Shown one piece after another: positions 1-64,000 of a DNA stretch of 64,000 nucleotides. Origin of the DNA: Alphaproteobacteria bacterium (lineage in GTDB: Bacteria; Pseudomonadota; Alphaproteobacteria; Sphingomonadales; Sphingomonadaceae); the NCBI GenBank assembly GCA_003241875.1, contig QBLU01000005.1:34392-98391 (forward strand), written 5' to 3'. The number at the start of each line of letters is the position of its first letter. Within the stretch, counting starts at the first letter, position 1. The notes below the pieces were generated by a model. It was not told where the DNA came from. It made no database searches and worked only from the letters and a program-made list of their open reading frames with translations. The position numbers and the translations under genes were made by a program.

Positions 1-2
1 GC

Positions 3-158
3 ATCGCCAGCGTGTTCATCGACTGCAGCGCCCGCGCCCGGCCCGAAGGCGCGGCGCTGGCAGCGGCAATGGGCGCCCGCTTCGTCGCGCTGCCGCGGCT
101 CGATGCCCGCGCCGTCGTCGCCGCTGTGAACGCCGCCGTGAATGCTGCCGCCGCATGA
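3..158 (+). CDS. bchD: Magnesium chelatase subunit D, C-terminal end (partial)
   Basis: This is the last 51 codons of a gene whose 5' part lies outside the window. The frame reads with a 'VFIDCSARARPEGAALAAAMGAR' type of ending seen in the von Willebrand A-like domain of BchD, the subunit that bridges BchI and BchH during Mg2+ insertion into protoporphyrin IX. Its TGA overlaps the ATG of the next gene (ATGA), so the two are translationally coupled. The identification rests on the short C-terminal match and on the neighbour being BchO, which normally follows bchD in purple-bacterial photosynthesis clusters. Confidence 0.75.
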   Translation: MASVFIDCSARARPEGAALAAAMGARFVALPRLDARAVVAAVNAAVNAAAA

Positions 159-1030
159 GCGCGCCGCGCTGGACCCACGAGGGCAAGGGCTGGCCCAATG
201 CTGACACGAGCCGCTTCGTCTCTGTCGGCGGCGTCCGTTGGCATGTCCAGGTGATGGGCCAGGGCCCATTCCTGCTGCTGATCCACGGCACTGCAGCGGC
301 GACGCACAGCTGGCGCGACCTGATGCCTCTGCTGGCCGCGCATTTCACCGTCGTCGCGCCCGACCTGCCCGGCCATGGCTTTACCAGCGCCATGGCGCGG
401 CCGACGCCGACGTCGGTCGGCACCGCGCTGGCGGCGCTGCTCGCCAGCCTCGAACTCACGCCGACGCTGACCGTCGGCCACAGCGCCGGCGCCGCGATCG
501 CCCTCACCATGGCCGAAAAGCGGCTGGCGCGGCCGCAGGCGATCGTCAGCCTGGGCGGCGCGCTGCTGCCGTTCCCGGGCATGGCCGGCAAGCTGTTCCC
601 GGCGCTGGCACGGATGATCTTCGTCAACCCGCTGATGCCCGAGCTGTTCGCCATGCGGGCGCGGGTGGCCGGCGAGGTGCCGTCGTTCCTGCACCGCGCC
701 ACCGGCTCGCGGATCGACCCGCGCGGCCTGCAGCTTTACGAGCGGCTGCTGCGCACCTCGGGTCATATCGGCGGTGCGCTGGCGCTGATGGCGAACTGGG
801 ACCTGGAACCGCTGGAGCGCGCGCTGCCCGGCCTCGACCTGCCCGTGCTGCTCGTCCATGGCGACGGCGACAAGACGATCCCGGTCAAGACGGCGCACAA
901 GGTTGCCGCGCGCCTGCCGCAAGCGGAGGTCCAGCTGCGCGCCGGTGTCGGCCATCTTTCCCATGAGGAAGACCCGGCCGGCCATGCCGCGCTGATCGTG
1001 GATTTCGCGCGCCGGGCGGGCGTCGCCTGA
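155..1030 (+). CDS. bchO: BchO-type alpha/beta hydrolase, Mg-chelatase accessory protein
   Basis: A 291-residue alpha/beta hydrolase with an oxyanion-side 'HGTAAATHSW' (44-53), the nucleophile elbow 'VGHSAG' with Ser110, an acid in 'HGDGD' (235-239) and His267 in 'VGHLSH'. The size, start and position directly after bchD match BchO, a protein of the bchIDO unit whose precise biochemical role is not settled; it is thought to assist magnesium chelation in bacteriochlorophyll synthesis. The ATG overlaps the bchD stop, which fixes the start. No further photosynthesis gene follows, so this is probably the edge of the photosynthesis gene cluster. The gene is convergent with a LysR regulator across a repeat-bearing gap. 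Confidence 0.88.
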   Translation: MSAPRWTHEGKGWPNADTSRFVSVGGVRWHVQVMGQGPFLLLIHGTAAATHSWRDLMPLLAAHFTVVAPDLPGHGFTSAMARPTPTSVGTALAALLASLELTPTLTVGHSAGAAIALTMAEKRLARPQAIVSLGGALLPFPGMAGKLFPALARMIFVNPLMPELFAMRARVAGEVPSFLHRATGSRIDPRGLQLYERLLRTSGHIGGALALMANWDLEPLERALPGLDLPVLLVHGDGDKTIPVKTAHKVAARLPQAEVQLRAGVGHLSHEEDPAGHAALIVDFARRAGVA

Positions 1031-1062
1031 CTGCGCGGTGATCAAGCGCACGCACGCCAAGC

Positions 1063-1203
1063 TGTCACCCCGGCGAAGGCCGGGGCCATGAACCACAATC
1101 CTGGGCGCGCGGGTGCGCTCGCCTTGCACGCCGGGACGACGCGATTCCGCCTCGGGTGCCGACGCGTCTGGTTCATGGGCCCCGGCCTTCGCCGGGGTGA
1201 CAA
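1063..1203. repeat. REP-like inverted repeat, family 1, copy 1
   Basis: Two GC-rich arms face each other. The left arm begins with GTCACCCCGGCGAAGGCCGG and the right arm ends with the reverse complement of the same word. Each arm is itself a small hairpin (CCCCGGC-GAAG-GCCGGGG). The element fills the gap between the convergent bchO and LysR genes. A second copy of the same arms lies at 50287-50424. I see no gene in the remaining bases of this gap. Confidence 0.8.
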
Positions 1204-1244
1204 TTTCCTTGTCGGCGCTCGCGCTTCCACGTGGCAATGCCGCC

Positions 1245-2174
1245 CTACAAATCCGCGAGGCCGTGCAGATGGTCGTCGACCCCGCCCTCGATGATGAACT
1301 GGTCGAGCAGCCAGGATGCTGCCGGCCCCGGCGGCGTGTCGCGACGCCAGATGCCCGAGAACCGGTAGATGCCGCCCGGCTGCTCGGGAATGGCAAGCCG
1401 CACCAGCGTGCCGGCCATCAGGTCCGCCTCGATCAGCGGCACCGGCATCTGGCCCCAGCCGATGCCTTCGCGCAGCAGGGCGTGCTTGGCGCCAAGGTCG
1501 GCCAGCCGCCAGGTGCGCCGGCCGAGCACCGAAAAATCCCGCCCTTCGGTCAACGGCGAGCGATCGGTCAGCACCAGCTGGACGTAGTCGCGGGCCGCAC
1601 CGGGGCCGATCGGCGCCATCCGCGCCAGCGGGTGATCGGGCGCCGCGACCGGCACCATCGCGACGGCCCCCGCAGCAATCGTCTCCAGCCCGGTGACGCC
1701 GGTAGCCAGCGGCCCCGAGATGCCGACAACGGCACGCTGGCTTTCGACCAGCGCCGTCACCGCGCCCAGCGCCTCGACGTGCAGGCGCAGGGTAACGGTC
1801 GGATAGCGTTCGGCAAAGGCGCGCAGCACCGGGCCGAGCCGCCGCGTCGGCAGCATGACATCGACAGCCAGGTTGACCTCCGCCTCCAGCCCTTCCAGCA
1901 GGCCCTTGACCTTGGCGCGCAGCCCATCGACCCCCTGGGCGATGCCGCGCGCCTCCGCCAGCACGGCGCGGCCGGCGTCGGTCAGCACCGGGCTTCGCTT
2001 GCCCTCACGGTCGAACAGCAGCACCCCGAGCTGCGCCTCGAGGTTGGCGATGCCATAGCTGATCACCGACACGGCGCGATTGAGCCGGCGCCCGGCCCCG
2101 GCGAAACTGCCGGCGTCGATGACGGCGAGGAAGACCCGCAACTGGTCGAGCGTCGGGGTACCGGGTTGCGACAT
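1245..2174 (-). CDS. LysR-family transcriptional regulator
   Basis: 309 residues, normal length for the family. The N-terminus (about residues 8-66) is a winged helix-turn-helix of LysR type: 'LDQLRVFLAVIDAGSFAGAG' followed by a recognition-helix region and 'LEAQLGVLLFDRE'. The rest is a periplasmic-binding-protein-like effector domain. It is divergent from the pirin gene, with about 120 bases between the two starts, and such divergent pairs are common when the regulator controls its neighbour. The effector cannot be inferred from sequence. The 3' end faces bchO. Confidence 0.9.
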   Translation of the reverse strand: MSQPGTPTLDQLRVFLAVIDAGSFAGAGRRLNRAVSVISYGIANLEAQLGVLLFDREGKRSPVLTDAGRAVLAEARGIAQGVDGLRAKVKGLLEGLEAEVNLAVDVMLPTRRLGPVLRAFAERYPTVTLRLHVEALGAVTALVESQRAVVGISGPLATGVTGLETIAAGAVAMVPVAAPDHPLARMAPIGPGAARDYVQLVLTDRSPLTEGRDFSVLGRRTWRLADLGAKHALLREGIGWGQMPVPLIEADLMAGTLVRLAIPEQPGGIYRFSGIWRRDTPPGPAASWLLDQFIIEGGVDDHLHGLADL

Positions 2175-2295
2175 TTCAACTCCTTCGAACGATCGGACGG
2201 ATTTTATCCCACTTATCCGGGCAGGCCTAGCGCCCTACATCGGCGTCAACACGGCGCGGACTCGATGCCCGCCCCGCAGCACAGGAGTGTGACAG

Positions 2296-2994
2296 ATGAT
2301 CGAACTGCGTCCCTTCGACAGTCTTGGCGGTGCCAACCATGGCTGGCTCGATGCCCATCACCATTTTTCCTTTGCCGGCTATCATGATCCCAAACGGATG
2401 AGCTGGGGCAATCTGCGCGTCTGGAATGACGATGCCATCGCACCCAACGCCGGCTTCCCGCCGCATCCGCATCGCGACATGGAAATCATCACCTATGTCC
2501 GCGAAGGCGCCATCAGCCATCAGGACAGTCTGGGCAACCACGGCCGTACCGAGGCCGGCGACGTGCAGGTGATGAGCGCCGGCACCGGCATCACCCATGC
2601 TGAATATAATGCCGAGGATGTGACCACGCGCATCTTCCAGATCTGGATCGAGCCAACCCGCCGCGGCGAGCAGCCGGCCTGGGGCGCGCGGCCCTTCCCC
2701 AAGGACGAGCGCAGCGGCAGCTTTGTCGTCTTGGCCAGTGGCTTCGACGGCGACGGCGATGCGCTGCCGATCCGCACCGACGCGCGGGTTGTCGCCGCGA
2801 CACTGAAGGCCGGCGAGAGCGCCGACTATCCGCTCGGCAAGGACCGCCGCGGCTATCTGGTACCGGCAACCGGCGCGGTGGAGATCGACGGCACGCGCGT
2901 CAACGCCCGTGACGGCGCAGCGATCAGCGGCCTCGAACGCCTGCGGGTCACCGCCATCGAGGACAGCGAGATCGTCCTCGTCGACGCCGCCTGA
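2296..2994 (+). CDS. Pirin family bicupin protein
   Basis: 232 residues. The N-terminal cupin carries the pirin metal-site pattern: 'HHHFSFAGYHDP' near residue 22, then 'PHPHRDMEIITYV' (about 56-68), later 'GTGITHAEYN' (about 97-106) that supplies the remaining His and Glu ligands. The C-terminal cupin is shorter and lacks these ligands, as in other pirins such as YhaK. The biochemical role is uncertain in bacteria: some pirins have quercetinase activity, others act as redox-sensitive partners. A GGAG ribosome binding site lies about 10 bases upstream of the ATG. It is divergent from the LysR gene, its likely regulator. Confidence 0.88.
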   Translation: MIELRPFDSLGGANHGWLDAHHHFSFAGYHDPKRMSWGNLRVWNDDAIAPNAGFPPHPHRDMEIITYVREGAISHQDSLGNHGRTEAGDVQVMSAGTGITHAEYNAEDVTTRIFQIWIEPTRRGEQPAWGARPFPKDERSGSFVVLASGFDGDGDALPIRTDARVVAATLKAGESADYPLGKDRRGYLVPATGAVEIDGTRVNARDGAAISGLERLRVTAIEDSEIVLVDAA

Positions 2995-3000
2995 GGTCCG

Positions 3001-3035
3001 TGACACCGTGCTGCCCTGGTGGCAGCACGGTGTCA
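3001..3035. terminator. Perfect 15-bp hairpin between convergent pirin and mnhG
   Basis: TGACACCGTGCTGCC pairs perfectly with GGCAGCACGGTGTCA around a five-base loop. It starts seven bases after the pirin stop codon and ends 11 bases before the mnhG stop on the other strand, so it can serve both transcripts. There is no clear T-tract on either side, so it may act as a barrier to mRNA decay or as a non-canonical bidirectional terminator. Confidence 0.6.
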
Positions 3036-3046
3036 TCGGCATCCCA

Positions 3047-3463
3047 TCAGGTCTCCGACGTCGCCACCGGGGTGTCGCGATGCGGCGCCTCATAGGTCGC
3101 CCAGTCGGCGGCGCCGGGCGGGGGCGGCGGCGTCCCCGCCGGGCCGGCGTTGTCGGGCGGATCGCCGGCGCGCAGGCTGTGCAGATGGACCTTGGCGATC
3201 ATGTTGGCGGCAATCGGCGCGGTGATGAACAGGAACAGCGTGATCAGCAGCTCGTGCGCCGACCAGAGGTTCTGGTCGAGGCGGAAGAACAGCACCGATC
3301 CGACCAGCATGCCGCCCAGCCCCAGCGTCGTCGCCTTGGTCGGCCCGTGCAGCCGCTCCATCAGCGTCGGCAGCCGCACCAGCCCCCAGCTGCCGATCAG
3401 CGCAAAGCTGGCGCCCGCGACGATCATCAGGCTGACGACGATTTCGGCGACGAGCGCGATCAT
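3047..3463 (-). CDS. mnhG: Mrp-type Na+/H+ antiporter subunit G
   Basis: 138 residues, starting at the ATG that overlaps the mnhF stop. MnhG/MrpG signature near the N-terminus: 'SFALIGSWGLVRLPTLMERLHGPTKATTLGLGG'-like stretch (about 18-50), with three predicted membrane helices (about 5-25, 43-60, 70-90). The C-terminal 40 residues are a Pro/Ala-rich tail beyond the family core. It is the last gene of the mnhAB-C-D-E-F-G operon. Together the subunits form the multi-protein cation/proton antiporter in the cytoplasmic membrane; subunit G is required for complex function. Confidence 0.9.
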   Translation of the reverse strand: MIALVAEIVVSLMIVAGASFALIGSWGLVRLPTLMERLHGPTKATTLGLGGMLVGSVLFFRLDQNLWSAHELLITLFLFITAPIAANMIAKVHLHSLRAGDPPDNAGPAGTPPPPPGAADWATYEAPHRDTPVATSET

Positions 3464-3729
3464 TCGACGATGTCCCCCCGTAGCACGAACTTGCAATAGG
3501 CGACGGTGCCGACGAAACCGACCATCGCCAGCAGCAGCGCCGCCTCGAAATAGACGGCGTTGGCCCGCGCGATGCCGATCAGCACGATCAGCGCGATGGC
3601 ATTGATGACCATCGTGTCGAGCGCGACGATGCGATCGCCGATCGTCGGGCCGCGAAACAGCCGCCACAGGTTCAGACCCAGCGCCAGCGACAGGCAGGCG
3701 AAGGCAAAGATCACCGCATAGCCGATCAT
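3460..3729 (-). CDS. mnhF: Mrp-type Na+/H+ antiporter subunit F
   Basis: 89 residues, all within a three-helix membrane protein of MnhF/MrpF type. The family motif 'GPTIGDRIVALDTM' is present at residues 27-40. It overlaps mnhG and mnhE by four bases on each side (ATGA junctions), so the start at 3729 is well supported. Part of the antiporter complex; family members have also been linked to efflux of other ions and bile salts. Confidence 0.9.
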   Translation of the reverse strand: MIGYAVIFAFACLSLALGLNLWRLFRGPTIGDRIVALDTMVINAIALIVLIGIARANAVYFEAALLLAMVGFVGTVAYCKFVLRGDIVE

Positions 3730-4214
3730 GCGAACACTCCCAGCAGGCGCGATTCGTAACGGGACTTGATGCGGGCGATCTCGGCATCGGGATCGGCCGC
3801 GTCGAGGGCATGGACCAGGAGATAGCGACCGCACGCCGACACATCGGCCGACACCGTGCCCGGCGTCAGGCTGATGGTAGCGGCAAGGACAGTGATCGCC
3901 TCCGGCGTCTGCAGCGTCATCGGGATGACGAGCCATGTCGGCCGCAAATCGCGGTTGCGCCGGATCAGGATGATCGCCGCCACCTCGAAATTCGCCACGA
4001 TGATATCCCACAGCACCAGCACCAGATAGGCCAAGCCCAGGCCGAAGTTGACCCGCGGCCGGTCCGGCCAGAACGGCGCGGTAAAGATCGGCAGGGCCAG
4101 GCCGACAACGATGCCGACGATCAGAGCGCCGGCGCTGAAGCTGTTGGCCAGCAGCAGCCAGACCGCCACCAGCAGCATCGACAGCCCGGGATGCGGGATC
4201 AGCCGGCGCATCAT
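3726..4214 (-). CDS. mnhE: Mrp-type Na+/H+ antiporter subunit E
   Basis: 162 residues. Two or three N-terminal membrane helices are followed by a soluble part with the MnhE signatures 'ITVLAATISLTPGTVSADV' (about 106-124) and a conserved ending 'DAEIARIKSRYESRLLGVF'. ATGA overlap with mnhD upstream and mnhF downstream. Two adjacent ATG codons start the gene (MM); either could be used. Confidence 0.9.
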   Translation of the reverse strand: MMRRLIPHPGLSMLLVAVWLLLANSFSAGALIVGIVVGLALPIFTAPFWPDRPRVNFGLGLAYLVLVLWDIIVANFEVAAIILIRRNRDLRPTWLVIPMTLQTPEAITVLAATISLTPGTVSADVSACGRYLLVHALDAADPDAEIARIKSRYESRLLGVFA

Positions 4215-5725
4215 CGGTCACCCAGCACGGCGCGCGCCGTGGTTGCCGGATCGAGCAGCTGCGCGGCAGCGGCGCCGGTAAAGGCGGTCACCGGCGCGGC
4301 CGCCGCCGCCAGCGCGGCCAGCGCGGCCAGCGCCAGCATCGGCGCCACCAGGTCTGTTCGCTCCGGCGCAGCCGCCATCGCCCCGGCCGTGCCGGCGCTT
4401 TCCTTCCAGAAGATCGCACTGCCGGCGCGGGCAAAGCCGATGACGCCGGCGAGCGTCGTCGCCAGGATGACGGCCCATTGCCACCCCCAGTCCGGCGTGC
4501 CGGCAATGGCCTGGAGGACCAGCAGCTTGCCGATGAAGCCCGACAGCGGTGGCAGGCCGGTGGCGGCAATGGCGGCGCCCATGAAAATCAGCCCCACGAG
4601 CGGCTGTTGCGCGAACGCCGGACCGGGGCTGGTCCGGTCGCGAAAGCTGCCCCGCCGCCGCGCCACGACATCGGCGACGAGAAACAGCGCCGCGCCGGTC
4701 AGCGTCGAATGAACGAGGTAGTAGAGCGCGGCACCCAGGCTATCGACCTGCCAGGCCGCCACCGCGATCATCAGCGTCCCCGTCGACCCGACGACGGCGA
4801 AAGCCGCCTGCTCGGACAGGCTGCGCGCTACGAAGACCCCGGCAAAGCCGATGAGTGCCGTGACGATGGCGGCGGGCAGCAGGTACGGCGCCGGCGCCCA
4901 GGCCGCTGCCCCGGCACCATCGCCGAAAATCTGCGGCACCACCCGGATCATCGAATAGACTCCGACCTTGGTCATCAATGCAAACAACGCGGCAACCGCC
5001 GGCGTCGACACGGCATAGGTGCGCGGCAGCCAGAGGTGGAGCGGCACGAGCGCCGCCTTCAAGGCAAAGACGCTGACCAGCAGCAGCGCCGCAACCCGCA
5101 GCAGCCCCTGGTCGTCGGGCCCCAGCGCCGCGACCCGCAGCCCCATGTCGGCCATGTTGAGCGTACCGGTGAGCGCATACAGCAGCCCGAGCGCGATCAG
5201 GAACAGCGACGACCCGATGATGTTGACGACCACATACTGGACGCCGGCCTTCAACCGCGCACGCCCCTGGCCATGCAGCATCAAGCCATAGGAGGCGATC
5301 AGCAGCACCTCGAAGAAGACGAACAGATTGAACAGGTCACCGGTCAGAAAGGCACCGTTCAACCCCAGCAGCTGGAACTGGAACAACGGGTGGAAATGCC
5401 AGCCGGCCCGGTCGGTGCCGGTGGCGACGGCGTGGCAAAGCGCGATCAGCGACAGCGCCGCGGCCAGCACCAGCATCAGCGCCGACAGCCGGTCGAGCAC
5501 CAGCACGATGCCGAACGGCGCCGGCCAGTCACCGAGCGCATAGGTCCGGACACTGCCATCACGGCTGGCGTCGAGCAGCAGCAGCGCGGTCCCCAGCAGC
5601 ATCAGGCTGGCGGCGACCGAAATGCTGACGCCGAGCCAGCGCCGACGGCGCATGACCAGCAAGGCCAGCGGCGCCGCCAGCGCCGGGATCGCGACCGGCG
5701 CAATCATCAGTTGATCCATGGTCAC
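4211..5725 (-). CDS. mnhD: Mrp-type Na+/H+ antiporter subunit D
   Basis: 504 residues, about 14 membrane helices, homologous to the proton-channel subunits NuoM/NuoN of complex I. Conserved features include 'FNLFVFFEVLLIASYGLM' (about 132-149; the Glu is the channel glutamate), 'FALKAALVPLHLWLPRTYA' (about 220-238; Lys and His of the proton path) and 'KVGVYSMIRV' (about 253-262). It is the second ion-translocating subunit, together with MnhA. It starts at an ATG four bases inside mnhC. Confidence 0.92.
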   Translation of the reverse strand: MTMDQLMIAPVAIPALAAPLALLVMRRRRWLGVSISVAASLMLLGTALLLLDASRDGSVRTYALGDWPAPFGIVLVLDRLSALMLVLAAALSLIALCHAVATGTDRAGWHFHPLFQFQLLGLNGAFLTGDLFNLFVFFEVLLIASYGLMLHGQGRARLKAGVQYVVVNIIGSSLFLIALGLLYALTGTLNMADMGLRVAALGPDDQGLLRVAALLLVSVFALKAALVPLHLWLPRTYAVSTPAVAALFALMTKVGVYSMIRVVPQIFGDGAGAAAWAPAPYLLPAAIVTALIGFAGVFVARSLSEQAAFAVVGSTGTLMIAVAAWQVDSLGAALYYLVHSTLTGAALFLVADVVARRRGSFRDRTSPGPAFAQQPLVGLIFMGAAIAATGLPPLSGFIGKLLVLQAIAGTPDWGWQWAVILATTLAGVIGFARAGSAIFWKESAGTAGAMAAAPERTDLVAPMLALAALAALAAAAAPVTAFTGAAAAQLLDPATTARAVLGDR

Positions 5726-6078
5726 GGCGCCACATCGCTGTGGTTGGCCGTGTTGTCGCCATCGACCTGGTCGCTGCCGGTCTCGAGGAAGCTGCGCAGC
5801 GACAGCACCACGACAAAGGCGGTCATGCCGAACGTGATGACGATCGCGGTCAGCACCAGCGCCTGGGGCAACGGATCGGCATAGTCGCTGACGCTGCGCG
5901 ACCAGATCGGCGGCCGGCCGACGATGAGCCGGCCCGATGCGAACAGGAACAGGTTGACCGCATAGGAAAACAGCGTGAGCCCGAGCACGACCTGGAAAGT
6001 GCGGGCGCGCAGCGACAGATAGATGCCGCCGGCGACCAGGATGCCGATGGCGCTGGCCATGAGGAACTCAAGCGTCAT
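5722..6078 (-). CDS. mnhC: Mrp-type Na+/H+ antiporter subunit C
   Basis: 118 residues, three membrane helices, homologous to NuoK. The motif 'VLGLTLFSYAVNLFLFASG' spans residues 31-49, and 'DPLPQALVLTAIVITFGMTA' 68-87 is a strong subunit-C signature. The start at 6078 overlaps the mnhAB stop (ATGA). The last 15 residues are an acidic soluble tail. Confidence 0.92.
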   Translation of the reverse strand: MTLEFLMASAIGILVAGGIYLSLRARTFQVVLGLTLFSYAVNLFLFASGRLIVGRPPIWSRSVSDYADPLPQALVLTAIVITFGMTAFVVVLSLRSFLETGSDQVDGDNTANHSDVAP

Positions 6079-8912
6079 GATGGCGGCCCCTGCGGTTCGG
6101 CCGCAGCGCGTGCGGCCCGCTGGGAGATGTGGCTCAACTGGGCCAGCGCCAGCATGACCGCACCGAACACCACCGCGAACACGCCCAGGTCGAACAGCAT
6201 CGCGGTCGCCAGCTCGAACTTGCCGACGATCGGCAGGGTGAAATAGCCAAAGGCGCTGGCCAGGAAATTCGCCCCGAACAGCAGCGAGCCAAGGCCTGTC
6301 GCCACCGCGATGAGCACGCCGAAGGCGATCAGCACATGCTCGCCGATGCGGCGGCGGGCATCGCTCCAGTCGAAGCCCGACGCCAGATATTGCAGCAGGA
6401 TGGCGATCGCCGCGACCAGCGCCGCGACGAAGCCGCCGCCGGGTTCGTTGTGGCCGCGCAGGAAGATGAAGACGCCGGCGGACAGCACCAGCGGCAGCAG
6501 AATGCGGCTGGCCATCACGAACATCACCGGGTGCCGTTCCGGCGAATGCACCATGTCGGCCTGCCACGACCGCAGCCGCGCACCGGCCGATCCGCGCGTC
6601 GCGGTATCGAGCAGCGCATAGATGGCAAGGCCGGCAATGCCGAGCACGATGATCTCGCCCAGCGTATCGAAGGCGCGGAAATCGACCAGCGTGACATTGA
6701 CGATGTTGGTGCCGCCCCCCCCCGAATAGCTGTTGGCGACATGGTAATGGGAAATCGGATCGTTGGGATTGCGGGTCAGCATCGCCCAGGCGGCGGCACC
6801 TGCACCAAGGCCGCCCGACACCGCAAGGCCGGCATCCCGCCAGCGCCGCAGCGGGCTCGACAGCAGCGGTGGCGTTTTCGGCAGCAGGTTGAGCGCCAGC
6901 AGCAGCAGGATGATCGTCACCACCTCGACGGCGATCTGGGTCAGCGCGAGATCGGGCGCCGATAGATAGACAAAGGCGAGCGCAATCACCGTCCCGATGA
7001 CGCCGATGAAGATCAGCGCAACGAAGCGCCGGCGCTGGGCACGCAGCACCGCGACGGTCGCCGCGACCAGCAGGATCCAGGCGAGGACCGCCACCGGCGA
7101 GGCCGGCACGCCGGGACGCGAGCCGGTGAAGATGCCGCCGCCGACCATGGCACCGTCCACCGCCAGCAGCACGACCACGGCAAAGACCGCGAACACCATG
7201 CGTTGCAGCGACGGCGTGTGGACCGCGACTACCAGGCGACGCACACCGGCGTCGGTTGCCGCCAGACCGCGGTCGAACAGCCGCTTGGCATCGAGGTGCC
7301 GCGCGGTCTCGTACCATCCCAGCAGCGCCGCGTGCTGCCAGAGCAGCAGCACGCCGACCGCGATCGCGACGATGCTCATCGCCAGCGCCAGGTTGATGCC
7401 GTGCCAGAGCGACAGCCCGAGCGCCGGCGCCGGCGCGCCGATGACGGCGCCGGCGACCGATGCGACCAGCGGCCCGGCCAGTTGCATCGGCACCAGGCCG
7501 AGCAGGACGGCAATGGCGACAAGCACGGCCGGCGACAGCCACATGCCGACCCCCGGATCATGCGCCCGCGCGTGGTGCCCGGCATCCCGCGGCGCCCCGA
7601 AGAACAACCGGATGGCAAGCCGCAGCGAATAACCGGCCGACAGCGCCGCGGCGATCGTCGCCACCACAGGCACCAGCCAGGGCAGGCCGAACAGGCCGAT
7701 GGCCAGCGTTTCGTCGAGCATCATCTCCTTGGAAATGAACCCGCCCAGCGGCGGCAGCCCGGCCATCGCCGCCGCGGCAAGGGTCGCGACGATCGCCGTG
7801 ATTGGCATGACGCGGGCAAGGCCGCCCAGCCGGCGGATGTCGCGCGTGCCGGTTTCATGGTCGACGATCCCCGCCGACAGGAACAGCGCCGCCTTGAACA
7901 CCGCGTGGTTGATGATGTGGAAGACGGCGGCAACCGCGGCGAGCTCCAGCGAAAAGCCGAGCAGCATCACCAGCAGGCCGAGCTGGCTGATCGTTGAATA
8001 GGCGAGGATGCTCTTCAGGTCGTGGCGGAACAGCGCCACCCAGGCCCCAAAGGTCATGGTCACCAGCCCGACACCGGCGACGACGATGGTGTAGAGGTCC
8101 GTGCCCGCCAGCACCGGCCATAGCCGCGCCAGCAGGAAGACGCCGGCCTTCACCATGGTCGCGGAATGCAGATAGGCGCTGACGGGGGTGGGCGCCGCCA
8201 TCGCGTGCGGCAGCCAGAAATGAAACGGGAACTGCGCCGATTTGGTGAAGCAACCGATCAGGATGAGCAGCAGCATCACCGGATACAGCGGCGACGCCCG
8301 GACGATGTCGCCGCGCCCGAGGATGGTCAGCAGGTCGAAGGACCCGGCGGCCAGCCCGAGCAGCACCATCCCGGCGATCAGCACCAGCCCGCCCCCGCCG
8401 GTCACCGCGAGCGCCATGCGCGCGCCCTGCCGGGCCTCGGCCTTGTCCCGCCAGAAGCCGATGAGCAGGAACGACGACAGGCTGGTCAATTCCCAGAAGA
8501 CCAGCAGAAGCAGGACGTTGCCCGACAGCACGATACCAAGCATCGCACCCTGGAACAGCATCAGGCTGGCAAAGAAGCGCCCCGTTGCTTCCTCCGGCGC
8601 CAGGTAGAAATGCGCGAAAACCATGACCAGCAGCCCGATGCCGAGGATCAGCCCGGCGAACAGCAGCCCCAGCGGATCGAGCATCACCGTGAAATCGAGG
8701 CCGATAGCCGGCACCCAGGCCGCCGCGACGCGGGGAATTTCCCCCGCCAGCACGCGCGGCGCCAGCGACAGGATCAAGGCCAGCCCGGCGGCACTGGCGG
8801 CGGCGGCAAGTCCCGAATGCAGCGCCCGACGACCACCGCTGTTCACGGCAATGACCAGCGCCGCAACGAACGGCAACAGCACAAGACCATATAATGTCAG
8901 CGAGATCGCCAT
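6075..8912 (-). CDS. mnhA: Mrp-type Na+/H+ antiporter fused subunits A and B
   Basis: 945 residues. The first ~750 residues are a NuoL-like channel subunit with motifs such as 'VFWELTSLSSFLLIGFW' (about 138-154) and 'FHFWLPHAMAAPTPVSAYLHS' with the channel Lys/His. The final ~150 residues are MnhB-like, with 'RGHNEPGGGFVAALVAA' around 815. This A-B fusion is the usual form in alphaproteobacteria. First gene of the operon. A run of nine C at 6715-6723 encodes consecutive glycines and the frame stays open. No good ribosome binding site is visible before the ATG. The antiporter exports Na+ or K+ and supports pH and salt homeostasis. Confidence 0.92.
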   Translation of the reverse strand: MAISLTLYGLVLLPFVAALVIAVNSGGRRALHSGLAAAASAAGLALILSLAPRVLAGEIPRVAAAWVPAIGLDFTVMLDPLGLLFAGLILGIGLLVMVFAHFYLAPEEATGRFFASLMLFQGAMLGIVLSGNVLLLLVFWELTSLSSFLLIGFWRDKAEARQGARMALAVTGGGGLVLIAGMVLLGLAAGSFDLLTILGRGDIVRASPLYPVMLLLILIGCFTKSAQFPFHFWLPHAMAAPTPVSAYLHSATMVKAGVFLLARLWPVLAGTDLYTIVVAGVGLVTMTFGAWVALFRHDLKSILAYSTISQLGLLVMLLGFSLELAAVAAVFHIINHAVFKAALFLSAGIVDHETGTRDIRRLGGLARVMPITAIVATLAAAAMAGLPPLGGFISKEMMLDETLAIGLFGLPWLVPVVATIAAALSAGYSLRLAIRLFFGAPRDAGHHARAHDPGVGMWLSPAVLVAIAVLLGLVPMQLAGPLVASVAGAVIGAPAPALGLSLWHGINLALAMSIVAIAVGVLLLWQHAALLGWYETARHLDAKRLFDRGLAATDAGVRRLVVAVHTPSLQRMVFAVFAVVVLLAVDGAMVGGGIFTGSRPGVPASPVAVLAWILLVAATVAVLRAQRRRFVALIFIGVIGTVIALAFVYLSAPDLALTQIAVEVVTIILLLLALNLLPKTPPLLSSPLRRWRDAGLAVSGGLGAGAAAWAMLTRNPNDPISHYHVANSYSGGGGTNIVNVTLVDFRAFDTLGEIIVLGIAGLAIYALLDTATRGSAGARLRSWQADMVHSPERHPVMFVMASRILLPLVLSAGVFIFLRGHNEPGGGFVAALVAAIAILLQYLASGFDWSDARRRIGEHVLIAFGVLIAVATGLGSLLFGANFLASAFGYFTLPIVGKFELATAMLFDLGVFAVVFGAVMLALAQLSHISQRAARAAAEPQGPPS

Positions 8913-9035
8913 CGGACGGGCGTGGTCATCCTTCTACGGTTCAGCTTGGGAACGTGCCCCGGCCCGCCCCGATGTTCTAGGTGGTGAACGCGCGATTGTC
9001 ATGCCCTGCCGACCATGTCAGGGGGCGACGATACC

Positions 9036-10187
9036 CTAGCCGGTCAACCCCAATGCCAGCGCGATGCTGAGATAGATCGCCAGCGTCATCACCGCCGCGA
9101 ACGAGATCGCCACCGTGCGCCAGGCGGCGCCGAAGCGGCTGAGGCTGTAGGTGCCCTTCAACTGCGCATACCAGTGCAACGCCGGCGCAACGAAGATCAG
9201 CAGGCCGAAAAACATCCCGTTGGTGATATCCAGCGTCAGCGCGATGCTGCCGAGGATGAACAGCAGCGACATGAAGCTGATCGAATAGAGCGCGAACACG
9301 GCATGATCGTACATCCGCACGTTGCGGCGAAACGCGAACATCAGCCACAGCCACGGCAACGACAGCGGTACCAGCAGGAAGCTGAACTTGTAGATTTTAC
9401 CCTGCACCTTGTAGAGCGCCAGCTGCGGATTGCTCAGCGCCGCCCGTGCGCGTGCGTCGAGCGTGGCGTTGCCGAGATTGACGTCGATAGTGCCGGATTT
9501 GTAGGTTTCCTCGATCTGGCGGGTCATTTCGCCGGGAAAATCCATCGGTGACGCGATTTCGCCGTCCGCCCGCGCCTTCAGCCTGTCGCGTGCGGCCACG
9601 ACTCCGGTGCGCACCCCATTCAGCGCGGCGAGCTCGCCGGCGCCAGCGCCCTTTGACTTTGCAGCGGCGATGTCGCGGTCGAGGTTGGCGAGTTCGGTAT
9701 TGACCTTGGGCAGTTCGACGATCGCTTCGGCCTGGCTCAGCTGCTTGCCGTTGACATCGGTGGCGCCGCCGCCGGGCTTCACATGCACGAACGAGAACAC
9801 GAAGAACATCAGGAAGACGACGAGCAGGAACAGCGGCACCGGCGCGATATAGCGGGCGCGCTTGCCCTCGATATACTCGCGCGTCAATCGGCCGGGACGG
9901 AACAGCAGCATCGGCAGCGTCTTCCACGTCTTGCCGTCGAAATGCGTGATGCCATGGACGAACTCCTCGCCGACGTGGGCAAGGCTGCGGTGGACATGCG
10001 CCTGCTGGCCGCAGTTGGCGCAATAGTTGCCAGTCAGGTGCTGGCCGCAATTGGCGCATTCATGATGCGCGCCGGCGACCTCGGCGGCGTTGATGCCGCC
10101 TTTTCCGGTCGGGCGGTCGATCGCTCCGGCCACCAGGCCGGCATCGACCAATCCGCCCAGCGCATCGACATTGCCGTTCATCTTCAC
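9036..10187 (-). CDS. DUF3667 membrane protein with N-terminal zinc ribbon
   Basis: 383 residues. Near residues 44-62 there are two CxxC pairs ('CANCGQ' and 'YCANCGQQ') that form a zinc ribbon. They are followed by the typical DUF3667 block 'LPMLLFRPGRLTREYIEGKRARYIAP' (split here around 93-118) and one membrane helix. A ~130-residue extramembrane region rich in Ala, Lys and Asp lies between this helix and a C-terminal group of about three helices. Function unknown in the family. It lies divergently from ssb and upstream of the mnh operon on the same strand, with a 123-base gap in which I see no further gene. Confidence 0.8.
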   Translation of the reverse strand: MKMNGNVDALGGLVDAGLVAGAIDRPTGKGGINAAEVAGAHHECANCGQHLTGNYCANCGQQAHVHRSLAHVGEEFVHGITHFDGKTWKTLPMLLFRPGRLTREYIEGKRARYIAPVPLFLLVVFLMFFVFSFVHVKPGGGATDVNGKQLSQAEAIVELPKVNTELANLDRDIAAAKSKGAGAGELAALNGVRTGVVAARDRLKARADGEIASPMDFPGEMTRQIEETYKSGTIDVNLGNATLDARARAALSNPQLALYKVQGKIYKFSFLLVPLSLPWLWLMFAFRRNVRMYDHAVFALYSISFMSLLFILGSIALTLDITNGMFFGLLIFVAPALHWYAQLKGTYSLSRFGAAWRTVAISFAAVMTLAIYLSIALALGLTG

Positions 10188-10296
10188 CCCGCCAGCCGCA
10201 GCGCAAAAATGACCCGAATCAGGGTTTGGAGCAAGCCGCGGCGTTGCGGCGCTGCCCGCGCACCTCTAGGATGGTCGAAAGAGGAGAATTCGACAG

Positions 10297-10797
10297 ATGG
10301 CAGGCGTGAACAAGGTGATCCTGGTCGGACGGCTGGGCAAGGATCCGGAGACGAAGAGCTTTGCCAACGGCGGTTCGGTGACCCAGTTCACCATGGCGAC
10401 ATCGGAAAACTGGCGCGACAAGCAATCGGGCGAGCGCAAGGAAAAGACCGAATGGCACAACATCGTCATTCGCAACGAGAATATCGGCAAGGTGGCGCAG
10501 CAGTACCTCCGCAAGGGCAGCGAAGTGTACATCGAAGGCAGCATCGCCAGCCGCAAATACCAGGATAACAGCGGCGCCGAACGCTACATCACCGAGATCG
10601 TCGTCGGCCCGTTCAAGGGCGAGCTGAGCCTGATCGGCGGCCGCGACGGCGGCGGCGCAGCGCAGGGCGGCGGCGCCTCCGGCGGCTATGGCGGCGGCAA
10701 CGACTATGGCGCCCCGGCCAGCAGCGGTGGCTATGGCGGCGGCAACAAGCGCCCGGCGGCGTTCGACGACGACCTGAACGACGACGTGCCGTTCTAG
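10297..10797 (+). CDS. ssb: Single-stranded DNA-binding protein
   Basis: 166 residues. The N-terminal OB fold (1-110) carries SSB hallmarks: '[16 protein letters not shown]', '[19 protein letters not shown]', '[17 protein letters not shown]'. The linker is rich in Gly, Ser and Tyr (about 115-150), and the C-terminus is the acidic tip '[10 protein letters not shown]' that recruits replication and repair partners. A strong ribosome binding site (AGAGGAG) precedes the ATG. Followed by an intrinsic terminator. Confidence 0.97.
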
Positions 10798-10835
10798 GAG
10801 GTACTCCTCTTAAAGCGAGATGCAAAAACGACTTG

Positions 10836-10860
10836 GGGCCCCGGAAACGGGGCCCTTTTT
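10836..10860 (+). terminator. Intrinsic terminator after ssb
   Basis: An 8-bp perfect stem GGGCCCCG / CGGGGCCC with a GAAA tetraloop, directly followed by TTTTT. It sits 38 bases after the ssb stop and just before the 3' end of the convergent gene. Confidence 0.9.
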
Positions 10861-10865
10861 GCGGC

Positions 10866-12782
10866 CTAGACGGGGACCGAGATCACCTTGCCGGCGAAGA
10901 CCTGCTGCCAGCTTTCGATCTCGTCGATCACGATGTCGTCGAGCGCGTGGGCGAGGGCGGCGACTTCGCCATAGCGCAGCCGCGCGTCGGCGGTGGTCGC
11001 GAGCGTCGCGACCCTGGCCGCGAGACCTTCGAATTTTGCGGCGGCAACCTCGGAAATGGCCGCGAAGCGCTCGAAATCGCCGAAATAGCGAATGCCGGCA
11101 AAGGCGCCGCCGAGCGCCGGCAGGGCGACACCGAGGAAGGTGAACAGCTTTGCGGCCTTTTCGGCCAGGTGCGGCGCGCCGAGCACCATCAGCAAATAGA
11201 GGGACACCGTCACGACGGCCGCGGTGAACATCCGTTCCGAGGCATGGTCTAGATTGTGGTGGACCCGCGTCAGCCGCACCGCCTTGGCGCGATGATAGCG
11301 CGCCTGCGTGGTGGCGGCGTCACCGATCAGCGCCAGCACGCCGCGCAGATAGGCGACGGTCACCGCCATCGCCGGCAGGCCGCGCGCGCGCAGCAACTGG
11401 CGGGCATGATGTTCGGGCCACAGCGTCTCGCCGCCCTGGGGCCAGCGCGCCGGCGCGCGGACGGCACCCGCCAGCAGCATGATCGGGGCATGGCGCAGAT
11501 ATTCGGCGACACGGCGGGTTTCGAACCAGCGGCCGTGCCAGCGGTGGCGGCGGCCGGTGCCGGTGATGGCGATGATGGTCGCGAGCAAGGCGAACTCGAA
11601 AAGCGCGAACGGCCATTTCCACGCCGGGGCGACCAGCGGCAGATAGGCGACACCGCCGATGATGGCGAATGCCGACAACAGGAAGTTCAACACCATGCCG
11701 CCACGATAGGCATCGGAGAGGAAGGTCGACAGCGCGTCGGCCCAGGCAAAGCGCGGCAGCACATCGGTGGCGATGCCCTCGACAAGCCGGGCGTCGACGC
11801 CGGGCAGCGCATGGGCCGTGGTCAGCAGCGGCGCCGCCGAGCCGCTGGCGATCGTCGCCGGGGCTTCGTAGCGCTGGACGAGCGAGCGCAGCGGGCGCGG
11901 CTCGCCGCCGAACACGGCCTCCACGCGGCGATAGGCGTGGAAGCGGCGCCGGCTGTGCGGGTGCCATTTTTCGGTGTGGAAGCGAATCGCGCGGGCCCGG
12001 GCATCGGCACCGGGCGGCGAGCAGAGCGTCGCCAGCAGCGCCGCCACCTCGGCGCGCGGCACCGGTGGCCCCGGCGCCAGCAGCGCCTCCGGCGAGCGGA
12101 TGATCCGCCAGTCCTCGGGCGCCGATGCGTCGATCCAGAGGACCGGGCCACCCTGTTCGAGCATGGCGGCGATGCTGTGGCGGGTGCCGCCCAGCGGCTG
12201 CGGTGCCGCACCATCCCAGATGGCGACGAGCAGGTCGGACTGTTCGACCATGACGCGGCCGGCCATCGCGGCGCGTTCCGACACCAGCGCGTCAAAATCC
12301 GAAGCCTCGCCGGCCGCATGCGCGAGCAGCGCAGTGGTAACGGTGGCATCCTGCTCGGCGAGCGCAAAGACGTGCGCCCTCGCCGTCATGCCGTCGATCG
12401 CCGCGAGCCGCGCCGCCGCGTCCCGCCCGGCCGGTGCGGCCCCGGCGAGCAGGGCATGCGCGTCGGCGGTGCTTTCGGGATGGGCGTTGATCGCCCGGTT
12501 GAGCGCCGGACCGAACGGCAGCGGCGCCACCAGCTGCCAGCCACGCGCCAGCGCCAGTTCGGCCGCCATCAGGTCGGCACCATGGGCAAGGAGGGCGTGG
12601 AGGCGGATCGTGGTACCATCGGCAGCCGCGGCGGCGACCATGGCGAAGAGCGCTTCTAGGGCTGCTGCGATCGCGTCCTCGTTGGCGCGAAAGGCGGCAT
12701 TGCTGCAGCGATGGCCGGTCACGCCGAGACTGAAGCCCGGCGCCGGCAAGGATGGAAGCGGCCCCCCCGCGGATGACACCAT
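10866..12782 (-). CDS. SLOG-like nucleotide-sensor domain fused to a SLATT-like membrane module
   Basis: 638 residues, no enzyme family recognised. The N-terminal ~220 residues read as a Rossmann-type SLOG domain: 'GVTGHR' (20-25), then 'HGADLMAAELALARGWQLVAP' beginning at 67 (as in DprA/LOG proteins), then 'SDLLVAIWDG' (182-191) and 'GGTRHSIA' (198-205). The C-terminal part has four predicted membrane helices (about 363-385, 391-408, 519-535, 546-564). A soluble stretch with 'HRWHGRWFETRRVAEYLR' (413-430) resembles the SLATT family, whose members are proposed pore-forming effectors controlled by nucleotide-sensing domains. The family assignment is by eye. Convergent with ssb and divergent from the TIR gene, sharing a ~95-base promoter region with it. 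Confidence 0.65.
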   Translation of the reverse strand: MVSSAGGPLPSLPAPGFSLGVTGHRCSNAAFRANEDAIAAALEALFAMVAAAAADGTTIRLHALLAHGADLMAAELALARGWQLVAPLPFGPALNRAINAHPESTADAHALLAGAAPAGRDAAARLAAIDGMTARAHVFALAEQDATVTTALLAHAAGEASDFDALVSERAAMAGRVMVEQSDLLVAIWDGAAPQPLGGTRHSIAAMLEQGGPVLWIDASAPEDWRIIRSPEALLAPGPPVPRAEVAALLATLCSPPGADARARAIRFHTEKWHPHSRRRFHAYRRVEAVFGGEPRPLRSLVQRYEAPATIASGSAAPLLTTAHALPGVDARLVEGIATDVLPRFAWADALSTFLSDAYRGGMVLNFLLSAFAIIGGVAYLPLVAPAWKWPFALFEFALLATIIAITGTGRRHRWHGRWFETRRVAEYLRHAPIMLLAGAVRAPARWPQGGETLWPEHHARQLLRARGLPAMAVTVAYLRGVLALIGDAATTQARYHRAKAVRLTRVHHNLDHASERMFTAAVVTVSLYLLMVLGAPHLAEKAAKLFTFLGVALPALGGAFAGIRYFGDFERFAAISEVAAAKFEGLAARVATLATTADARLRYGEVAALAHALDDIVIDEIESWQQVFAGKVISVPV

Positions 12783-12824
12783 GACAGCATCGTAGCCGCC
12801 GGCATTGGCATGACAAGGGCCATC

Positions 12825-12853
12825 TTGTTGGCGTGGGGGAACCGGCCTAATCT
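12825..12853 (+). promoter_or_regulatory. Candidate sigma70-type promoter for the TIR gene
   Basis: TTGTTG (12825-12830) and TAATCT (12848-12853) are separated by exactly 17 bases, close to the consensus. Transcription would start near 12860, downstream of the first possible ATG (12810) and upstream of the ATG at 12879, which supports the latter start. Not tested; chance matches occur. Confidence 0.45.
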
Positions 12854-12878
12854 TTCGGCAAGGTTACCAAGGGTGGCA

Positions 12879-14822
12879 ATGACGGGCGAGACAGCAGCAA
12901 CGGGCGCGATGTCGGTGTTCGTCAGCTATTCACGCGACGACCGCAAGCGGGCGCTGCCGGTCATCGCGGCGCTGGAAGCCGCCGGCTATCGGGTTTGGTG
13001 GGACGGCCTGCTCGAAGGTGGGGAGCGGTTTTCGCACACCACCGACCAGGCGCTGGAGACGGCCGCGGCGGTGGTGGTGCTGTGGTCGCGGACCAGCATC
13101 GGCTCGCATTGGGTCCATGACGAGGCGACCCGCGGGCGTGACCGCAAGCGGCTGGTGCCACTGAGCCTCGATGGCAGCGAGCCGCCGCTGGGGTTTCGCC
13201 AGTTCCAGGTGATCGACATCAGCGCCAGCCGCATGAAGCCGGGCGACCCGGCGACCGAGGCGATGCTGCGCGCGGTGGCGGCCCTTCACGATATGCCGCC
13301 GGACCGGCCGGTGGCGAAAGCCCGAACCGTCGACCGGCGCCGTCTGATGCTCGGCGGCGGCGCCCTGGTCGCTGCGGCGGGCGTGGCGGTCGCGGTGACG
13401 CGCCCCTGGGCAAAATCGCCATCGGCGGTGGTGCCGCCGGTGCAGGCCGCGAGCATCGCGGTGCTGCCGTTCGCCAACCTCAGCGCCGATGCCGAGCAGA
13501 CCTATTTTTCGGAAGGGCTGGCCGCCGAGGTGCGGTCCGAACTGGCGCGCAACCCGCGGCTGCAGGTGGTGGCACAGGCGTCGTCGAACCGTTTTCGCAC
13601 CCGCGCCGAGGATGCCCGCGCCATGGCGCGACAATTGGGGGTGGCCTATCTCCTCGACGGCAATGTCCGCCGGGCGGGCGACCGGGTTCGCGTTGCCGCC
13701 GAGCTGATCGATGGCCGCACCGGGTTCAGCCGGTGGAGCGAGGGGTTCGAACGCCCGATCGCCGACGTGTTCGCGGTGCAGGACGAGATTGCCGGTGCGG
13801 TCGCCGCGGCGCTGAGCGTCGAATTGGGCGGCAAGGGCGCTGCCGCGACCGCCGCCCGTCCGATCGGCGGCACCGGCAATGTCGCGGCGTTCGATGCATA
13901 TCTGCGGGGACGCGAGCTGCTGGCGCTGGGCACCGACGAGGCCTCCGACCGCGCGGCGCTGGCGCGTTTCGACGAGGCGCTGCGGCTCGACCCCGGCTAT
14001 GGCGCGGCCCATGCGGCGCGGTCGCGGACGCTGGCGGTGATCGGTAATCAGCACGCGAGCGGCGCCGCGCGACCGGCGGTCTATGCCGAAGCGATCGCCG
14101 CGGCGCAGCGCGCTGTCGAACTGGCGCCGCAGCTCGCCGACGGCTGGTCGGCGCTGGGCTTTGCGCTGTTCAACGGCAAGCTCGATGCGGCGGCGGCGCG
14201 GCCGGCGTTCGAGCGTTCGGCGGCGCTCGGCCCGGGCGACGCCGATGTGCTCAGCCGCTTTGCGCTGTTCAGCGCGCGCACCGGGCGGTTCGAGGCGGCG
14301 CGGGCGGCGATCGCCCGGGCGACGACGCTCGACCCGCTCAACGCCCGTGCCTTTCGACTGGCCGGCGAGGTCGAGTATGTGGCGCGCAACTATGCCGGGG
14401 CCGTGCCGCTGATCGAAAAGGCCCTGGCGCTCAACCCCAAGATGGGTGTCGCCCATGCGGCAATCGGCTTTGCGCTGCTGGCCCAGAACCGCCTCAAGGA
14501 GGCTGAAGCCGCCTTCCGGACCGAGCCGAACAGCCTGTTCGGTCTGACCGGGCTCGCGATCGCCCAGCTCCGGCTGGGCGACCGCGCCGCCGCGGAACGG
14601 GCGTTTGCGTCGCTGGTCAGCGAGCATGGCGATGTTGCGCTCTACCAGCAGGCCCAGGTGCTGGCGCAGTGGAACCAGCCCGAGCGCGCCATGGCCACGC
14701 TGGCCCGCGCGCGGCAATTGGGCGATGCCGGGCTGGTGTATCTGCGCAACGACCCGCTGCTCGATCCGGTCCGGGCAGCGCCGGGCTTTTCCGAATTGCT
14801 AAAGGGACTGGGTTTTGTTTAA
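12879..14822 (+). CDS. TIR domain, membrane helix, FlgO/TolB-N-like domain and TPR protein
   Basis: 647 residues from the chosen ATG (an in-frame ATG at 12810 lies before the candidate promoter; ATG 12909 is also possible). A TIR domain (about 11-125) begins 'MSVFVSYSRDD' and contains 'SHWVHDEA', whose Trp and Glu (Glu82) align with the catalytic 'DWVHKE' of the SARM1 NADase, so it may cleave NAD+. One membrane helix follows (about 156-175). Next is a region 'SIAVLPFANLSADAEQTYF' (from ~192) typical of proteins that pair a sensor with a FlgO/TolB-N-like domain, and then several TPR repeats to the end. Orientation would put TIR in the cytoplasm and the TPR part in the periplasm. It sits divergent from the SLOG-SLATT-like gene and 27 bases upstream of a lipoprotein gene. 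Confidence 0.85.
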   Translation: MTGETAATGAMSVFVSYSRDDRKRALPVIAALEAAGYRVWWDGLLEGGERFSHTTDQALETAAAVVVLWSRTSIGSHWVHDEATRGRDRKRLVPLSLDGSEPPLGFRQFQVIDISASRMKPGDPATEAMLRAVAALHDMPPDRPVAKARTVDRRRLMLGGGALVAAAGVAVAVTRPWAKSPSAVVPPVQAASIAVLPFANLSADAEQTYFSEGLAAEVRSELARNPRLQVVAQASSNRFRTRAEDARAMARQLGVAYLLDGNVRRAGDRVRVAAELIDGRTGFSRWSEGFERPIADVFAVQDEIAGAVAAALSVELGGKGAAATAARPIGGTGNVAAFDAYLRGRELLALGTDEASDRAALARFDEALRLDPGYGAAHAARSRTLAVIGNQHASGAARPAVYAEAIAAAQRAVELAPQLADGWSALGFALFNGKLDAAAARPAFERSAALGPGDADVLSRFALFSARTGRFEAARAAIARATTLDPLNARAFRLAGEVEYVARNYAGAVPLIEKALALNPKMGVAHAAIGFALLAQNRLKEAEAAFRTEPNSLFGLTGLAIAQLRLGDRAAAERAFASLVSEHGDVALYQQAQVLAQWNQPERAMATLARARQLGDAGLVYLRNDPLLDPVRAAPGFSELLKGLGFV

Positions 14823-14849
14823 CCTGTGCATTCATCTCGGGGAACGAAC

Positions 14850-15110
14850 ATGCGCATCATGATCCTGACGGTATTGGGCGCGGCCTTGCTGCTGACGGCC
14901 TGCGGCAAGGCGAAGGAAGCCCCTGCAACCGAATCCGCGCCGGCGATGACAAGCGATGCCATGGTCGGCGGCGATGAAGCCCGCAGCCAGGCCAACGACG
15001 ACCGGACCGACGCGAACGACGACCGCACCGGGGCAAATGATGACCGGACCGGCGCAAACGACGATCGCACCGGCGCGAACGACGACCGGACCGGGCCCGA
15101 CGACAACTAG
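14850..15110 (+). CDS. Small lipoprotein with DDRTGAN heptad tandem repeats
   Basis: 86 residues from the ATG at 14850, chosen because GGGGAA lies just upstream and because the product then begins with a lipoprotein signal peptide ending in 'LLLTAC' (Cys18). After a short Ala/Glu linker the protein is five copies of a seven-residue unit (DDRTGAN, first copy DDRTDAN) ending 'GPDDN'. It is highly acidic and surely disordered. No family recognised. It lies 27 bases after the TIR-TPR gene and is probably cotranscribed with it. The repeat number may vary between strains. Confidence 0.65.
   Translation: MRIMILTVLGAALLLTACGKAKEAPATESAPAMTSDAMVGGDEARSQANDDRTDANDDRTGANDDRTGANDDRTGANDDRTGPDDN
14997..15101 (+). 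repeat. Five 21-bp tandem repeats inside the lipoprotein gene
   Basis: The unit is close to GACGACCGGACCGGCGCAAAC, 21 bases long and in frame, repeated five times with scattered third-position changes (for example GATGACCGG, GACGATCGC). Silent differences between copies show that the peptide repeat is under selection or that the duplication is not very recent. Confidence 0.85.
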
Positions 15111-15126
15111 AGTCGATTGCCGTCAT

Positions 15127-15165
15127 GTTGAACCACAAGGACCGCTCAGCCTGAGCGGATCAACT
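15127..15165. repeat. REP-like palindrome, family 2, short copy
   Basis: CCGCTCAG C CTGAGCGG (15142-15158) is an 8-bp palindrome, flanked by GTTGA on the left and TCAAC on the right. The word TTGATCCGCTCAGGCTGAGC, read on the minus strand, is also found in the longer element at 40368-40443. It lies between the convergent lipoprotein and trypsin-like genes and may act as a terminator for both. Confidence 0.65.
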
Positions 15166-15180
15166 TGAATGCAACCGACT

Positions 15181-16194
15181 CTAGGGCGAGCAGGCCAGCG
15201 CCGGGCGCGGCGCGCGCGGGTCGAGGCGGCAGCGGGCGACGACGGCTCCGGTCGATTGCGCCATGGCCGTATCGATCCAGGCGGCATAGCTGTCGACGCG
15301 CGTGTAGAGGGCGGGAACACCCTTGAGGCCGCAGCCGGTGCCGGTGCTGACCAGGCCGACGAGAAACTGCTGGCGCGTCAGGGGGCCGCCGCTGTCACCC
15401 TGGCAGGCGTCCTGGCCGGTCGCGTCGCCGGCGATGCACATGACGCCGTCCCACAGCGTGCGCCGATAGGTCTTCACGGCTCGGCAGCGGGCCGGGTCGA
15501 CGAGCTGCTGCTGCGCCTCGAGCAGCAATGGTGAACCGCGCATGGCCTTGCCGTCGACGTCCCGCAGCGCGCCGGCCTCGCGTTCGCCGGTGGCGCCCCA
15601 ACCGGTCACCTTCATCTGGGCGCCGACGCCGTGCGGTCCGCGGGTGGCCGGCCACAGGCGCACCGGCCGGGCGAATGCCGCCACCGCCGGATCGGTGCGG
15701 GCGTCGGGGACGAGCCTGATCAGCGCGATGTCGTGGCGCTTGTCACCCATGCGCCGGTAGTCGGCGTGGACGATGACGCGATCGACCGCCATTTCGGTGG
15801 CGCTGGGGAGATAGACGTTGCCCAGGCGCACCCGGCGCGACCCGAACGGCTTCAGCTGTTCCTTCTTGTCGACAAAGCAGTGCGCCGCCGTCAACGCCCA
15901 GCCGGGGGCGATGAGCACGCCGCCACAGACATGGTCGCGCTCCCAGGGCTGCATCTCGGCATAGAATCGCTTGGCGGGGTCATTCGGCGCCATCGCCCGG
16001 TCAGCGGCTAGCTTGTCGGCGGAAATCGGGATGGTGCTGTAGATCTGGATCTGCCACGGCGCGCTGTCGGGGGCAGCGGCGGTGCCCCGGACGATGCGGC
16101 CGGTCTCGTCTTCCACCGGGGTCGGTTCGGCGACGGGTTCCGGGGCCGGCTGGGCGGCCGCCAGCCAGGCCAGCGCCAGGATCAACGCCTTCAT
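15181..16194 (-). CDS. Exported trypsin-like serine protease
   Basis: 337 residues with an N-terminal signal peptide (1 to about 15). A chymotrypsin fold with complete triad follows: His105 in 'LTAAHC', Asp155 in 'RHDIALIRL', Ser268 in 'GDSGGP'. The residue six before the serine is Asp262, the S1-pocket aspartate of trypsin-type enzymes, so cleavage after Arg/Lys is expected. 'RIVRGTAAAP' at 33-42 resembles a zymogen activation site. Its ATG overlaps the stop of the preceding reading frame by four bases (16191-16194), placing it as the last gene of an operon with two caspase-like genes. The product should act in the periplasm or outside the cell. Confidence 0.9.
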   Translation of the reverse strand: MKALILALAWLAAAQPAPEPVAEPTPVEDETGRIVRGTAAAPDSAPWQIQIYSTIPISADKLAADRAMAPNDPAKRFYAEMQPWERDHVCGGVLIAPGWALTAAHCFVDKKEQLKPFGSRRVRLGNVYLPSATEMAVDRVIVHADYRRMGDKRHDIALIRLVPDARTDPAVAAFARPVRLWPATRGPHGVGAQMKVTGWGATGEREAGALRDVDGKAMRGSPLLLEAQQQLVDPARCRAVKTYRRTLWDGVMCIAGDATGQDACQGDSGGPLTRQQFLVGLVSTGTGCGLKGVPALYTRVDSYAAWIDTAMAQSTGAVVARCRLDPRAPRPALACSP

Positions 16195-16715
16195 TCGATG
16201 ACCCTTGTGATGGCGACCGCTGCCGACCAGTTGCCGACGTTCGGCAACGCCCCCGACCGCCGCGTGTCGGCGCCGAGGCAAAAGGCGCGGGCGACGGCGC
16301 TGAGGCAGGCCTGGAGGTCGACGACATCGGTCGCGGTCTGTTCGAGCGCCGCTGCGTTGAGCGGCACGTCGCTGGCCAGCGCGACGAAGCGGAGCTCGCC
16401 GAGGTCGGCGGGGATGATGTCCTGCCCCTCGGGCGGTCGCAGCGGCTGGCCCGGTGCCAGCGCCGGATCGACGGCGCCGAATGCCGGCAGCACCAGGGCG
16501 ACCTCGTACTTTGCATCGACCGCGAGCACATAGGCGAAGCGCGGCCCGGCGGCTTCGTTGACCACCGAAACCATGGCGGGCGCGTTGAGCCGCAGGGTGC
16601 GGCCGGCGGGCGGCGGCGGCGGGCACCAGGCCGGGTTGAAATCGGCCGGGTCGACATTCTGGACGCAGAGGCTGAGCCCCGGCTGCGGCTTTACCGTCGT
16701 CAGCCAGGCCTCCAC
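16191..16715 (-). CDS. DUF4384-like C-terminal part of the caspase protein, displaced by a frameshift
   Basis: 174 residues from a GTG, but the same frame stays open and sensible further upstream, reading '..PATPAFGVRLAAALEKIARVEAW' inside the 3' end of the caspase gene. The later part ('NAPAMVSVVNEA', 'FAYVLAVDAKYEVALVLP', 'ELRFVALASDVPL') resembles DUF4384, a domain commonly attached to bacterial caspase-like proteins. I take it as the true C-terminus of the preceding gene. The break is a one-base shift near 16762-16785, in the run GGGTGGGGCGG. Its stop overlaps the trypsin start, as expected for the end of an intact operon gene. Confidence 0.6.
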   Translation of the reverse strand: MEAWLTTVKPQPGLSLCVQNVDPADFNPAWCPPPPPAGRTLRLNAPAMVSVVNEAAGPRFAYVLAVDAKYEVALVLPAFGAVDPALAPGQPLRPPEGQDIIPADLGELRFVALASDVPLNAAALEQTATDVVDLQACLSAVARAFCLGADTRRSGALPNVGNWSAAVAITRVIE

Positions 16716-18130
16716 CCGCGCGATCTTTTCGAGCGCGGCGGCAAGGCGGACGCCGAATGCGGGCGTGGCGGGTGGGGCGGCAGCGTCGCCAGCACGATGC
16801 CGCCGCGGCCGCGCAGCGCCATGCCGGCGCCGGACGGCACCAGCTGGAACGCGCCGCGGGCGTCGACAGCGACGAAGCCGAGCTGCTGGATCACGGCGAG
16901 CGCCGCCGCATCGTCTACCCCGACCCGCAGCACCGTCTTGCCGAAATCATGACGGACTTCGCGCGCCACCAGCCGGCCGGGGAGATCGGCCGGCACCGGG
17001 CCGATGGCCGCCAGCGTCGCCACGCCGGGGGCAATCGCGGCAACGGTCGCCTCCAGCAGCGGCGCGTCGCCCCCGGCGCGAAGCGCGTCGGTCGTGGCGC
17101 GAAGCGCGTCGGTGGTGGCCGCATACAGCGCAAAGCGCGAGCCCCTGGTCACCCCGACAAGCGCACCCCCGCCGAGCAGCAGGCGGCCGCCATCGCTGAC
17201 GACGGCGAAGGTCGGCACCCTGATTTCGGGGCCGTCGAGGCTGGCGCGCAAGGCGCCTTCGGCGTGCGGCACCTGGCGGCCCGTGGTCCTGGCCGTCACG
17301 TCGCGGACGACGCGGGCGGCGATGTCGGCAAAGCTGGCGCGCGGCGCGGCGACGAGCGCGGCGGCCAGCGCGGTGGTGAACACCCCGGCGCGGTTGCCGA
17401 CGCTGCCGACTTCCTTGGCATCCTGGCCGTCGCCGGCGGCGCCGAGATGGACGCGATAGGCGCCATAGCTGCCATATTGCGCCGGCGCGGCCTGGGGCCG
17501 GAGCCCGGTGACACGAAGGTCGGGCGCGGTCCGGCTGGCGGCATTGCCGTCGCGGCTGGCGGTGCCCGAATTGCAGCTGTCGAACAGCGTGACGACGCGG
17601 ATGCCGGCCCCCGTCGCGCGGTCGATGATGGCGCGCACTTCGTTGTCGAGGATGTCGGCGCCGGCCTGGGCGCCGGGCCGGCGCGCGTCGCTCGCCATCA
17701 GGGTCGAATTGTAGCGGCTGGCCTGGTCGAGCGCGCGATCGTCGATGAAGCGCGAGCCGTGGCCGGCGAAATAGAGCAGCAGCGTGTCGCCGGGGGCGCT
17801 CGCCGCGATGGCGGCCCGCCACGCCGCGATGATGTTCGCCTTGGTGGCGCACTCGTTGGTGAGAGTCTGCGACACGGCACTGGCCGAGCTGCATTCCCCG
17901 GATTCCGGCTGATCGAGCGCGAGGCCGTAGGCGCGGGTGAGCGCGGCCTTCAGGCGCAGCGTGTCGCCGACCGCGCCCGACAGGTCGTCGAATCCGGCAT
18001 CGGGGACGTGCGCGCGGGAGAACTGGTAGCGATCGATGCCGACGAACACGGCGCGGATTTCGGCAGCGGCGGGCACGGCCGTCAGGCCCATGATGACGGC
18101 GGCGAACCGCGACAGCACCGAACGCATCAT
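16700..18130 (-). CDS. Exported caspase-like (C14) protease, 3' end frameshifted
   Basis: 476 residues as read, with signal peptide (1 to about 23). A caspase-hemoglobinase fold follows: 'RAVFVGIDRYQ' (26-36), the catalytic His124 in 'LLLYFAGHGSRF' and Cys186 in 'VVTLFDSCNSG', both intact. The C-terminal ~20 residues (Pro/Arg/Ser-rich) look like out-of-frame sequence; the proper continuation is the DUF4384-like frame at 16191-16715. The ATG overlaps the stop of the upstream caspase gene (18127-18130). The substrate is unknown; C14 family members in bacteria are implicated in regulated cell death or in processing of partner proteins. Export predicts periplasmic action. Confidence 0.8.
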   Translation of the reverse strand: MMRSVLSRFAAVIMGLTAVPAAAEIRAVFVGIDRYQFSRAHVPDAGFDDLSGAVGDTLRLKAALTRAYGLALDQPESGECSSASAVSQTLTNECATKANIIAAWRAAIAASAPGDTLLLYFAGHGSRFIDDRALDQASRYNSTLMASDARRPGAQAGADILDNEVRAIIDRATGAGIRVVTLFDSCNSGTASRDGNAASRTAPDLRVTGLRPQAAPAQYGSYGAYRVHLGAAGDGQDAKEVGSVGNRAGVFTTALAAALVAAPRASFADIAARVVRDVTARTTGRQVPHAEGALRASLDGPEIRVPTFAVVSDGGRLLLGGGALVGVTRGSRFALYAATTDALRATTDALRAGGDAPLLEATVAAIAPGVATLAAIGPVPADLPGRLVAREVRHDFGKTVLRVGVDDAAALAVIQQLGFVAVDARGAFQLVPSGAGMALRGRGGIVLATLPPHPPRPHSASALPPRSKRSRGWRPG

Positions 18131-21100
18131 GGGCGACCCCTGAGCGTGACCGCCGACGGCGCGGTGTTGAAATCGAACAGGCTAGGTTCCTGCACCCGGG
18201 GCGCGGCGGTCGGCGCCCGCATCACCAGCCGGACCCCGCGCGCCGCCATCGGGCCGCCGCCGCGCCGCGCTTCCTCGTTGAGCGATGGCAGCCGGGCGAC
18301 GGCATAGCGCAGCCATTCATCGAGCAGCACCTTGCCGTCGCGATTGGTGTCGGCCGGGCCGCCCGCCGGCGTCAGGCCTTCGCCGAGCGCGGCGGTCAGC
18401 AGGCCCTGGCGCAGGCTGGCGCTTTCCAGCGCGACATCGTCGGCCTGGGTGGCGGCGAGGATGCGCAGGCCCTTGTCGAAGGCCAGCTGCCCAAGGCCCG
18501 GATCGCCCATCGGGCCGGGCTTGAAATCGGGGGTCTGCACGCTGGCGCCCGAATGGCAGGCATCGATGACAAAAGCGATGTCGGCGGCGGCGATGGCGCG
18601 CAGCCAGGTTGTGAGATCGGCGGCGGTGATCGCGGTCGCGGCATCGGGTGCGGCCGCGGCCGCCGGCCAGCGCGCGTCGGAGGCGAGAAGCGCGAAGTTG
18701 CCGGCGGCATCGGCAAAGCCGTGCCCCGAGAAACTGAGGATGACGATGTCGTCGGGCGTCGAACTGTCGAGCGCGTCGGCGTCGTGGCCGGCGGCGGCGA
18801 GCCGGGCCCGCCGCGGGGCAGCGGGCAGGCCGGCGAGGATGCCGAGCGCCGCCTCGATGTCGTCGCGGGAGACCCGGATCGCCCGGCCATCGGCAAGGCG
18901 GCGGGTGGTCAGGCTGACGCGCCGCATCTCGTGGCCGGGGATGACAGCGAGGCGGTCGGCGATGACGCCGGCGTCGGAGACGGCGAAATTGAGCGCCAGC
19001 CGGCTTTCGGCATAATCATCGACGCCGATGGTGACGACGAAGGCGCGCCGGGGCCGCGGCGGGCCGGGCGGCGGCGTCCAGGTCAGCCGGGCGGTATCGC
19101 TTTTGACGCGGTCGCTGTTGAAGGAATAGGCCGAGAATTCGAGCCGCCGGCCATCGGTGGGGACCTGCACGCGTTGTTCCCAGCGGCGGACGCCGTCCGC
19201 GTCGGCAGCGTCCGAAGCGTTGGCCTGGCGCCATTGCGCAAGGGTCTGGCCGCGCGGCTCGAGCGGGATTTCGGGTTGCTGGGCGACCTGCCGGTTGTTG
19301 ATGAAGAGCTTGTAGCCATAGACGCCGGAGCGGGTGATGCCGTTTGCCGCGGCCGGATTGCTGGTCTCGGCGGCTTCGATGCTGACGATGGCCGTGCCCG
19401 GGTCGGCGGCCTTGACCCCGGTGATGCGGACGCGCGGCAGCACGCGGTTGAGGCCCGACATCGGCGGCAGCGGCCGCATCGCCGCACGGCAGTTGCCGGC
19501 CATGGTGCAGTCGGTCAGTTTCTGGATCAGCCGCGGCTCGAAATAGTCGCGCATGAAGCTTTGCGGCGCGAGCGAACACCAGGGTTCGTCGGCCATGAAC
19601 CAGCGGAACTGCGCCGCGTCCGGGCCGAGGTTGGTGTCGTAGCGGCCGTCGGCGGCGACCGACAGGAAGCGGCGATTGCCGAAGAAACTGGTCGTCATCA
19701 ACAGGCGCCAGTTGCGGGTGTCCCACAGCTTCAGTTCGCCGAGCAGGCCGGCCGCCCAGAACAGCGGCTTGCCGGGCACGAAGCCGCCGGCCATGACATT
19801 GCTCATCGCCAGCGGCGGCAGGGCGGCGCCATCCGCAACGCCGGCGCGCTTGATCGATTCCTCGAGGCCGCCGCCGACCAGCAGGGTCCGGGCGTCGCTG
19901 ACCAGCATCGACGGCACGAACGCCTTGATCGCCGTCGTCGTCGGTGACCCCGGCTCGGGGCTGTCGACCGGCCAGGCCAGCACTTCGCCGTTGCCGGCGA
20001 TGTAGAGCGTCTGCCCGTCGGCCGAAAACGCCAGCCGCGTCATCTGCGTGCCCGTCGGAAGCGTCAGGCCCGGCCCGGTTTCGCCGTCGGCCAGCGCCAT
20101 GATCGCGATCTCCACCGACGTGTCGGGCAGCAGCAATGCCACGGCGATGCGATCGCCGCGCGGCGAGGCGGCAAGCAGCGTCACCCGGGTGCTCTTGGCC
20201 AGCTCGACCGGCAGCGGCTGCCAGCGCGCCGTCGTGGGGTCGAAGCGCTGCAGCCCGAAATCGGTGCCGGCCTTGCGGCGGCAATTGGCCAGGCCGGCGC
20301 CGACCAGGCCGCCGTCAGGCAGCGCGCGCACCAGGCAGCGGCCGGGGATCCGCCGCGCCACCGTCGCGGACGCGGCGTCGACGACGAGGATCGGCAGCAG
20401 TTCGCCCACGCCCGTATCGGGATCGGCCGGATCGTCGTCGCTCGTGTCCATCGCGATGACGTGGCCGGCATCGAGCCAGAACAGATCGTCATAGTCGCCG
20501 GGCAGCAGCGCGGCGGCCCCGAACTGCCCGGTCAGCAGGTCGAAGAACGCCAGCGGCGTTTCCAGCTGCCCGCGCGCATTGGGCTCCGCCGTGGCCTCGA
20601 TCATGGCCAGCCGCCGGCCATCGGGCGACAGGCCGGCATCATCCAGCCCGATGGAGCGTTCGTCGGACGCCACCGGCCGCGTGCGACCATCGGCACCGAT
20701 GACGGCAAACGCCGTGCCGCCGCGGACCAGGCGCGAACGCCCGTCGGGCGAGGCCGGCAGCTTCGGCAGCAGCGCCGCCGCTTGCGCCGCGGTCATGCCG
20801 GTACCGCTGCGATAGACGGCCTCCAGCGCCTCCAGCCACGGGAGCATGCGGTCCGCCGCCGGGGTCGGCGGCACGGGCGCCGCCGGCACGGTCGTGACCT
20901 GGCGGCGTTGCAGGTCGACGACATAGGCGCGGCCCGTCATCATCTGCGGGTCGGCGGGATCGAGCACCAGCGCCTCCAGCCGCGCCTTGTCCCCGGCGAC
21001 GGTGATGGCCTGGACCTGCATGAATTCGAGCGTTGCGCCGGGCGCCGCCGGCAGCCGCAGCCGATCGATGATCACCCGCTCGCCAGCGTCCCAGACCAGG

Positions 21101-21324
21101 AATTCGCGGGCGATGCCCGACGCGGTGACGATGAACCGGCCATCGGGCGTCCAGGCCGCGGCATCGATGCCGGTCGCTGCCATCGTCTGCAGCACGATCT
21201 TGGGCTGCACTGACGGGGCCGGCTGGGATTGCGCAAGGGCGGGCGTTGCCAGGCCGACCCAGAGCAGGGTCGCCGCCATGCCGATCCGAGCTTGCCAGCG
21301 AATGCTTCTGCCAGGCGCCCTCAT
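18127..21324 (-). CDS. Exported beta-propeller protein with C-terminal caspase domain and EF-hand-like loop
   Basis: 1065 residues. Signal peptide (Arg-rich n-region, hydrophobic core about 16-30, ends 'ALAQS'; a shorter start at 21279 is possible). A long WD40-like propeller (about 40-600) is recognisable by recurring 'TPDGRFIVTAS', 'SPDGRRLAM', 'FSADGQTLYIAG', 'AADGRYDTN' blades. A linker region and a caspase-like domain (about 755-1000) follow, starting 'RRAFVVTIGVDDY', with His868 in 'LSFSGHG' and Cys923 in 'VIDACHSG'. Near the end 'DTNRDGKVLLDEW' fits an EF-hand calcium loop. First gene of the caspase/caspase/trypsin operon, joined to the next by a four-base overlap. Confidence 0.85.
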   Translation of the reverse strand: MRAPGRSIRWQARIGMAATLLWVGLATPALAQSQPAPSVQPKIVLQTMAATGIDAAAWTPDGRFIVTASGIAREFLVWDAGERVIIDRLRLPAAPGATLEFMQVQAITVAGDKARLEALVLDPADPQMMTGRAYVVDLQRRQVTTVPAAPVPPTPAADRMLPWLEALEAVYRSGTGMTAAQAAALLPKLPASPDGRSRLVRGGTAFAVIGADGRTRPVASDERSIGLDDAGLSPDGRRLAMIEATAEPNARGQLETPLAFFDLLTGQFGAAALLPGDYDDLFWLDAGHVIAMDTSDDDPADPDTGVGELLPILVVDAASATVARRIPGRCLVRALPDGGLVGAGLANCRRKAGTDFGLQRFDPTTARWQPLPVELAKSTRVTLLAASPRGDRIAVALLLPDTSVEIAIMALADGETGPGLTLPTGTQMTRLAFSADGQTLYIAGNGEVLAWPVDSPEPGSPTTTAIKAFVPSMLVSDARTLLVGGGLEESIKRAGVADGAALPPLAMSNVMAGGFVPGKPLFWAAGLLGELKLWDTRNWRLLMTTSFFGNRRFLSVAADGRYDTNLGPDAAQFRWFMADEPWCSLAPQSFMRDYFEPRLIQKLTDCTMAGNCRAAMRPLPPMSGLNRVLPRVRITGVKAADPGTAIVSIEAAETSNPAAANGITRSGVYGYKLFINNRQVAQQPEIPLEPRGQTLAQWRQANASDAADADGVRRWEQRVQVPTDGRRLEFSAYSFNSDRVKSDTARLTWTPPPGPPRPRRAFVVTIGVDDYAESRLALNFAVSDAGVIADRLAVIPGHEMRRVSLTTRRLADGRAIRVSRDDIEAALGILAGLPAAPRRARLAAAGHDADALDSSTPDDIVILSFSGHGFADAAGNFALLASDARWPAAAAAPDAATAITAADLTTWLRAIAAADIAFVIDACHSGASVQTPDFKPGPMGDPGLGQLAFDKGLRILAATQADDVALESASLRQGLLTAALGEGLTPAGGPADTNRDGKVLLDEWLRYAVARLPSLNEEARRGGGPMAARGVRLVMRAPTAAPRVQEPSLFDFNTAPSAVTLRGRP

Positions 21325-21330
21325 CGGCGA

Positions 21331-21359
21331 AAGTTTGCAGAGAGTTTACGACAAGTCAA
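21331..21359 (-). promoter_or_regulatory. Candidate promoter of the caspase/trypsin operon
   Basis: On the minus strand TTGACT (21359-21354) and AAACTT (21336-21331) are 17 bases apart. The predicted start of transcription falls at or next to the first ATG (21324), so the mRNA would be leaderless or the gene would use the internal ATG at 21279. Seen by eye only. Confidence 0.35.
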
Positions 21360-21433
21360 CGCGGGCGGGGCCGCCGAGGGCTCACCGTCCGAGCAGGCGC
21401 ATCATCGCGCGTTCGGCCGGCGCATTGCTGGCC

Positions 21434-22936
21434 TCAATTCAGGCCGCGCTCGCGTGCCCAGATGATCGCCGCCGCCCGCCGCTTGACGCCGATCTTGGCA
21501 TAGAGCCGCGCGACATGGTTGCGGACAGTGTTCGGCGACAGCGACAGATGGGCGCTGATCGCGGTGTCGTCCAAACCCTGGCAGATCAGGTCGAGGACCT
21601 CGCGCTCGCGTCGGCTGAGGTCGACAACGGGGACGGCGGCGCCGGTTGCCGGCCGTCGCAACGTCGCTAGCTTGTCCATGATCGACCGCCCGAACCAGCT
21701 CGCGTCCTTCATCACCGCTTCGATCGCTTCGACCAGCTCGAGCTCGTTGTGACGCCTTGTCGTCATGTCCTGGTAGAGCCAGACCGTCCGCGCCGCGTCG
21801 CCCTGGCTGATGCGGGACGCCGACAACAGGCATTCGATCGCCGTGCCGTCCTTGCCCAGCACACGGACGTCGCGATTGTGGATGCTGCCGGAGGCTTCGA
21901 TCTCGTCTTCGGCACTGCGGCGGTCGGCGGCATCGTCCCACAATTGCAGGTCGTCGGCATGGCGCCCGACGATGTCCGCGTCGGCATAGCCGGCCAACCG
22001 GCAGAAAGCCTCGTTGACCTCGGCGATGCGGTGATCGTCGCCGAGCGTCACGACCATGCCGACGGGTGCCAGTCGAAACAAGGTGGCGAAGTGCCGCTCG
22101 CTGGCCTCACGCTCACGCTCGGCGCGACGCCGCGGCTCGAGATCGGCAAAGGTGAACAGCAGGCAGCGCTCGTCGGCGACCTCGATCGGCTGTCCGGCCA
22201 ACAGGACCAGTTTCGTGCCGCCGCCGGCAAGCGGCAGCTCGGCCTCCAGCTGGGGGACAGTCTCGCCGGCGGCGATGCGGACGCGGACATCGTCATGGCG
22301 GTCGACTCCGGCAAACATGTCGAGCTCGAACAGGCTTTTGCCGGCCAGCATGGCGTTGCTGTAGCCGCTGAGATCGCTGAAACCCTGGTTGGCGCGAATG
22401 TAGCGCTGGTCGCTGACGCGCACGATCAGCGCCGGCGCCGGATTGGCCTGGAACATCGCTTCGAACCGGCCTTCCGCATCATGACGCGCAGAGACATCGT
22501 TGATGACGATCGCCAGCCAGTCCGGGTCGCCGCCGTCCTCGTCCATGACGACGTCGCGGACCTGGTGCATCCAGCGCGGTTCATCTTCGCCCGCCGGCGC
22601 GACGCCGACGACGAGATCGGGGAAGCTGTCGCCGGCGAGCAGCCGCATCAGGGGATATTCCCGCCGCGCGAGACGCCGGCCGTCGGGGGTGCGCAGCACG
22701 AAGCGCTGGACATAGTCGTCGACGGTGGTGCCGAGGTCTTCGACGCGATCGACACCGTGCATCGCCAGCGCCGCCGGATTGGCGCTGAGGATGACGCCGC
22801 TGGAATCGATGACGATGACGCCGGCGATGAGCGCGTCGAGCAGCTGCTCGACATGGACAAGCGTCGGGCCCGCAGACCGCTGCCGCTCGGTCCGCTGCTC
22901 CGGGGGTCGCGATGTGCGCATGATCGATGAGCGCAT
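21434..22936 (-). CDS. Triple-PAS LuxR-family transcriptional regulator
   Basis: 500 residues from the ATG at 22936 (the frame is open further upstream, but that part does not look like coding sequence). Three PAS domains: about 25-145 ('VIVIDSSGVILSANPAAL'), 155-265 ('NPAPALIVRVSDQRYI') and 280-400 ('PVGMVVTLGDDHRIAEVNEAF', with a PAC-like end). The last ~60 residues are a LuxR helix-turn-helix with 'LSRREREVLDLICQGL' and 'NTVRNHVARLYAKIGV'. There is no kinase or receiver domain, so it is probably a one-component sensor-regulator. It lies 109 bases upstream of the caspase operon on the same strand and divergent from the GlsB-like gene. Confidence 0.88.
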   Translation of the reverse strand: MRSSIMRTSRPPEQRTERQRSAGPTLVHVEQLLDALIAGVIVIDSSGVILSANPAALAMHGVDRVEDLGTTVDDYVQRFVLRTPDGRRLARREYPLMRLLAGDSFPDLVVGVAPAGEDEPRWMHQVRDVVMDEDGGDPDWLAIVINDVSARHDAEGRFEAMFQANPAPALIVRVSDQRYIRANQGFSDLSGYSNAMLAGKSLFELDMFAGVDRHDDVRVRIAAGETVPQLEAELPLAGGGTKLVLLAGQPIEVADERCLLFTFADLEPRRRAEREREASERHFATLFRLAPVGMVVTLGDDHRIAEVNEAFCRLAGYADADIVGRHADDLQLWDDAADRRSAEDEIEASGSIHNRDVRVLGKDGTAIECLLSASRISQGDAARTVWLYQDMTTRRHNELELVEAIEAVMKDASWFGRSIMDKLATLRRPATGAAVPVVDLSRREREVLDLICQGLDDTAISAHLSLSPNTVRNHVARLYAKIGVKRRAAAIIWARERGLN

Positions 22937-23103
22937 ATCGAGCCGCCCGGTTCCCTCGGTGAATGACCCGTGGGTACCAACGCCGTGGGTAGCTGCGCAC
23001 CAATCTCGGATCCCGACGAAACCTGCTGAAATGAACTTATGGCGGCAGCCAGCGGTTTTACAGGCTCTCCCGTCGCGGCGGGTCAAACAGGAAGGATTTT
23101 CCA

Positions 23104-23373
23104 GTGAACATCATCATTCTTCTGCTTGTCGGCGGCATCATCGGCTGGGTGGCCAGCATGATCATGCGGACCGATGCCCAGCAGGGCACCGTGCTCAACG
23201 TGGTCGTCGGCATCGTCGGCGCACTGCTCGCCGGCTTCATCGTGACACCCCTGATCGGCGGTGCGCCGATCACCAGCGGCGGCATCAACCTGCAGTCGAT
23301 CGTGGTGTCGCTGCTCGGCTCGGTCATCCTGCTGGCGATCGTCAACCTGTTCCGTCGCGGGACGGTTCGCTAA
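23104..23373 (+). CDS. GlsB/YeaQ/YmgE family stress-response membrane protein
   Basis: 89 residues, three membrane helices, Gly-rich: 'GGIIGWVASMIMRTDAQQGTV' type start (split here at residues 9-29), then 'NVVVGIVGALLAGFIV' and a final helix. This is the transglycosylase-associated/GlsB family, linked to general stress in other bacteria; molecular function unknown. CAGGAAGG lies 12 bases before the ATG. Divergent from the PAS-LuxR gene. Confidence 0.9.
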   Translation: MNIIILLLVGGIIGWVASMIMRTDAQQGTVLNVVVGIVGALLAGFIVTPLIGGAPITSGGINLQSIVVSLLGSVILLAIVNLFRRGTVR

Positions 23374-23479
23374 CGCCAGTTTCGGCGGCGCTCCATCGCG
23401 AGCGCCGCCGTTCTGTCGAGCCTTGGGGTTCGCCGCTCTGGTCGGAAACAGCGAGAGGATCAGGAGCGTGACGAGCCTG

Positions 23480-23725
23480 ATGGACACACTTCCCCATCCC
23501 GAACCGGGCATATTGCTCGCGGCAGCGCTTGGGCTGACGTTGGTCGCCTTTGCCGGCCTGATCCTGTTCATCGGTCGCCGGCATGCCCGCCGCTCGTCCG
23601 AGCAATCACCGATTACTGTGACGTTCGATCGCGCCCGACCAGCGTCGAAGCTCGGGGCGGCGCGGCCGGAACACCCGCCCGAGGGCGCTTCGACCGAGCC
23701 CGAGAAAATCCGCCAACACTCATAG
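23480..23725 (+). CDS. Small single-helix hypothetical protein
   Basis: 81 residues with one hydrophobic helix (about 9-30, 'ILLAAALGLTLVAFAGLILF'), then 'IGRRHARR' and a polar Pro/Glu-rich tail. A GTG at 23468 in the same frame is an alternative start; AGGAG at 23462-23466 is badly placed for it but 13 bases from the ATG. No family recognised. Possibly cotranscribed with the GlsB-like gene 106 bases upstream. Confidence 0.4.
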   Translation: MDTLPHPEPGILLAAALGLTLVAFAGLILFIGRRHARRSSEQSPITVTFDRARPASKLGAARPEHPPEGASTEPEKIRQHS

Positions 23726-23799
23726 CTGTCCGAACGTCGGGCTTGGGGCCCGGCGCCGGCTTGTGATAGGGTAAGCCCCGTAACAGGGGGCGGTATCCC

Positions 23800-24795
23800 A
23801 TGCGGTTGCGGTGTGTATCGATCCTGCTGGCCGCGACACTGCTGTCGGGCTGCGCCGCCAACCAGCTGCGCATCGAACGCGCCGGCGCCGTCGTCCAGGA
23901 AGGCCAGCCGCTGGTCACCGCATCGAAGGCGCTGATCGCCGACATTGCTGCCACCAGCCGCGACGCCAGCATCGAGCTCGCGCTCGCCGATCCGCTGTGC
24001 GACTGGCCTGAAATCCACATCGCCACCGGCACGCCGGCGGCCTCGCTTTGCGATCCAGCGAGCAGCAGCCACACGACCTTCACCCGCATAAACGCCGGCG
24101 CGTTTGCGCCGACCGTCACGCTGATCGGCGCGCTGTCGGCCTATGTCGCCGCGGTCGATGCCGTCGCGTCCGGGGCGACGACCGACGAGCGCTTCAACCT
24201 CGCCGCCGCCAAGGCGCAGCTCGAATCGGTCGCCGGCGCCGTCGGCGTCAACCCGATCGCCAAGCTGTCGGAGGACCAGCAAAAGGCCCTCGACGGCCTT
24301 GTCGCGCTGATCGACACGCTGTCCCGCGAGGCCGAGCAGGCGCGGCAGCTGCAGGCGATCGAAGCCAACACGCCCGGGCTGCGCGCGGTGACGACGGCGC
24401 TGCGCCGCGACCTCGCCAACTGGGCCAATCTGGCGCTGGTGTCCGAACTCGCCAATCTGCAAAGCGTGCAGACGCTGCGCTGGCAGCGCGACCGCATGCT
24501 GCGCCTGCAGCCCGAGCGGCGCGGCGTGCGACGCGAGCTGCTCGGCGACGACGCCCGGCGCGCGCTGCTGCGCCAGCGGCTGGAAACCGAAAATCGCCTC
24601 GCCGCCGCGCGGGCCTTGCCGGTGACGCTGGCGCAGGCGGTCACCGATTTCGAAACGGCGCACGACAGCTATGTCAACACGCTCCAGAACAAGGCGCTGA
24701 CGCCAGAAAACCGCGCCCGGCTCGCTGAATTGACCCGGGAACGCCTGCGCCAGTCGCTGACCTTGCTGGCGCAAACCGTTGCAGCCTTTGCCTAG
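23800..24795 (+). CDS. Hypothetical lipoprotein with helical C-terminal region
   Basis: 331 residues. Lipoprotein signal 'ILLAATLLSGCAAN' with Cys19. The rest is Ala- and Leu-rich and almost entirely helical by eye, with heptad-like stretches around 140-170 and 225-330 ('RQRLETENRLAAARAL'). No enzyme motif found. It probably extends from the outer or inner membrane into the periplasm as a coiled coil. Followed 27 bases later by a small gene on the same strand with its own ribosome binding site. Confidence 0.65.
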   Translation: MRLRCVSILLAATLLSGCAANQLRIERAGAVVQEGQPLVTASKALIADIAATSRDASIELALADPLCDWPEIHIATGTPAASLCDPASSSHTTFTRINAGAFAPTVTLIGALSAYVAAVDAVASGATTDERFNLAAAKAQLESVAGAVGVNPIAKLSEDQQKALDGLVALIDTLSREAEQARQLQAIEANTPGLRAVTTALRRDLANWANLALVSELANLQSVQTLRWQRDRMLRLQPERRGVRRELLGDDARRALLRQRLETENRLAAARALPVTLAQAVTDFETAHDSYVNTLQNKALTPENRARLAELTRERLRQSLTLLAQTVAAFA

Positions 24796-24822
24796 TTGAC
24801 GATCTCAGGGGAGAGCCCGACC

Positions 24823-25374
24823 ATGTCGCAAGCCATCGCCGAAGCCCTGGCCAGCCTGCGCGACAGCCTGGCGCGGCTGACCCAACGCAGTTTCGACGAT
24901 TTCGCGCTGTTCCAGCAGGTGACGGCGATGCAGTTCCGATCGAACGAGGTCGCCAAGCGGCTGGCGATCCTGCTCGCCGGCAATCTGTCGGCGCCCGGCG
25001 ATACCACGGTGGCACAGCAATTGCTGACCGCCGGCGGCAAGGTGTCGATCGCCCAGCCGGCCGATCATGCGTCGGTGAGGACGGCGCTGGCGGCCGCGGG
25101 CGACGCGCTCGATGCCGCCGACCAGTGGCTCGCCGCCGCAGGCGGCAAACGCCCTGAAACCGCCGCAGGCGGCAAACGCCCTGACGCCACCGCCGGAGGC
25201 GGCACTCCCCTGAACGCAGGCGGCGCCGAGGCTATTTCTTCAGCGCCGAAAAGGGGTTCGAAGCCACGCGCGCCTCGGCTTCCGAAATCACCCCCGGCGC
25301 GGGTGCGGTCGAGCGCGGGTAAGGATCCAGCGCCAACGCGAAAGCCTGCGCCGCGATCTCGCCCAGGTCGATGA
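24823..25374 (+). CDS. Hypothetical helical protein running into the 3' end of yceD
   Basis: 183 residues from the ATG at 24823, chosen for the AGGGGAG ribosome binding site 10 bases upstream. Residues 1-105 are a plausible soluble helical domain ('LASLRDSLARLTQRSFDDFALFQQ' split over 10-33). The remaining part holds two copies of the nine-residue unit AAGGKRPET and then an Arg/Pro-rich tail read through the convergent yceD gene for 143 bases. That tail looks like antisense reading, so the natural stop may be lost or a base may be missing in this GC-rich stretch (a shift into the next frame would stop at 25211). Function unknown. Confidence 0.5.
   Translation: MSQAIAEALASLRDSLARLTQRSFDDFALFQQVTAMQFRSNEVAKRLAILLAGNLSAPGDTTVAQQLLTAGGKVSIAQPADHASVRTALAAAGDALDAADQWLAAAGGKRPETAAGGKRPDATAGGGTPLNAGGAEAISSAPKRGSKPRAPRLPKSPPARVRSSAGKDPAPTRKPAPRSRPGR
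25135..25184 (+). repeat. 27-base direct repeat, two copies
   Basis: GCCGCAGGCGGCAAACGCCC followed by TGA occurs at 25135 and again at 25162, a 27-base period, inside the C-terminal part of the preceding gene. A third degenerate copy (GCCGGAGGCGGCACTCCCCTGA) follows at about 25192. All three end in an out-of-frame TGA. Confidence 0.7.
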
Positions 25375-25726
25375 TGTCGCCGGCCAGCGGCTCGGCATCG
25401 AGATCGGCATCGGCAAGCTCGATCTCGTCGCCTTCGGGGGCGTGTTCGACGAGCAGCAGGTTGACCGCCTCGGTGATCAGGAACCGCACCGGCTGGTAGG
25501 TCGCGGCGCAGGGCTGGTCGCCGCTGGCATGGACCTGGCCGGTGACGCGGATGCCCGCCGCCTCGCGCCGCAGCTCCAGCGCCGCGGTCAGCCTGTCCAG
25601 CGCCAGGAGGTCGAAGCGGACGGCGAGCGCCTCGCGTTCACCAGGATCGGCCTCGATCGCCTGCTGGCGGGTCGGGCCGCCGACGTCATGGGCGCGGAAC
25701 GGCCGCGAGAATTCGGGCGCGGTCAT
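25232..25726 (-). CDS. yceD: YceD family (DUF177) protein
   Basis: 164 residues from the ATG that overlaps the stop of the upstream gene (ATGA). 'EFSRPFRAHDVG' at the N-terminus, an acidic middle ('EGDEIELADADLDAEPLAGD') and the typical end 'RVASNPFSALKK' mark the DUF177/YceD family, which affects 23S rRNA accumulation in plants and E. coli. The family normally has two conserved Cys in the middle; here a single Cys is visible in 'GDQPCAATY'. Convergent with, and overlapped by, the hypothetical gene to the left. Confidence 0.85.
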   Translation of the reverse strand: MTAPEFSRPFRAHDVGGPTRQQAIEADPGEREALAVRFDLLALDRLTAALELRREAAGIRVTGQVHASGDQPCAATYQPVRFLITEAVNLLLVEHAPEGDEIELADADLDAEPLAGDIIDLGEIAAQAFALALDPYPRSTAPAPGVISEAEARVASNPFSALKK

Positions 25727-26280
25727 GCCGCCGACCGGCCCTGCGCCGGTGGCGCGAGATGCCCGGCGAGCACGGCCGCCAGCGGCGTCGCATCCAGCCT
25801 GCGGGCGACGCGGCGCGATTCGCCGACGATCCAGTCGACCGCATCCTCCGGCACCGGGGCGCCGCGCCACAGGTTGCGGCGCAGCGCGTCGGCCATCGCG
25901 GCATCGTCGGCGCGGGCGTCGCGATAGGCGCCGAGCCGGCCGCCGAGCGCCGCGACCATGCGGCCGATGTGCTTGCCGACGACCTGGTCGCCGATGCCGT
26001 CCTGGCGCAGCGTGCCATCCATGTCGCTGATGAAACGTTCGGTAAGGTCGGCGCAGGCCTGGGCGGCGCCGTCGTCCTCCAGCCGGATCAACGCCAGCGA
26101 CAGGATCAGCGCCACCATGTCGAACCGGCCATCGATCGTGTCGGGCACCTGGCCGGCCAGATACCAGTCCGGCCGGCGCGCCTCCGCCACCACCGCATCG
26201 TACAGCGCATCGACCGGCCCGGCGCGCGGCACGAGGCCCATGGCGGCAATGGTGCGGCGCAAGCCGGAAAACAGGGTCAT
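25723..26280 (-). CDS. Ubiquinol-cytochrome c chaperone (CBP3/UQCC1-like)
   Basis: 185 residues. The start at 26280 is preceded by GAAGG at good spacing; an ATG at 26295 is the alternative. Family signatures: 'YDAVVAEARRPDWYLAGQVPDTIDGRFDM' (split, about 28-56), 'ERFISDMDGTLRQDGIGD' (about 80-97) and 'VGKHIGRM' (about 99-106). Alphaproteobacterial and mitochondrial members help assemble cytochrome b into the bc1 complex. It forms a two-gene unit with yceD and is divergent from bamE, an arrangement conserved in sphingomonads as far as I recall. Confidence 0.87.
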   Translation of the reverse strand: MTLFSGLRRTIAAMGLVPRAGPVDALYDAVVAEARRPDWYLAGQVPDTIDGRFDMVALILSLALIRLEDDGAAQACADLTERFISDMDGTLRQDGIGDQVVGKHIGRMVAALGGRLGAYRDARADDAAMADALRRNLWRGAPVPEDAVDWIVGESRRVARRLDATPLAAVLAGHLAPPAQGRSAA

Positions 26281-26377
26281 CGCAGTTGCCTTCATCACCG
26301 CTGGCACGCGGCCGTGACTTGGCATATTGAGCTTTGGTTGACGCCGCGCAACCTGCCGCGGCGTTTTGGAGACCGGT

Positions 26378-26860
26378 ATGCGTAAACCCTTTGTCCTCGG
26401 CCTGGTGGCGGCGCTGGCGATCGGCGCCGGCGGTTGCTCGCGCATCAAGCAGAACCAGGGCTATCTCGTCGACGAAACGCTGCTCAGCTCGATCCAGCCC
26501 GGTGTCGACAATCGCGATTCGGTGGCCAAGACGCTCGGCCGCCCGACATTTTCGGCGCAGTTCGATTCGGGCGAATGGTATTATGTCACCCGCAACACCG
26601 GCCAGTTCGCCTTTGCCAAGCCCAAGGTCGAATCGCAGTCGATCCTGATCATCAGCTTCGACAAGGGCGGCACCGTCGCCAAGGTCGAGCGCCGCGGCAT
26701 GGACCAGATCGCCAGCATCAGCCCCGAAAAGGACACGACGCCGACCCTGGGCCGCAGCGAAGGCCTGTTGCAGGAACTGTTCGGCAACCTGGGCTCGGTC
26801 GGCTCGGGCGGCTTCGGCGGGCCGAACAACACCAACACCGGGCGTGACGGCCCGCGCTAG
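26378..26860 (+). CDS. bamE: Outer membrane assembly lipoprotein BamE
   Basis: 160 residues from the ATG preceded by GGAG at eight bases. Lipoprotein signal with Cys20 ('GAGGCSRIK'). The SmpA/OmlA domain follows: 'NQGYLVDETLLSSIQPGVDNRDSVAKTLGRPTF' region (about 26-58) with the 'GVDxxxxVxxxLG' turn, then 'WYYVTRNTGQFAFAKP'. The C-terminus ends in a Gly/Asn-rich tail. BamE is a periplasmic lipoprotein of the BAM complex that inserts outer membrane barrels. Confidence 0.9.
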   Translation: MRKPFVLGLVAALAIGAGGCSRIKQNQGYLVDETLLSSIQPGVDNRDSVAKTLGRPTFSAQFDSGEWYYVTRNTGQFAFAKPKVESQSILIISFDKGGTVAKVERRGMDQIASISPEKDTTPTLGRSEGLLQELFGNLGSVGSGGFGGPNNTNTGRDGPR

Positions 26861-26880
26861 GGGTCCCCTGCGGCGTCATC

Positions 26881-27012
26881 GTCATGCTGGCGCACGCCAG
26901 CATCCACCGCGGCGCCATGAACCGGCCATCGACGCGTTGCACATCGGTCGGTGCAGCCGCGGGCAGGGCGGCATTGTGCACGCCAGTGGATGCTGGCGTT
27001 CGCCAGCATGAC
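26881..27012. repeat. REP-like inverted repeat, family 3
   Basis: Left arm GTCATGCTGGCGCACGCCAG (continuing CATCCAC) and right arm GTGGATGCTGGCGTTCGCCA (continuing GCATGAC). Each arm is a 9-bp hairpin (ATGCTGGCG / CGCCAGCAT) and the two arms also pair with each other. It fills the gap between the convergent bamE and membrane protein genes. No other copy seen in the window. Confidence 0.75.
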
Positions 27013-27037
27013 GGGTGCTTGTGAAGGCGACCGCCCA

Positions 27038-27703
27038 CTAGAACGGTTTCACCGCCCCAAGCCAGCTGGTGGCGAACAGCAGCGCATAGACCGTGAACAC
27101 CCAGCGCCGTGTGCCGTCCATGGTGGCGCGCAGCGGCACTTCGGTGGCATCCGACGAGCCTTGCGCGATCAGCGCCATCAGCTGCGGCCCGACCGGCTTG
27201 AAGGCATGGTCGATCATGATCGCGGCGCAAAAGATCAGCCCGAACAGCAGCGCCTTCAGCGCCAGCCACTGCGGCGCCAGCGGCGTGCCTGTCGCCAGCG
27301 AGACTCCGCCCAGCCCCAGGTAGAACGCCGCCAGCGCCCAGCGCAGCCCGCCTTCGATGCGGCGATCGCGGGCGGCGCGCGGTGTCATGTCATGGGCATG
27401 GGCATCCCAGACCAGCCAGAGCCAGCCGAGCCCCACCACCCAGCTGGCAATGACCGCCGCAAACGGCAGCCCCGGCCACCAGCCGCCGGTATGGAGCAGG
27501 GTCAGCGACATCGGCACCATCAGCGCCCAGGCCGATCGCGGCCCCATATCTATGGCGACGAGCAGTTTAAGGAGCGTCAGCCGTTCGGGCAGCGAATAGC
27601 TGCGCATCCGGAAATGCTGGCCGAGCACGAAAACGCCGAGATCGCCGCCCAGCCACAGCACGAACAGCAGCAGATGGGCATAGACCAGCGTCGGATAGAG
27701 CAT
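27038..27703 (-). CDS. Integral membrane protein, CopD-like
   Basis: 221 residues with about six membrane helices. The start 'MLYPTLVYAHLLLFVLWLGGD' with an early His, and a further His in 'AIMIDHAF', are reminiscent of CopD/YdhA-like heme or copper membrane proteins, but I would not assign a function. Its ATG overlaps the stop of the DUF1330 gene by one base (TGATG), so the two form an operon that is divergent from the TonB receptor. Confidence 0.7.
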   Translation of the reverse strand: MLYPTLVYAHLLLFVLWLGGDLGVFVLGQHFRMRSYSLPERLTLLKLLVAIDMGPRSAWALMVPMSLTLLHTGGWWPGLPFAAVIASWVVGLGWLWLVWDAHAHDMTPRAARDRRIEGGLRWALAAFYLGLGGVSLATGTPLAPQWLALKALLFGLIFCAAIMIDHAFKPVGPQLMALIAQGSSDATEVPLRATMDGTRRWVFTVYALLFATSWLGAVKPF

Positions 27704-28029
27704 CACTGGCCTTCGAAAATGGCGACATGGAATTCGCCGGCGCCGGCGCGCAACGGCTTCACGTCGTCCTGATACTGGGCGTCGAACCAGAAAGCTTCGG
27801 CGGCGGCGCGGGACGGGAAATGCGCGCAGACGATGCTGGTACCCTCCGGCCAATCCTCCAGCGGTCGCGCCGCCTTGCCGATAAACAGGTAATGGCCGCC
27901 GTGCCGCGCATACAGCCCGGTTTCGGCCAGCGCCCGCGCATAGGCCGCCATCTTTGCCCCATCGGTGACCCGCGCCGTGACCAGCAGATAGGCCGGCCGC
28001 GCCGGCGCCTGCGGACTGTCCTGTTCCAT
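27703..28029 (-). CDS. DUF1330 family ferredoxin-like fold protein
   Basis: 108 residues with the DUF1330 pattern: 'AYLLVTARVTDGAKMAAY' (13-30), 'YARHGGHYLFIGK' (40-52), 'VCAHFPSRAAAEAFWFDAQYQ' region (67-87). The fold is a dimeric alpha/beta barrel. Members are of unknown activity and often accompany catabolic genes. It starts 160 bases from the TonB receptor start on the other strand and probably shares its control region. Confidence 0.85.
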   Translation of the reverse strand: MEQDSPQAPARPAYLLVTARVTDGAKMAAYARALAETGLYARHGGHYLFIGKAARPLEDWPEGTSIVCAHFPSRAAAEAFWFDAQYQDDVKPLRAGAGEFHVAIFEGQ

Positions 28030-28092
28030 CGCGCGCCCTTCCCGCATTAGCGACGATCGACTATTGCCGGACATGAAACTGCTGTCAAAGAT

Positions 28093-28112
28093 TTGTCCGG
28101 ACAACATTGTTG
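28093..28112. promoter_or_regulatory. Palindromic operator candidate upstream of the TonB receptor
   Basis: TTGTCCGGACAA (28093-28104) is a perfect 12-base palindrome and fits the GntR/FadR-type operator pattern TNGTNNNACNA. It overlaps CAACATTGTTG (28102-28112), a second dyad. A related half-site TTGCCGGACA lies at about 28061. All are in the 160-base region between the divergent DUF1330 and TonB-receptor starts. No GntR regulator is encoded in the window. Confidence 0.5.
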
Positions 28113-28189
28113 CAATGCAGCCAAAAGGCGGCAACATTGCCGCAGGGGGCCTGGGGACGGGTTTGCCGGCATTGTGGGAGGACCATGGT

Positions 28190-30760
28190 ATGAAATGCAC
28201 TGCAACCGTGCTGCCCGGCAAGCTGCGGATGAGCAGCCGTGCCGCCTTGCTGGCGTGCGCGATGATCGGGACGGTCGTACAGGCGCAGGACGCCGCGCCG
28301 GCGCCCGCGACCACCGCACAGGCGGTGGACGACAGCGTGCTGTCGGAGATCGTCGTCACCGCCCAGCGACGCAGTGAATCGGTGCAGAATGTCCCGATCG
28401 CGGTCAGCGCCTTTTCGGCCGACCTGCTGTCGTCGCGCGGCATCGCGACGCCGCTGCAGCTGATCCAGTACGTCCCCAACCTGTTCGGGTCGAACAACAC
28501 CGGGCTTGGTTCGGCCAATGCCTATTACATCCGCGGCCTCGGCAATACCGAGACGATCGCCACCTTCGATCCGCCGGTCGGCACCTATGTCGACGATATC
28601 TACATGTCGCGGCAGAACGGCAACAACTTCGCCTTTTTCGACATCGACCGCATCGAGGTGCTGCGCGGGCCGCAGGGCACGCTGTTCGGCCGCAACACCA
28701 CCGGCGGCGCCGTCAACGTGCTGCTCAAGCGGCCATCGGACGAGGTCGGCGGCTTTCTGGAGGCGGCCTATGGCGCCTATGACAAGAAACTGATCCGCGG
28801 CTCCATCGACCTGCCGCTGTCGCAGGCCATCCAGATCAAGCTGTCGGGCTATTTCCAGGACGACGACGGCTATGTCCAGAACACCACCACCGGGGAGCGG
28901 CTGAACGACAGCGACCTCGCCGGCATCCGCGGCGCCCTCCAGCTGAAATTCAGCGAGCGGCTGACCTGGAACGTCGCCGCCGCATACATGCGCAACGACG
29001 GCGAAAACATCATCAACTATGATTGCGACCCGCGGAACCCGGCCAATTGCAGCGGCCGTTTCGCCACCACCGGCCTTGTCACCGATTATGCGCCGGGTAC
29101 CACCAGCCCGTTCGTCGGCCTGGGCGTGTCGGGCCGCAAGGCCAATTATGCCCTCGGCAACGAGGTCGATACCACCATGTACACGTCGAACCTCGAATGG
29201 GCCGGCGACGACATGACGCTCAACATCATCACCGGCCTCATCGACCTCAAGCAACAGTATCTGCTCGATTTCGCCGACGGCCGCGGCCTGCCCAACGTGG
29301 CGGTGCCGGAAACCCCGGTGCGCGGCTATCCGACCGGCGGCTTCGACATCCTCAACGACGGCTCGCACCGGCAGTTCACCCAGGAAGTGAAGCTGAACGG
29401 CAAGCTGTTCGGCGGCGTCATCGATTATGTCGGGGGCTTCTTCTACTTTCACGAACGCAATCGCACCGATTTCGCCGATATCCTCAACCTGGGGCCCATC
29501 CTCGGCATTCCCGGCAATGTCGGCTTTCCGGCGGTGCTCGCCGACCGGACGCTGCGCAACACGACCAACGCCTATGCCGGCTATCTGCAGGTCGACGCCA
29601 ATGTCACCGAACAGATCAAGCTGACCGCCGGCGTGCGCTACACCGATGAAAAGAAGAACATCGGCATCAGCGACAACCGCGCCGCGTGCATCGCCAACCT
29701 CACCCCCAATTGCCTCGACAGCCGCAATCTGGCCGTCAACCTGCCGTCGGGCCGGCTGGCGATCCCGCTCGAGCAGCGGACCAAGCAGTGGACGCCGCGT
29801 TTTGCCGTCAACTACCAGCCGAACAAGGACATGCTGTTCTTTGCCAGCGCCACCAACGGCTTCAAGTCGGGCGGCTGGAATGCCCGCGGCTCGGCGCCGA
29901 ACACGTTGCTGCCGTTCGATCCGGAGAAGGTCTGGAGCTATGAGCTCGGTGCCAAGACCGAGTTGTTCGACCGCCGGCTGCGCGTCAACGTCACCGGATT
30001 CTGGCTGGAAACCAAGGCCCTGCAGACGCCGTCGGCGTTCGTCGACCCGGTCAGCGGTGCCGCCACCTTCATCACCCAGAACTTTGCCGACTACCAGAAC
30101 AAGGGCCTGGAGCTGGAAGTGACGGCGGTGCCGGTGCGCGGCCTCAACATCTATGCCAACGTCGGCTACCAGAACGACAAGTACAAGGTCAGCGATACGC
30201 TGCTGCCCAACCAGTATGGCGTGAAGGCCGTTCGCCAGCAGCAGATCGACTGCCTGGCGCAGCTGTCGCAGCGCCGGATCCCGCTGGGGCCGACGGGCGC
30301 CAACAACGCTCCCGATTGCGCCGCCGGCATCGTCGACGCCAACGGCAACATCGCCAAGCCGGTGCGCACGCCGGAAATCAGCGTGTCGTTCGGCGGTTCG
30401 TACGACTTCCAGATCCCGGCGGCGGGCATCATCCTGACGCCGTCGGTGAACGCGCTGTACCGGTCGAGCCTCGACACCGGCACCGCCAACGGCACAATCT
30501 ATACCGGCAGCATCACAGCGCCGAGCGGCGCCGTCTATCCGTCGAACCCGTTCGGCGGCGACTTCATCGCCGGCTCGCTGACCGAGGCCTATTGGCAGGT
30601 CAGTGCCGCATTGACGATGCGCACCGACGACAACAACTGGACGCTCAGCCTCGAGTGCGAGAACTGCTTCGACAAGGCCTTCGTGCAGTCGAGCCTGGTG
30701 AACTTCAATTATCTGTCGCCGCCGCGGACGTGGCAGGTCAGGGCGAAGCGAGTGTTTTAA
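28190..30760 (+). CDS. TonB-dependent outer membrane receptor
   Basis: 856 residues from the ATG at 28190, preceded by GGGAGG. Signal peptide (ends near 'VVQAQD'), TonB box 'LSEIVVTAQRR', plug domain ('FDIDRIEVLRGPQGTLFGRN' split near 180-200) and a 22-strand barrel ending in the expected aromatic residue ('RAKRVF'). The sequence style (IVVTAQRR...SVQNVPIAVSAF) is that of the large sphingomonad receptor family used for many organic substrates, so the ligand cannot be named. It heads a set of genes on the same strand: MFS transporter, nitrilase-fold protein, methyltransferase-fold protein, small protein. Confidence 0.93.
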   Translation: MKCTATVLPGKLRMSSRAALLACAMIGTVVQAQDAAPAPATTAQAVDDSVLSEIVVTAQRRSESVQNVPIAVSAFSADLLSSRGIATPLQLIQYVPNLFGSNNTGLGSANAYYIRGLGNTETIATFDPPVGTYVDDIYMSRQNGNNFAFFDIDRIEVLRGPQGTLFGRNTTGGAVNVLLKRPSDEVGGFLEAAYGAYDKKLIRGSIDLPLSQAIQIKLSGYFQDDDGYVQNTTTGERLNDSDLAGIRGALQLKFSERLTWNVAAAYMRNDGENIINYDCDPRNPANCSGRFATTGLVTDYAPGTTSPFVGLGVSGRKANYALGNEVDTTMYTSNLEWAGDDMTLNIITGLIDLKQQYLLDFADGRGLPNVAVPETPVRGYPTGGFDILNDGSHRQFTQEVKLNGKLFGGVIDYVGGFFYFHERNRTDFADILNLGPILGIPGNVGFPAVLADRTLRNTTNAYAGYLQVDANVTEQIKLTAGVRYTDEKKNIGISDNRAACIANLTPNCLDSRNLAVNLPSGRLAIPLEQRTKQWTPRFAVNYQPNKDMLFFASATNGFKSGGWNARGSAPNTLLPFDPEKVWSYELGAKTELFDRRLRVNVTGFWLETKALQTPSAFVDPVSGAATFITQNFADYQNKGLELEVTAVPVRGLNIYANVGYQNDKYKVSDTLLPNQYGVKAVRQQQIDCLAQLSQRRIPLGPTGANNAPDCAAGIVDANGNIAKPVRTPEISVSFGGSYDFQIPAAGIILTPSVNALYRSSLDTGTANGTIYTGSITAPSGAVYPSNPFGGDFIAGSLTEAYWQVSAALTMRTDDNNWTLSLECENCFDKAFVQSSLVNFNYLSPPRTWQVRAKRVF

Positions 30761-30879
30761 GGCAAGGTGCGGCTGTGCCGAAGACACGATTTTGCGCAGC
30801 AAGATCTGGCTTCGACACAGACTCGCGCCCGCCCGGCCGGCGGGGCGGCCGGGTACTCCGGCCGAACCCGTCCGACGCA

Positions 30880-30900
30880 GGCATGGGCTTTGCCCATGCC
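30880..30900 (+). terminator. Hairpin between the TonB receptor and MFS genes
   Basis: GGCATGGGC TTT GCCCATGCC is a perfect 9-bp stem with a three-base loop, 120 bases after the receptor stop and 64 bases before the MFS start. No T-tract follows, so it could be a processing or attenuation element rather than a full terminator. The rest of the 204-base gap contains GC-rich self-complementary sequence (CCGGCCGGCGGGGCGGCCGG) but no gene I can support. Confidence 0.5.
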
Positions 30901-30964
30901 CCTCGCTGGAGAGCTAAAACGACCATGACCTGCGTCCACCCCTCGATCCGGCCGGGGCGCTAGC

Positions 30965-32197
30965 ATGTCCGAATTCCGCAAGGGCGCCCCCGTCCTCTTC
31001 GCCGCCATGATCGGCGTCGGCTGCGGCGCCTCGCCCATCCCCTTCAACGTGTTGCCCGCCGTCATCGGCCCGATGCATGCCGAACTCGGCTGGTCGTTCC
31101 TCGAAATCAGCCTCGGCATCACAGTCTTCGGCATCATCGCGTCGCTGCTGGCGCCGGTCTATGGCGCCGCCGCCGACAAATGGGGGGTGCGGCCGATCGC
31201 CATCGGCTCGCTGGTCGCCTTTGCCGCGACCTTTTCGCTGTTCGCGCTGATGCCGCCGTCGAAACCGGCCTGGTACGGCCTGTGGGCGCTGGTCGGCATC
31301 GTCGGCATCGGTTCGACGCCCGTCACCTGGAGCCGGGCCGTCAACATGTGGTTCGTCAAGAACCGCGGCCTGGCGCTCGGCATCATGCTGCTCGGCACCT
31401 CGCTGGCCGGCATCCTGGTGCCGCAGATCGCCCAACGCGCCATCGCCGGGCAGTTCATCGGCAGCGGCTGGCGTGGCGCCTTTCCGACGCTGGCGCTGTT
31501 GCCGCTGCTGCTGGCGGTGCCGCTGGCGCTGTGGCTGTTCCGCGAACCGAGCGTCGCCGAACGGCCCGCCGGCATCAGCGACGCCGCCGGCAATTTGACC
31601 GGCATGACCGCCGGAGAGGCCGTGCGCGGTTACCGGTTCTGGGTGATCTGGGCGTCGATCGCCGTCGTCGCGCTGGCCTATGGCGGCGTCTTCATCAACA
31701 TGATCCAGATCGCCGGGCTGCACGGCTTTGCCGCCGCCGAGGGCGCGACGGTGATGAGCGTGATGGCGGTCGGGATCCTCGCTGGCCGGGTGATCACCGG
31801 CATGCTGTTCGATCGCTTCTGGGCGCCGGCGGTGCTGGTGCCGATCCTGCTCGGCCCGGCTCTGGCGTGCTGGCTGCTGATGGGCAGCACCGGCACGCTG
31901 GCACAGTTGATGACGGGCGCGCTGCTGCTCGGCTTTGCGGCGGGGGCGGAAAGCGACCTTATCGCCTATCTCGCCGGGCGCTATTTCGGCATGGCGAACT
32001 ATGGCCGCATCTATGGCCTGCTCTACATGCCGTTCGGGCTCGGCTCGGCGATCTCGCCGGCGATCTATGCCCGGGTCCGCGATGTCACCGGCAATTATGA
32101 TGCGATGCTGGCGGTGGCGATCGGCCTGTTCGCGCTCGGGGGCCTGCTGCCGCTGACGCTCGGCCGCTATCCGGTGTTCGGGGGCACGCCGCGATGA
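30965..32197 (+). CDS. MFS transporter
   Basis: 410 residues, 12 predicted membrane helices in two halves. The loop 'GAAADKWGVRPIA' (about 63-75) is the MFS loop 2-3 motif and 'LFDRFW' is its counterpart in the second half (about 280). Overall it resembles monocarboxylate/OFA-type porters, so an organic acid is a reasonable but unproven substrate. Its stop overlaps the start of the nitrilase-fold gene by four bases. Confidence 0.88.
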   Translation: MSEFRKGAPVLFAAMIGVGCGASPIPFNVLPAVIGPMHAELGWSFLEISLGITVFGIIASLLAPVYGAAADKWGVRPIAIGSLVAFAATFSLFALMPPSKPAWYGLWALVGIVGIGSTPVTWSRAVNMWFVKNRGLALGIMLLGTSLAGILVPQIAQRAIAGQFIGSGWRGAFPTLALLPLLLAVPLALWLFREPSVAERPAGISDAAGNLTGMTAGEAVRGYRFWVIWASIAVVALAYGGVFINMIQIAGLHGFAAAEGATVMSVMAVGILAGRVITGMLFDRFWAPAVLVPILLGPALACWLLMGSTGTLAQLMTGALLLGFAAGAESDLIAYLAGRYFGMANYGRIYGLLYMPFGLGSAISPAIYARVRDVTGNYDAMLAVAIGLFALGGLLPLTLGRYPVFGGTPR

Positions 32198-33231
32198 TCG
32201 ACATCCATGCCGCCGTCGCCATGCAGCTGACCGCCCGGTCGGTGGAAGGCTTGCCCGATCGCGCCGCGACAAGCGCCGCAATGCTCGCCCAGATCGAAAC
32301 GGTCGCGGCGCAGATCCTGCAGGCCAAGGTGTTCATCGAACAATATGGCGGCAGCCCGCTGCGGCTGGCGGTGCTGCCCGAATATCTGTTCACTTCCTAT
32401 CCCGGCCGCATCGGCATCGCGGATTTCGCCGCCAAGGTGGCCATCGCCGCCGATGGCCCGGAGTATGCAGCGCTCGGTGCCGTGGCGCAGCGGCTGGGGC
32501 TGTTCCTCGCCGCCAACGCCTATGAGACCGACCCGCATTTCCCCGGCCTCTATTTCCAGGCGAGCGTCATCGTCGCGCCGTCGGGCGATGTCGTGCTGCG
32601 CTATCGCCGGCTGAATTCGATGTACGCGCCGACGCCGCACGATGTCTGGAGCAAGTATCTCGACATCTACGGCCTCGATGGCGTGTTCCCGGTCGCCGAT
32701 ACCGAGATCGGCCGACTGGCAGCGATCGCGTCGGAGGAAATCCTCTACCCGGAGATCGCCCGGGCGCTGGCGCTGCGCGGTGCCGAGGTTTTCGTCCATT
32801 CCTCATCGGAGATCGGGTCCCCCGGCCTCACCCACAAGCAGCTGGCCCGGCGGGCGCGGGCATTGGAAAACCTGGCTTATGTGGTCAGCGCCAATACGGC
32901 GGGCATCAGCGGGACGGCGATGCCGCTGGCGTCGGCCGACGGCAATTCGGCTCTGATCGACTGGAAGGGCAATGTGATGTCCGAATCGAATAGCGGCGAG
33001 ACCTTCACGGCGTTCGGCGACATCGACATCGCCGGGCTGCGAAGGGCGCGGCGCAAGCCCGGCATGACCAACTATCTGTCGCGCCAGCGGCTGGAGCTGT
33101 TCGCTGCGGCCTATGCCGGCAGCGTCCAGCCCGCCGATGCGTTGGGGTCAGGCGACATTCCCGACCGCGACCATTTCAAGCGCGTGCAGGACGCGGTAAT
33201 CTCGCGGCTGAGCGCAGCCGGGCTGATCTGA
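32194..33231 (+). CDS. Nitrilase-fold protein lacking catalytic Cys and Lys
   Basis: 345 residues with the overall carbon-nitrogen hydrolase fold. The first catalytic residue is present (Glu63 in 'AVLPEYLFTSYPG'). The usual 'YRK' lysine is Arg139 ('VVLRYRRLN'), and the nucleophile motif, normally 'xxICxDxxFPE', reads 'AAIASEEILYPE', with Ser180 where Cys should be. As a nitrilase or amidase it is therefore probably inactive or uses other chemistry. The C-terminal half keeps the family's structure ('RARALENLAYVVSANTAG'). It is joined by four-base overlap to the MFS gene and lies 10 bases before the methyltransferase-fold gene. Confidence 0.82.
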   Translation: MIDIHAAVAMQLTARSVEGLPDRAATSAAMLAQIETVAAQILQAKVFIEQYGGSPLRLAVLPEYLFTSYPGRIGIADFAAKVAIAADGPEYAALGAVAQRLGLFLAANAYETDPHFPGLYFQASVIVAPSGDVVLRYRRLNSMYAPTPHDVWSKYLDIYGLDGVFPVADTEIGRLAAIASEEILYPEIARALALRGAEVFVHSSSEIGSPGLTHKQLARRARALENLAYVVSANTAGISGTAMPLASADGNSALIDWKGNVMSESNSGETFTAFGDIDIAGLRRARRKPGMTNYLSRQRLELFAAAYAGSVQPADALGSGDIPDRDHFKRVQDAVISRLSAAGLI

Positions 33232-33241
33232 AGGACAGGAC

Positions 33242-34444
33242 ATGGCGATTCACGACGATATCCCGCCACCCTATTCGATGGTCGGCACCCACGGCGTGTT
33301 TCCGCGCGCGAGCCATGACGAGCGCGCCCGCTTCAATTTCCTCGCCAACCTCAACAAGCATGTCGCCGGCACGCTCGGCCCGGGCAACAAGCTGGCCTGG
33401 GAAAAGCGGGCGCAGCCGAAATTCGTCGCCGAGCAGGGCCGGGCGCCGGCCGATCGCTTCGAGGTACGGCGGGCGATGAATGCCGACCCCTATCACCGCT
33501 TCTGGTCGGCGCTGAAACGCAACAACATGGAGATGCGCCAGCAGAACGGCCGCTCGATCGTGCTGCGCCAGCTCGACGACCTCGACGAACGGGCGCGCCT
33601 CGCCAGCGGCAATGGCGACGGGCTGGAGCTCGATCCCGCCATCACGATCCCGCGCTACCAGACGGCGGTCGACACCCATTGCATGCCGGGCAGCTATTTC
33701 GGCGAGGAGCGGCCGGGCGACGTGTCGGCGGGTGCCAATTACGATTGCGGCATCTTCGTCACCACCGGCGGCGGCATGGGGGCGCTGTCGGACGGCGGCG
33801 GCCAGGCTATCGCCAAATGGGCACACGCAGCCCGGCCCGGCTGGCAGCCGCGCCGCATCCTCGATATCGGCGTCACCGTCGGCCACAGCGCCGTGCCGAT
33901 GGCGCAGGCCTTTCCCGATGCGGAGGTCATCGCCATCGACACCGCGGCGCCGGTGCTGCGTTACGGCCATGCCCGGGCGCGGTCGCTGGGCGCCGACAAT
34001 ATCCGTTTCGTCCAGGCCAATGGCGAGGACCTGTCGCGCTGGGCCGATGGTCATTTCGACTGGGTGCAGACGACGATGTTCCTGCATGAAACCTCGGGCC
34101 AGGCGCTGCCGCGCATCATCGCCGAGGCGGCGCGCGTGCTGGCGCCGGGCGGCCTGATGCTCCACCTCGAACAGCCGCAGTATGACGACACCATGCCGCT
34201 GTTCGAACAGTTCATGCGCGACTGGGACGCCTTCAACAACAACGAGCCGTTCTGGTCGGCGATGCACGCCTATGACATGCACGACGTGCTCGCCGCCGCC
34301 GGCCTGCCGCGCGACAGCCAGTTCGAGGCAAAAGTCCGCGCCGTCGTCGACGAGACGATCTTTCCACCATCGGTCGAAGGCGATGCCGAGGATTTCGGCC
34401 GCGCCGCCGTCTGGCATGCCTATGGCGCCTGGAAGCCGGCATGA
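33242..34444 (+). CDS. Class I SAM-dependent methyltransferase-fold protein
   Basis: 400 residues. The N-terminal ~190 residues are not recognised. The C-terminal half has a Rossmann methyltransferase core: motif I 'ILDIGVTVGHSAVPMA' (about 204-219), the acidic end of strand 2 'AEVIAIDTA', then 'NIRFVQANGEDL', 'FDWVQTTMFLHE' and 'VLAPGGLMLHLE'. The glycine motif is slightly unusual (GVTVGH instead of GxGxG). Substrate unknown. Part of the operon with the nitrilase-fold gene; its stop overlaps the next start (ATGA). Confidence 0.85.
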   Translation: MAIHDDIPPPYSMVGTHGVFPRASHDERARFNFLANLNKHVAGTLGPGNKLAWEKRAQPKFVAEQGRAPADRFEVRRAMNADPYHRFWSALKRNNMEMRQQNGRSIVLRQLDDLDERARLASGNGDGLELDPAITIPRYQTAVDTHCMPGSYFGEERPGDVSAGANYDCGIFVTTGGGMGALSDGGGQAIAKWAHAARPGWQPRRILDIGVTVGHSAVPMAQAFPDAEVIAIDTAAPVLRYGHARARSLGADNIRFVQANGEDLSRWADGHFDWVQTTMFLHETSGQALPRIIAEAARVLAPGGLMLHLEQPQYDDTMPLFEQFMRDWDAFNNNEPFWSAMHAYDMHDVLAAAGLPRDSQFEAKVRAVVDETIFPPSVEGDAEDFGRAAVWHAYGAWKPA

Positions 34445-34797
34445 CCGACATCGACTGGATTGCCCGCGCCGGCGCCCGGGCCAAGGGCGCCCGGCCCAAG
34501 TACTTCGAGGACCCGGCGACCGATCGCCTGCTGTCGATCGTCATGGCGCTGGCCGGCGAGGTGGCGGTGGTCAAGGAACGGCTCGACACCGTCGAGCGGC
34601 TGCTCGACGCCAAGGGGACGATCAGCCGCGCCGATATCGAGGCCTATGCGCCCGATCGTGACGCCGGCCACGCACGCGGGCTGATGCACCGCGAATTCGC
34701 CGCGCGCATCCTTCGCGGCGTCCAGCAGGACATGGAAAGTCTCGAAATGGCCGAATCTTCGGTTGAAGACGTGTCGAAGCAGTTGCGCGACAGCTAA
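34441..34797 (+). CDS. Small coiled-coil hypothetical protein of the TonB/MFS locus
   Basis: 118 residues, soluble, no recognised family. 'MALAGEVAVVKERLDTVERLLD' (split near 36-57) gives a short coiled coil, followed by an acidic segment with 'RADIEAYAPD' and a second helix to the end. The ATG overlaps the stop of the methyltransferase-fold gene, so it is part of the same operon and may be a partner subunit of one of the upstream proteins. Confidence 0.65.
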   Translation: MTDIDWIARAGARAKGARPKYFEDPATDRLLSIVMALAGEVAVVKERLDTVERLLDAKGTISRADIEAYAPDRDAGHARGLMHREFAARILRGVQQDMESLEMAESSVEDVSKQLRDS

Positions 34798-34875
34798 GTT
34801 CGGCTAAGCATCGGGATAGCCAAGAAGGGGCTGCCGCACTGGTCGGCCTCATGCGCGTCGTAAGAGGGGAGAACC

Positions 34876-35148
34876 ATGGCAGAAGCAGCAAAGCCCGCGG
34901 GCAAGAAGATGGATGCATTGCAGAAGCCGTTGACACCGTCGCCGGAACTGGCAGCGATCGTCGGCAAGGACATGCTGCCGCGCGGCCAGGTGGTCAGCAA
35001 GGTCTGGGAATACATCAAGAAGCATGACCTGCAGAAGCCGACCGACAAGCGGCAGATCGTTGCCGACGAAAAGCTGAAGAAGGTCTTCGGCGTCGACGAA
35101 TGCTCGATGTTCGAAATGAACAAGCATCTGGCGCGCCACCTGAAATAG
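34876..35148 (+). CDS. SWIB/MDM2-domain protein
   Basis: 90 residues, almost entirely one SWIB domain: 'PLTPSPELAAIVGKDMLPRGQVVSKVWEYIKKHDLQ' region (18-53), then 'KRQIVADEKLKKVFGVDECSMFEMNKHLARHL'. Stand-alone SWIB proteins occur in several bacterial groups; their function is not established, with chromatin-like or topoisomerase-linked roles proposed. A GAGGGGAG ribosome binding site lies close upstream. Monocistronic by appearance, 78 bases after the preceding gene and convergent with the kinase. Confidence 0.92.
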   Translation: MAEAAKPAGKKMDALQKPLTPSPELAAIVGKDMLPRGQVVSKVWEYIKKHDLQKPTDKRQIVADEKLKKVFGVDECSMFEMNKHLARHLK

Positions 35149-35176
35149 CATTTTCAGCCAGGGTTCGCCCCGGCTG

Positions 35177-35983
35177 TCAGCACCGATCCACAGCCGGCCG
35201 GTCCCGCCATTGGACCGCGCCGGCTGTGTGGTCTTGGGCGATCGGCACGATGACATCGGCGCGCCCCGGCATGGTCGCCAGCATGTGCCGCGACAGCCGC
35301 TCGAAATGCTGGATGAAGCGATCGAGCGCGGCGTCGTCCATGCCGAGGCCCTGCGCCCGCAGCGGCCGTTCCTGCTGGCGGCGCCAGGCGGATACCACTC
35401 CGAAATCGGGCGCCAGCAGCGCCACCAGCAGGTCGATCGGCGCGAACAGCCGGGCATAGTCCCCGCCCAGCGCGTCGTTGACCGCGCGTCGCCAGGTCAA
35501 ATCGGGGTCTTCCCTCGATTCCAGAGCGTTGACCGGTGACTCTAATGTCGATTCTTGCTGGGGTGTTGCACCGATGCACCAGCCTTCGAACAGCAGCACG
35601 TCGACAGGTGCGATGACGGTCGGCCACGTCGTCGCCGGGGCGTCGCGGCCCTTGTCGAAACGCGGCACGATCACCGGCCCCGAGCCCGTCAGCAACGCCG
35701 CGATGGTGCGTTGCCCGAGCGCCACGTCATGGGTGCCGGGCACGCCGCGGGTGGCGAACAGCGGATGCACCGTCGCCGCCAGCCGGGCGCGCTGTGCCTT
35801 CGAATGGTAAAGGTCGTCGAGCGACAGTGTCGCCGCCGACAGGCCATGCACGCCGAGCAGTCGTTCGAGGAACAGGCAGGCGGTCGACTTGCCGCTGCCC
35901 TGCACGCCGTTGATGCCGACCAGCACCGGCCGCCCCAGCCGCCGGCGCAACGCCGAGATCTCGGCGGCGAGCGGCGTCCACAC
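35177..35983 (-). CDS. P-loop kinase, probably D-glycerate 3-kinase
   Basis: 268 residues from a GTG at 35983. Walker A 'GVQGSGKST' (26-34), then 'LSLDDLYHSKAQR', 'TRGVPGTHD' and 'PRFDKGRDAP', a set shared by plant-type D-glycerate 3-kinases and the YggC/pantothenate-kinase-like group. Toward the end 'WRRQQERPLRAQGLGMDD' is also typical. The same frame remains open and family-like upstream for about 30 codons ('IAPDLAARLAREGLPGRYA'), overlapping the end of the neighbouring CBS gene, but without an ATG or GTG. The true start may be CTG or may be obscured. Confidence 0.75.
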   Translation of the reverse strand: MWTPLAAEISALRRRLGRPVLVGINGVQGSGKSTACLFLERLLGVHGLSAATLSLDDLYHSKAQRARLAATVHPLFATRGVPGTHDVALGQRTIAALLTGSGPVIVPRFDKGRDAPATTWPTVIAPVDVLLFEGWCIGATPQQESTLESPVNALESREDPDLTWRRAVNDALGGDYARLFAPIDLLVALLAPDFGVVSAWRRQQERPLRAQGLGMDDAALDRFIQHFERLSRHMLATMPGRADVIVPIAQDHTAGAVQWRDRPAVDRC

Positions 35984-36057
35984 GCCGGTAATGGTGTCGG
36001 CATAGCGGCCCGGCAGCCCCTCGCGCGCCAGCCGCGCGGCGAGATCGGGCGCGATCT

Positions 36058-36975
36058 TCAGGCCGCTGCCCGCTCCGCCGGGGCGTGCAGGCGCAGCCGC
36101 TTCACCATGCGCGGGTCGCCATCGATGACTTCAAAGCGCCAGCCGCTCGGGTGATCGACGATCTCGCCGAGCGCCGGCACCCGGCCGGCGAGCATGAACA
36201 CCATGCCGCCGAGCGTATCGACCTCGTCGCCGATCTCGTCGTCGGCAAAGCTGGTCTGCAGCTCCTCCTCCAGCTCCTCGAGCGGCAGCCGGGCATCGGC
36301 CTCCCACAACCGGTCGTTGATCGCCTGGAGCAGCGCCGCTTCATCCTCGTCGTGCTCGTCCTCGATGTCGCCGACGATCTCCTCGACCAGGTCCTCGATG
36401 GTGACCAGGCCGTCGGTGCCGCCATATTCGTCGACGATCATCGCCATGTGCGTCCGCCCGGCGCGCATGCGGGCGAGCAGGTCGACGATGCGCATCGACG
36501 CCGGCACGAACAGCACCGGGCGCAGCAGCGGCTCGACGGGCAGGTTCTCGAAGCGTTTCGACGACACCGAATCGTCGAAGGTTTCAGCGATATGGGCGTA
36601 GATGTCCTTGATATGCGCCATGCCGATGATGTGGTCGCGGTCACCGCGGAACACCGGCACGCGGCTATGGCCGGCCTCCTTGAACAGCGCCACCAACGCC
36701 GGGAAGCCGTCGGCGATGTCGAACACCACCATGTCGCTGCGCGGCACGCCGATGTCGCCGGCCTCGCGCTCGCCGAAATGCAGCATGTTCTTCAGCATGG
36801 CGCGTTCGACCGGCGACAGGTCGTCGCGCGCCGCGCCGTCGTCGCTATGCTCGTCTATGGCCTCTTCCAGGCTCTCGCGCAGGCTCGGTTCGTGATCGGT
36901 GCCGGTGATGAGCAGCCGCAGGCCGCGCCACAATCGGGTCGCGAAATCGTCGCTGCTACTGTCGGGTTCGGGCAT
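36058..36975 (-). CDS. CBS-domain hemolysin/CorC-family protein
   Basis: 305 residues: two CBS motifs (about 70-195; 'VPRSDMVVFDI', 'SRVPVFRGDRDHIIGMAHIKD', 'MRIVDLLARMRAGRTHMAMIVDEYGGTDGLVT', each only in part here) and a C-terminal CorC/HlyC transporter-associated domain (about 220-300). No membrane domain. This is the short CorC-like type normally found next to ybeY, here with ybeY 12 bases upstream on the same strand. Role unclear; proposed in Mg2+/Co2+ handling or ribosome-related stress. Confidence 0.9.
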   Translation of the reverse strand: MPEPDSSSDDFATRLWRGLRLLITGTDHEPSLRESLEEAIDEHSDDGAARDDLSPVERAMLKNMLHFGEREAGDIGVPRSDMVVFDIADGFPALVALFKEAGHSRVPVFRGDRDHIIGMAHIKDIYAHIAETFDDSVSSKRFENLPVEPLLRPVLFVPASMRIVDLLARMRAGRTHMAMIVDEYGGTDGLVTIEDLVEEIVGDIEDEHDEDEAALLQAINDRLWEADARLPLEELEEELQTSFADDEIGDEVDTLGGMVFMLAGRVPALGEIVDHPSGWRFEVIDGDPRMVKRLRLHAPAERAAA

Positions 36976-36987
36976 CGCGTTCAGGCC

Positions 36988-37491
36988 TCAGCCGGCATAG
37001 GGGTCATCGAGGCCAAGCGCCTGGCAGGCCGCGGACTCGAGCGCTTCCATGGCATTCGCCTGCATTTCGCCGGTTTCATGGTCGTAACCTAGCAGGTGCA
37101 GCGTGCCGTGGACAATCAGATGTTGGGCATAGTCGGGCACCGCCCAGCCCTTCTCGCCGGCTTCGCGCGCGCAGGTTTCGGCGGCCAGCACGATGTCGCC
37201 GAGCAGCACCTCGCCATCGTCGCTGTTGGCGAGGCCATCGAGCAGATCGGCCTGCACCATCGGAAAACTGAGCACGTTGGTCGGCTGGTCCTTTTGCCGA
37301 TACTGGTTGTTCAGCGCGTGAACCTCGGCATCATCGGTCAGCCGCACGCTGGTCTCGACATTGAGCGCGCGGGTGGCGAAGTCGCCATGCGGCGTCTGCG
37401 CCAGCGCCGCGGCAACGGCGGCGGCGGCCAGCGCCTCCCAATCCGCCGCCGGCCATTGCGGCGAAGCGACTTCGGTTTCGGTGGTCAGCAT
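36988..37491 (-). CDS. ybeY: Endoribonuclease YbeY, rRNA maturation factor
   Basis: 167 residues. Zinc site 'HGTLHLLGYDH' gives His128, His132 and His138. Also 'ALNNQYRQKDQPTNVLSFP' (59-77) and 'GDIVLAAET', all strongly conserved in the family. YbeY trims the 3' end of 16S rRNA and takes part in ribosome quality control. It lies in the phoH-ybeY-CBS order, six bases after phoH. Confidence 0.95.
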   Translation of the reverse strand: MLTTETEVASPQWPAADWEALAAAAVAAALAQTPHGDFATRALNVETSVRLTDDAEVHALNNQYRQKDQPTNVLSFPMVQADLLDGLANSDDGEVLLGDIVLAAETCAREAGEKGWAVPDYAQHLIVHGTLHLLGYDHETGEMQANAMEALESAACQALGLDDPYAG

Positions 37492-37497
37492 CGAGGC

Positions 37498-38505
37498 TCA
37501 CCCATCCTGGGGCGGGCCTTCATAGGCGTCGACGATGCGGCCGACGATCGGGTGGCGGACGACCTCGCGGCTGCTGAAGCGCATGACCGATATGCCTTCG
37601 ATGCCGTCGAGGCGCTTGACCGCGTCGGCCAGCCCCGACGCCGCCGGATTGGGCAGGTCGACCTGGTTGGGATCGCCGCAGACGACCATGCGGCTGCGCT
37701 CGCCAAAGCGGGTCAGGAACATCTTCATCTGCAGCGGCGTGGTGTTCTGCGCCTCGTCGAGAATGATGAACGCGTTCGCCAAAGTGCGCCCACGCATGAA
37801 GGCCAGCGGCGCGATCTCGATCTCGCCCGACGCCAGCCGGCGCTCGACCTGTTCGGCGGGCAGCATGTCATACAGCGCGTCGTACAGCGGGCGAAGGTAG
37901 GGATCGACCTTGTCCTTCATGTCGCCGGGCAGGAAGCCCAGCCGTTCGCCCGCCTCCACCGCCGGGCGCGACAGCACCAGCCGGTCGACCGAACCGGCAA
38001 TGAGCTGGCTGACAGCCTGGGCCACCGCGAGATAGGTCTTGCCGGTGCCGGCGGGACCCAATGCAAAGATGATCGAATCGCGCGCCAGCGCCTCGATATA
38101 GCGGACCTGCGTCGGGCTGCGCGCCGCAATGGTCTTCCGTCGCGTGCGGATGACGGCGGTGTTGGCAAGGCCGGAGTCGGCGCTGACCAGCCCATCGAGC
38201 GACGGGTCCGCCGCGATGGCGACGGCGCCGACGACATCGCCGGCGTCGATTTTTTCACCATGGGCGAGGCGGTTGTACAGCCCGGTCAGCACATCGCGGG
38301 CGCGGGCGGCGGCATCGGCCTCGCCCTCCACCTGGACGCGATTGCCGCGCGCCGAGATGTAGACGCCGAGCTGGCCCTCCAGCGCGATGAGGTTCTGGTC
38401 GAATTCGCCGAACAGCGGCCCGAGCAGATAGGCCTTTTCGAATTCGATCTCGAGCCGGACGCGGTCGCTGGCGGCGACGGAAGAGCGCTGCGGCTTTTTC
38501 GACAT
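37498..38505 (-). CDS. phoH: PhoH family ATPase
   Basis: 335 residues from the ATG overlapping the miaB stop (TGATG). An N-terminal KH-like part (about 15-100) is followed by a P-loop domain: Walker A 'GPAGTGKT' (150-157), 'LSRPAVEAGERLGFLPGD', Walker B 'AFIILDEAQNT', 'VVCGDPNQVDLP'. This is the PhoH/YbeZ type that partners YbeY in RNA processing, matching the gene order here. Confidence 0.95.
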   Translation of the reverse strand: MSKKPQRSSVAASDRVRLEIEFEKAYLLGPLFGEFDQNLIALEGQLGVYISARGNRVQVEGEADAAARARDVLTGLYNRLAHGEKIDAGDVVGAVAIAADPSLDGLVSADSGLANTAVIRTRRKTIAARSPTQVRYIEALARDSIIFALGPAGTGKTYLAVAQAVSQLIAGSVDRLVLSRPAVEAGERLGFLPGDMKDKVDPYLRPLYDALYDMLPAEQVERRLASGEIEIAPLAFMRGRTLANAFIILDEAQNTTPLQMKMFLTRFGERSRMVVCGDPNQVDLPNPAASGLADAVKRLDGIEGISVMRFSSREVVRHPIVGRIVDAYEGPPQDG

Positions 38506-39874
38506 CAGGCGGCTGTTCTTTCTGCTGGGAGGGAAAGGGGAACGGCTTCGACGCTGTTGGGCTGCCCGGCGGTGATTTCCACGGCAATGAGGTCGCCGAT
38601 CCGGGCGCCCGGGATCTCGACCACCGCCGATTGCAGCCACGGTGTCTTGCCGATCAACTGGCCGGGCTTGCGGCCGGGGCGTTCGAGCAGGATCTCGGTG
38701 CGGCGGCCGACGCTGGCCTTGTTGAATTCATAGGCGCCCGCGGTGATCGCCGCCTGCAGCCGGGCGAGGCGTTCCTCCTTCACCGGCTCGGGCACCTGGT
38801 CGGGCATGGCGGCGGCCGGCGTGCCCGGGCGGATCGAATATTTGAAGCTATAGGCCTGGGCATAGCCGACCTCGGCGACGATGCGCAGCGTGTCGGCAAA
38901 ATCGGCCCGGTCTCGCCCGGGAAACCGACGATGAAATCGCCCGACAGCGCGACGTCGGAGCGGACGCTGCGCAGTTCGGCCAGCGTCGCCAGATAGGATT
39001 CGCGAGTATGGGCGCGGTTCATCGCCTTCAGGATGCGGCTGCTGCCCGACTGCACCGGCAGGTGGAGGTACGGCATCAGCTTGGGAATATCGCGATGCGC
39101 CTCGATCAGCGCCCGCGTCATGTCGCGCGGGTGCGAGGTGGTGTAGCGGATGCGCTGCAGCCCCGGAATGTCGGCGAGGCGCGCGATCAGCAGCGGCAGG
39201 CTGTCGGTGCCCGCCGCACCGCCGTCATAGGCATTCACATTCTGCCCGATCAGCGTGATCTCGACGGCGCCGGCGGCAACCAGCGCCTCGGCCTCCGCGA
39301 CCAGGTCGGCTTGCGGGCGCGAGGTCTCGCCGCCGCGCGTGTAGGGTACCACACAGAAAGTACAGAATTTGTCACAGCCCTCCTGGACGGTCAGGAAGGC
39401 GCTGGCGCCCTGGTGGCGGCGGGCAGGCAGATGCGCGAATTTCGGGACCGCCGGCATGTCGGTATCGATGGCCCGGCCCCAGCGCGCACCGCGCGCATCC
39501 TCCGGAATGGCGGCGGCCTCGCGCAGCAGTGCCGGCAGGTTATGGTATGCCAGCGGCCCGACGATGACATCGACGGCCGGCGCGCGGCGGCCGATCTCGG
39601 CACCTTCGGCCTGGGCGACGCAGCCGGCGGCGACGATGACCGGGCGGCTGCCATCGGCGCGCGGCTTTTTCAGCCGGCCGATGTCGGAATACAGCTTTTC
39701 GGCGGCTTTCTCGCGGATATGGCAGGTGTTGAGCACGACGATATCGGCGCCGTCGGCGCTGTCGACGGCGACATGGCCCTCGGCGGCGAGCAGGTCGCCC
39801 ATGCGTTCCGAATCATAGACATTCATCTGGCAGCCGAAGGATTTGACGTAGTAACGGGTGGTTTCGGCTGACAC
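38505..39874 (-). pseudogene. miaB: tRNA methylthiotransferase MiaB, interrupted by a one-base frameshift
   Basis: From the GTG at 39874 the frame encodes the MTTase N-domain ('[18 protein letters not shown]') and the radical-SAM site '[19 protein letters not shown]' (CxxxCxxC), and continues to '[12 protein letters not shown]'. It then turns into meaningless sequence. The expected continuation ('[10 protein letters not shown]', '[29 protein letters not shown]') is found in the next frame and runs through the TRAM domain to 38505. One missing base near 38904-38912 (GACCGGGCC) explains it; the total length is one short of a multiple of three. MiaB makes ms2i6A37 in tRNA. Because the gene is so conserved, sequencing error is likely; otherwise it is inactivated. 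Confidence 0.88.
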
Positions 39875-39973
39875 TGGCTGCGGCGACTCCGGCGATGATG
39901 GCTTGTCATAGCCTGTGCCGCCGCCGGGGTCATCCCCATTGGTGCCGCGGTTTGCCGGCGCTATGCTGGCGCC

Positions 39974-40345
39974 ATGCACCTGCTCCACGCTGCCGATACG
40001 CCCGCCGCGCCGACAATCAGCTTCGACCAGTTCCTCGCCGTCGACATCCGTGTCGGCCGCATCATTGCCGCCGAGCCGTTTCCGGAGGCGCGCAAGCCGG
40101 CACTGAAGCTGACCATCGATTTCGGCGGGGGCGTCGGCATCAAGCGATCATCGGCGCAGATCACCGAACATTATTCGGTGGACACGCTGCCCGGGCGCCT
40201 CGTCGCGGCGGTCGTCAACTTCCCGCCCCGCCAGATCGGCAAGTTCATGTCGGAAGTGCTGACCTTGGGCTTTCAAGATGCCGATGGCGCGGTCGTGCTG
40301 TTCACGCCCGATCATGACGTGCCGATCGGCGGGCGGTTGTTCTAA
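39974..40345 (+). CDS. csaA: CsaA/YtpR-type tRNA-binding domain protein
   Basis: 123 residues, a single OB-fold tRNA-binding domain: '[30 protein letters not shown]' region (17-46), '[28 protein letters not shown]' (62-89), '[10 protein letters not shown]'. CsaA proteins are dimeric tRNA-binding proteins with chaperone-like effects on secretion. It sits divergent from miaB, in the space between miaB and plsC, and is followed by a repeat-bearing gap. Confidence 0.92.
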
Positions 40346-40367
40346 TGTTGATTGCATTAAACTTGAT

Positions 40368-40443
40368 CCGCTCAGGCTGAGCTTGTCGAAGCCCTCGCGA
40401 GCACCGTTCTGCGACACGGCTTCGACAAGCTCAGCCTGAGCGG
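40368..40443. repeat. REP-like inverted repeat, family 2, long copy
   Basis: A perfect 26-base inverted repeat: the left arm at 40368-40393 begins CCGCTCAGGCTGAGCTTGTC, and the right arm at 40418-40443 is its exact complement, with a 24-base loop. The inner palindrome CTCAGGCTGAG matches the short copy at 15142-15158. The surrounding gap 40346-40647 (about 300 bases between csaA and plsC) holds nothing else I can name; its right half is AT-richer than the neighbourhood and has no supported open frame. Confidence 0.85.
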
Positions 40444-40647
40444 GCATTATGGTTCAACAAAATTGAAGGCGGGTCTAAATCGTAGAATTGCAAGGCCAAA
40501 GCCACAGTCGACAATGATTGCTTTCGGTCGAAATTCGCAATGCAGACGACCACGAGTAGCGGCGTCTGACCGTCCGGTAGCGAAACTTCCTCTCCCGCTT
40601 GCGGGAGCGGAAGAGGGGTCGCTAATCGCGATACCCATCCGTCCTCT

Positions 40648-41460
40648 CTACCCGCGCATCAGCCCCCGATAGCCCGCCGCAATCACCGTCTCGCAATGCC
40701 GCGACAGCGCCTTCCGGTTTGGAAAGTCGCCCGCCCGGACCGGCGGATGAAAGACCAGCTCCGCGCGTACCCGGCCCAGCGCCATGAACGCCATCGCGTG
40801 CGGCATCAATTCGGTATCGCCGATCCAGGCGAGGTCGGGCAGGCGTTCGCGGGTCACCGGCATGTTGTTGACGCGGGTATAAGCGATCGTCACCGGCTGG
40901 ATGATGCGGTCCGGCGCGCCGTCGGTGACCGCGAACAGCGACGATTTGAACGGCAGCACACCGATGCCGTCGCTGTTGGTGCCTTCGGGAAACAGAATGA
41001 TGTTGTCGCCGGCCGCCAGCCGTTCCGAAATCGCGTCGCGCTGTTCGCCGGTCGTGGTGCGCCGGGCGCGCTCGACATAGACGGTGCGCGCCAGCGTCGC
41101 CAGCCAGCCGACCATGCCCCAGCCGGCGACATCCGATTTGGCGACGAACGCCGCCCGGATGCGGGCGCCGAGCACCGGGATATCGGCCCAGGAGACATGG
41201 TTCGACACGAACAGCACGCCGCGTTCCCGCGACGGCCGGCCATGGCTGACGATGCGGATGCCCAAGGATCGCGACAGGCCGCGGTGGAACGCCATCGGCA
41301 ACCGCGCCTTGTGGCGACCGCCGAGCCCGCGCAGCAACAGTTCGGCGGGCACCAGCAGCGTGGCGGTGGTCAGGGCGCCGGCGATGGCCTTGGTGGGGCC
41401 GAGCCGCTGGAAACGCGGCGCGCGCGCCCGGCCGGCGAGGGCTTCGGCATCGGTCACCAA
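40648..41460 (-). CDS. plsC: 1-acyl-sn-glycerol-3-phosphate acyltransferase
   Basis: 270 residues. Acyltransferase block I 'SNHVSWAD' (86-93, the NHxxxxD motif), block II around 'FVAKSDVAGWG', block III 'ILFPEGTNSDG' (155-165), block IV 'IIQPVTIAYTRVN'. It makes phosphatidic acid from lysophosphatidic acid at the inner membrane; one N-terminal membrane segment is likely (about 24-46). It lies 10 bases downstream of fur on the same strand. Confidence 0.92.
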   Translation of the reverse strand: MVTDAEALAGRARAPRFQRLGPTKAIAGALTTATLLVPAELLLRGLGGRHKARLPMAFHRGLSRSLGIRIVSHGRPSRERGVLFVSNHVSWADIPVLGARIRAAFVAKSDVAGWGMVGWLATLARTVYVERARRTTTGEQRDAISERLAAGDNIILFPEGTNSDGIGVLPFKSSLFAVTDGAPDRIIQPVTIAYTRVNNMPVTRERLPDLAWIGDTELMPHAMAFMALGRVRAELVFHPPVRAGDFPNRKALSRHCETVIAAGYRGLMRG

Positions 41461-41470
41461 CGGGGGTGGA

Positions 41471-41893
41471 TCATTCGCCGGGCTTGTCCTTCACGCCGTA
41501 CAATTCCATGCGGTGGTCGACGAGGCGAAAGCCCAGCCGCGCCGCGATGCGGGCCTGCAAGTCCTCCAGCTCGGCATCGTGGAATTCGATGACATTGCCG
41601 GTTTCGACGTCGATCAGGTGGTCGTGATGCTCGTCCTGCACGGTTTCATAGCGCGAGCGGCCACCCTGGAATTCGTGGCGCTCGATGATGCCCGATTCCT
41701 CGAACAGCTTCACGGTGCGGTAGACGGTGGCGATCGAGATCTTGGGATCGACCGCGGCGACGCGGCGATGCAGCGCCTCGACATCGGGATGGTCGTCGAC
41801 CGCGCTCAACACCCGGGCGATGACACGCCGCTGCTCGGTGATGCGCAGGCCCTTTTTGAGGCACAGTGCCTCGACGTCGATGGATGCGCCCAT
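41471..41893 (-). CDS. fur: Fur family transcriptional regulator
   Basis: 140 residues. Winged helix (about 10-82) with 'ATVYRTVKLFEESGII', then a dimerisation/metal domain with 'DEHHDHLIDVETGNVIEF' (87-104; HHDH binds the regulatory metal). The CxxC structural zinc pair of typical Fur is absent ('IDVETG' stands at the usual first Cys position), as in alphaproteobacterial Fur/Mur proteins that respond to Fe or Mn. Located between mucR and plsC, the usual sphingomonad order. Confidence 0.93.
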   Translation of the reverse strand: MGASIDVEALCLKKGLRITEQRRVIARVLSAVDDHPDVEALHRRVAAVDPKISIATVYRTVKLFEESGIIERHEFQGGRSRYETVQDEHHDHLIDVETGNVIEFHDAELEDLQARIAARLGFRLVDHRMELYGVKDKPGE

Positions 41894-42015
41894 GGCCTAC
41901 CTTTCCTGCCGCCCGCCTTCAGATAGGCGGGCGGAGGAAAAGCGGCAAGCCGGGCGCGCGGTTTTGCCCGGCCGCAGCCTGTGTCAGGCCGGGGTCTTCC
42001 CGGCCGCGGTCTGTG

Positions 42016-42471
42016 TCAGGCCGGGGTCTTCCGCGGCCGGCCGCGGGGCTTGCCGCCGACCTTGGCGATGCGCTTGGTGCCAAGACCGATCGACTTGGCC
42101 AGGCTGCGGCGCTGTTCGGCATAGTTGGGGGCAACCATCGGATAATCCGCAGGCAGGCCCCATTTGGCGCGATACTGGTCCGGCGTCATGCCATAGCGTG
42201 TCATCAAGTGACGCTTCAGCATTTTCAGCTTCTTGCCGTCTTCCAGGCAGATGATGAAATCCGGCTTGATCGACGACCGCACCGAAACTGCCGGTTCCTG
42301 GCGGATTACCGGCGCTTCTGCCGGCGAACCAAGCTTGGCCAGCGTCGAATACACGCTTTCGATGACGCCCGGGACATCGCCCGGCGCGATCGTGTTGTTG
42401 GCGAAATGCGACGACACGATATCGGCTGTCAGCGCCAGCAGCTCATTATGGACCTGCGAACTCTCCGTCAT
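42016..42471 (-). CDS. MucR/Ros family zinc-finger transcriptional regulator
   Basis: 151 residues from the ATG with AAGGAT upstream. MucR core: 'FIICLEDGKKLKMLKRHLMTRYGMTPDQYRAKWGLPADYPMVAPNYA' (72-118, quoted in part only by key residues Cys75 and His88 of the zinc finger). The C-terminus is basic ('GKPRGRPRKTPA'), AT-hook-like. MucR proteins silence many AT-rich target genes and usually repress their own gene. About 120 bases separate it from fur downstream; no gene is seen in that space. Confidence 0.92.
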   Translation of the reverse strand: MTESSQVHNELLALTADIVSSHFANNTIAPGDVPGVIESVYSTLAKLGSPAEAPVIRQEPAVSVRSSIKPDFIICLEDGKKLKMLKRHLMTRYGMTPDQYRAKWGLPADYPMVAPNYAEQRRSLAKSIGLGTKRIAKVGGKPRGRPRKTPA

Positions 42472-42490
42472 ATTTTTTATCCTTGACCCG

Positions 42491-42512
42491 TTGCGGGAAC
42501 CTCCTCCCGCAA
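42491..42512 (-). promoter_or_regulatory. Leader hairpin upstream of mucR
   Basis: TTGCGGGA ACCTCC TCCCGCAA, an 8-bp perfect inverted repeat 20 bases before the mucR ATG, followed on the coding strand by AAGGATAAAAAAT. It could be a transcript hairpin or an operator; the AT-rich stretch after it is the kind of sequence MucR itself binds, which would fit autoregulation. Confidence 0.4.
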
Positions 42513-42559
42513 TGGTGGCCATGACGACAGTTTGTCACAAATGCAAGTGCGGTAAATGA

Positions 42560-43048
42560 TCAGGGCAAATCGTCCAGTCGTCGCCGCATTGTAATCGCGG
42601 CATAACGATCGCCCGAAGACCCGGCATAGTAGTCCGCACGACGGCCGACATCGACAAACCCCATCCGACGATAGAGGGCTCGTGCCGGCAGGTTATTTTC
42701 TCGGACTTCAAGAAAAACATCGGAAGCCCCCCGATGAAGCGAATCGTTACAAGCCGTTTCCAACAACAACCGGCCAAAGCCGCGTCCGCGATGTTCGGGG
42801 CGCACCGCGATCAGCAGCAGTTCCACTTCCGGTCCCGCGGCGCGCGACAGTGTGAAGCCGGCTGCGGCATTGTCGCGGTCGAACGCCTGGCGCGCGAAAC
42901 TGCCGGTCTGGCCGAGCGAGCCGCCCAGTTGCAGCGCCGACCAGGCTTCGCCGTAAACCGGGTCGAAGCTGGCGCGCATGACGTCCATCAGCGCGTCGAG
43001 GTGGCGTGCGTCGGCATGGCTGACGACGGGCCCGGCCAAGGTGCTCAT
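42560..43048 (-). CDS. rimI: GNAT acetyltransferase, RimI-type
   Basis: 162 residues from the ATG at 43048. GNAT signatures: 'LLLIAVRPEHRGRGFGRLLLE' region (about 77-97, acetyl-CoA loop RGRGFG), 'DVFLEVRENNLPARALYRRMGFVDVGRRADYY' (about 108-139). The ending with 'ARALYRRMGF' and position after tsaB identify it as RimI, which acetylates ribosomal protein S18 and related N-termini. Confidence 0.88.
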   Translation of the reverse strand: MSTLAGPVVSHADARHLDALMDVMRASFDPVYGEAWSALQLGGSLGQTGSFARQAFDRDNAAAGFTLSRAAGPEVELLLIAVRPEHRGRGFGRLLLETACNDSLHRGASDVFLEVRENNLPARALYRRMGFVDVGRRADYYAGSSGDRYAAITMRRRLDDLP

Positions 43049-43085
43049 GCAGGCAATCCCATCCGCGCTATTTATGACGGGATCA

Positions 43086-43670
43086 TCACAGCGGCAACAC
43101 GGCATCGGGCGGCCGGACGTAAAGCGCTTGCGGTGCGAGGTCGCGGGCGCCGGCGGGCAGGTGCAGCGCGAACGCGACGTCGGGCTGGCCGTGGTGGACC
43201 GCCGTTGCCGGGGCCATGGCGCCGGCGGTGGCCCCCGGTGTCGCCGCGGCGGCATCGGTGGTCACGGTGGCGATGGCGCCGGCGTCGAACCCCGCGGTGA
43301 TCGCCTGGCTGAGCACCTGGCCGCGTCCGGCGTCGAGCAGCACGGTGACCAGCGCCAGGTCCGGCGCCTCGGCAAAGGCGCGCGCCGCGACCAGCGCCGC
43401 GCCGGTGCAGCCGGTCACCGGCACGCCCCAGGCCAGCCCGAGCGCCCGCGCCGCGGCAATGCCGATGCGGATGCCGGTGAAGCTGCCCGGCCCCAGGTCG
43501 ACGATGATCGCATCGGCGCGGCCGTCGCCCATCAGCGCGGCGATCGCCGGCAGCAACGCCTCGGCATGGCCGCGCCCGATGATGTCGTGGCGGTGGCCGA
43601 CCAGCGCGCCGCCGTCGAACAGCGCCAGCGACAGCGCCGGCGAGGCGGTGGAAAGCGCCAGGATCCTCAC
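43086..43670 (-). CDS. tsaB: tRNA t6A37 biosynthesis protein TsaB
   Basis: 194 residues from a GTG start at 43670 (no ATG is available in a sensible place). ASKHA fold: 'RILALSTASPALSLALF', 'HAEALLPAI', 'IIVDLGPGSFTGIRIGIAAARALGLAWG' (about 60-87), 'VLLDAGRGQV'. It is the partner of TsaD in making threonylcarbamoyl-adenosine. It sits directly before rimI, 37 bases apart, in an operon with the nitroreductase upstream. Confidence 0.9.
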   Translation of the reverse strand: MRILALSTASPALSLALFDGGALVGHRHDIIGRGHAEALLPAIAALMGDGRADAIIVDLGPGSFTGIRIGIAAARALGLAWGVPVTGCTGAALVAARAFAEAPDLALVTVLLDAGRGQVLSQAITAGFDAGAIATVTTDAAAATPGATAGAMAPATAVHHGQPDVAFALHLPAGARDLAPQALYVRPPDAVLPL

Positions 43671-43680
43671 GGCATGGCCC

Positions 43681-44274
43681 TCACAGGATGCTGGCAGCCT
43701 CCTCGAAGGCGAGGCGCGGCAGCCGCGGGAACAGGCCCTCGCCGTTGCCCTTGCCGATCGAGCAGATGAAATTGGTCTCGACGTCGGTGCCGGCCCAGAA
43801 CTGCGCGTCGACCGCTGCCTTGTCGAATCCCGACATCGGGCCGGTGTCCCAGCCCAGCGCCCGCGCCGCGATGACCAGATAGGCGCCCTGCAGCGACGAA
43901 TTGCGGAACGCCGTCTCGCGCGCCACCGTCTCGCTGCCGGTGAACCAGCTGCGCGCATCGGCATGCGGAAACAATTGCGGCAGCTTGTCGTAGAATTTCG
44001 TGTCGAAGCCGATGATGGCGGTGACCGGCGCCGCCAGCACCTTGGGCCGGTTCGCCTCGCTGACACACTTTCCTAATTTTGTCTTGGCGTCACCCGAGGT
44101 CACGAACAAGAATCGCGCCGGCGACGAGTTGGCCGAGGTCGGGCCCATCTTCACCAGGTCGTAAAGGGCACGCAAATCCGCCTCGGTGACCGGCTGCTGC
44201 GACCAGCCATATTGGGTCCGTGCCTCCCGAAACACCAGGTCGAGGGCTTTGTCGTCGAGCGGCGTGCCGGGCAT
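43681..44274 (-). CDS. Nitroreductase family, malonic semialdehyde reductase-like
   Basis: 197 residues from the ATG at 44274. FMN-dependent nitroreductase fold: '[15 protein letters not shown]' (14-28), '[21 protein letters not shown]' (about 38-58), '[29 protein letters not shown]'. This matches the HadB/RutE group that reduces malonic semialdehyde or similar small aldehydes with NAD(P)H; the true substrate here is not known. It is placed between nfu and tsaB on the same strand. Confidence 0.88.
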
Positions 44275-44299
44275 GGTCGTCCTTTTAAATCGCAGCAGG

Positions 44300-44854
44300 T
44301 CAGATGGCGCGGACGTCGGTGACTTCCGGGACATAATATTTCAGCAGCGATTCGATACCCATCTTCAGCGTCGCCGTCGATGACGGGCAGCCGGCGCAGG
44401 CGCCCTGCATTTCCAGGAACACGGTGCCGCGGTTGAAGCCGCGATAGACGATGTCGCCGCCATCGCCGGCCACCTGCGGCCGGATGCGGGTGTCGATCAG
44501 CTCGTTTATCTGGGCGACGATCTCGGCATCCTCGGGGTCGTCGTTGATGACCGGGCCGGTCGCGGCTGTGGTAAACAGCGGCGCCCCCGAGCTGAAATGA
44601 TCGACCAGCACGCCGAGCACTTGCGGCTTCAGCTCGGTCCATTCGGCCGAACCTTCCGCCTTGGTAACGCTGATGAAATCGCTGCCGAAGAACACGCCGG
44701 AGACATCGCCCAGGCTGAACAGCGCGCTCGCCAGCGGCGACGCTTCGGCGGCTTCGGGCGTGGCGAAATCAGTGGTGGCGCCGTCGGTGACGCTGCGGCC
44801 GGGCCGGAACATCAGCGTGGCGGGATTGGGGGTGCGCTCGGTTTCGATGAACAT
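44300..44854 (-). CDS. NifU-like iron-sulfur carrier (Nfu)
   Basis: 184 residues. N-terminal Nfu-N domain: '[19 protein letters not shown]', '[19 protein letters not shown]'. C-terminal NifU domain with '[16 protein letters not shown]' and the cluster-binding Cys153-x-x-Cys156 in 'GACAGCPSS'. It delivers Fe-S clusters to target enzymes. The architecture is the alphaproteobacterial/mitochondrial Nfu1 type. Confidence 0.93.
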
Positions 44855-44947
44855 CTGGGCCTCGATGGTCGGGGATCAACGGCCTCGATGTGGCGGGTCG
44901 GCGACGGGGAATCAAGCCGAAAGACGACGAATGTCATCCGATTTCGC

Positions 44948-45412
44948 TCAGGTAAGCGATTCCAGCCGTTCCCGCTCCAGCCCACCCGGCACGATCATCA
45001 CGACGCACGGCAACTGCCCGGCGCGTTCCCCCGTGAAAAAGCTGATCAGCGGCCCCGGCGCGCCGCGTGACGCGGCGCCGAGCACCAGCGCCCGCACCGT
45101 GGCGTCGCCGCGTACATAGTCGAACAGCACCGGCGCCGCCTCGCCTTCGAGGATCAGCGTCGCCGGCCGCGCCCCTGCCAGCGCCTCCGCCTCGTCCGCG
45201 AGCGAGGCCAGCAGCGCCGTCGCTTCCTCGTGCGCCTCGGCGGCCATCGCTTCCTGCACGGCGCCCCATTGCATGAATTCGGGCGGCGCGATGACATGGA
45301 CCAACGTCACCCGCGCCCCGACATGCCCGGCCCTGAGCGCCGCAAAGCGCAGCGCGACACGGCTTTCGTCGCTCTGGTCGATGACGACCAGATAATTGGG
45401 CGCGGTTTCCAT
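44948..45412 (-). CDS. Universal stress protein family
   Basis: 154 residues from the ATG at 45412. UspA fold: 'NYLVVIDQSDESRVALRFAALRAG' (6-29), 'RVTLVHVI', then 'VLGAASRGAP' where ATP-binding members have G-2x-G-9x-G. The glycine motif is only partly kept, so nucleotide binding is uncertain. About 90 bases upstream of nfu on the same strand. Confidence 0.85.
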   Translation of the reverse strand: METAPNYLVVIDQSDESRVALRFAALRAGHVGARVTLVHVIAPPEFMQWGAVQEAMAAEAHEEATALLASLADEAEALAGARPATLILEGEAAPVLFDYVRGDATVRALVLGAASRGAPGPLISFFTGERAGQLPCVVMIVPGGLERERLESLT

Positions 45413-45509
45413 CGCCGCACAGGCTACAGCCAAAGCCGGGCAGGGCAAAGCCCGGCATATTGCCGACCCCGCCGCGGCGGCGGTATCATGCGGCAGGGCG
45501 GGACCGACG

Positions 45510-45941
45510 ATGACGAACACGGCCAACAAGACACAAGCCACCGGCGACGATGTCGCGGCCTTCATCGCCGCCGTCCCCGATGCCGGGCAGGCCGCCGATG
45601 CGCAACAACTGTGCACGCTGATGCAGCGCCTGTCGGGCGCGCCGCCGGCGCTGTGGGGGCCGTCGATCATCGGCTTCGGCCGCTATCGCTACCGTTACGA
45701 CAGCGGCCGCGAGGGCGAAATGTGCCGCATCGGCTTTTCCCCGCGCAAGGGCCAGACGGTGCTCTATCTCACCGACGGCCATGCCGGCCATGCCGACGCC
45801 CTGGCGCGGCTCGGCCGTCACAAGACCGGCAAATCCTGCCTGTACATCCGCCGCCTCGCCGATATCGACCTCGGCGTCCTCGAAACCATCATCGCCGGCT
45901 CGCTGGCGTGGATGGCGCAAACCTATCCCGACCAGCCCTGA
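45510..45941 (+). CDS. DUF1801 family protein
   Basis: 143 residues. DUF1801 pattern: 'DVAAFIAAVPDAGQAADAQ' (14-32), 'GFGRYRYRYDSGREGEM', 'IGFSPRKGQTVLYLTDG' (73-89), 'KTGKSCLYIRRLADIDLGVLE' (105-125). Function unknown; members may be small ligand-binding YdhG-like proteins. Its 3' end overlaps the convergent CoA-transferase gene by 19 bases. Confidence 0.9.
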   Translation: MTNTANKTQATGDDVAAFIAAVPDAGQAADAQQLCTLMQRLSGAPPALWGPSIIGFGRYRYRYDSGREGEMCRIGFSPRKGQTVLYLTDGHAGHADALARLGRHKTGKSCLYIRRLADIDLGVLETIIAGSLAWMAQTYPDQP

Positions 45942-47002
45942 TCGGGAGTGACGCCGGGCCGCCAGGCGTCGTCATCGGCAAAGCGGATCGCCGGGGCGAT
46001 ATGGTGGGCGCCATCGGCATCGGTGACGACCAGACCCGATCGCTTGAGGCCATCGGCCAGGTCTCGCACCGGGGCAAAGGCGACATCGCGGCCGGCGAAC
46101 CAGGCCACCCATTCGGCCTGCGTCCGGGTGGCGAAGGTTTCGGCCAGATACGCCCGCAGCGGCGCCTGCGCCGGCCCGGCCTCCGCCGCGGCCAGCGGCA
46201 GCAGGTCCGGCCGGCCGAGATCGCCGAGCAGCGTGCGGGCGAATTTCAGCTCGCGCCCGCACAGCACGACGTGGCGGCCATCAGCACAGGCATAGACATT
46301 GTAGAACGCCGCACCACCCAGCGACCGCTGGTCCGCCGACCGCGGCGCCGGGCCGCCGGCGACGGCCAGCCCGGCGACATGCGCGGTCCACGGCAGCAGC
46401 GTCGCCTGCATGGCGATGTCGATGTAATCGCCGCGCCCGGTCCGCGCCCGACCGATCAGCGCCATCAGCACGGCCGACAGCCCGGTCAGCCCGGCGCTCA
46501 TGTCCGACGCGGCGACGCCCGGCACCACCGGCGTGCCGTCGGGGCCATCGTTGAGCGCCAGCAATCCCGATTCGGCCCAGATGCCGAGGTCGTGCGCCGG
46601 GTGATCGGCCATCGGCCCGGCCTGGCCGAACGCCGAGATCGCGCAATAGACGATACCGGGATGGCGCGCGGCGACGGCGGCATAGTCAAAGCCCAGCCGC
46701 GCCATGACGCCGGGGCGAAATCCCTCCACCAGCACATCGGCACCGGCGATCAGGTCCCATAGCGCCGCGGCGCCGGCCGGCGTCTTCAGGTCGAGCGTCA
46801 CCGCCGTCTTGCCGCGGTTGAGGTTGCGGAACCAGACGCTGTGCCCCGCCTCGAATGGGCCCTGCTGGCGCGCCGGATCGCCGGCCGGCGGCTCGACCTT
46901 GACGACCGTCGCGCCCTGGTCGGCCATCATCACCGTCAGCATCGGCCCCGGCAGGAACTGCGACAGGTCGATGACGCGGATGCCCGCCAGCTTGCCGGTC
47001 AC
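45923..47002 (-). CDS. CaiB/BaiF family CoA-transferase
   Basis: 359 residues from a GTG at 47002, chosen for the GAGGGAG site upstream. Class III CoA-transferase features: 'LAGIRVIDLSQFLPGPMLTVMMADQGATVVKVEPP' region (5-39), 'GHSVWFRNLNRGKTAVTLDLK', 'LVEGFRPGVMARLGFDY', 'HDLGIWAESGLLAL' (catalytic Asp region). It transfers CoA between carboxylic acids; the substrate is unknown (alpha-methylacyl-CoA racemases of the same fold are an alternative). Confidence 0.9.
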   Translation of the reverse strand: MTGKLAGIRVIDLSQFLPGPMLTVMMADQGATVVKVEPPAGDPARQQGPFEAGHSVWFRNLNRGKTAVTLDLKTPAGAAALWDLIAGADVLVEGFRPGVMARLGFDYAAVAARHPGIVYCAISAFGQAGPMADHPAHDLGIWAESGLLALNDGPDGTPVVPGVAASDMSAGLTGLSAVLMALIGRARTGRGDYIDIAMQATLLPWTAHVAGLAVAGGPAPRSADQRSLGGAAFYNVYACADGRHVVLCGRELKFARTLLGDLGRPDLLPLAAAEAGPAQAPLRAYLAETFATRTQAEWVAWFAGRDVAFAPVRDLADGLKRSGLVVTDADGAHHIAPAIRFADDDAWRPGVTPDQGWSG

Positions 47003-47128
47003 GCGCGGACTCCCTCGCTCATCGGACGCCTGCTTTGGTCGCACCCGCCGCCAAGTCAATGGCGCGTCGATAGCGCGGGCAATTGACCGGGTGACGCGCG
47101 GCCCCTGCCCCGGCTATGGCTGGCGGCG

Positions 47129-48055
47129 ATGGATCTTTATCTTCCCATCGCCGAAATGTCGGTCAATGCGCTGGTCATCATCCTGCTTGGCGGCGGGGTG
47201 GGCTTCCTGTCGGGCATGTTCGGCGTCGGCGGCGGCTTCCTGACGACGCCGCTGCTGATCTTCTACGGCATCCCGCCCGCCATCGCCGTCGCATCGTCGG
47301 CGACGCAGATCACCGGATCGAGCGTATCGGGTGCGCTGGCCTATTGGCGGCGTGGCCAGGTCGACCTGAAAATGGGCTGGGTGATGGTGCTGGGCGGGGT
47401 CATCGGCGCCGGAATCGGCCAGATCGTGTTTCGCGCGCTGCAGAAAATCGGCCAGATCGATGTCACCATCGCCATCATCTATGTGCTGTTCCTCGGCATC
47501 ATCGGCGCGCTGATGCTGCGCGAGGCGCTGGGCGCGCTGCGGCTGGCCCGCGCCGTGGCCGCCGGCGCGCCGCGCCCGCCCACCCGGCTGCGCCGCCACG
47601 TCCCCTGGATCGCGGCCCTGCCCGGCAAGACCCGCTTCTACAAATCGGGGCTCTACATCTCGCCGCTGGCGCCGCTGCTGCTCGGCGTCGGCGTCGGCGT
47701 GCTGACCGTCATCATGGGCGTCGGCGGCGGCTTCATCATGGTGCCGGCGATGATCTACCTGCTCGGCATGTCGGCGAGCGCCGTCGTCGGCACCTCGCTG
47801 TTCCAGATCATCTTCGTCACCGCGGCGACGACGCTGCTGCATGCCACCTCGTCGAAATCGGTCGATATCGTGCTGGCGCTGCTGCTGCTCGTCGGCGGCG
47901 TCGCCGGCGCCCAGGTCGGCGTCCGCGCCGCCCAGCAGCTGCGGCCCGAAAAGCTGCGGCTGGCGCTGGCGCTGATCGTGCTGGCGGTGGCGGCCCGGCT
48001 GCTGTGGGGGCTGACGGTGCGGCCGGCGGCGCTGTACACCCTGTACGGCCAGTGA
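47129..48055 (+). CDS. TauE/SafE family sulfite/sulfonate exporter-like protein
   Basis: 308 residues, about eight membrane helices in two halves, each with the family's Gly-rich entry: 'GGGVGFLSGMFGVGGGFLTTPLLIF' (about 18-42) and 'GVGVGVLTVIMGVGGGFIMVPAMIYLLG' (about 187-214). TauE/SafE proteins move sulfite, sulfoacetate or other small anions. Its stop overlaps the start of the next gene by one base, and that partner (TIGR02186 type) commonly follows this exporter. Confidence 0.9.
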   Translation: MDLYLPIAEMSVNALVIILLGGGVGFLSGMFGVGGGFLTTPLLIFYGIPPAIAVASSATQITGSSVSGALAYWRRGQVDLKMGWVMVLGGVIGAGIGQIVFRALQKIGQIDVTIAIIYVLFLGIIGALMLREALGALRLARAVAAGAPRPPTRLRRHVPWIAALPGKTRFYKSGLYISPLAPLLLGVGVGVLTVIMGVGGGFIMVPAMIYLLGMSASAVVGTSLFQIIFVTAATTLLHATSSKSVDIVLALLLLVGGVAGAQVGVRAAQQLRPEKLRLALALIVLAVAARLLWGLTVRPAALYTLYGQ

Positions 48056-48828
48056 TGCGGCCGGGCACCCTCCTCGCCGCGCTCGGGCTCGCCGTCGCGA
48101 TGCCGTCCACGCTGTCGGCGGCGCCGCCGACGACGCTGATCACCGACATCAGCCAGGGCCGGATCGACATCAACACGACCTTCAAGGGCGCCGACCTGCT
48201 GGTCTTCGGCGCCATCCAGTACCCCGCCGGTGCCGTTCCCGACGCCCCGCCCGACATCGCCATCGTCGTGCGCGGGCCGACCGAGCCGGTGACGGTGCGC
48301 CGCCGGGAACGGGTGGTCGGCATCTGGCTCAACACCGATTCGGTGCGGTTCGAAAGCGTGCCGGGTTTCTACGCGGTGGCGACGACGCGCCCGATCGACG
48401 ACCTCGCCGACGATCGCATTACCGCCATCTATGAAATCGGCATCCGCAACCTCCAGCTCGCCCCGGCCAGCGGCGCCAGCGATGCCGAAACGACAGCGTT
48501 CGAACGCGGCCTGATCGCCCAGAAACAGCGCAGCGGGCTGTTCGCTGAGATCGCCGGCGGCGTCAGCGTCACCCGCAACGTGCTGTACCGGGCGCGCATC
48601 ACCATCCCGGCGGCGGTCCCGGTCGGGGACTATACCGCCGAGATCCACCTCATCCGCAAGGGCCGCGTCATCGCCAGCTCGACGACCCCGATCAGCATCG
48701 GCAAATCGGGCTTCGAACGCTGGATCTATGTGATGGCCCAGGAACATAGCCTCGCCTATGGCCTGGCAGCGGTGGCGGCGGCGCTGCTCGCCGGCTGGAT
48801 CGCCAGCATCGTGACGCGGCGGAGCTGA
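48055..48828 (+). CDS. TIGR02186-type exported membrane-anchored protein
   Basis: 257 residues. Signal peptide (1 to about 22), a beta-rich periplasmic part ('TLITDISQGRIDINTTFKGADLLVFGAI' region 26-53; 'ARITIPAAVPVGDYTAEIHLI'), and one C-terminal membrane helix (about 235-252) after 'FERWIYVMAQEHS'. This matches the alphaproteobacterial family of TauE-linked transmembrane proteins; function unknown. The ATG overlaps the exporter stop (TGATG). Confidence 0.85.
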   Translation: MRPGTLLAALGLAVAMPSTLSAAPPTTLITDISQGRIDINTTFKGADLLVFGAIQYPAGAVPDAPPDIAIVVRGPTEPVTVRRRERVVGIWLNTDSVRFESVPGFYAVATTRPIDDLADDRITAIYEIGIRNLQLAPASGASDAETTAFERGLIAQKQRSGLFAEIAGGVSVTRNVLYRARITIPAAVPVGDYTAEIHLIRKGRVIASSTTPISIGKSGFERWIYVMAQEHSLAYGLAAVAAALLAGWIASIVTRRS

Positions 48829-49004
48829 ACCGCGGCCGCGGCGATGGCCACGAAGCGGCCACAAGCCTGTGAATAACCCCTCGCCGACTCGGGCTTTTTC
48901 CTGTAGCGTCGGGGGTGGAGCAATTTCGGTTTCGACGCTTTGGACTACACCGCATCGCCGCCGACGAGCCCACTCGTACTGACTATGGAAGACTTGGACA
49001 TAAA

Positions 49005-49853
49005 ATGAGCTTTGATCGACGCGGACGTGGTTCCGGGCGTGGTGGTGGTTTCGACAAGCGCGAGCGCGGGTTCGACCAGTTCGAGGGCGGTGGCGGCGGC
49101 TACGGCGGCGGCGGCGGCGGTGATCGTTTCGGCGGTGGCGGCGGCGGCGGATACGGCGGCGGCGGCGGTGATCGCTTCGGCGGCGGCGGCGGCAGCCGAT
49201 TCGGCGGCGGTGGTGCCGGCGGCGGCGGTGGCTTCGGCGGTCGCCCTGGTGGCGGCGGCTTCGGCGGCCCGCGCCCCCCGCGCGACATGGGCCCCGGCGT
49301 GGTGCTCGGCACCGCCAAGGGTGTCGTCAAGTTCTTCAATGGTCAAAAGGGCTTCGGCTTCGTCGTTCGCGATGACGGCGGCGAAGACGTTTTCGTCCAC
49401 ATCTCGGCCGTGGAAGCCGCCGGCCTGACCGGTCTCGCCGACGGCCAGCCGATGGAATTCACCCTGACAGAGCGCAATGGCCGCGTCTCGGCGACCGACC
49501 TGGTCATCGAAGGCGAGCCGCTGCCGGTCACCGATCGCGCCCCGCCGCGTGAACCGCGCGAAGGCGGCTTCGGCGATCGTCCGCCGCGTCCGGCCAGCGG
49601 CGGCTTCGGCCGCGACCGCGATGCCGCGCCGGCCACCAACGGCCAGCGCGTCGAAGGTACCGTGAAGTTCTTCAACGGCCAAAAGGGCTTTGGCTTCATC
49701 CAGCGTGAAGACGGCGGTCCCGATGCGTTTGTCCACATCTCGGCCGTCGAACGCGCCGGCATGTCGAACCTCAACGAAGGCCAGCGCGTCTCGTTCGAGC
49801 TCGAGGAAGATCGTCGCGGCAAGCAGGCAGCGGTGAACATCACCTCGCTGTAA
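49005..49853 (+). CDS. Double cold-shock domain protein with RGG/glycine-rich N-terminus
   Basis: 282 residues from the ATG at 49005. Residues 1-98 are low-complexity: '[12 protein letters not shown]', then repeats of [10 protein letters not shown] and DRFGGGG. Two cold-shock domains follow: 104-168 (RNP1 'KGFGFV', RNP2 'VFVHIS') and 216-280 ('KGFGFI', 'AFVHIS'). The linker (175-213) is Pro/Arg-rich. Double-CSD proteins are typical of alphaproteobacteria; the long RGG-type extension resembles eukaryotic RNA-binding proteins and may drive RNA binding or condensation. The preceding ~175 bases hold no gene and may be a long 5' leader as in other csp genes. Confidence 0.92.
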
Positions 49854-49876
49854 ACGCTGCGTCATTCAGTCTGCGG

Positions 49877-49911
49877 AAAGGGCGGTCCTGCAACAGCGGG
49901 GCCGCCCTTTT
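49877..49911 (+). terminator. Intrinsic terminator after the cold-shock gene
   Basis: AAAGGGCGGTCC pairs with GGGGCCGCCCTTT (one G-U pair) around a ten-base loop and ends in TTTT. It starts 23 bases after the stop codon. Confidence 0.85.
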
Positions 49912-49929
49912 CACGTCCGGAGACCTGCG

Positions 49930-50265
49930 ATGCGCCGCCTTGCCCGACTGACCCTGGTCGCCGCCATCGTCGCGGTGCCGGGCCTCGCCACTCCGGCAGC
50001 GGCGTCGACCGATGCCGCCATGGCGCGCGGCATGGCCCAGGCCAGCCGCGCCTGCCTCAAGGCATCGGAACTGAAGAACGCCGCCACGGTCGGCGAGCCG
50101 ATCCTGTTCAGCGACGATGCCGGCAAGACCGCCTTCCTCGTCACCGGCCGATGGCGCCCGGCGCACATGCGCAAAGCCCGCGCGACGCTGCTGTGCCTCT
50201 ATGACCGCAGCACCCGCCGCGCCGAAACGCAGGAAGCCCCGCGCTGGACGGTCGCGCCGCGGTAG
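49930..50265 (+). CDS. Small secreted hypothetical protein
   Basis: 111 residues. Signal peptide 'RLTLVAAIVAVPGLATPAAAS' (cleavage near residue 25). The mature part contains two Cys (in 'RACLKAS' and 'LLCLYDR') that could form a disulfide, and ends basic. No family recognised. The ATG lies 19 bases after the cold-shock terminator. Confidence 0.6.
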   Translation: MRRLARLTLVAAIVAVPGLATPAAASTDAAMARGMAQASRACLKASELKNAATVGEPILFSDDAGKTAFLVTGRWRPAHMRKARATLLCLYDRSTRRAETQEAPRWTVAPR

Positions 50266-50286
50266 GAGGCAGCGCGGGCAATCTAT

Positions 50287-50424
50287 TACCCCGGCGAAGG
50301 CCGGGGCCCATGGCCCACGATCGCCGGCGCCCGGGTGCCCCCATTCCGGCGCTAGCTCGAACAGCGGGCCCTTCAATCGCCCGAGTTTGTGGGCCATGGG
50401 CCCCGGCCTTCGCCGGGGTGACAG
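50287..50424. repeat. REP-like inverted repeat, family 1, copy 2
   Basis: Left arm ACCCCGGCGAAGGCCGGGGC followed by CCATGGCCCAC, right arm GTGGGCCATGGGCCCCGGCC followed by TTCGCCGGGGTGACA. The same arms occur at 1063-1203. The element lies in the 306-base gap 50266-50571 between two genes on the same strand; the remaining bases there show no supported gene. Confidence 0.8.
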
Positions 50425-50571
50425 ATCACCTCAAGCCGCTGTTTCGCCTGCGGCATGGCGTCCCGCGACCGCACCGCGTCGCCGGCCCGGCTTGCCTGCG
50501 CCGCCAATAAGGGGCAAGCGACGCCATCGCTTCAACAGACGGCCGCCCCCGACCGGCTCAAGAGGAACAGC

Positions 50572-50865
50572 ATGGCTTCGATCAACGGACTGACGATCTT
50601 CTTTGCGGTGACGACGACGCTCGTTTTCCTCTACCCGATCGTCCGGTTGACGCCGTCCTGGCTTGAACGCTCACTCAACAAAAAACTGGTGTTTCATCGC
50701 GCCGCTTACACCGCTTTGACCGCCGCGGCGGCCCAGGCGCACAACGATCCGGAGCACGCGGCACGCCTCGCGGCCCAGCGCGACTATCATCGTTCGGCAC
50801 TCAAGGCGCTGGTTCCGAACGAAATTGTCGAGCCCGACGCCGAACGCGCCGCCGACGCCGCCTGA
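50572..50865 (+). CDS. Small membrane-anchored hypothetical protein
   Basis: 97 residues. One N-terminal membrane helix (about 5-25, 'LTIFFAVTTTLVFLYPIV'), then an Ala/His-rich soluble helix and an acidic end. The start is supported by AAGAGGAAC 5' of the ATG. No family recognised. Convergent with the J-domain gene. Confidence 0.55.
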   Translation: MASINGLTIFFAVTTTLVFLYPIVRLTPSWLERSLNKKLVFHRAAYTALTAAAAQAHNDPEHAARLAAQRDYHRSALKALVPNEIVEPDAERAADAA

Positions 50866-50884
50866 ATAGTCGCCGAAAAGGCGG

Positions 50885-51418
50885 CTATTTCCCCGCCGCA
50901 GTCCGCGCCAGGTCGGCATCGCTGAGCACCTGCCACGCCGCCTGCACCGCCCGAAAGCGATCCGCCTTGGTCTTGTCGCCGCCGGCAACGTCGGGATGGC
51001 TCTCCTTGGCGGCCGCGCGCCACGCCGCCTTGACGACGATCATGTCGGCATCCGGGTCGCAACCGAGCACCGCCAGCGCATCAAGCTCGGCCCGGCTGCG
51101 GGTGCCGTCCCCCGGGCCGCCCCATTCCCAGTGCGAGGCCTTGCGATAGGTCGTTTCCGCCTGCTCGCTGGCGGCACGCGCCGCGGCTTCCTCCGGGGTC
51201 AAACCGGCGAAATAATCCCAGTTGGCGTTGTATTCCGCCGCATGGCGCTCGCAGAAATACCAGCGTTCGGGACGATTAGGAGCCTTTGGCGCCGGGCGAT
51301 CACCGGCATTTGTGCAGCCGTGGCGGTCGCAGGTTCGCACTTCGGTAGCCGCGGTGCCACTGCCATAGGGCCGCCAGCGCGGAAACCCCCAGTCATCGGT
51401 GCGCCGCGAGCGAACCAT
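50885..51418 (-). CDS. J-domain protein with N-terminal Cys/His cluster
   Basis: 177 residues from the ATG at 51418. The N-terminus has 'CDRHGC' (about 29-34) and 'YFCERHAAEYN' (about 54-64), a likely zinc-binding pair, followed by 'FAGLTPEEAAAR'. The C-terminal 60 residues are a J domain: 'ALAVLGCDPDADMIVVKAAWRAAAKESHPDVAGG' region with the HPD motif. This DnaJ-like type occurs widely in alphaproteobacteria; it would stimulate a DnaK ATPase for an unknown client. Confidence 0.85.
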   Translation of the reverse strand: MVRSRRTDDWGFPRWRPYGSGTAATEVRTCDRHGCTNAGDRPAPKAPNRPERWYFCERHAAEYNANWDYFAGLTPEEAAARAASEQAETTYRKASHWEWGGPGDGTRSRAELDALAVLGCDPDADMIVVKAAWRAAAKESHPDVAGGDKTKADRFRAVQAAWQVLSDADLARTAAGK

Positions 51419-51503
51419 CGAAACCCTGCTCCCGCAACTTCCTGCCTCGGCCACCAGGCCGCCAGCCGGCTATCTAGGCACGAAAGACCCCCGGCGCCAG
51501 CAT

Positions 51504-52067
51504 TCAACGCTTGAAATAGCCCATGATCTCGTCGAGCGGATTGCCGTCCTTGTTGGTGTCGATCATGGCGATCAACGCCCCGGCCGCGCCGCCGCTGTTG
51601 CCGGAACCGCCCAGCAGGCCCCCCAGCATGCCGCCGATACCCCCGCTCGCCGGGGCCGCGACCGTGCCGGTGCCGTTGCCGAGCGCGCTCGCCGCCATCG
51701 TCGCCACCATCGGCAGCAGCGCCTTCAAGGCGCCCAGATCGAGGCCGGTCTTGCCGGCGGCATCGCTGGCGACGGCGCGCGACACGTCCTTCGACCCAAA
51801 GATGCTGCCCAGAATGTCGTTGCCCTGCGCCACGGCACCGTCATCGGCCGCGGAGCCGGTATAGGATGCCGCCATGCCGGCGAGCTGGTCGACGATCGAA
51901 CCATTGCCGTCCTGCGCCTGCCGGGCCATGCCGCCGGTCACCGCCGGCAGCAATGCGGCCACCGCGCCCTGGGCCTGTTCGGGGGAAATGCCGACCTTTG
52001 CCGCCATCGCGGCGATGCTGTCGGCACCACCCATGCGGGCAATCATGTCCATCATCTGCTGCGACAT
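51504..52067 (-). CDS. DUF937 family protein
   Basis: 187 residues from the ATG at 52067 (AGGGA upstream). Mostly small residues: 'GISPEQAQGAVAALLPAVTGGMAR' region (26-49), a second similar half ('LDLGALKALLPMVATMAASALG', 109-130), then a Gly-rich stretch and the end 'AMIDTNKDGNPLDEIMGYF', which resembles a degenerate EF-hand loop and is common in this family. Function unknown. Divergent from the transporter gene. Confidence 0.85.
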   Translation of the reverse strand: MSQQMMDMIARMGGADSIAAMAAKVGISPEQAQGAVAALLPAVTGGMARQAQDGNGSIVDQLAGMAASYTGSAADDGAVAQGNDILGSIFGSKDVSRAVASDAAGKTGLDLGALKALLPMVATMAASALGNGTGTVAAPASGGIGGMLGGLLGGSGNSGGAAGALIAMIDTNKDGNPLDEIMGYFKR

Positions 52068-52188
52068 TGCGGTCATCCCTGGTTGCTGCCGGGCCAGTAT
52101 AGGCCCGCCACAAGGCCGCTGCCAGCCACCCGCGCGCCCGCGACGACGACTGTGGACGCCGGCGTCACGATCGGGAATGGTGTCGGCG

Positions 52189-53427
52189 ATGGCCAGCCTG
52201 CTCCTCGACCGACGCTTCGGCCCGCTGTTCGTCACGCAGTTCCTCGGCGCCTTCAACGACAATCTGTTCAAGACGGCGCTGGTTTTCCTCGTCGCCTTCC
52301 ACCTGCGCAGCGGCGATCCGGTCGGTGCGGCGACGCTGGCGACCGTGGCGACCGGCGTCTTCATCCTGCCGTTCCTGCTGTTTTCCGGCGTGGCGGGGGA
52401 GATCTGCGACGCCCGCGACAAGGCGATGATCGCGCAGCGGGTCAAGATCGCCGAAATCGCCTTCATGATCCTGGGCGCCGCCGCCCTGGCGCTGCGGTCG
52501 GAGCCGCTGGCGCTCGTCGTCGTCTTCCTGATGGGGGTGCATTCGACGGTGTTCGGCCCGGTCAAATACGCCATCCTGCCCCAGCATTTGGCGCCCGCCG
52601 AGCTGCTGCTCGGCACCGGACTTGTCGAAGGCGCCACCTTTGTCGCCATCCTGCTCGGCCAGATTGCCGGCGGCCTGCTGCCGGCCTGGGTCGCCGGGCC
52701 GGTGGCGATCCTCGTTGCGGTGCTCGGCTGGCTGGCATCGCGCCACATCCCCGCCGCGCCGCCGGCCAGCCAGACGCCCATCGACTGGAACCCGGTCCGC
52801 GCCTCGCGCCGGGCATTGGGCGAGGCCTTTGCCAACACCGACCTGCGCATCGCGACGATCTGCATCAGCTGGTTCTGGGCACTGGGCGCCGTCTACACGA
52901 GCCAGTTCGTGCCGCTGGCGCGGAACGACATGGGCGGCAGCGAGGGGGTCGCGACGCTGTTCCTCGCCGCCTTCTCGATCGGTGTCGCCCTTGGATCGGC
53001 CGGAGTCAGCCGCCTGCTCGGCGGCCGCATCTCGACGCGGCTCGCACCCTGGGCCGGGCTGGTCATGGCGCTGGCCGGCGTCGACCTGTTCTTTGCCGAA
53101 CGCGGGCTGCTGGCCGCCGCCGGCGACGTCGGGCAGTTCCTGTCACGGCCCTCGGGCTGGCGGGTTCTCGCCGACCTGATGGTGCTGGCGATCGCCGGCG
53201 GCATCTTCTCGGTCCCGCTCTACGGCGTCCTGCAGACCGCCACCCACCCCGCCGGCCGGGCACGGGCGATTGCCGCCAACAACATCGTCAACGCCGGCTT
53301 CCAGGTCGCCGCCGTCCTCGCCATCGGCACCGCCATCACCCGCGGCGCCAGCGTGCCGACGGTGCTGATCGCCGCCGGCTTTACCGTCGTGCTGCTGATC
53401 CCGCTGCTGCGAAAGCTGTCGCGCTGA
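52189..53427 (+). CDS. MFS transporter, LplT (lysophospholipid flippase)-like
   Basis: 412 residues from the ATG at 52189; an ATG four codons upstream (52177) is the alternative. About 12 membrane helices. '[24 protein letters not shown]' (9-32) and '[19 protein letters not shown]' (about 117-135) are hallmark motifs of LplT and of the MFS part of Aas fusion proteins, which move lysophospholipids across the inner membrane for re-acylation. Confidence 0.88.
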
Positions 53428-53512
53428 CATTCTCGACCCTAGCCAATCGCCCTCCAGCCGCCTAAACGCCGGGGCAACATCGGGCCGTCGGCTCGCCTTT
53501 TCGTGGAGTTCC

Positions 53513-54559
53513 ATGTCCAAAGTCGCTCTCATCACCGGCGTTACCGGCCAGGACGGCGCCTATCTTTCCGAACTGCTGCTGGAAAAGGGCTATGAAGTCC
53601 ATGGCGTCAAGCGCCGGTCTTCGTCGTTCAACACCGGCCGCATCGACCATTTGTACAAGGACCCGCACGAGGGCCACACCAATTTCCGCCTGCATCACGG
53701 CGATCTGACCGATGCCACCAACCTGATTCGCCTCGTCCAGGAAACCCGGCCCGACGAAATCTACAACCTGGCGGCCCAGAGCCATGTCCAGGTCAGCTTC
53801 GAGACCCCGGAATATACCGCCAACGCCGACGGCATCGGCACGCTGCGGCTGCTGGAGGCGATCCGCATCCTCGGTCTCGAAAAGACCACCCGCTTCTACC
53901 AGGCCTCGACGTCGGAGCTTTATGGGCTGGTGCAGGCGGTGCCGCAGTCCGAAACCACGCCTTTCTACCCGCGCTCGCCCTATGCCGCGGCCAAGCTCTA
54001 TGCCTATTGGATCACGGTCAATTACCGCGAGGCCTATGGCATCCATGCGTCGAACGGTATCCTGTTCAACCATGAAAGCCCGCTGCGCGGCGAAACCTTT
54101 GTGACGCGCAAGATCACCCGCGCCGTCGCTGCCATCGCCGAGGGGACCCAGGCCAAGCTGTTCCTCGGCAATCTCGACGCCCAGCGCGACTGGGGCCATG
54201 CCAAGGACTATGTCGAGGGCATGTGGCGGATCGTCCAGCACGACACCGCCGAGGACTGGGTGCTGGCTACCGGCACGACGACGACGGTCAAGGTGTTCGT
54301 CGAACTGGCCTTTGCCGAGACCGGCCGCACCATCGAATGGTCGGGCACCGGGGTCGAGGAAAAAGGCCGCTGCACCCGCACCGGTGATGTGCTGGTCGAG
54401 GTCGATCCGCGCTATTTCCGCCCCACCGAGGTCGATCTGCTGCTCGGCGACCCGACCAAGGCCAAGGAAAAGCTCGGCTGGGTCCATACCTCGACGATGC
54501 AGGACCTGGTGCGCGAGATGGTCGCCGCCGACTGGGCCGAGGCGAAGCAGTCGCGCTGA
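53513..54559 (+). CDS. gmd: GDP-mannose 4,6-dehydratase
   Basis: 348 residues. SDR fold with '[10 protein letters not shown]' (NADP-binding, 9-18), '[18 protein letters not shown]', the catalytic Thr in 'STSELYG' and Tyr/Lys in 'YAAAKLYAY' (about 155-165), and '[16 protein letters not shown]'. It converts GDP-mannose to GDP-4-keto-6-deoxymannose, the first step to GDP-L-fucose. Its stop overlaps the start of the next gene by one base. Confidence 0.97.
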
Positions 54560-55506
54560 TGTTCGACCTGTCGGGCAAGACGATCTGGGTTGCCGGGCAC
54601 CGCGGCATGGTCGGCAGCGCGCTGGTACGCCGGCTGCAGCGTGACGGCCACCGCGTCCTGACCGCCGGCCGCGACCGCGTCGACCTGGTTCGCCAGGCCG
54701 ATGTCGAGGCCTTTGTCGCCGCCGAAAAGCCCGATGTCGTCATCGTCGCCGCGGCGCGGGTCGGCGGAATCGCCGCCAATGCAGCGCGGCCGGTCGACTT
54801 CCTCCACGACAACCTGCTCATCGAGGCCAACATCATGCGCGCCGCGGCCGACGCCGGTGTCGCCAAGCTGCTGTTTCTCGGCTCGTCGTGCATCTATCCA
54901 CGCGACGCCGCCCAGCCGATGGCCGAGGATGCGCTGCTGACCGGGCCGCTGGAAGCCACCAACCAATGGTATGCGATCGCCAAGATCGCCGGGATCAAGC
55001 TCGCCGAGGCCTATCGCCAGCAGCTGGGCCTCGATTTCATCAGTGCCATGCCGACCAACCTTTATGGCCCCGGCGACAATTACGACCTTGAATCGAGCCA
55101 TGTCATCCCGGCGCTGCTGCGCAAGGCCATCGAAGCGCGCGACAGCGGCGCCGCGACGATGACCGTCTGGGGCAGCGGCACCCCCCTGCGGGAGTTCATG
55201 CACGTCGACGATCTCGCCGATGCGCTGGTGTTCCTGCTGCAGAGCTATTCGCGGCCCGAGCACATCAACGTCGGCACCGGGCAGGAAGTGACCATCGCCG
55301 CGGTGGCACGGATCATCTGCGACACGGTCGGCTTTACCGGCGAGCTGGTCTTCGACCGCAGCCGGCCCGACGGCACGCCGCGCAAGCTGATGGATTCATC
55401 GCGGCTGCTGGCGCTGGGCTGGCAGCCGAAAATCGGCCTGCGCGAGGGCCTTGCCGATGCCTGGCGCGATTTCAGCGAGAGCCCGGCGACGCGCCTGTCG
55501 GCATGA
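54559..55506 (+). CDS. fcl: GDP-L-fucose synthase
   Basis: 315 residues. '[16 protein letters not shown]' (NADP motif, 11-26), '[18 protein letters not shown]', 'FLGSSCIYP', catalytic Tyr/Lys in '[16 protein letters not shown]' (136-151), '[12 protein letters not shown]'. It is an epimerase/reductase that finishes GDP-L-fucose. Coupled to gmd (TGATG) and overlapping the glycosyltransferase start by four bases. Confidence 0.97.
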
Positions 55507-56297
55507 AGGTCACCATCGTCACCGTGGCGTGGAATGCCGCCGCCACGATCGGCGACACCTGCCGATCCGTCGCCGCACAGGATTGGCCGGACATCGAGCA
55601 CATCATCATCGATGGCGCGTCGAAGGACGACACCGCCGCCGTCGTCGCTGCCAATGCCCGGCCGGGGCATGTCTTCGTCTCCGAACCCGACAAGGGCCTC
55701 TATGACGCGATGAACAAGGCGGTAGCACGGGCGACCGGCGACATCATCGGCTTCCTCAACGCCGATGATTTCTACTGCCGGACCGACGCCGTGCGGCTGA
55801 TCGCCGAAGCGGCCGAGGCCGACCCCGATGCCGGCGCCGTGTCGGGCGGCGTTGCCATCGTCGCCGTCGATGATGTGACGAGGCTCAGCCGGGCCTATCC
55901 GGCGCTGCCGTTCGCGCCCTGGATGCTGCGCCTGGCGCATATGCCGCCGCATCCCGGTTTCTATGTGCGCCGCGCGGCCATGGCGCAGGTCGGACCGTTC
56001 GATCCGTCCATCCGCATCGGCGCCGATTTCGACTGGATGGTGCGGTTCTTCATCGTCGCGGGGCTGCGCGCCCGGCCGATCCCCGAGACGCTGGTGACGC
56101 TGCGCGAGGGCGGCCTGTCGAACCAGGGCCTTGCCAGCCGCAAGGCTATCGCCCGCGAGGCGCTGGCGACGCTGCGGCGCTACGGCCTCACCGCCAGCAC
56201 GGCGCTGGTCTGGGCGAAATACCCGGTCAAGGCACTGCAGTTCGTCGTCCCGCCCTATCAGTGGCCGGCCCCCGAGCGCGTGCACTGGCGCCCCTGA
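55503..56297 (+). CDS. Glycosyltransferase family 2 (WcaE/colanic-acid type)
   Basis: 264 residues. GT-A fold: '[22 protein letters not shown]' start, '[13 protein letters not shown]' (35-47), '[29 protein letters not shown]' region with the DxD-type 'NADD' (about 84-88). It resembles enzymes that add fucose or other sugars to exopolysaccharide. It is the last gene of a three-gene gmd-fcl-GT unit, which suggests that it uses GDP-fucose. Confidence 0.88.
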
Positions 56298-56323
56298 GAC
56301 GCTGATCGTACGGGAAGCGCCTG

Positions 56324-56722
56324 CTAGGCCGCGGCGGCGGCCGTGATCTCGGCCGACATGCGCTGCAGGGCTGTCTGGACCATCTCGTAGCTATAGGGCT
56401 TGGCAAAAAAGCGCGCGCCTTCGGGCATTTCGGTCGCCTTCATGTCATGCTCGCCGCTGACGATGATGAAGCCCATGGCGGGCCAGCGCTGGTGGGTCAG
56501 CGCCGCCAGTTCGAGCCCGTCCATCGTTCCAGCCATGTGGATGTCGGTAAAGACGATGGTGATTTCGTCATGGCGCTCGAGCATGGTCAGTGCCGCATCG
56601 GCGCTGGCAACTTCGAACAGCGCGAAGCCCAGATCGCCGACGAGCTCCACGGCGGCCATGCGAACGAGCGCATCGTCCTCCACGACCAGGCTCGTCGGCA
56701 ATCGAATACGCAGGGCAGGCAT
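56324..56722 (-). CDS. Single-domain response regulator
   Basis: 132 residues, a stand-alone receiver domain. The acidic pair is Asp16/Asp17 ('VVEDDALV'), the phosphorylation site Asp60 ('VFTDIHM'), the switch Ser89 ('IIVSGEH') and Lys108 ('FFAKPY'). 'FAKPY' plus an aromatic residue is the FATGUY-like signature of alphaproteobacterial single-domain regulators that work in general-stress phosphorelays (compare SdrG). No output domain. Its 5' region has an inverted repeat overlapping the ribosome binding site. Confidence 0.88.
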   Translation of the reverse strand: MPALRIRLPTSLVVEDDALVRMAAVELVGDLGFALFEVASADAALTMLERHDEITIVFTDIHMAGTMDGLELAALTHQRWPAMGFIIVSGEHDMKATEMPEGARFFAKPYSYEMVQTALQRMSAEITAAAAA

Positions 56723-56730
56723 GACAGTTC

Positions 56731-56755
56731 TCCGAACCTGGAATCAGCGTTCGGA
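56731..56755 (-). promoter_or_regulatory. Inverted repeat overlapping the ribosome binding site of the response regulator
   Basis: TCCGAAC (56731-56737) and GTTCGGA (56749-56755) form a 7-bp perfect dyad with an 11-base spacer. In the mRNA the arm nearest the start reads GUUCGGA followed by GAACUGUC-AUG, so the likely Shine-Dalgarno GGAG is partly buried in the stem. It may be an RNA switch or a DNA operator. Confidence 0.45.
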
Positions 56756-56846
56756 GGCATGGTCAGGCAGACCCGCGCCTTCGCGATCTCGACGCGGCGC
56801 CCGGTCGGGCAGCGGTCAGTACAAAGGTAACGCCTGTCGTATCATA

Positions 56847-56874
56847 TTCGATCCGAACGGTTTCGATTCGAACG
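56847..56874. repeat. 15-base spaced direct repeats TTCGAT(C/T)CGAACG
   Basis: TTCGATCCGAACG at 56847-56859 and TTCGATTCGAACG at 56862-56874 are nearly identical and 15 bases apart. Each is close to palindromic. They share the word TCCGAAC with the dyad at 56731-56755. They lie about 125-150 bases upstream of the response regulator start and just after the end of the serine hydrolase gene. The rest of the 56723-56904 gap holds no gene. Confidence 0.5.
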
Positions 56875-56904
56875 CCGGTGCCGCTTGACGCGGCATGAAC
56901 GCCG

Positions 56905-58395
56905 TCACGGCGTAGCCGCGCTGAAGTCCAGCGCCTGGAGCGCCAGCGCCCGCGTCGGGGCGCGCTGGACCCGGCCGGTTATGCGGCCATGCTCGCAGGA
57001 CCAGCTGAACTTGCCTTCCATGGCCGACACCGGCGTCGGCGGCTCGGTCGCCGGGCAGTCGCCGACTTCGGCCTTCACGTTGCCGATCGCCGTTTTCCAG
57101 GCCGCCGAATCGCGGTCGAGCAGCATGTTGCCGGCCAGTGGCGCCGCCTCGATCGCCCCCGCCCGCCACACCGCCTTTGCCGCACCATAGGCCGCCGCGA
57201 GACCGGCGCTGACCGGCACGGCACGGTCGGGAATGGCCTTGGCGGCGTTGAGGGCGAGGGCGGCGCGATAGGTCGGCAGCACGCCGGCGCCATAGGTGCG
57301 GCTGCCCAGCGCGAAGATGCCGACGCCCTTTTCGGGCAGCAGCATGACGACCGAGCCATAGCCCGGGTAGCCGCCGGTGTGGGTGACGACGCGCCCGAGG
57401 TCGCAATCGTCGATCACGCTCCACGCCATGCCATAGGCCGCCGCCTGCCGGCACGGCGCGCCCGCCGCGGCCGGGCGCATCTGCCCGCGCACGAAATTGC
57501 TGCCGGTGACGATCTCGCGGAATGTCGATCGCCGGACCGGGCCGGCCTCCGCACCGTCGCGCGCCGGCCAGGCGGCCAGCAGCGCGGCGACCCATTTCGC
57601 ATAATCGTTGGCGCTGGTTTCGACGCCCCCCATCGCGCCGAACGCGCCATCCTTCATGTCGGCCTCGCGGACCCAGCGGTTGTCACGCCAGCTATAGCCG
57701 ATCGCCCGGCGCGCTGCCGGCGAGGCAAACACGTCATAGCCGGTCGATGCCATGCCGAGCGGCGCCATCAGTTCCCGCCGGATATAGTCCTGATAGGGCG
57801 TGCCCGACACATTGCCGATGATCCGCCCGAGCATGGCATAGCCCAGGTTGGAATATTCGAAGCCCAGCCCGGGGCCCTGCGCAAAGGCGACGCCATCCTT
57901 CAACAGGCTCGTGAACGCGGCTTCCGCCATCACCTGCTGGCGGTCACCCCAGGGGTTGTCCTCGACGAAGCCGGACGCATGCGTCAGCAGGTTGCGGACG
58001 GTGATCCGGGGGCTGTCGGTCGTCGGATAGGTCCAGGCCTTGATCTCGGGCACATAGGTTTCGGCCGGCGCGTCGAGCGCCAGCTTGCCGTCGTCGCGCA
58101 GCTTCAGAATGGCAAGCGCCGTGAACGCCTTGGACATCGACGCGATGCGGAACAGGCTGTCGGCATTCACCGGGGTTTTGGCGTCGATATCCTGCACGCC
58201 GAGGCCCCTGACGTGCACCAGCTTGCCATCGACGACGACACCATAGACGAGGCCGGGCACATGCGCGGCGAGGCGCCACTCGCTGAAAATGCGGTCGACT
58301 TCCTTGAGGGCGGCGGCGTCAGGCGCGGCGGTTGCCCCGACGGGCAGCAGGGCGAGCACGATGGCGGCGAGCTTTTGCTTCATCTTCATCTTCAT
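56905..58395 (-). CDS. Exported serine hydrolase, class C beta-lactamase fold
   Basis: 496 residues. Signal peptide (Lys/Met n-region, cleavage near 'ATAAP' 21-25). The catalytic Ser86-x-x-Lys89 lies in 'FRIASMSKAF', with the YxN motif Tyr181-Ser-Asn183 in 'GFEYSNLGY'; a KTG-like 'HTGGYPGYGS' lies near 320. These are the penicillin-binding/esterase-type features of the family, which includes esterases and peptidases as well as lactamases, so the substrate is open. An extra ~100-residue C-terminal domain follows the fold. Confidence 0.88.
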   Translation of the reverse strand: MKMKMKQKLAAIVLALLPVGATAAPDAAALKEVDRIFSEWRLAAHVPGLVYGVVVDGKLVHVRGLGVQDIDAKTPVNADSLFRIASMSKAFTALAILKLRDDGKLALDAPAETYVPEIKAWTYPTTDSPRITVRNLLTHASGFVEDNPWGDRQQVMAEAAFTSLLKDGVAFAQGPGLGFEYSNLGYAMLGRIIGNVSGTPYQDYIRRELMAPLGMASTGYDVFASPAARRAIGYSWRDNRWVREADMKDGAFGAMGGVETSANDYAKWVAALLAAWPARDGAEAGPVRRSTFREIVTGSNFVRGQMRPAAAGAPCRQAAAYGMAWSVIDDCDLGRVVTHTGGYPGYGSVVMLLPEKGVGIFALGSRTYGAGVLPTYRAALALNAAKAIPDRAVPVSAGLAAAYGAAKAVWRAGAIEAAPLAGNMLLDRDSAAWKTAIGNVKAEVGDCPATEPPTPVSAMEGKFSWSCEHGRITGRVQRAPTRALALQALDFSAATP

Positions 58396-58425
58396 CTTGC
58401 GTGCCCCTGACGACGATGTCGCAGA

Positions 58426-59511
58426 TTAGGGCACGACGACGATGAAAAGATACGTTGCAAAAATCACCAGGTGAACGACGCCGTTGAGGATCGTCGTCCG
58501 CCCGGTGCGTAGCGACAGCACCGCCATGAACAGCGACAACACCAGCAACTGGGTATCCTTGACGTCGAGCCCCAGCGTCAGCGGCACGCCCATCGCCAGC
58601 GACACCACCGCCACCGCCGGGATGGTGAGGCCGATCGAGGCCAGGGCCGACCCCAGCGCCAGGTTGATGCTGTCCTGCAGCCGGTTGGCACGCGCCGCGC
58701 GCACCGCCGCCATCCCCTCGGGCAACAGCACGATGCCGGCGATGATAACGCCGACCAGCGCCACCGGGGCCCCCGCGGCCGCCACGCCGGCCTCGATCGT
58801 CGGCGCCAGCGCCTTGCCGATCATCACCACGCCGACGAGCGCCGAGGCCAGCAGGCCGACCGCTGCCACGGCCGTCACCGCCGGCGGCGGCGCGACAGGC
58901 GCCCCGACGACGTCGGGATCGAGGAAATAATCGCGGTGGCGAACGGTCTGGGTGAACACGAAGGTCAGGTAGAGGATCAGCGCGACCAGGGCGACAAAGG
59001 CCAATTGGCTCGGCGCATAGACCGGGCCCGGCAATGTCATCGTGACATTCGGCAGCAGCATTGTCAGGACGGTCAGTGCGCCGAGCACCGTCAGCGCCGC
59101 ATTGGCGCCGTCGACGTTGAAGCGCTGCTCGCGGTAGCGGATGCCGCCGACGAGCAGGCAGACTCCGATGATACCGTTGAGAATGATCATCACCGCCGCA
59201 AACACCGTGTCTCGCGCCAGCGCCGTCGTCGCCGGGCCACCGGCGATCATCAGCGACACGATGAGCGCGACCTCGATCGTCGTCACCGCCAGCGCCAGCA
59301 CCAGCGTGCCATAGGGTTCGCCGATACGATGGGCGATGACTTCGGCGTGGTGAACGGCGGCAAGCACCGAAGCGATGAGCACCGGGGCCATCACCAGCGG
59401 CGGCAGCGGGACATGCGCCAGCTCCAGCGCCGAAACAGCGAGCGCCGCCAGGGGCGCCGCCCAGGCCCAGACCGGCAGGCCCAGCGGACCGTGAAAGGCA
59501 GCCTTGCTCAT
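58426..59511 (-). CDS. ChaA-type calcium/proton (cation/proton) exchanger
   Basis: 361 residues from the ATG at 59511, about 11 membrane helices. CaCA signatures: 'IGEPYGTLVLALAVTTIEVALIVSLM' region (about 64-89, with the acidic residue of repeat 1) and 'INLALGSALASIGLTIPAVAVVSL' (about 277-300, repeat 2). ChaA exchanges Ca2+, Na+ or K+ for H+ and protects against salt and alkaline stress. It lies 30 bases upstream of the serine hydrolase start. Confidence 0.9.
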   Translation of the reverse strand: MSKAAFHGPLGLPVWAWAAPLAALAVSALELAHVPLPPLVMAPVLIASVLAAVHHAEVIAHRIGEPYGTLVLALAVTTIEVALIVSLMIAGGPATTALARDTVFAAVMIILNGIIGVCLLVGGIRYREQRFNVDGANAALTVLGALTVLTMLLPNVTMTLPGPVYAPSQLAFVALVALILYLTFVFTQTVRHRDYFLDPDVVGAPVAPPPAVTAVAAVGLLASALVGVVMIGKALAPTIEAGVAAAGAPVALVGVIIAGIVLLPEGMAAVRAARANRLQDSINLALGSALASIGLTIPAVAVVSLAMGVPLTLGLDVKDTQLLVLSLFMAVLSLRTGRTTILNGVVHLVIFATYLFIVVVP

Positions 59512-59530
59512 CGCCGGGGCGATAGCAGCA

Positions 59531-61459
59531 TTATGGCGTGACGAGCGGGAATACCGCACGCGGCGGCTGGAAAAGCGCCAGGAAGCGCTGCAGCACGGCC
59601 GGATCGCCGTCGATCTGCAGCTTGCCCTGCTCCATCAGGTCCATCGCCTTGACCTGCCCGCCGACCATGCCGATCAGCGCCAGCCGCGGCACGGTGAGCG
59701 TCGCGTCGGCCGCATCCGTCACGCCCAGTTCGTGCAGCATGACGCCATTGGCGATCGTCACCAGATGGCGCTCCTTCATGTCGGGGATGACGAAAGCGAC
59801 AGTGAACGGCGCGCCGCCGGCCGCCTCGGGCTTAACCCGCACGCTCATCGTGTCGAGCAGCTGCGACACCTGCAGGTTGGCGGCGATGCCGTTGCCGTTG
59901 ACCGTCGCCGTGGTCTTCGGCCCGGCGCGCAGTTCGAGCGCCCCCGACAGGTAGAAATCGCGCCACGGCGCCGTCTCGCTGCGATACGCCAATTGTTCAT
60001 AGCGTTGCGCCAGCGCCTCCCGCGCCCCGGCATTGCCGGGGTCGGCGCGGACGACATGGCCGAGCAACGTCGCCGCCCAGCGATCATCGCCCTTGGCGGC
60101 CGCCGTCGCCGCGAGCGCCATCACCTTGGCAACGCCGCCCATGGCCGCGACATAGCGGACGGCGACGTCGTTCCGCGGCAGTGGGTCGAGATTGACCGGA
60201 TCGCCGTCGAAGGCCCCGAGGTAGCGCTGGTAGACGGCGCGGGCGTTGAACTTCAGTGATCCATAGTTGGGGCGGTTGAACCAGGCGCGGGCCAGCGGAG
60301 CCGGCAGCTGGATCGCCTCGCCGATCTCGACGGCGTTGAGGCCGTTGTTCATCAGCCGCACGCTCTCGTTGTGGACAAAGGCATAGGCCTGGGCGTGGAG
60401 CAGCAGATAGCGCGACACCTCGTCGGCCCCCCAGCGCGGCCAGAAATGCGAGGTGAAGACGACGTCCGACTGCCCGGCATAGCGGCGGCGCGCCTCCAGC
60501 AGGTAATTCGACCAGCCATGGGCATCGCGAACCAGCGCGCCGCGCGGCGTCAGCAGATTGTGCATGGCGCCATTGGCATTCTCCGCCATGCACAGGGCGC
60601 GCAGGTCGGGCAGGTAGAAGTTCATTTCCGCCGGCGCCTCGGTGTTGGGCGTCATCTGGAACTGGAAGCGCACGCCATCGATGGTGCGGGTATCACCGGT
60701 GGCCTGGATGCTGTCGTTGGGCGCGATCAGCGAGATGGCGCCGGCGGTGCGCGCCGGCCCCAGCCCGGCCGAGACATGGCCGGTGGCGCTACGCGGCAGC
60801 AGCGCGCCGAACATATATTCCGCCCTCCGCAGCATGGCCGGCCCGGCGATGACATTTTCCGATACGGCATGCTCCAGGAAACCCTGCGGCGCGATCACCG
60901 CGACCTTGCCGGCGGCCGCATCGGCGGCGGTGACGACGCCGCCGGCGCCGCCGAAATGGTCGACATGGCTGTGGGTATAGATGACCGCGACGACCGGCCG
61001 GGTACCCAGTTTGGCGTTGACCAGCGCCAGTGCGGCGGCGGCGGCCTCGGTCGTCGTCAGCGGATCGACGAGGATCCAGCCGGTCTTGCCTGCGATGATC
61101 GTCATGTTCGACAGGTCATAGCCGCGAACCTGCCAGATGCCGTCGGTCACCTTGAACAGCCCGGCCCTGGCGAGCAGCGTCGCGTTGCGCCAGAGGCTGG
61201 GGTTGACCGTCGCCGGCGCCGGGCCGCTGAATTGCGCGTCGTCACCAAAGTCGTGGAGCACCGCGCCGGCCTTGTCGCGGATCTGCGATGCAGCCGGCCC
61301 GGCAACCAGGCCGCGGCCGGCGAAATCGAAATCCAGCCGGTCGTCCCAGGCCAGCGTTGCGGCGAGCGCGGCGTTATCGGCGACGGTGGCAGGGCTCGCG
61401 GTCGGCGCGGCATTTGCGACGGCGGCCAGCAACAGGGCGGGGAGCAGGCTGATCTTCAT
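59531..61459 (-). CDS. Alkyl/aryl-sulfatase of the SdsA1/BDS1 metallo-beta-lactamase family
   Basis: 642 residues with signal peptide. Metallo-beta-lactamase domain with 'YTHSHVDHFGG' (about 161-171, the HxHxDH zinc site), later 'LTPRGALVRDAHGWSNYL', 'DVVFTSHFWPRWG'. A helical dimerisation domain (about 390-520) and a C-terminal SCP2-like domain ('GGQVKAMDLMEQGKLQIDGDPAVLQRFLALF' region) complete the SdsA1 architecture. Such enzymes cleave sulfate esters, for example dodecyl sulfate, releasing usable sulfur and carbon. It may be cotranscribed with the thioesterase 39 bases upstream. Confidence 0.92.
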   Translation of the reverse strand: MKISLLPALLLAAVANAAPTASPATVADNAALAATLAWDDRLDFDFAGRGLVAGPAASQIRDKAGAVLHDFGDDAQFSGPAPATVNPSLWRNATLLARAGLFKVTDGIWQVRGYDLSNMTIIAGKTGWILVDPLTTTEAAAAALALVNAKLGTRPVVAVIYTHSHVDHFGGAGGVVTAADAAAGKVAVIAPQGFLEHAVSENVIAGPAMLRRAEYMFGALLPRSATGHVSAGLGPARTAGAISLIAPNDSIQATGDTRTIDGVRFQFQMTPNTEAPAEMNFYLPDLRALCMAENANGAMHNLLTPRGALVRDAHGWSNYLLEARRRYAGQSDVVFTSHFWPRWGADEVSRYLLLHAQAYAFVHNESVRLMNNGLNAVEIGEAIQLPAPLARAWFNRPNYGSLKFNARAVYQRYLGAFDGDPVNLDPLPRNDVAVRYVAAMGGVAKVMALAATAAAKGDDRWAATLLGHVVRADPGNAGAREALAQRYEQLAYRSETAPWRDFYLSGALELRAGPKTTATVNGNGIAANLQVSQLLDTMSVRVKPEAAGGAPFTVAFVIPDMKERHLVTIANGVMLHELGVTDAADATLTVPRLALIGMVGGQVKAMDLMEQGKLQIDGDPAVLQRFLALFQPPRAVFPLVTP

Positions 61460-61498
61460 GCCGCAACCCTAACGCCGCCGGAACAAGCCGCAACCTGA

Positions 61499-62302
61499 TC
61501 AATGTACCCGCAGGATCACCGACTGGCTGGCCGTCGCCAGCAACGTGCCGTCCTCGGCGAACAGATGCACCCGGCCATGGGCGAAACCCTGCGCCGTCGC
61601 ATGGATGCGGATGTCGGCGAGCACCCAGCGCGTCGGCACCAGCCGGGCAAAGCGGATGGTGTTGTCGAGGCTGTTGCCGCCGGCATTGGTGCCGAGCGCA
61701 TTGCCGATGCCCGACGGCAGGAAGTCGGCGATGACGCCGAGCAGCACGCGATCGACGGTGGTGCCCTCGTCGACCGGCGCGCACCACAGCCGGGCGATGC
61801 CGTCGGTGCTGGGGCCGCCTTCGCCACGCGCGAGGCCGAAGCGGCCGGCGGCGACGCGTTGGTGGAAACTGCCGTTGATGTCGTCGGGGCGGCGGATCCA
61901 GTTGTATTCCATGGCCGGGCAATCCTCCGGCCGCGGCACCTCGGGCATCTGTGCCCATTGCGCCTCGGGCGCGTCGGGACGCGCGCCGAGCGCCGCGTTG
62001 ACGGTAAAGATCTCGGTGTCGCCGGCGCGCGCCGTGACTCGCGCCTGGCTGGTGTATTTGCCGCTGACCGGCACGACGACGTCGAGGTCGAGCGTCGTCC
62101 CGGGCCGGGCATAGGACAGATATTGCGCCGCCGCCCAGACGGTCTGGCGGCCGGTCGCGGTCTCGATGGCGGCGAGGCCTGATGCCATGCCGGCCCCGCC
62201 GAACAGGAACTGGCTGTCGGGGTGGCCGACGCACAATTGCGGGGTGACATCGAGCCGATAGCGGAGCGGGTCGTCGGTCGGCAGCGGCTGGATGAGGGTC
62301 AT
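61499..62302 (-). CDS. TesB-like double-hotdog acyl-CoA thioesterase
   Basis: 267 residues forming two hotdog halves: 'FLFGGAGMASGLAAIETATGRQTVWAAAQYLSYARPGTTLDLDV' region (32-75) and 'LGVIADFLPSGIGNALGTNAGGNSLDN', 'WVLADIRIHATAQGFAHGRVHLFAEDGTLLATASQ' in the second half, each typical of acyl-CoA thioesterase family 2. The substrate is unknown. The start overlaps the stop of the glycosyltransferase gene by four bases. Confidence 0.85.
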   Translation of the reverse strand: MTLIQPLPTDDPLRYRLDVTPQLCVGHPDSQFLFGGAGMASGLAAIETATGRQTVWAAAQYLSYARPGTTLDLDVVVPVSGKYTSQARVTARAGDTEIFTVNAALGARPDAPEAQWAQMPEVPRPEDCPAMEYNWIRRPDDINGSFHQRVAAGRFGLARGEGGPSTDGIARLWCAPVDEGTTVDRVLLGVIADFLPSGIGNALGTNAGGNSLDNTIRFARLVPTRWVLADIRIHATAQGFAHGRVHLFAEDGTLLATASQSVILRVH

Positions 62303-62787
62303 GGCGCCTCGATGAAGGCGCGGATGCGATCCGTAAAGGCCGGATCGGCATGGCGCGCGATCGGCGCCGGCGGCGTGCCGGCATCGGCAAGCAGCACGGA
62401 GGCACGGGCCTGCAGATCGGCGGCATTGCCGGCAACATGCAGGCCGGGGCGGCTGCCGATGCTGGCGGCGGTGGCCAGCTGGTGATCGGTGTTGTGCTCG
62501 CCCTCCGCCCTCAGGCGCGGCAGCATCAGCAGCGGCTTGCCGGCCTCGATGGCGGTGATGATCGATCCCATGCCGGCATGGGCGACGAACAGCCGGGCCC
62601 CGGCGACCTTGCGGCGGTATTCGTCCACCGGCATCAGCCGCACCCAGCCGGCATGGACGGGTTCATAGCTGCCGCGGCCGATCTGGATTTCGACCGGCAC
62701 CTCGGGGTGCCGTGCGGCCCAGGCGTCCATGGCCCGCACCAGCCGTTCGAACGGCATCATCGATCCCACCGAGACGAACACGCTCAC
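62299..62787 (-). CDS. PssE/Alg13-like glycosyltransferase catalytic subunit
   Basis: 162 residues from a GTG (overlapping the pssD stop). It is the C-terminal half of a GT28 enzyme: 'VFVSVGSMMPFERLVRAMDAW' (3-23), 'FVAHAGMGSIITAIEAGKPLLMLPRL' (about 79-104), the UDP-sugar site. In exopolysaccharide loci PssE works with PssD in the way Alg13 works with Alg14, adding glucuronate or a similar sugar to a lipid carrier. Confidence 0.87.
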   Translation of the reverse strand: MSVFVSVGSMMPFERLVRAMDAWAARHPEVPVEIQIGRGSYEPVHAGWVRLMPVDEYRRKVAGARLFVAHAGMGSIITAIEAGKPLLMLPRLRAEGEHNTDHQLATAASIGSRPGLHVAGNAADLQARASVLLADAGTPPAPIARHADPAFTDRIRAFIEAP

Positions 62788-63236
62788 AGGACGCTGCCCC
62801 AGTGTTCGACATGGCCGTCGGCCAGCTGCGGCCATTGGGTGACGACGGTTCCGGCCACCTTGCCGGCGTGACGGCCGGAATCCGACAGTCTTTCGGAATT
62901 GGCGATGCTGTCGACCCACAGGGTCTTCACGCCGAAGGGCCGCGCCAGCGTCAGCGCCAGCAGCGGTGGCAGCGCGCCGGTGGTGATTATGACATGCGGC
63001 CGCACGCGCAGCAGGATCCTGGCGACGTCCCACAGCGCCAGCGGCAGCCGCCACAGGTCGGCCCGGCTGACGTCGCGAAAGGTCAGCAGCGGCGACGGGG
63101 CGACATCGATCGCCGATCCGGCATGGACCGTTGCATAGGTGACATCATGATCCTCCCACGCCGGCGCCAAGCGCAGCAACTGGACGAAATGGCCACCGCC
63201 CGAGGCAATGGCGAGAACGCGCTTGCGGCTGGTCAC
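62784..63236 (-). CDS. PssD/Alg14-like glycosyltransferase membrane subunit
   Basis: 150 residues from a GTG at 63236. 'VLAIASGGGHFVQLLRLAPAW' (7-27), 'DVARILLRVRPHVIITTGALPPLLALTLAR' (70-99), 'TLWVDSIANSERLSDSGRHA' (105-124) are hallmarks of the Alg14/PssD family, the acceptor-binding and membrane-associating half of a split GT28 enzyme. It overlaps both neighbours by four bases (GTGA). Confidence 0.88.
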   Translation of the reverse strand: MTSRKRVLAIASGGGHFVQLLRLAPAWEDHDVTYATVHAGSAIDVAPSPLLTFRDVSRADLWRLPLALWDVARILLRVRPHVIITTGALPPLLALTLARPFGVKTLWVDSIANSERLSDSGRHAGKVAGTVVTQWPQLADGHVEHWGSVL

Positions 63237-64000
63237 GCTGCCTGGGCCAGCCCGGCCATTGCCTCCATCGCCAGCGTGTAGCTGCGCTTGCGGGCCTGGT
63301 GATCGTGGAGAATGTTGACCAGCATGACCTCGTCGGCGCCATATTCGGCGGCGGCCGCCGCCAGCCCGGCGCGCACGGTGGCCGGCGACCCGGCGACGAC
63401 GCGCCGGCCGGCACGACCGCGGGCGAGCTCTGGATGCTCGGCGAGCCAGGCCAGCGCGGTTTCGGGGCCGGGCACCGCAATCGAGCGGCCGGTCAGCAAA
63501 TGGGCGAACATCATCCGCGCCGGGGCGGCCAGCCGCTCCGCCTCCGCATCGGTGTCGGCGGCGACGGTCCACACCGCGATCATCACGTGCGGCGCGTCGC
63601 CGGCGTGGCGGGCGGTAAAGCGATGGCGATAGTCGGCCGCCACCGCAGCGCCGCCGGCGTTGATGAAATCGGCAAAGCAATAGGGCAGGCCGAGATCGCC
63701 GGCGAACACCGCGCTGTCGGGCGACGAGCCGAGCACCCAGGGCTCGGGCACCTCCGGCAGGCCGGGCAACGTCCGCGCATAGGGCGCAAACGGGTGGTCA
63801 CCGGGCAGGCTGTCCTCGAGATAGCCGATCAGCTCCGCCAGCTGCTGCGGGAAGTCATACGGCGCCTGCTGGCGGCGGTCGCGCTGCAGGGCGATGGCGG
63901 TGCGCTGGTCGCTGCCCGGCGCGCGGCCCAGCCCCAGGTCGATGCGGCCGGGATGCAGGCCGGCGAGCAGGCTGAACTGTTCGGCGACCTTCAGCGGCGA
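63233..64000 (-). CDS. LLM-class flavin-dependent oxidoreductase (partial, runs off the right edge)
   Basis: The last 255 residues of a bacterial luciferase-like protein; the 5' part lies beyond the window. The visible start reads 'SPLKVAEQFSLLAGLHPGRIDLGLGRAPG', a region conserved in the MsnO8-type LLM group, followed by 'PEPWVLGSSPDSAVFAGDLGLPYCFADF' and 'VAGSPATVRAGL', all typical (shown here only as short pieces of the alignment). These are FMN- or F420-dependent monooxygenases of mostly unknown substrate. Overlaps pssD by four bases. Confidence 0.88.
   Translation of the reverse strand, partial: SPLKVAEQFSLLAGLHPGRIDLGLGRAPGSDQRTAIALQRDRRQQAPYDFPQQLAELIGYLEDSLPGDHPFAPYARTLPGLPEVPEPWVLGSSPDSAVFAGDLGLPYCFADFINAGGAAVAADYRHRFTARHAGDAPHVMIAVWTVAADTDAEAERLAAPARMMFAHLLTGRSIAVPGPETALAWLAEHPELARGRAGRRVVAGSPATVRAGLAAAAAEYGADEVMLVNILHDHQARKRSYTLAMEAMAGLAQAA

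What the first reader, a model, noticed from the sequence alone, without database searches (positions are those of the whole stretch)
15181..21324. Operon of two exported caspase-like proteases and an exported trypsin with four-base overlaps
The three genes overlap by exactly four bases at each junction, all begin with signal peptides, and all catalytic residues are present (His868/Cys923, His124/Cys186, His105/Asp155/Ser268). The trypsin has a zymogen-like 'RIVRG' site and an S1 Asp. Caspase-like enzymes usually cut after Arg/Lys in bacteria, as the trypsin would, so a periplasmic activation cascade is conceivable. Most described bacterial caspase defence modules act in the cytoplasm.
Basis: partly seen in the sequence, partly recalled or inferred. 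Interest (0 to 1): 0.7.

Follow-up and report, generated by a model that had tools for sequence, protein, structure and literature searches.

The report
TIR module with protease-matched bait
In some sphingomonad bacteria two caspase-like proteases and a trypsin, all apparently exported, sit beside an immune-type TIR receptor and a tiny lipoprotein whose repeated tail looks made for that trypsin to cut, which suggests signalling triggered by proteolysis outside the cytoplasm.

Summary
The protease genes and catalytic residues are real, with one flaw: the second caspase gene (B) is frameshifted in this assembly, so its four-base overlap with the trypsin holds only for its C-terminal frame. In relatives B is intact and both overlaps recur (22 of 23, 20 of 21).

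The operon is not alone: a TIR-TolB_N-TPR receptor, a small acidic lipoprotein and a SLOG-fold membrane protein lie beside it. In 149 family genomes, 16 of 17 strong trypsin hits lie within 5 kb of a TIR receptor, SLOG protein or caspase.

The lipoprotein tail carries repeats (here DDRTGAN) whose putative P1 residue follows the trypsin pocket: pocket Asp goes with tail Arg (31 of 34), other pockets less often (6 of 24). The Arg prediction was written down before 26 new pairs were fetched and held (10 of 11 against 3 of 15), but the tree-corrected test is not significant. Beside cytosolic-type caspases the repeat protein lacks a signal peptide (6 of 6).

Best reading: one system in which exported proteases cut a bait read by a TIR receptor. 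Substrate pairing is well supported by comparison; direction, trigger and outcome are inferred. My literature searches showed no description of it.

The parts
18127..21324 (-). A: WD40-like N-terminal part and C-terminal C14 caspase domain (His868/Cys923), signal-peptide-like start
   Evidence: PF00656 19.3 bits, below its 21.4 cut-off; PADLOC caspase 6e-08
16700..18130 (-). B, N-terminal frame: signal-peptide-like start and C14 caspase domain (His124/Cys186); the frame breaks near its end
   Evidence: (PF00656 43.1 bits); model of an intact relative fits metacaspase/MALT1, Z up to 23.7
16191..16790 (-). B, C-terminal part in another frame (upper limit approximate); contiguous with the caspase part in relatives
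   Evidence: DUF4384 at 18.1 bits (cut-off 27) in relative L071
15181..16194 (-). C: S1A trypsin zymogen (R33-IVRG; H105/D155/S268; S1 Asp), signal-peptide-like start
   Evidence: (PF00089 135.8 bits)
14850..15110 (+). Bait lipoprotein: lipobox, acidic linker, tail of DDRTGAN repeats
   Evidence: sequence; family features
14994..15094 (+). Tandem repeat encoding the Arg-containing tail units (period 21, 4.8 copies)
12810..14822 (+). TIR-TM-TolB_N-TPR receptor (an ATG at 12879 is an alternative start)
   Evidence: (TIR_2 76.1 bits; TolB_N 20.8 of 22.4); Glu80 in 12 of 12 rows that cover it; one TM-like segment
10866..12782 (-). SLOG-fold domain plus TM-like segments, divergent from the TIR gene
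   Evidence: model pLDDT 84, YpsA Z 15.4, DprA 12.9

Best explanation
The locus is one signalling system, and the operon is its protease arm. Two exported caspase-like proteases (A, B) and a trypsin zymogen (C) act outside the cytoplasm. The caspases, or the trypsin itself, activate C after Arg33. Active C cuts the repeated DDR|TG-type sites in the tail of the small lipoprotein encoded next to the TIR gene. The cut bait, or the released C-terminal-Arg peptides, is sensed by the outward-facing TolB_N/TPR part of the TIR receptor. The cytosolic TIR domain then makes an NAD-derived messenger that acts on the SLOG-fold membrane protein, and the cell depolarises, arrests or dies. Supported by comparison: the parts belong together; bait tail and trypsin pocket match; the bait is a lipoprotein where the protease looks exported. 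Inferred: every enzymatic step, TIR topology, the order of events, the trigger and the outcome.
For: (1) Linkage: of 17 listed PF00089 hits over 100 bits in 149 family genomes, 16 lie within 5 kb of a TIR receptor (13), SLOG protein (12) or caspase (G024 only by a weak, 64-bit caspase); exception G123. In the genus SLOG and B share a contig within about 8 kb in 10 of 12 genomes having both. Gene order differs among loci. Named A-B-C loci with at least 2.3 kb beyond C: 15 of 17 have TIR or SLOG. (2) Bait: a small acidic lipoprotein begins within 150 bp after the TIR gene in 28 of 35 loci, against 1 of 851 other ORFs. (3) Specificity match, 58 pairs: S1 Asp with tail Arg 31 of 34, other S1 6 of 24 (Fisher 2.5e-7, relatedness ignored). 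Prediction noted before the new sequences were fetched: 10 of 11 against 3 of 15 (p=0.001); without four baits found only by looser reading 6 of 7 against 3 of 15 (p=0.007); counting Arg in the whole mature bait 10 of 11 against 4 of 15 (p=0.002). S1 Phe: 8 of 8 with Gln/His repeats, others 0 of 50 (one clade, seen post hoc). Sister switch: L022 (Asp) DERTGP, L185 (Gly) DEFTGP. A pair not in the 58, L201: Asp with EDTR repeats. (4) Compartment: lipobox on 49 of 51 baits in trypsin loci, 0 of 6 beside cytosolic-type caspases. (5) TIR Glu 12 of 12; SLOG model matches YpsA, DprA, LOG and, weakly, ADP-ribose-bound TRPM2 (Z 8.7).
Against: Tree-corrected: 6 supported independent pairs, 3.7 with and 1.0 against on average, median p 0.375: not significant. 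The Phe group is one clade, so 8 of 8 may be one event. Counter-examples: L067, L072, L178 (S1 Asp, no tail Arg); L037, L024, L025, L172, L185, L194 (S1 not Asp, some Arg). Many tails have one or two Arg sites, not repeats. Baits without a signal peptide beside trypsins: L161, L197. Not every trypsin passes my signal-peptide rule (49 of 55 loci). Repeat proteins also follow TIR genes in loci where I found no trypsin, and several TIR genes have no bait that I could find. The TM-like segment of the TIR protein is weak in several relatives, so topology is unsure. No SLOG match at E 1e-10 in G084 and G118, which have A and B. B is broken in this window. No activity is shown.
Confidence: 0.45

Rival explanations
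1. Same parts, opposite direction: the TIR enzyme senses an attack, its messenger acts on the SLOG protein, and the exported proteases are downstream effectors. The bait is a competitive substrate or decoy that soaks up leaking protease activity.
For: Known TIR systems put the TIR upstream and an effector downstream, one of them a caspase-like protease (type IV Thoeris, passage in PMC12847820). A decoy must also match the protease pocket and compartment, as seen.
Against: A cytosolic messenger cannot directly reach periplasmic proteases; a relay through the membrane would be needed. Where a bait was found it follows the TIR gene, not the protease gene (only that place was scanned systematically).
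Confidence: 0.25
2. The lipoprotein tail is an anchor, inhibitor or maturation helper of the trypsin, held by product-like binding in its pocket, and has no link to TIR signalling.
For: Pocket-tail covariation fits any direct binding. By the strict scan bait goes with trypsin in new TIR loci (22 of 27 against 2 of 15), though re-reading found repeat proteins in at least five of the trypsin-free loci (L162, L163, L164, L165, L168).
Against: In seven genomes bait and trypsin were found apart (six on different contigs of drafts, one 380 kb apart), with the bait still after the TIR gene. Cytosolic repeat proteins follow TIR genes that have a caspase and no trypsin.
Confidence: 0.15
3. Ordinary secreted or housekeeping proteases that happen to lie in a variable region rich in TIR and SLOG genes.
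For: Possibly exported caspases are known: 46 single-domain metacaspases with one N-terminal helix that may be a signal peptide (passage in PMC3501461).
Against: 16 of 17 strong trypsin hits in 149 family genomes sit at such loci, in several gene orders, and bait tails follow the pocket.
Confidence: 0.07
4. In this strain the operon is decaying: the frameshift in B is real and the arm is inactive or works with A and C only. (Compatible with the other readings for the family.)
For: Frame break in B here, not in the eight relatives aligned.
Against: A, C, bait, TIR and SLOG genes are open and keep the residues checked. A draft-assembly error in a C-rich run is as likely.
Confidence: 0.3

Closest known systems
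Thoeris, type IV (TIR plus caspase-like effector) and type I (TIR plus SIR2-SLOG)
   Same: TIR domain with the catalytic-type Glu; a caspase-fold protease or a SLOG-fold protein encoded nearby
   Different: Here the caspases have signal-peptide-like starts, the SLOG-fold protein has TM-like segments and no SIR2 hit, and there are a trypsin and a repeat-tailed bait. Thoeris facts are from passages in PMC12847820; the SLOG part of ThsA is recalled.
Caspase/trypsin conflict systems of Kaur, Burroughs, Iyer and Aravind (EACC1, NucA-trypsin, VMAP, CATRA)
   Same: Caspase and trypsin families in conflict loci; a SLATT membrane partner is mentioned there
   Different: No EACC1 or EAD call here. I read only passages (PMC7159879, PMC8195603). 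'Signal peptide' occurs in neither; PMC7159879 has 'periplasm' twice, in passages I did not see.
Canu and trypsin-nuclease pairs in Hachiman/AVAST
   Same: A dedicated protease paired with its own co-encoded substrate
   Different: There the substrate is a pro-nuclease; here a disordered acidic lipoprotein with repeated sites, and the protease looks exported (PMC12799240, passages)
Toll pathway of insects (recalled)
   Same: Extracellular trypsin-like zymogen cascade, processed ligand, receptor with a cytosolic TIR domain
   Different: No homology of receptor ectodomain or ligand claimed; analogy only
Peptidase families C14 (metacaspase type) and S1A (trypsin)
   Same: Fold, catalytic residues, Asp for basic P1
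   Different: Operon context and co-varying putative substrate

Membership tests
Peptidase S1A trypsin | His/Asp/Ser triad, GDSGGP, N-terminal R|IV activation site | tested here: met
   PF00089 135.8 bits; triad and Arg33 in 20 of 20 rows
Peptidase S1A trypsin | S1 Asp for Arg/Lys preference | tested here: met
   Asp in the window; 18 of 20 rows
Peptidase C14 (metacaspase type) | p20 fold with His-Cys dyad and Asp two residues before Cys | tested here: met
   B 43.1 bits; model of a relative Z up to 23.7; His/Asp/Cys 18 of 18. A is below the Pfam cut-off (19.3 of 21.4) but keeps His/Asp/Cys in 12 of 12
Thoeris | TIR domain with catalytic Glu | tested here: met
   TIR_2 76.1 bits; Glu80 in 12 of 12 rows that cover it
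Thoeris | Cytosolic effector of a known ThsA type beside the TIR gene | tested here: not met
   Caspases have signal-peptide-like starts; no SIR2 or macro hit in the 10 window proteins scanned, 10866-25371; best NCBIfam Thoeris hit 23.9 bits, cut-off 220
Thoeris | TIR product activates the effector; phage protection | not testable with these tools
   needs biochemistry and phage assays
EACC1/CATRA-type caspase systems | EACC1-type caspase with EACC1/EAD adaptor | tested here: not met
   NF047832 44.0 and 37.4 bits, cut-off 140; no hit named EAD or EACC1 among the 10 window proteins
Canu | caspase plus MBL-type pro-nuclease | tested here: not met
   no MBL-fold hit among the 10 window proteins scanned
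SLOG superfamily | YpsA/DprA/LOG-like Rossmann fold | tested here: met
   Z 15.4 YpsA (161 aligned, 2.8 A), 12.9 DprA, 9.7 LOG; Foldseek alone gave no match at E 0.001; no Pfam SLOG call in the window protein
SLATT/DUF4231 | 2TM domain over the curated cut-off | tested here: inconclusive
   DUF4231 16.5 of 24.7; SLATT_1 15.9 of 41

The most novel reading that the evidence does not exclude
A bacterial Toll-like pathway: an extracytoplasmic zymogen cascade (caspases, then trypsin) processes a tandem-repeat pro-ligand lipoprotein, releasing peptides that a TIR receptor recognises; the receptor's NAD-derived messenger then acts on a SLOG-fold, TRPM2-like membrane channel. Trypsin pocket and pro-ligand sites co-evolve, so that lineages use different proteolytic codes (Arg, Gln/His, Phe and others).
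Probability: 0.3. Interest if true: 0.95.

Novelty: categorically new. Interest (0 to 1): 0.85.

Why it matters
Every domain is known, but my searches showed no description of an exported caspase/trypsin arm wired to a TIR receptor through a dedicated bait. If right, bacteria read proteolysis outside the cytoplasm with the enzyme family (TIR) that animals use behind Toll, and orphan exported caspases gain a testable context. The pocket-to-tail match gives concrete peptides and mutants for a direct test, and a way to propose substrates of exported proteases from sequence alone.

Tried and rejected
Closest PDB relatives of C by sequence are animal serine proteases (plasma kallikrein, factor XI); that says S1A only. 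PADLOC gave generic caspase, TIR and LuxR/CARF-type hits. A PDB sequence search with the SLOG-protein profile gave nothing better than E 0.14, so folds were compared. Long helical matches of its C-terminal half (TolC, ABC transporters) were treated as common helix packing.

I tried to use the zymogen Arg as proof that caspases activate the trypsin; after the tree one supported independent pair remains, so it is only compatible. I first thought bait presence meant trypsin presence. The count with rescued baits (26 of 27 against 2 of 15) was biased, because only trypsin loci had been re-read. The strict scan gives 22 of 27 against 2 of 15, and re-reading trypsin-free loci showed repeat proteins there too. 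I dropped that claim.

Class-wide searches of 337 genomes found the TIR receptor in 2 (both in this family) and SLOG-TM in 7, 5 of them outside the family, at strict E-values and with at most three candidates scored per genome, so remote relatives could be missed. The 149-genome profile searches scored at most eight candidates per genome (five for A), so their counts are lower bounds; the PF00089 list was cut off at about 75 bits.

Literature: ten searches of the open PMC library. No title or abstract start listed describes an exported caspase and trypsin beside TIR; no paper held both Sandarakinorhabdus and caspase. Most subscription journals are absent. Seen as passages: PMC7159879, PMC8195603, PMC3501461, PMC12799240, PMC12847820. 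All others were listings.

Rows dropped: L159 and L160 as copies of L082 and L067; L019_5062 (fragment); L182 (partial trypsin, no bait found); named copies of unnamed loci (such as L051, L052). L012, L015, L019 and L156 were not paired because no bait is on the DNA held. L201 was left out of the 58 and looked at last; it agrees. In the 49-of-51 count, L195, L036 and L178 were corrected. The tail was set as the last 40 residues after the new sequences had been seen; the whole-bait count is given beside it.
Full report
1. The observation. A ends with ATGA shared with the start of B. B, however, is split: its caspase frame stops at 16700, while its C-terminal part runs in another frame to 16191 and there shares ATGA with the start of the trypsin. 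In the eight relatives aligned both parts form one ORF of roughly 630-670 aa. The window is a contig of a draft genome (111 contigs), so an assembly or sequencing error is possible. Four-base overlaps are a real feature of the operon: 22 of 23 A/B and 20 of 21 B/C junctions in named relatives, and most junctions read in unnamed relatives (exceptions in L018, L024, L025).

2. The proteases. A: WD40-like N-terminal part, C14 domain below the Pfam cut-off (19.3 of 21.4 bits), dyad kept in 12 of 12. B: C14 43.1 bits; a model of an intact relative (pLDDT 77) fits metacaspase 9 (Z 23.7) and MALT1 (Z 22.8). C: PF00089 135.8 bits. Signal-peptide-like N-termini: window A, B, C; relatives A 11 of 11, B 9 of 10, C 12 of 14. 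This is a hydropathy rule, not a trained predictor.

3. The surroundings. Beside the operon, divergent from each other, are a TIR-TolB_N-TPR gene (12810-14822) and a gene for a SLOG-fold protein with TM-like segments (10866-12782). The model of the latter (pLDDT 84) matches YpsA Z 15.4, DprA 12.9, ShosA 12.2, LOG 9.7 and, weakly, ADP-ribose-bound TRPM2 8.7. In the genus (24 genomes) B is found in 14 (>250 bits), SLOG-TM in 16, both in 12; in 10 of these 12 they share a contig within about 8 kb. In 149 family genomes A is found in 6, each also with B; SLOG-TM is within about 6 kb in 4 of the 6. Named loci with the full A-B-C set are Sphingomonadales (Sandarakinorhabdus, Novosphingobium, Glacieibacterium, MAGs) or unplaced alphaproteobacterial MAGs; distant A relatives occur in Marinobacterium, Amphritea, Aliiruegeria and others.

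4. Trypsin as a mark of the system. PF00089 over 149 family genomes gave 17 listed hits above 100 bits, in 16 genomes; the next listed is 86.7 bits, the HtrA/Do range by my inference. Of the 17, 13 have a TIR receptor within 5 kb, 12 a SLOG protein, and 16 at least one of TIR, SLOG or caspase. Several loci have TIR, SLOG and a longer trypsin but no A/B caspase (L021, L022, L028, L036, L037 among others). Gene order varies among loci, so the linkage is more than inherited order.

5. The bait. Right after the TIR gene lies a small acidic lipoprotein (28 of 35 loci, against 1 of 851 other ORFs). In the window its tail is DDRTGAN repeated (21-base unit, 4.8 copies). Other tails: PDERTG, EDDRTG, GDETRTG, SNDQG, STDQG, TDHGN, or single sites such as DERGNP.

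6. Pocket and tail. From 25 pairs I saw that trypsins without the S1 Asp tend to have baits without Arg. I wrote the prediction down and then fetched new loci. In 26 new pairs: S1 Asp 10 of 11 with tail Arg, other S1 3 of 15 (p=0.001). Four of the Asp baits had been missed by the automatic scan and were found by looser reading; without them 6 of 7 against 3 of 15 (p=0.007). Counting Arg in the whole mature bait: 10 of 11 against 4 of 15 (p=0.002). All 58 pairs: 31 of 34 against 6 of 24 (p=2.5e-7); no permutation of 100,000 reached the agreement of 49 of 58; neither test allows for relatedness. S1 Phe: 8 of 8 have repeated D(Q/H)G-type units, others 0 of 50, but these eight form one clade and the class was defined after seeing them. 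Close pairs differ in step: L022 (Asp) DERTGP and L185 (Gly) DEFTGP; L184 (Asp) GDERGNP and L031 (Gly) GTGHGNP. Against: L037 (Gly) keeps DERGN; L024 (Ser), L194 (Lys) and a few others keep some Arg; L067, L072, L178 (Asp) have no tail Arg. On the trypsin tree there are six supported independent pairs, 3.7 with and 1.0 against on average, p 0.375. The match is strong by count but not proven against shared descent. One pair left out of the 58, L201, agrees.

7. Compartment. In loci with a caspase that starts straight with its catalytic domain (L136, L139, L143, L144, L164, L165; two of them scanned with Pfam, both with a hydrolase-like part) the gene after TIR encodes a small repeat protein without signal peptide, mostly (GNGDR)n-like: 6 of 6. 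L189 has such a caspase but I found no repeat protein. In trypsin loci 49 of 51 baits have a lipobox (46, recounted, plus L195, L178, L036); L161 and L197 do not (Fisher 8e-7). The trypsin itself passes my signal-peptide rule in 49 of 55 such loci.

8. Activation of the trypsin. The residue before the mature N-terminus is Arg in 26 of 26 trypsins with a caspase on the locus and 4 of 13 without. One supported independent contrast remains, so this is compatible with a caspase-to-trypsin step and does not prove it.

9. Mechanism. Best reading: exported proteases, in an order not yet known, cut the bait; the TIR receptor reads the result; the SLOG-fold protein carries out the response. The reverse order (TIR first, proteases last, bait as buffer) is the main rival. 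The support is comparative only: membership of the parts, pocket-tail match, compartment match. Enzyme activity, messenger, trigger and outcome are inferred.

10. Known systems. Thoeris shares TIR and, in type IV, a caspase-like effector (passage in PMC12847820), but the caspases here look exported and no SIR2 or macro effector was found in the ten window proteins scanned. EACC1/CATRA: the caspases score far below the EACC1 model (44.0 and 37.4 of 140). Canu: no nuclease among those ten. I therefore file the proteases in C14 and S1A, the fold of the membrane protein in SLOG, and the arrangement in no system that my searches showed.

Noticed in passing
window 21434-23086 (-): PAS domains (three stretches) and a LuxR-type DNA-binding domain directly upstream of A on the same strand, about 110 bases apart; I did not see it as a conserved neighbour in the listings of relatives.
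   Followed up: partly
window 17062-17119: Short 21-base tandem duplication inside B (TTDALRA repeated); a gap in the eight relatives aligned.
   Followed up: no
L136, L139, L143, L144, L164, L165: A sister arrangement: a TIR receptor near a cytosolic-type caspase (with a DUF7379/hydrolase-like part in L136 and L139, the two scanned), a CHAT protein (L139) or an nSTAND1 NTPase (L144), and a (GNGDR)n-like repeat protein without signal peptide.
   Followed up: partly
L076, L077, L079, L080, L083, L084: Distant A relatives (ORFs of about 1500-1740 aa) in Amphritea, Pontibacterium, Marinobacterium and Aliiruegeria with a weak B-like caspase hit nearby and no trypsin-profile hit.
   Followed up: no
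L038-L041, L044, L045: More distant SLOG-TM relatives in the family without trypsin or A/B caspase on the stretch held; L045 has a TIR receptor.
   Followed up: no
   Followed up: no
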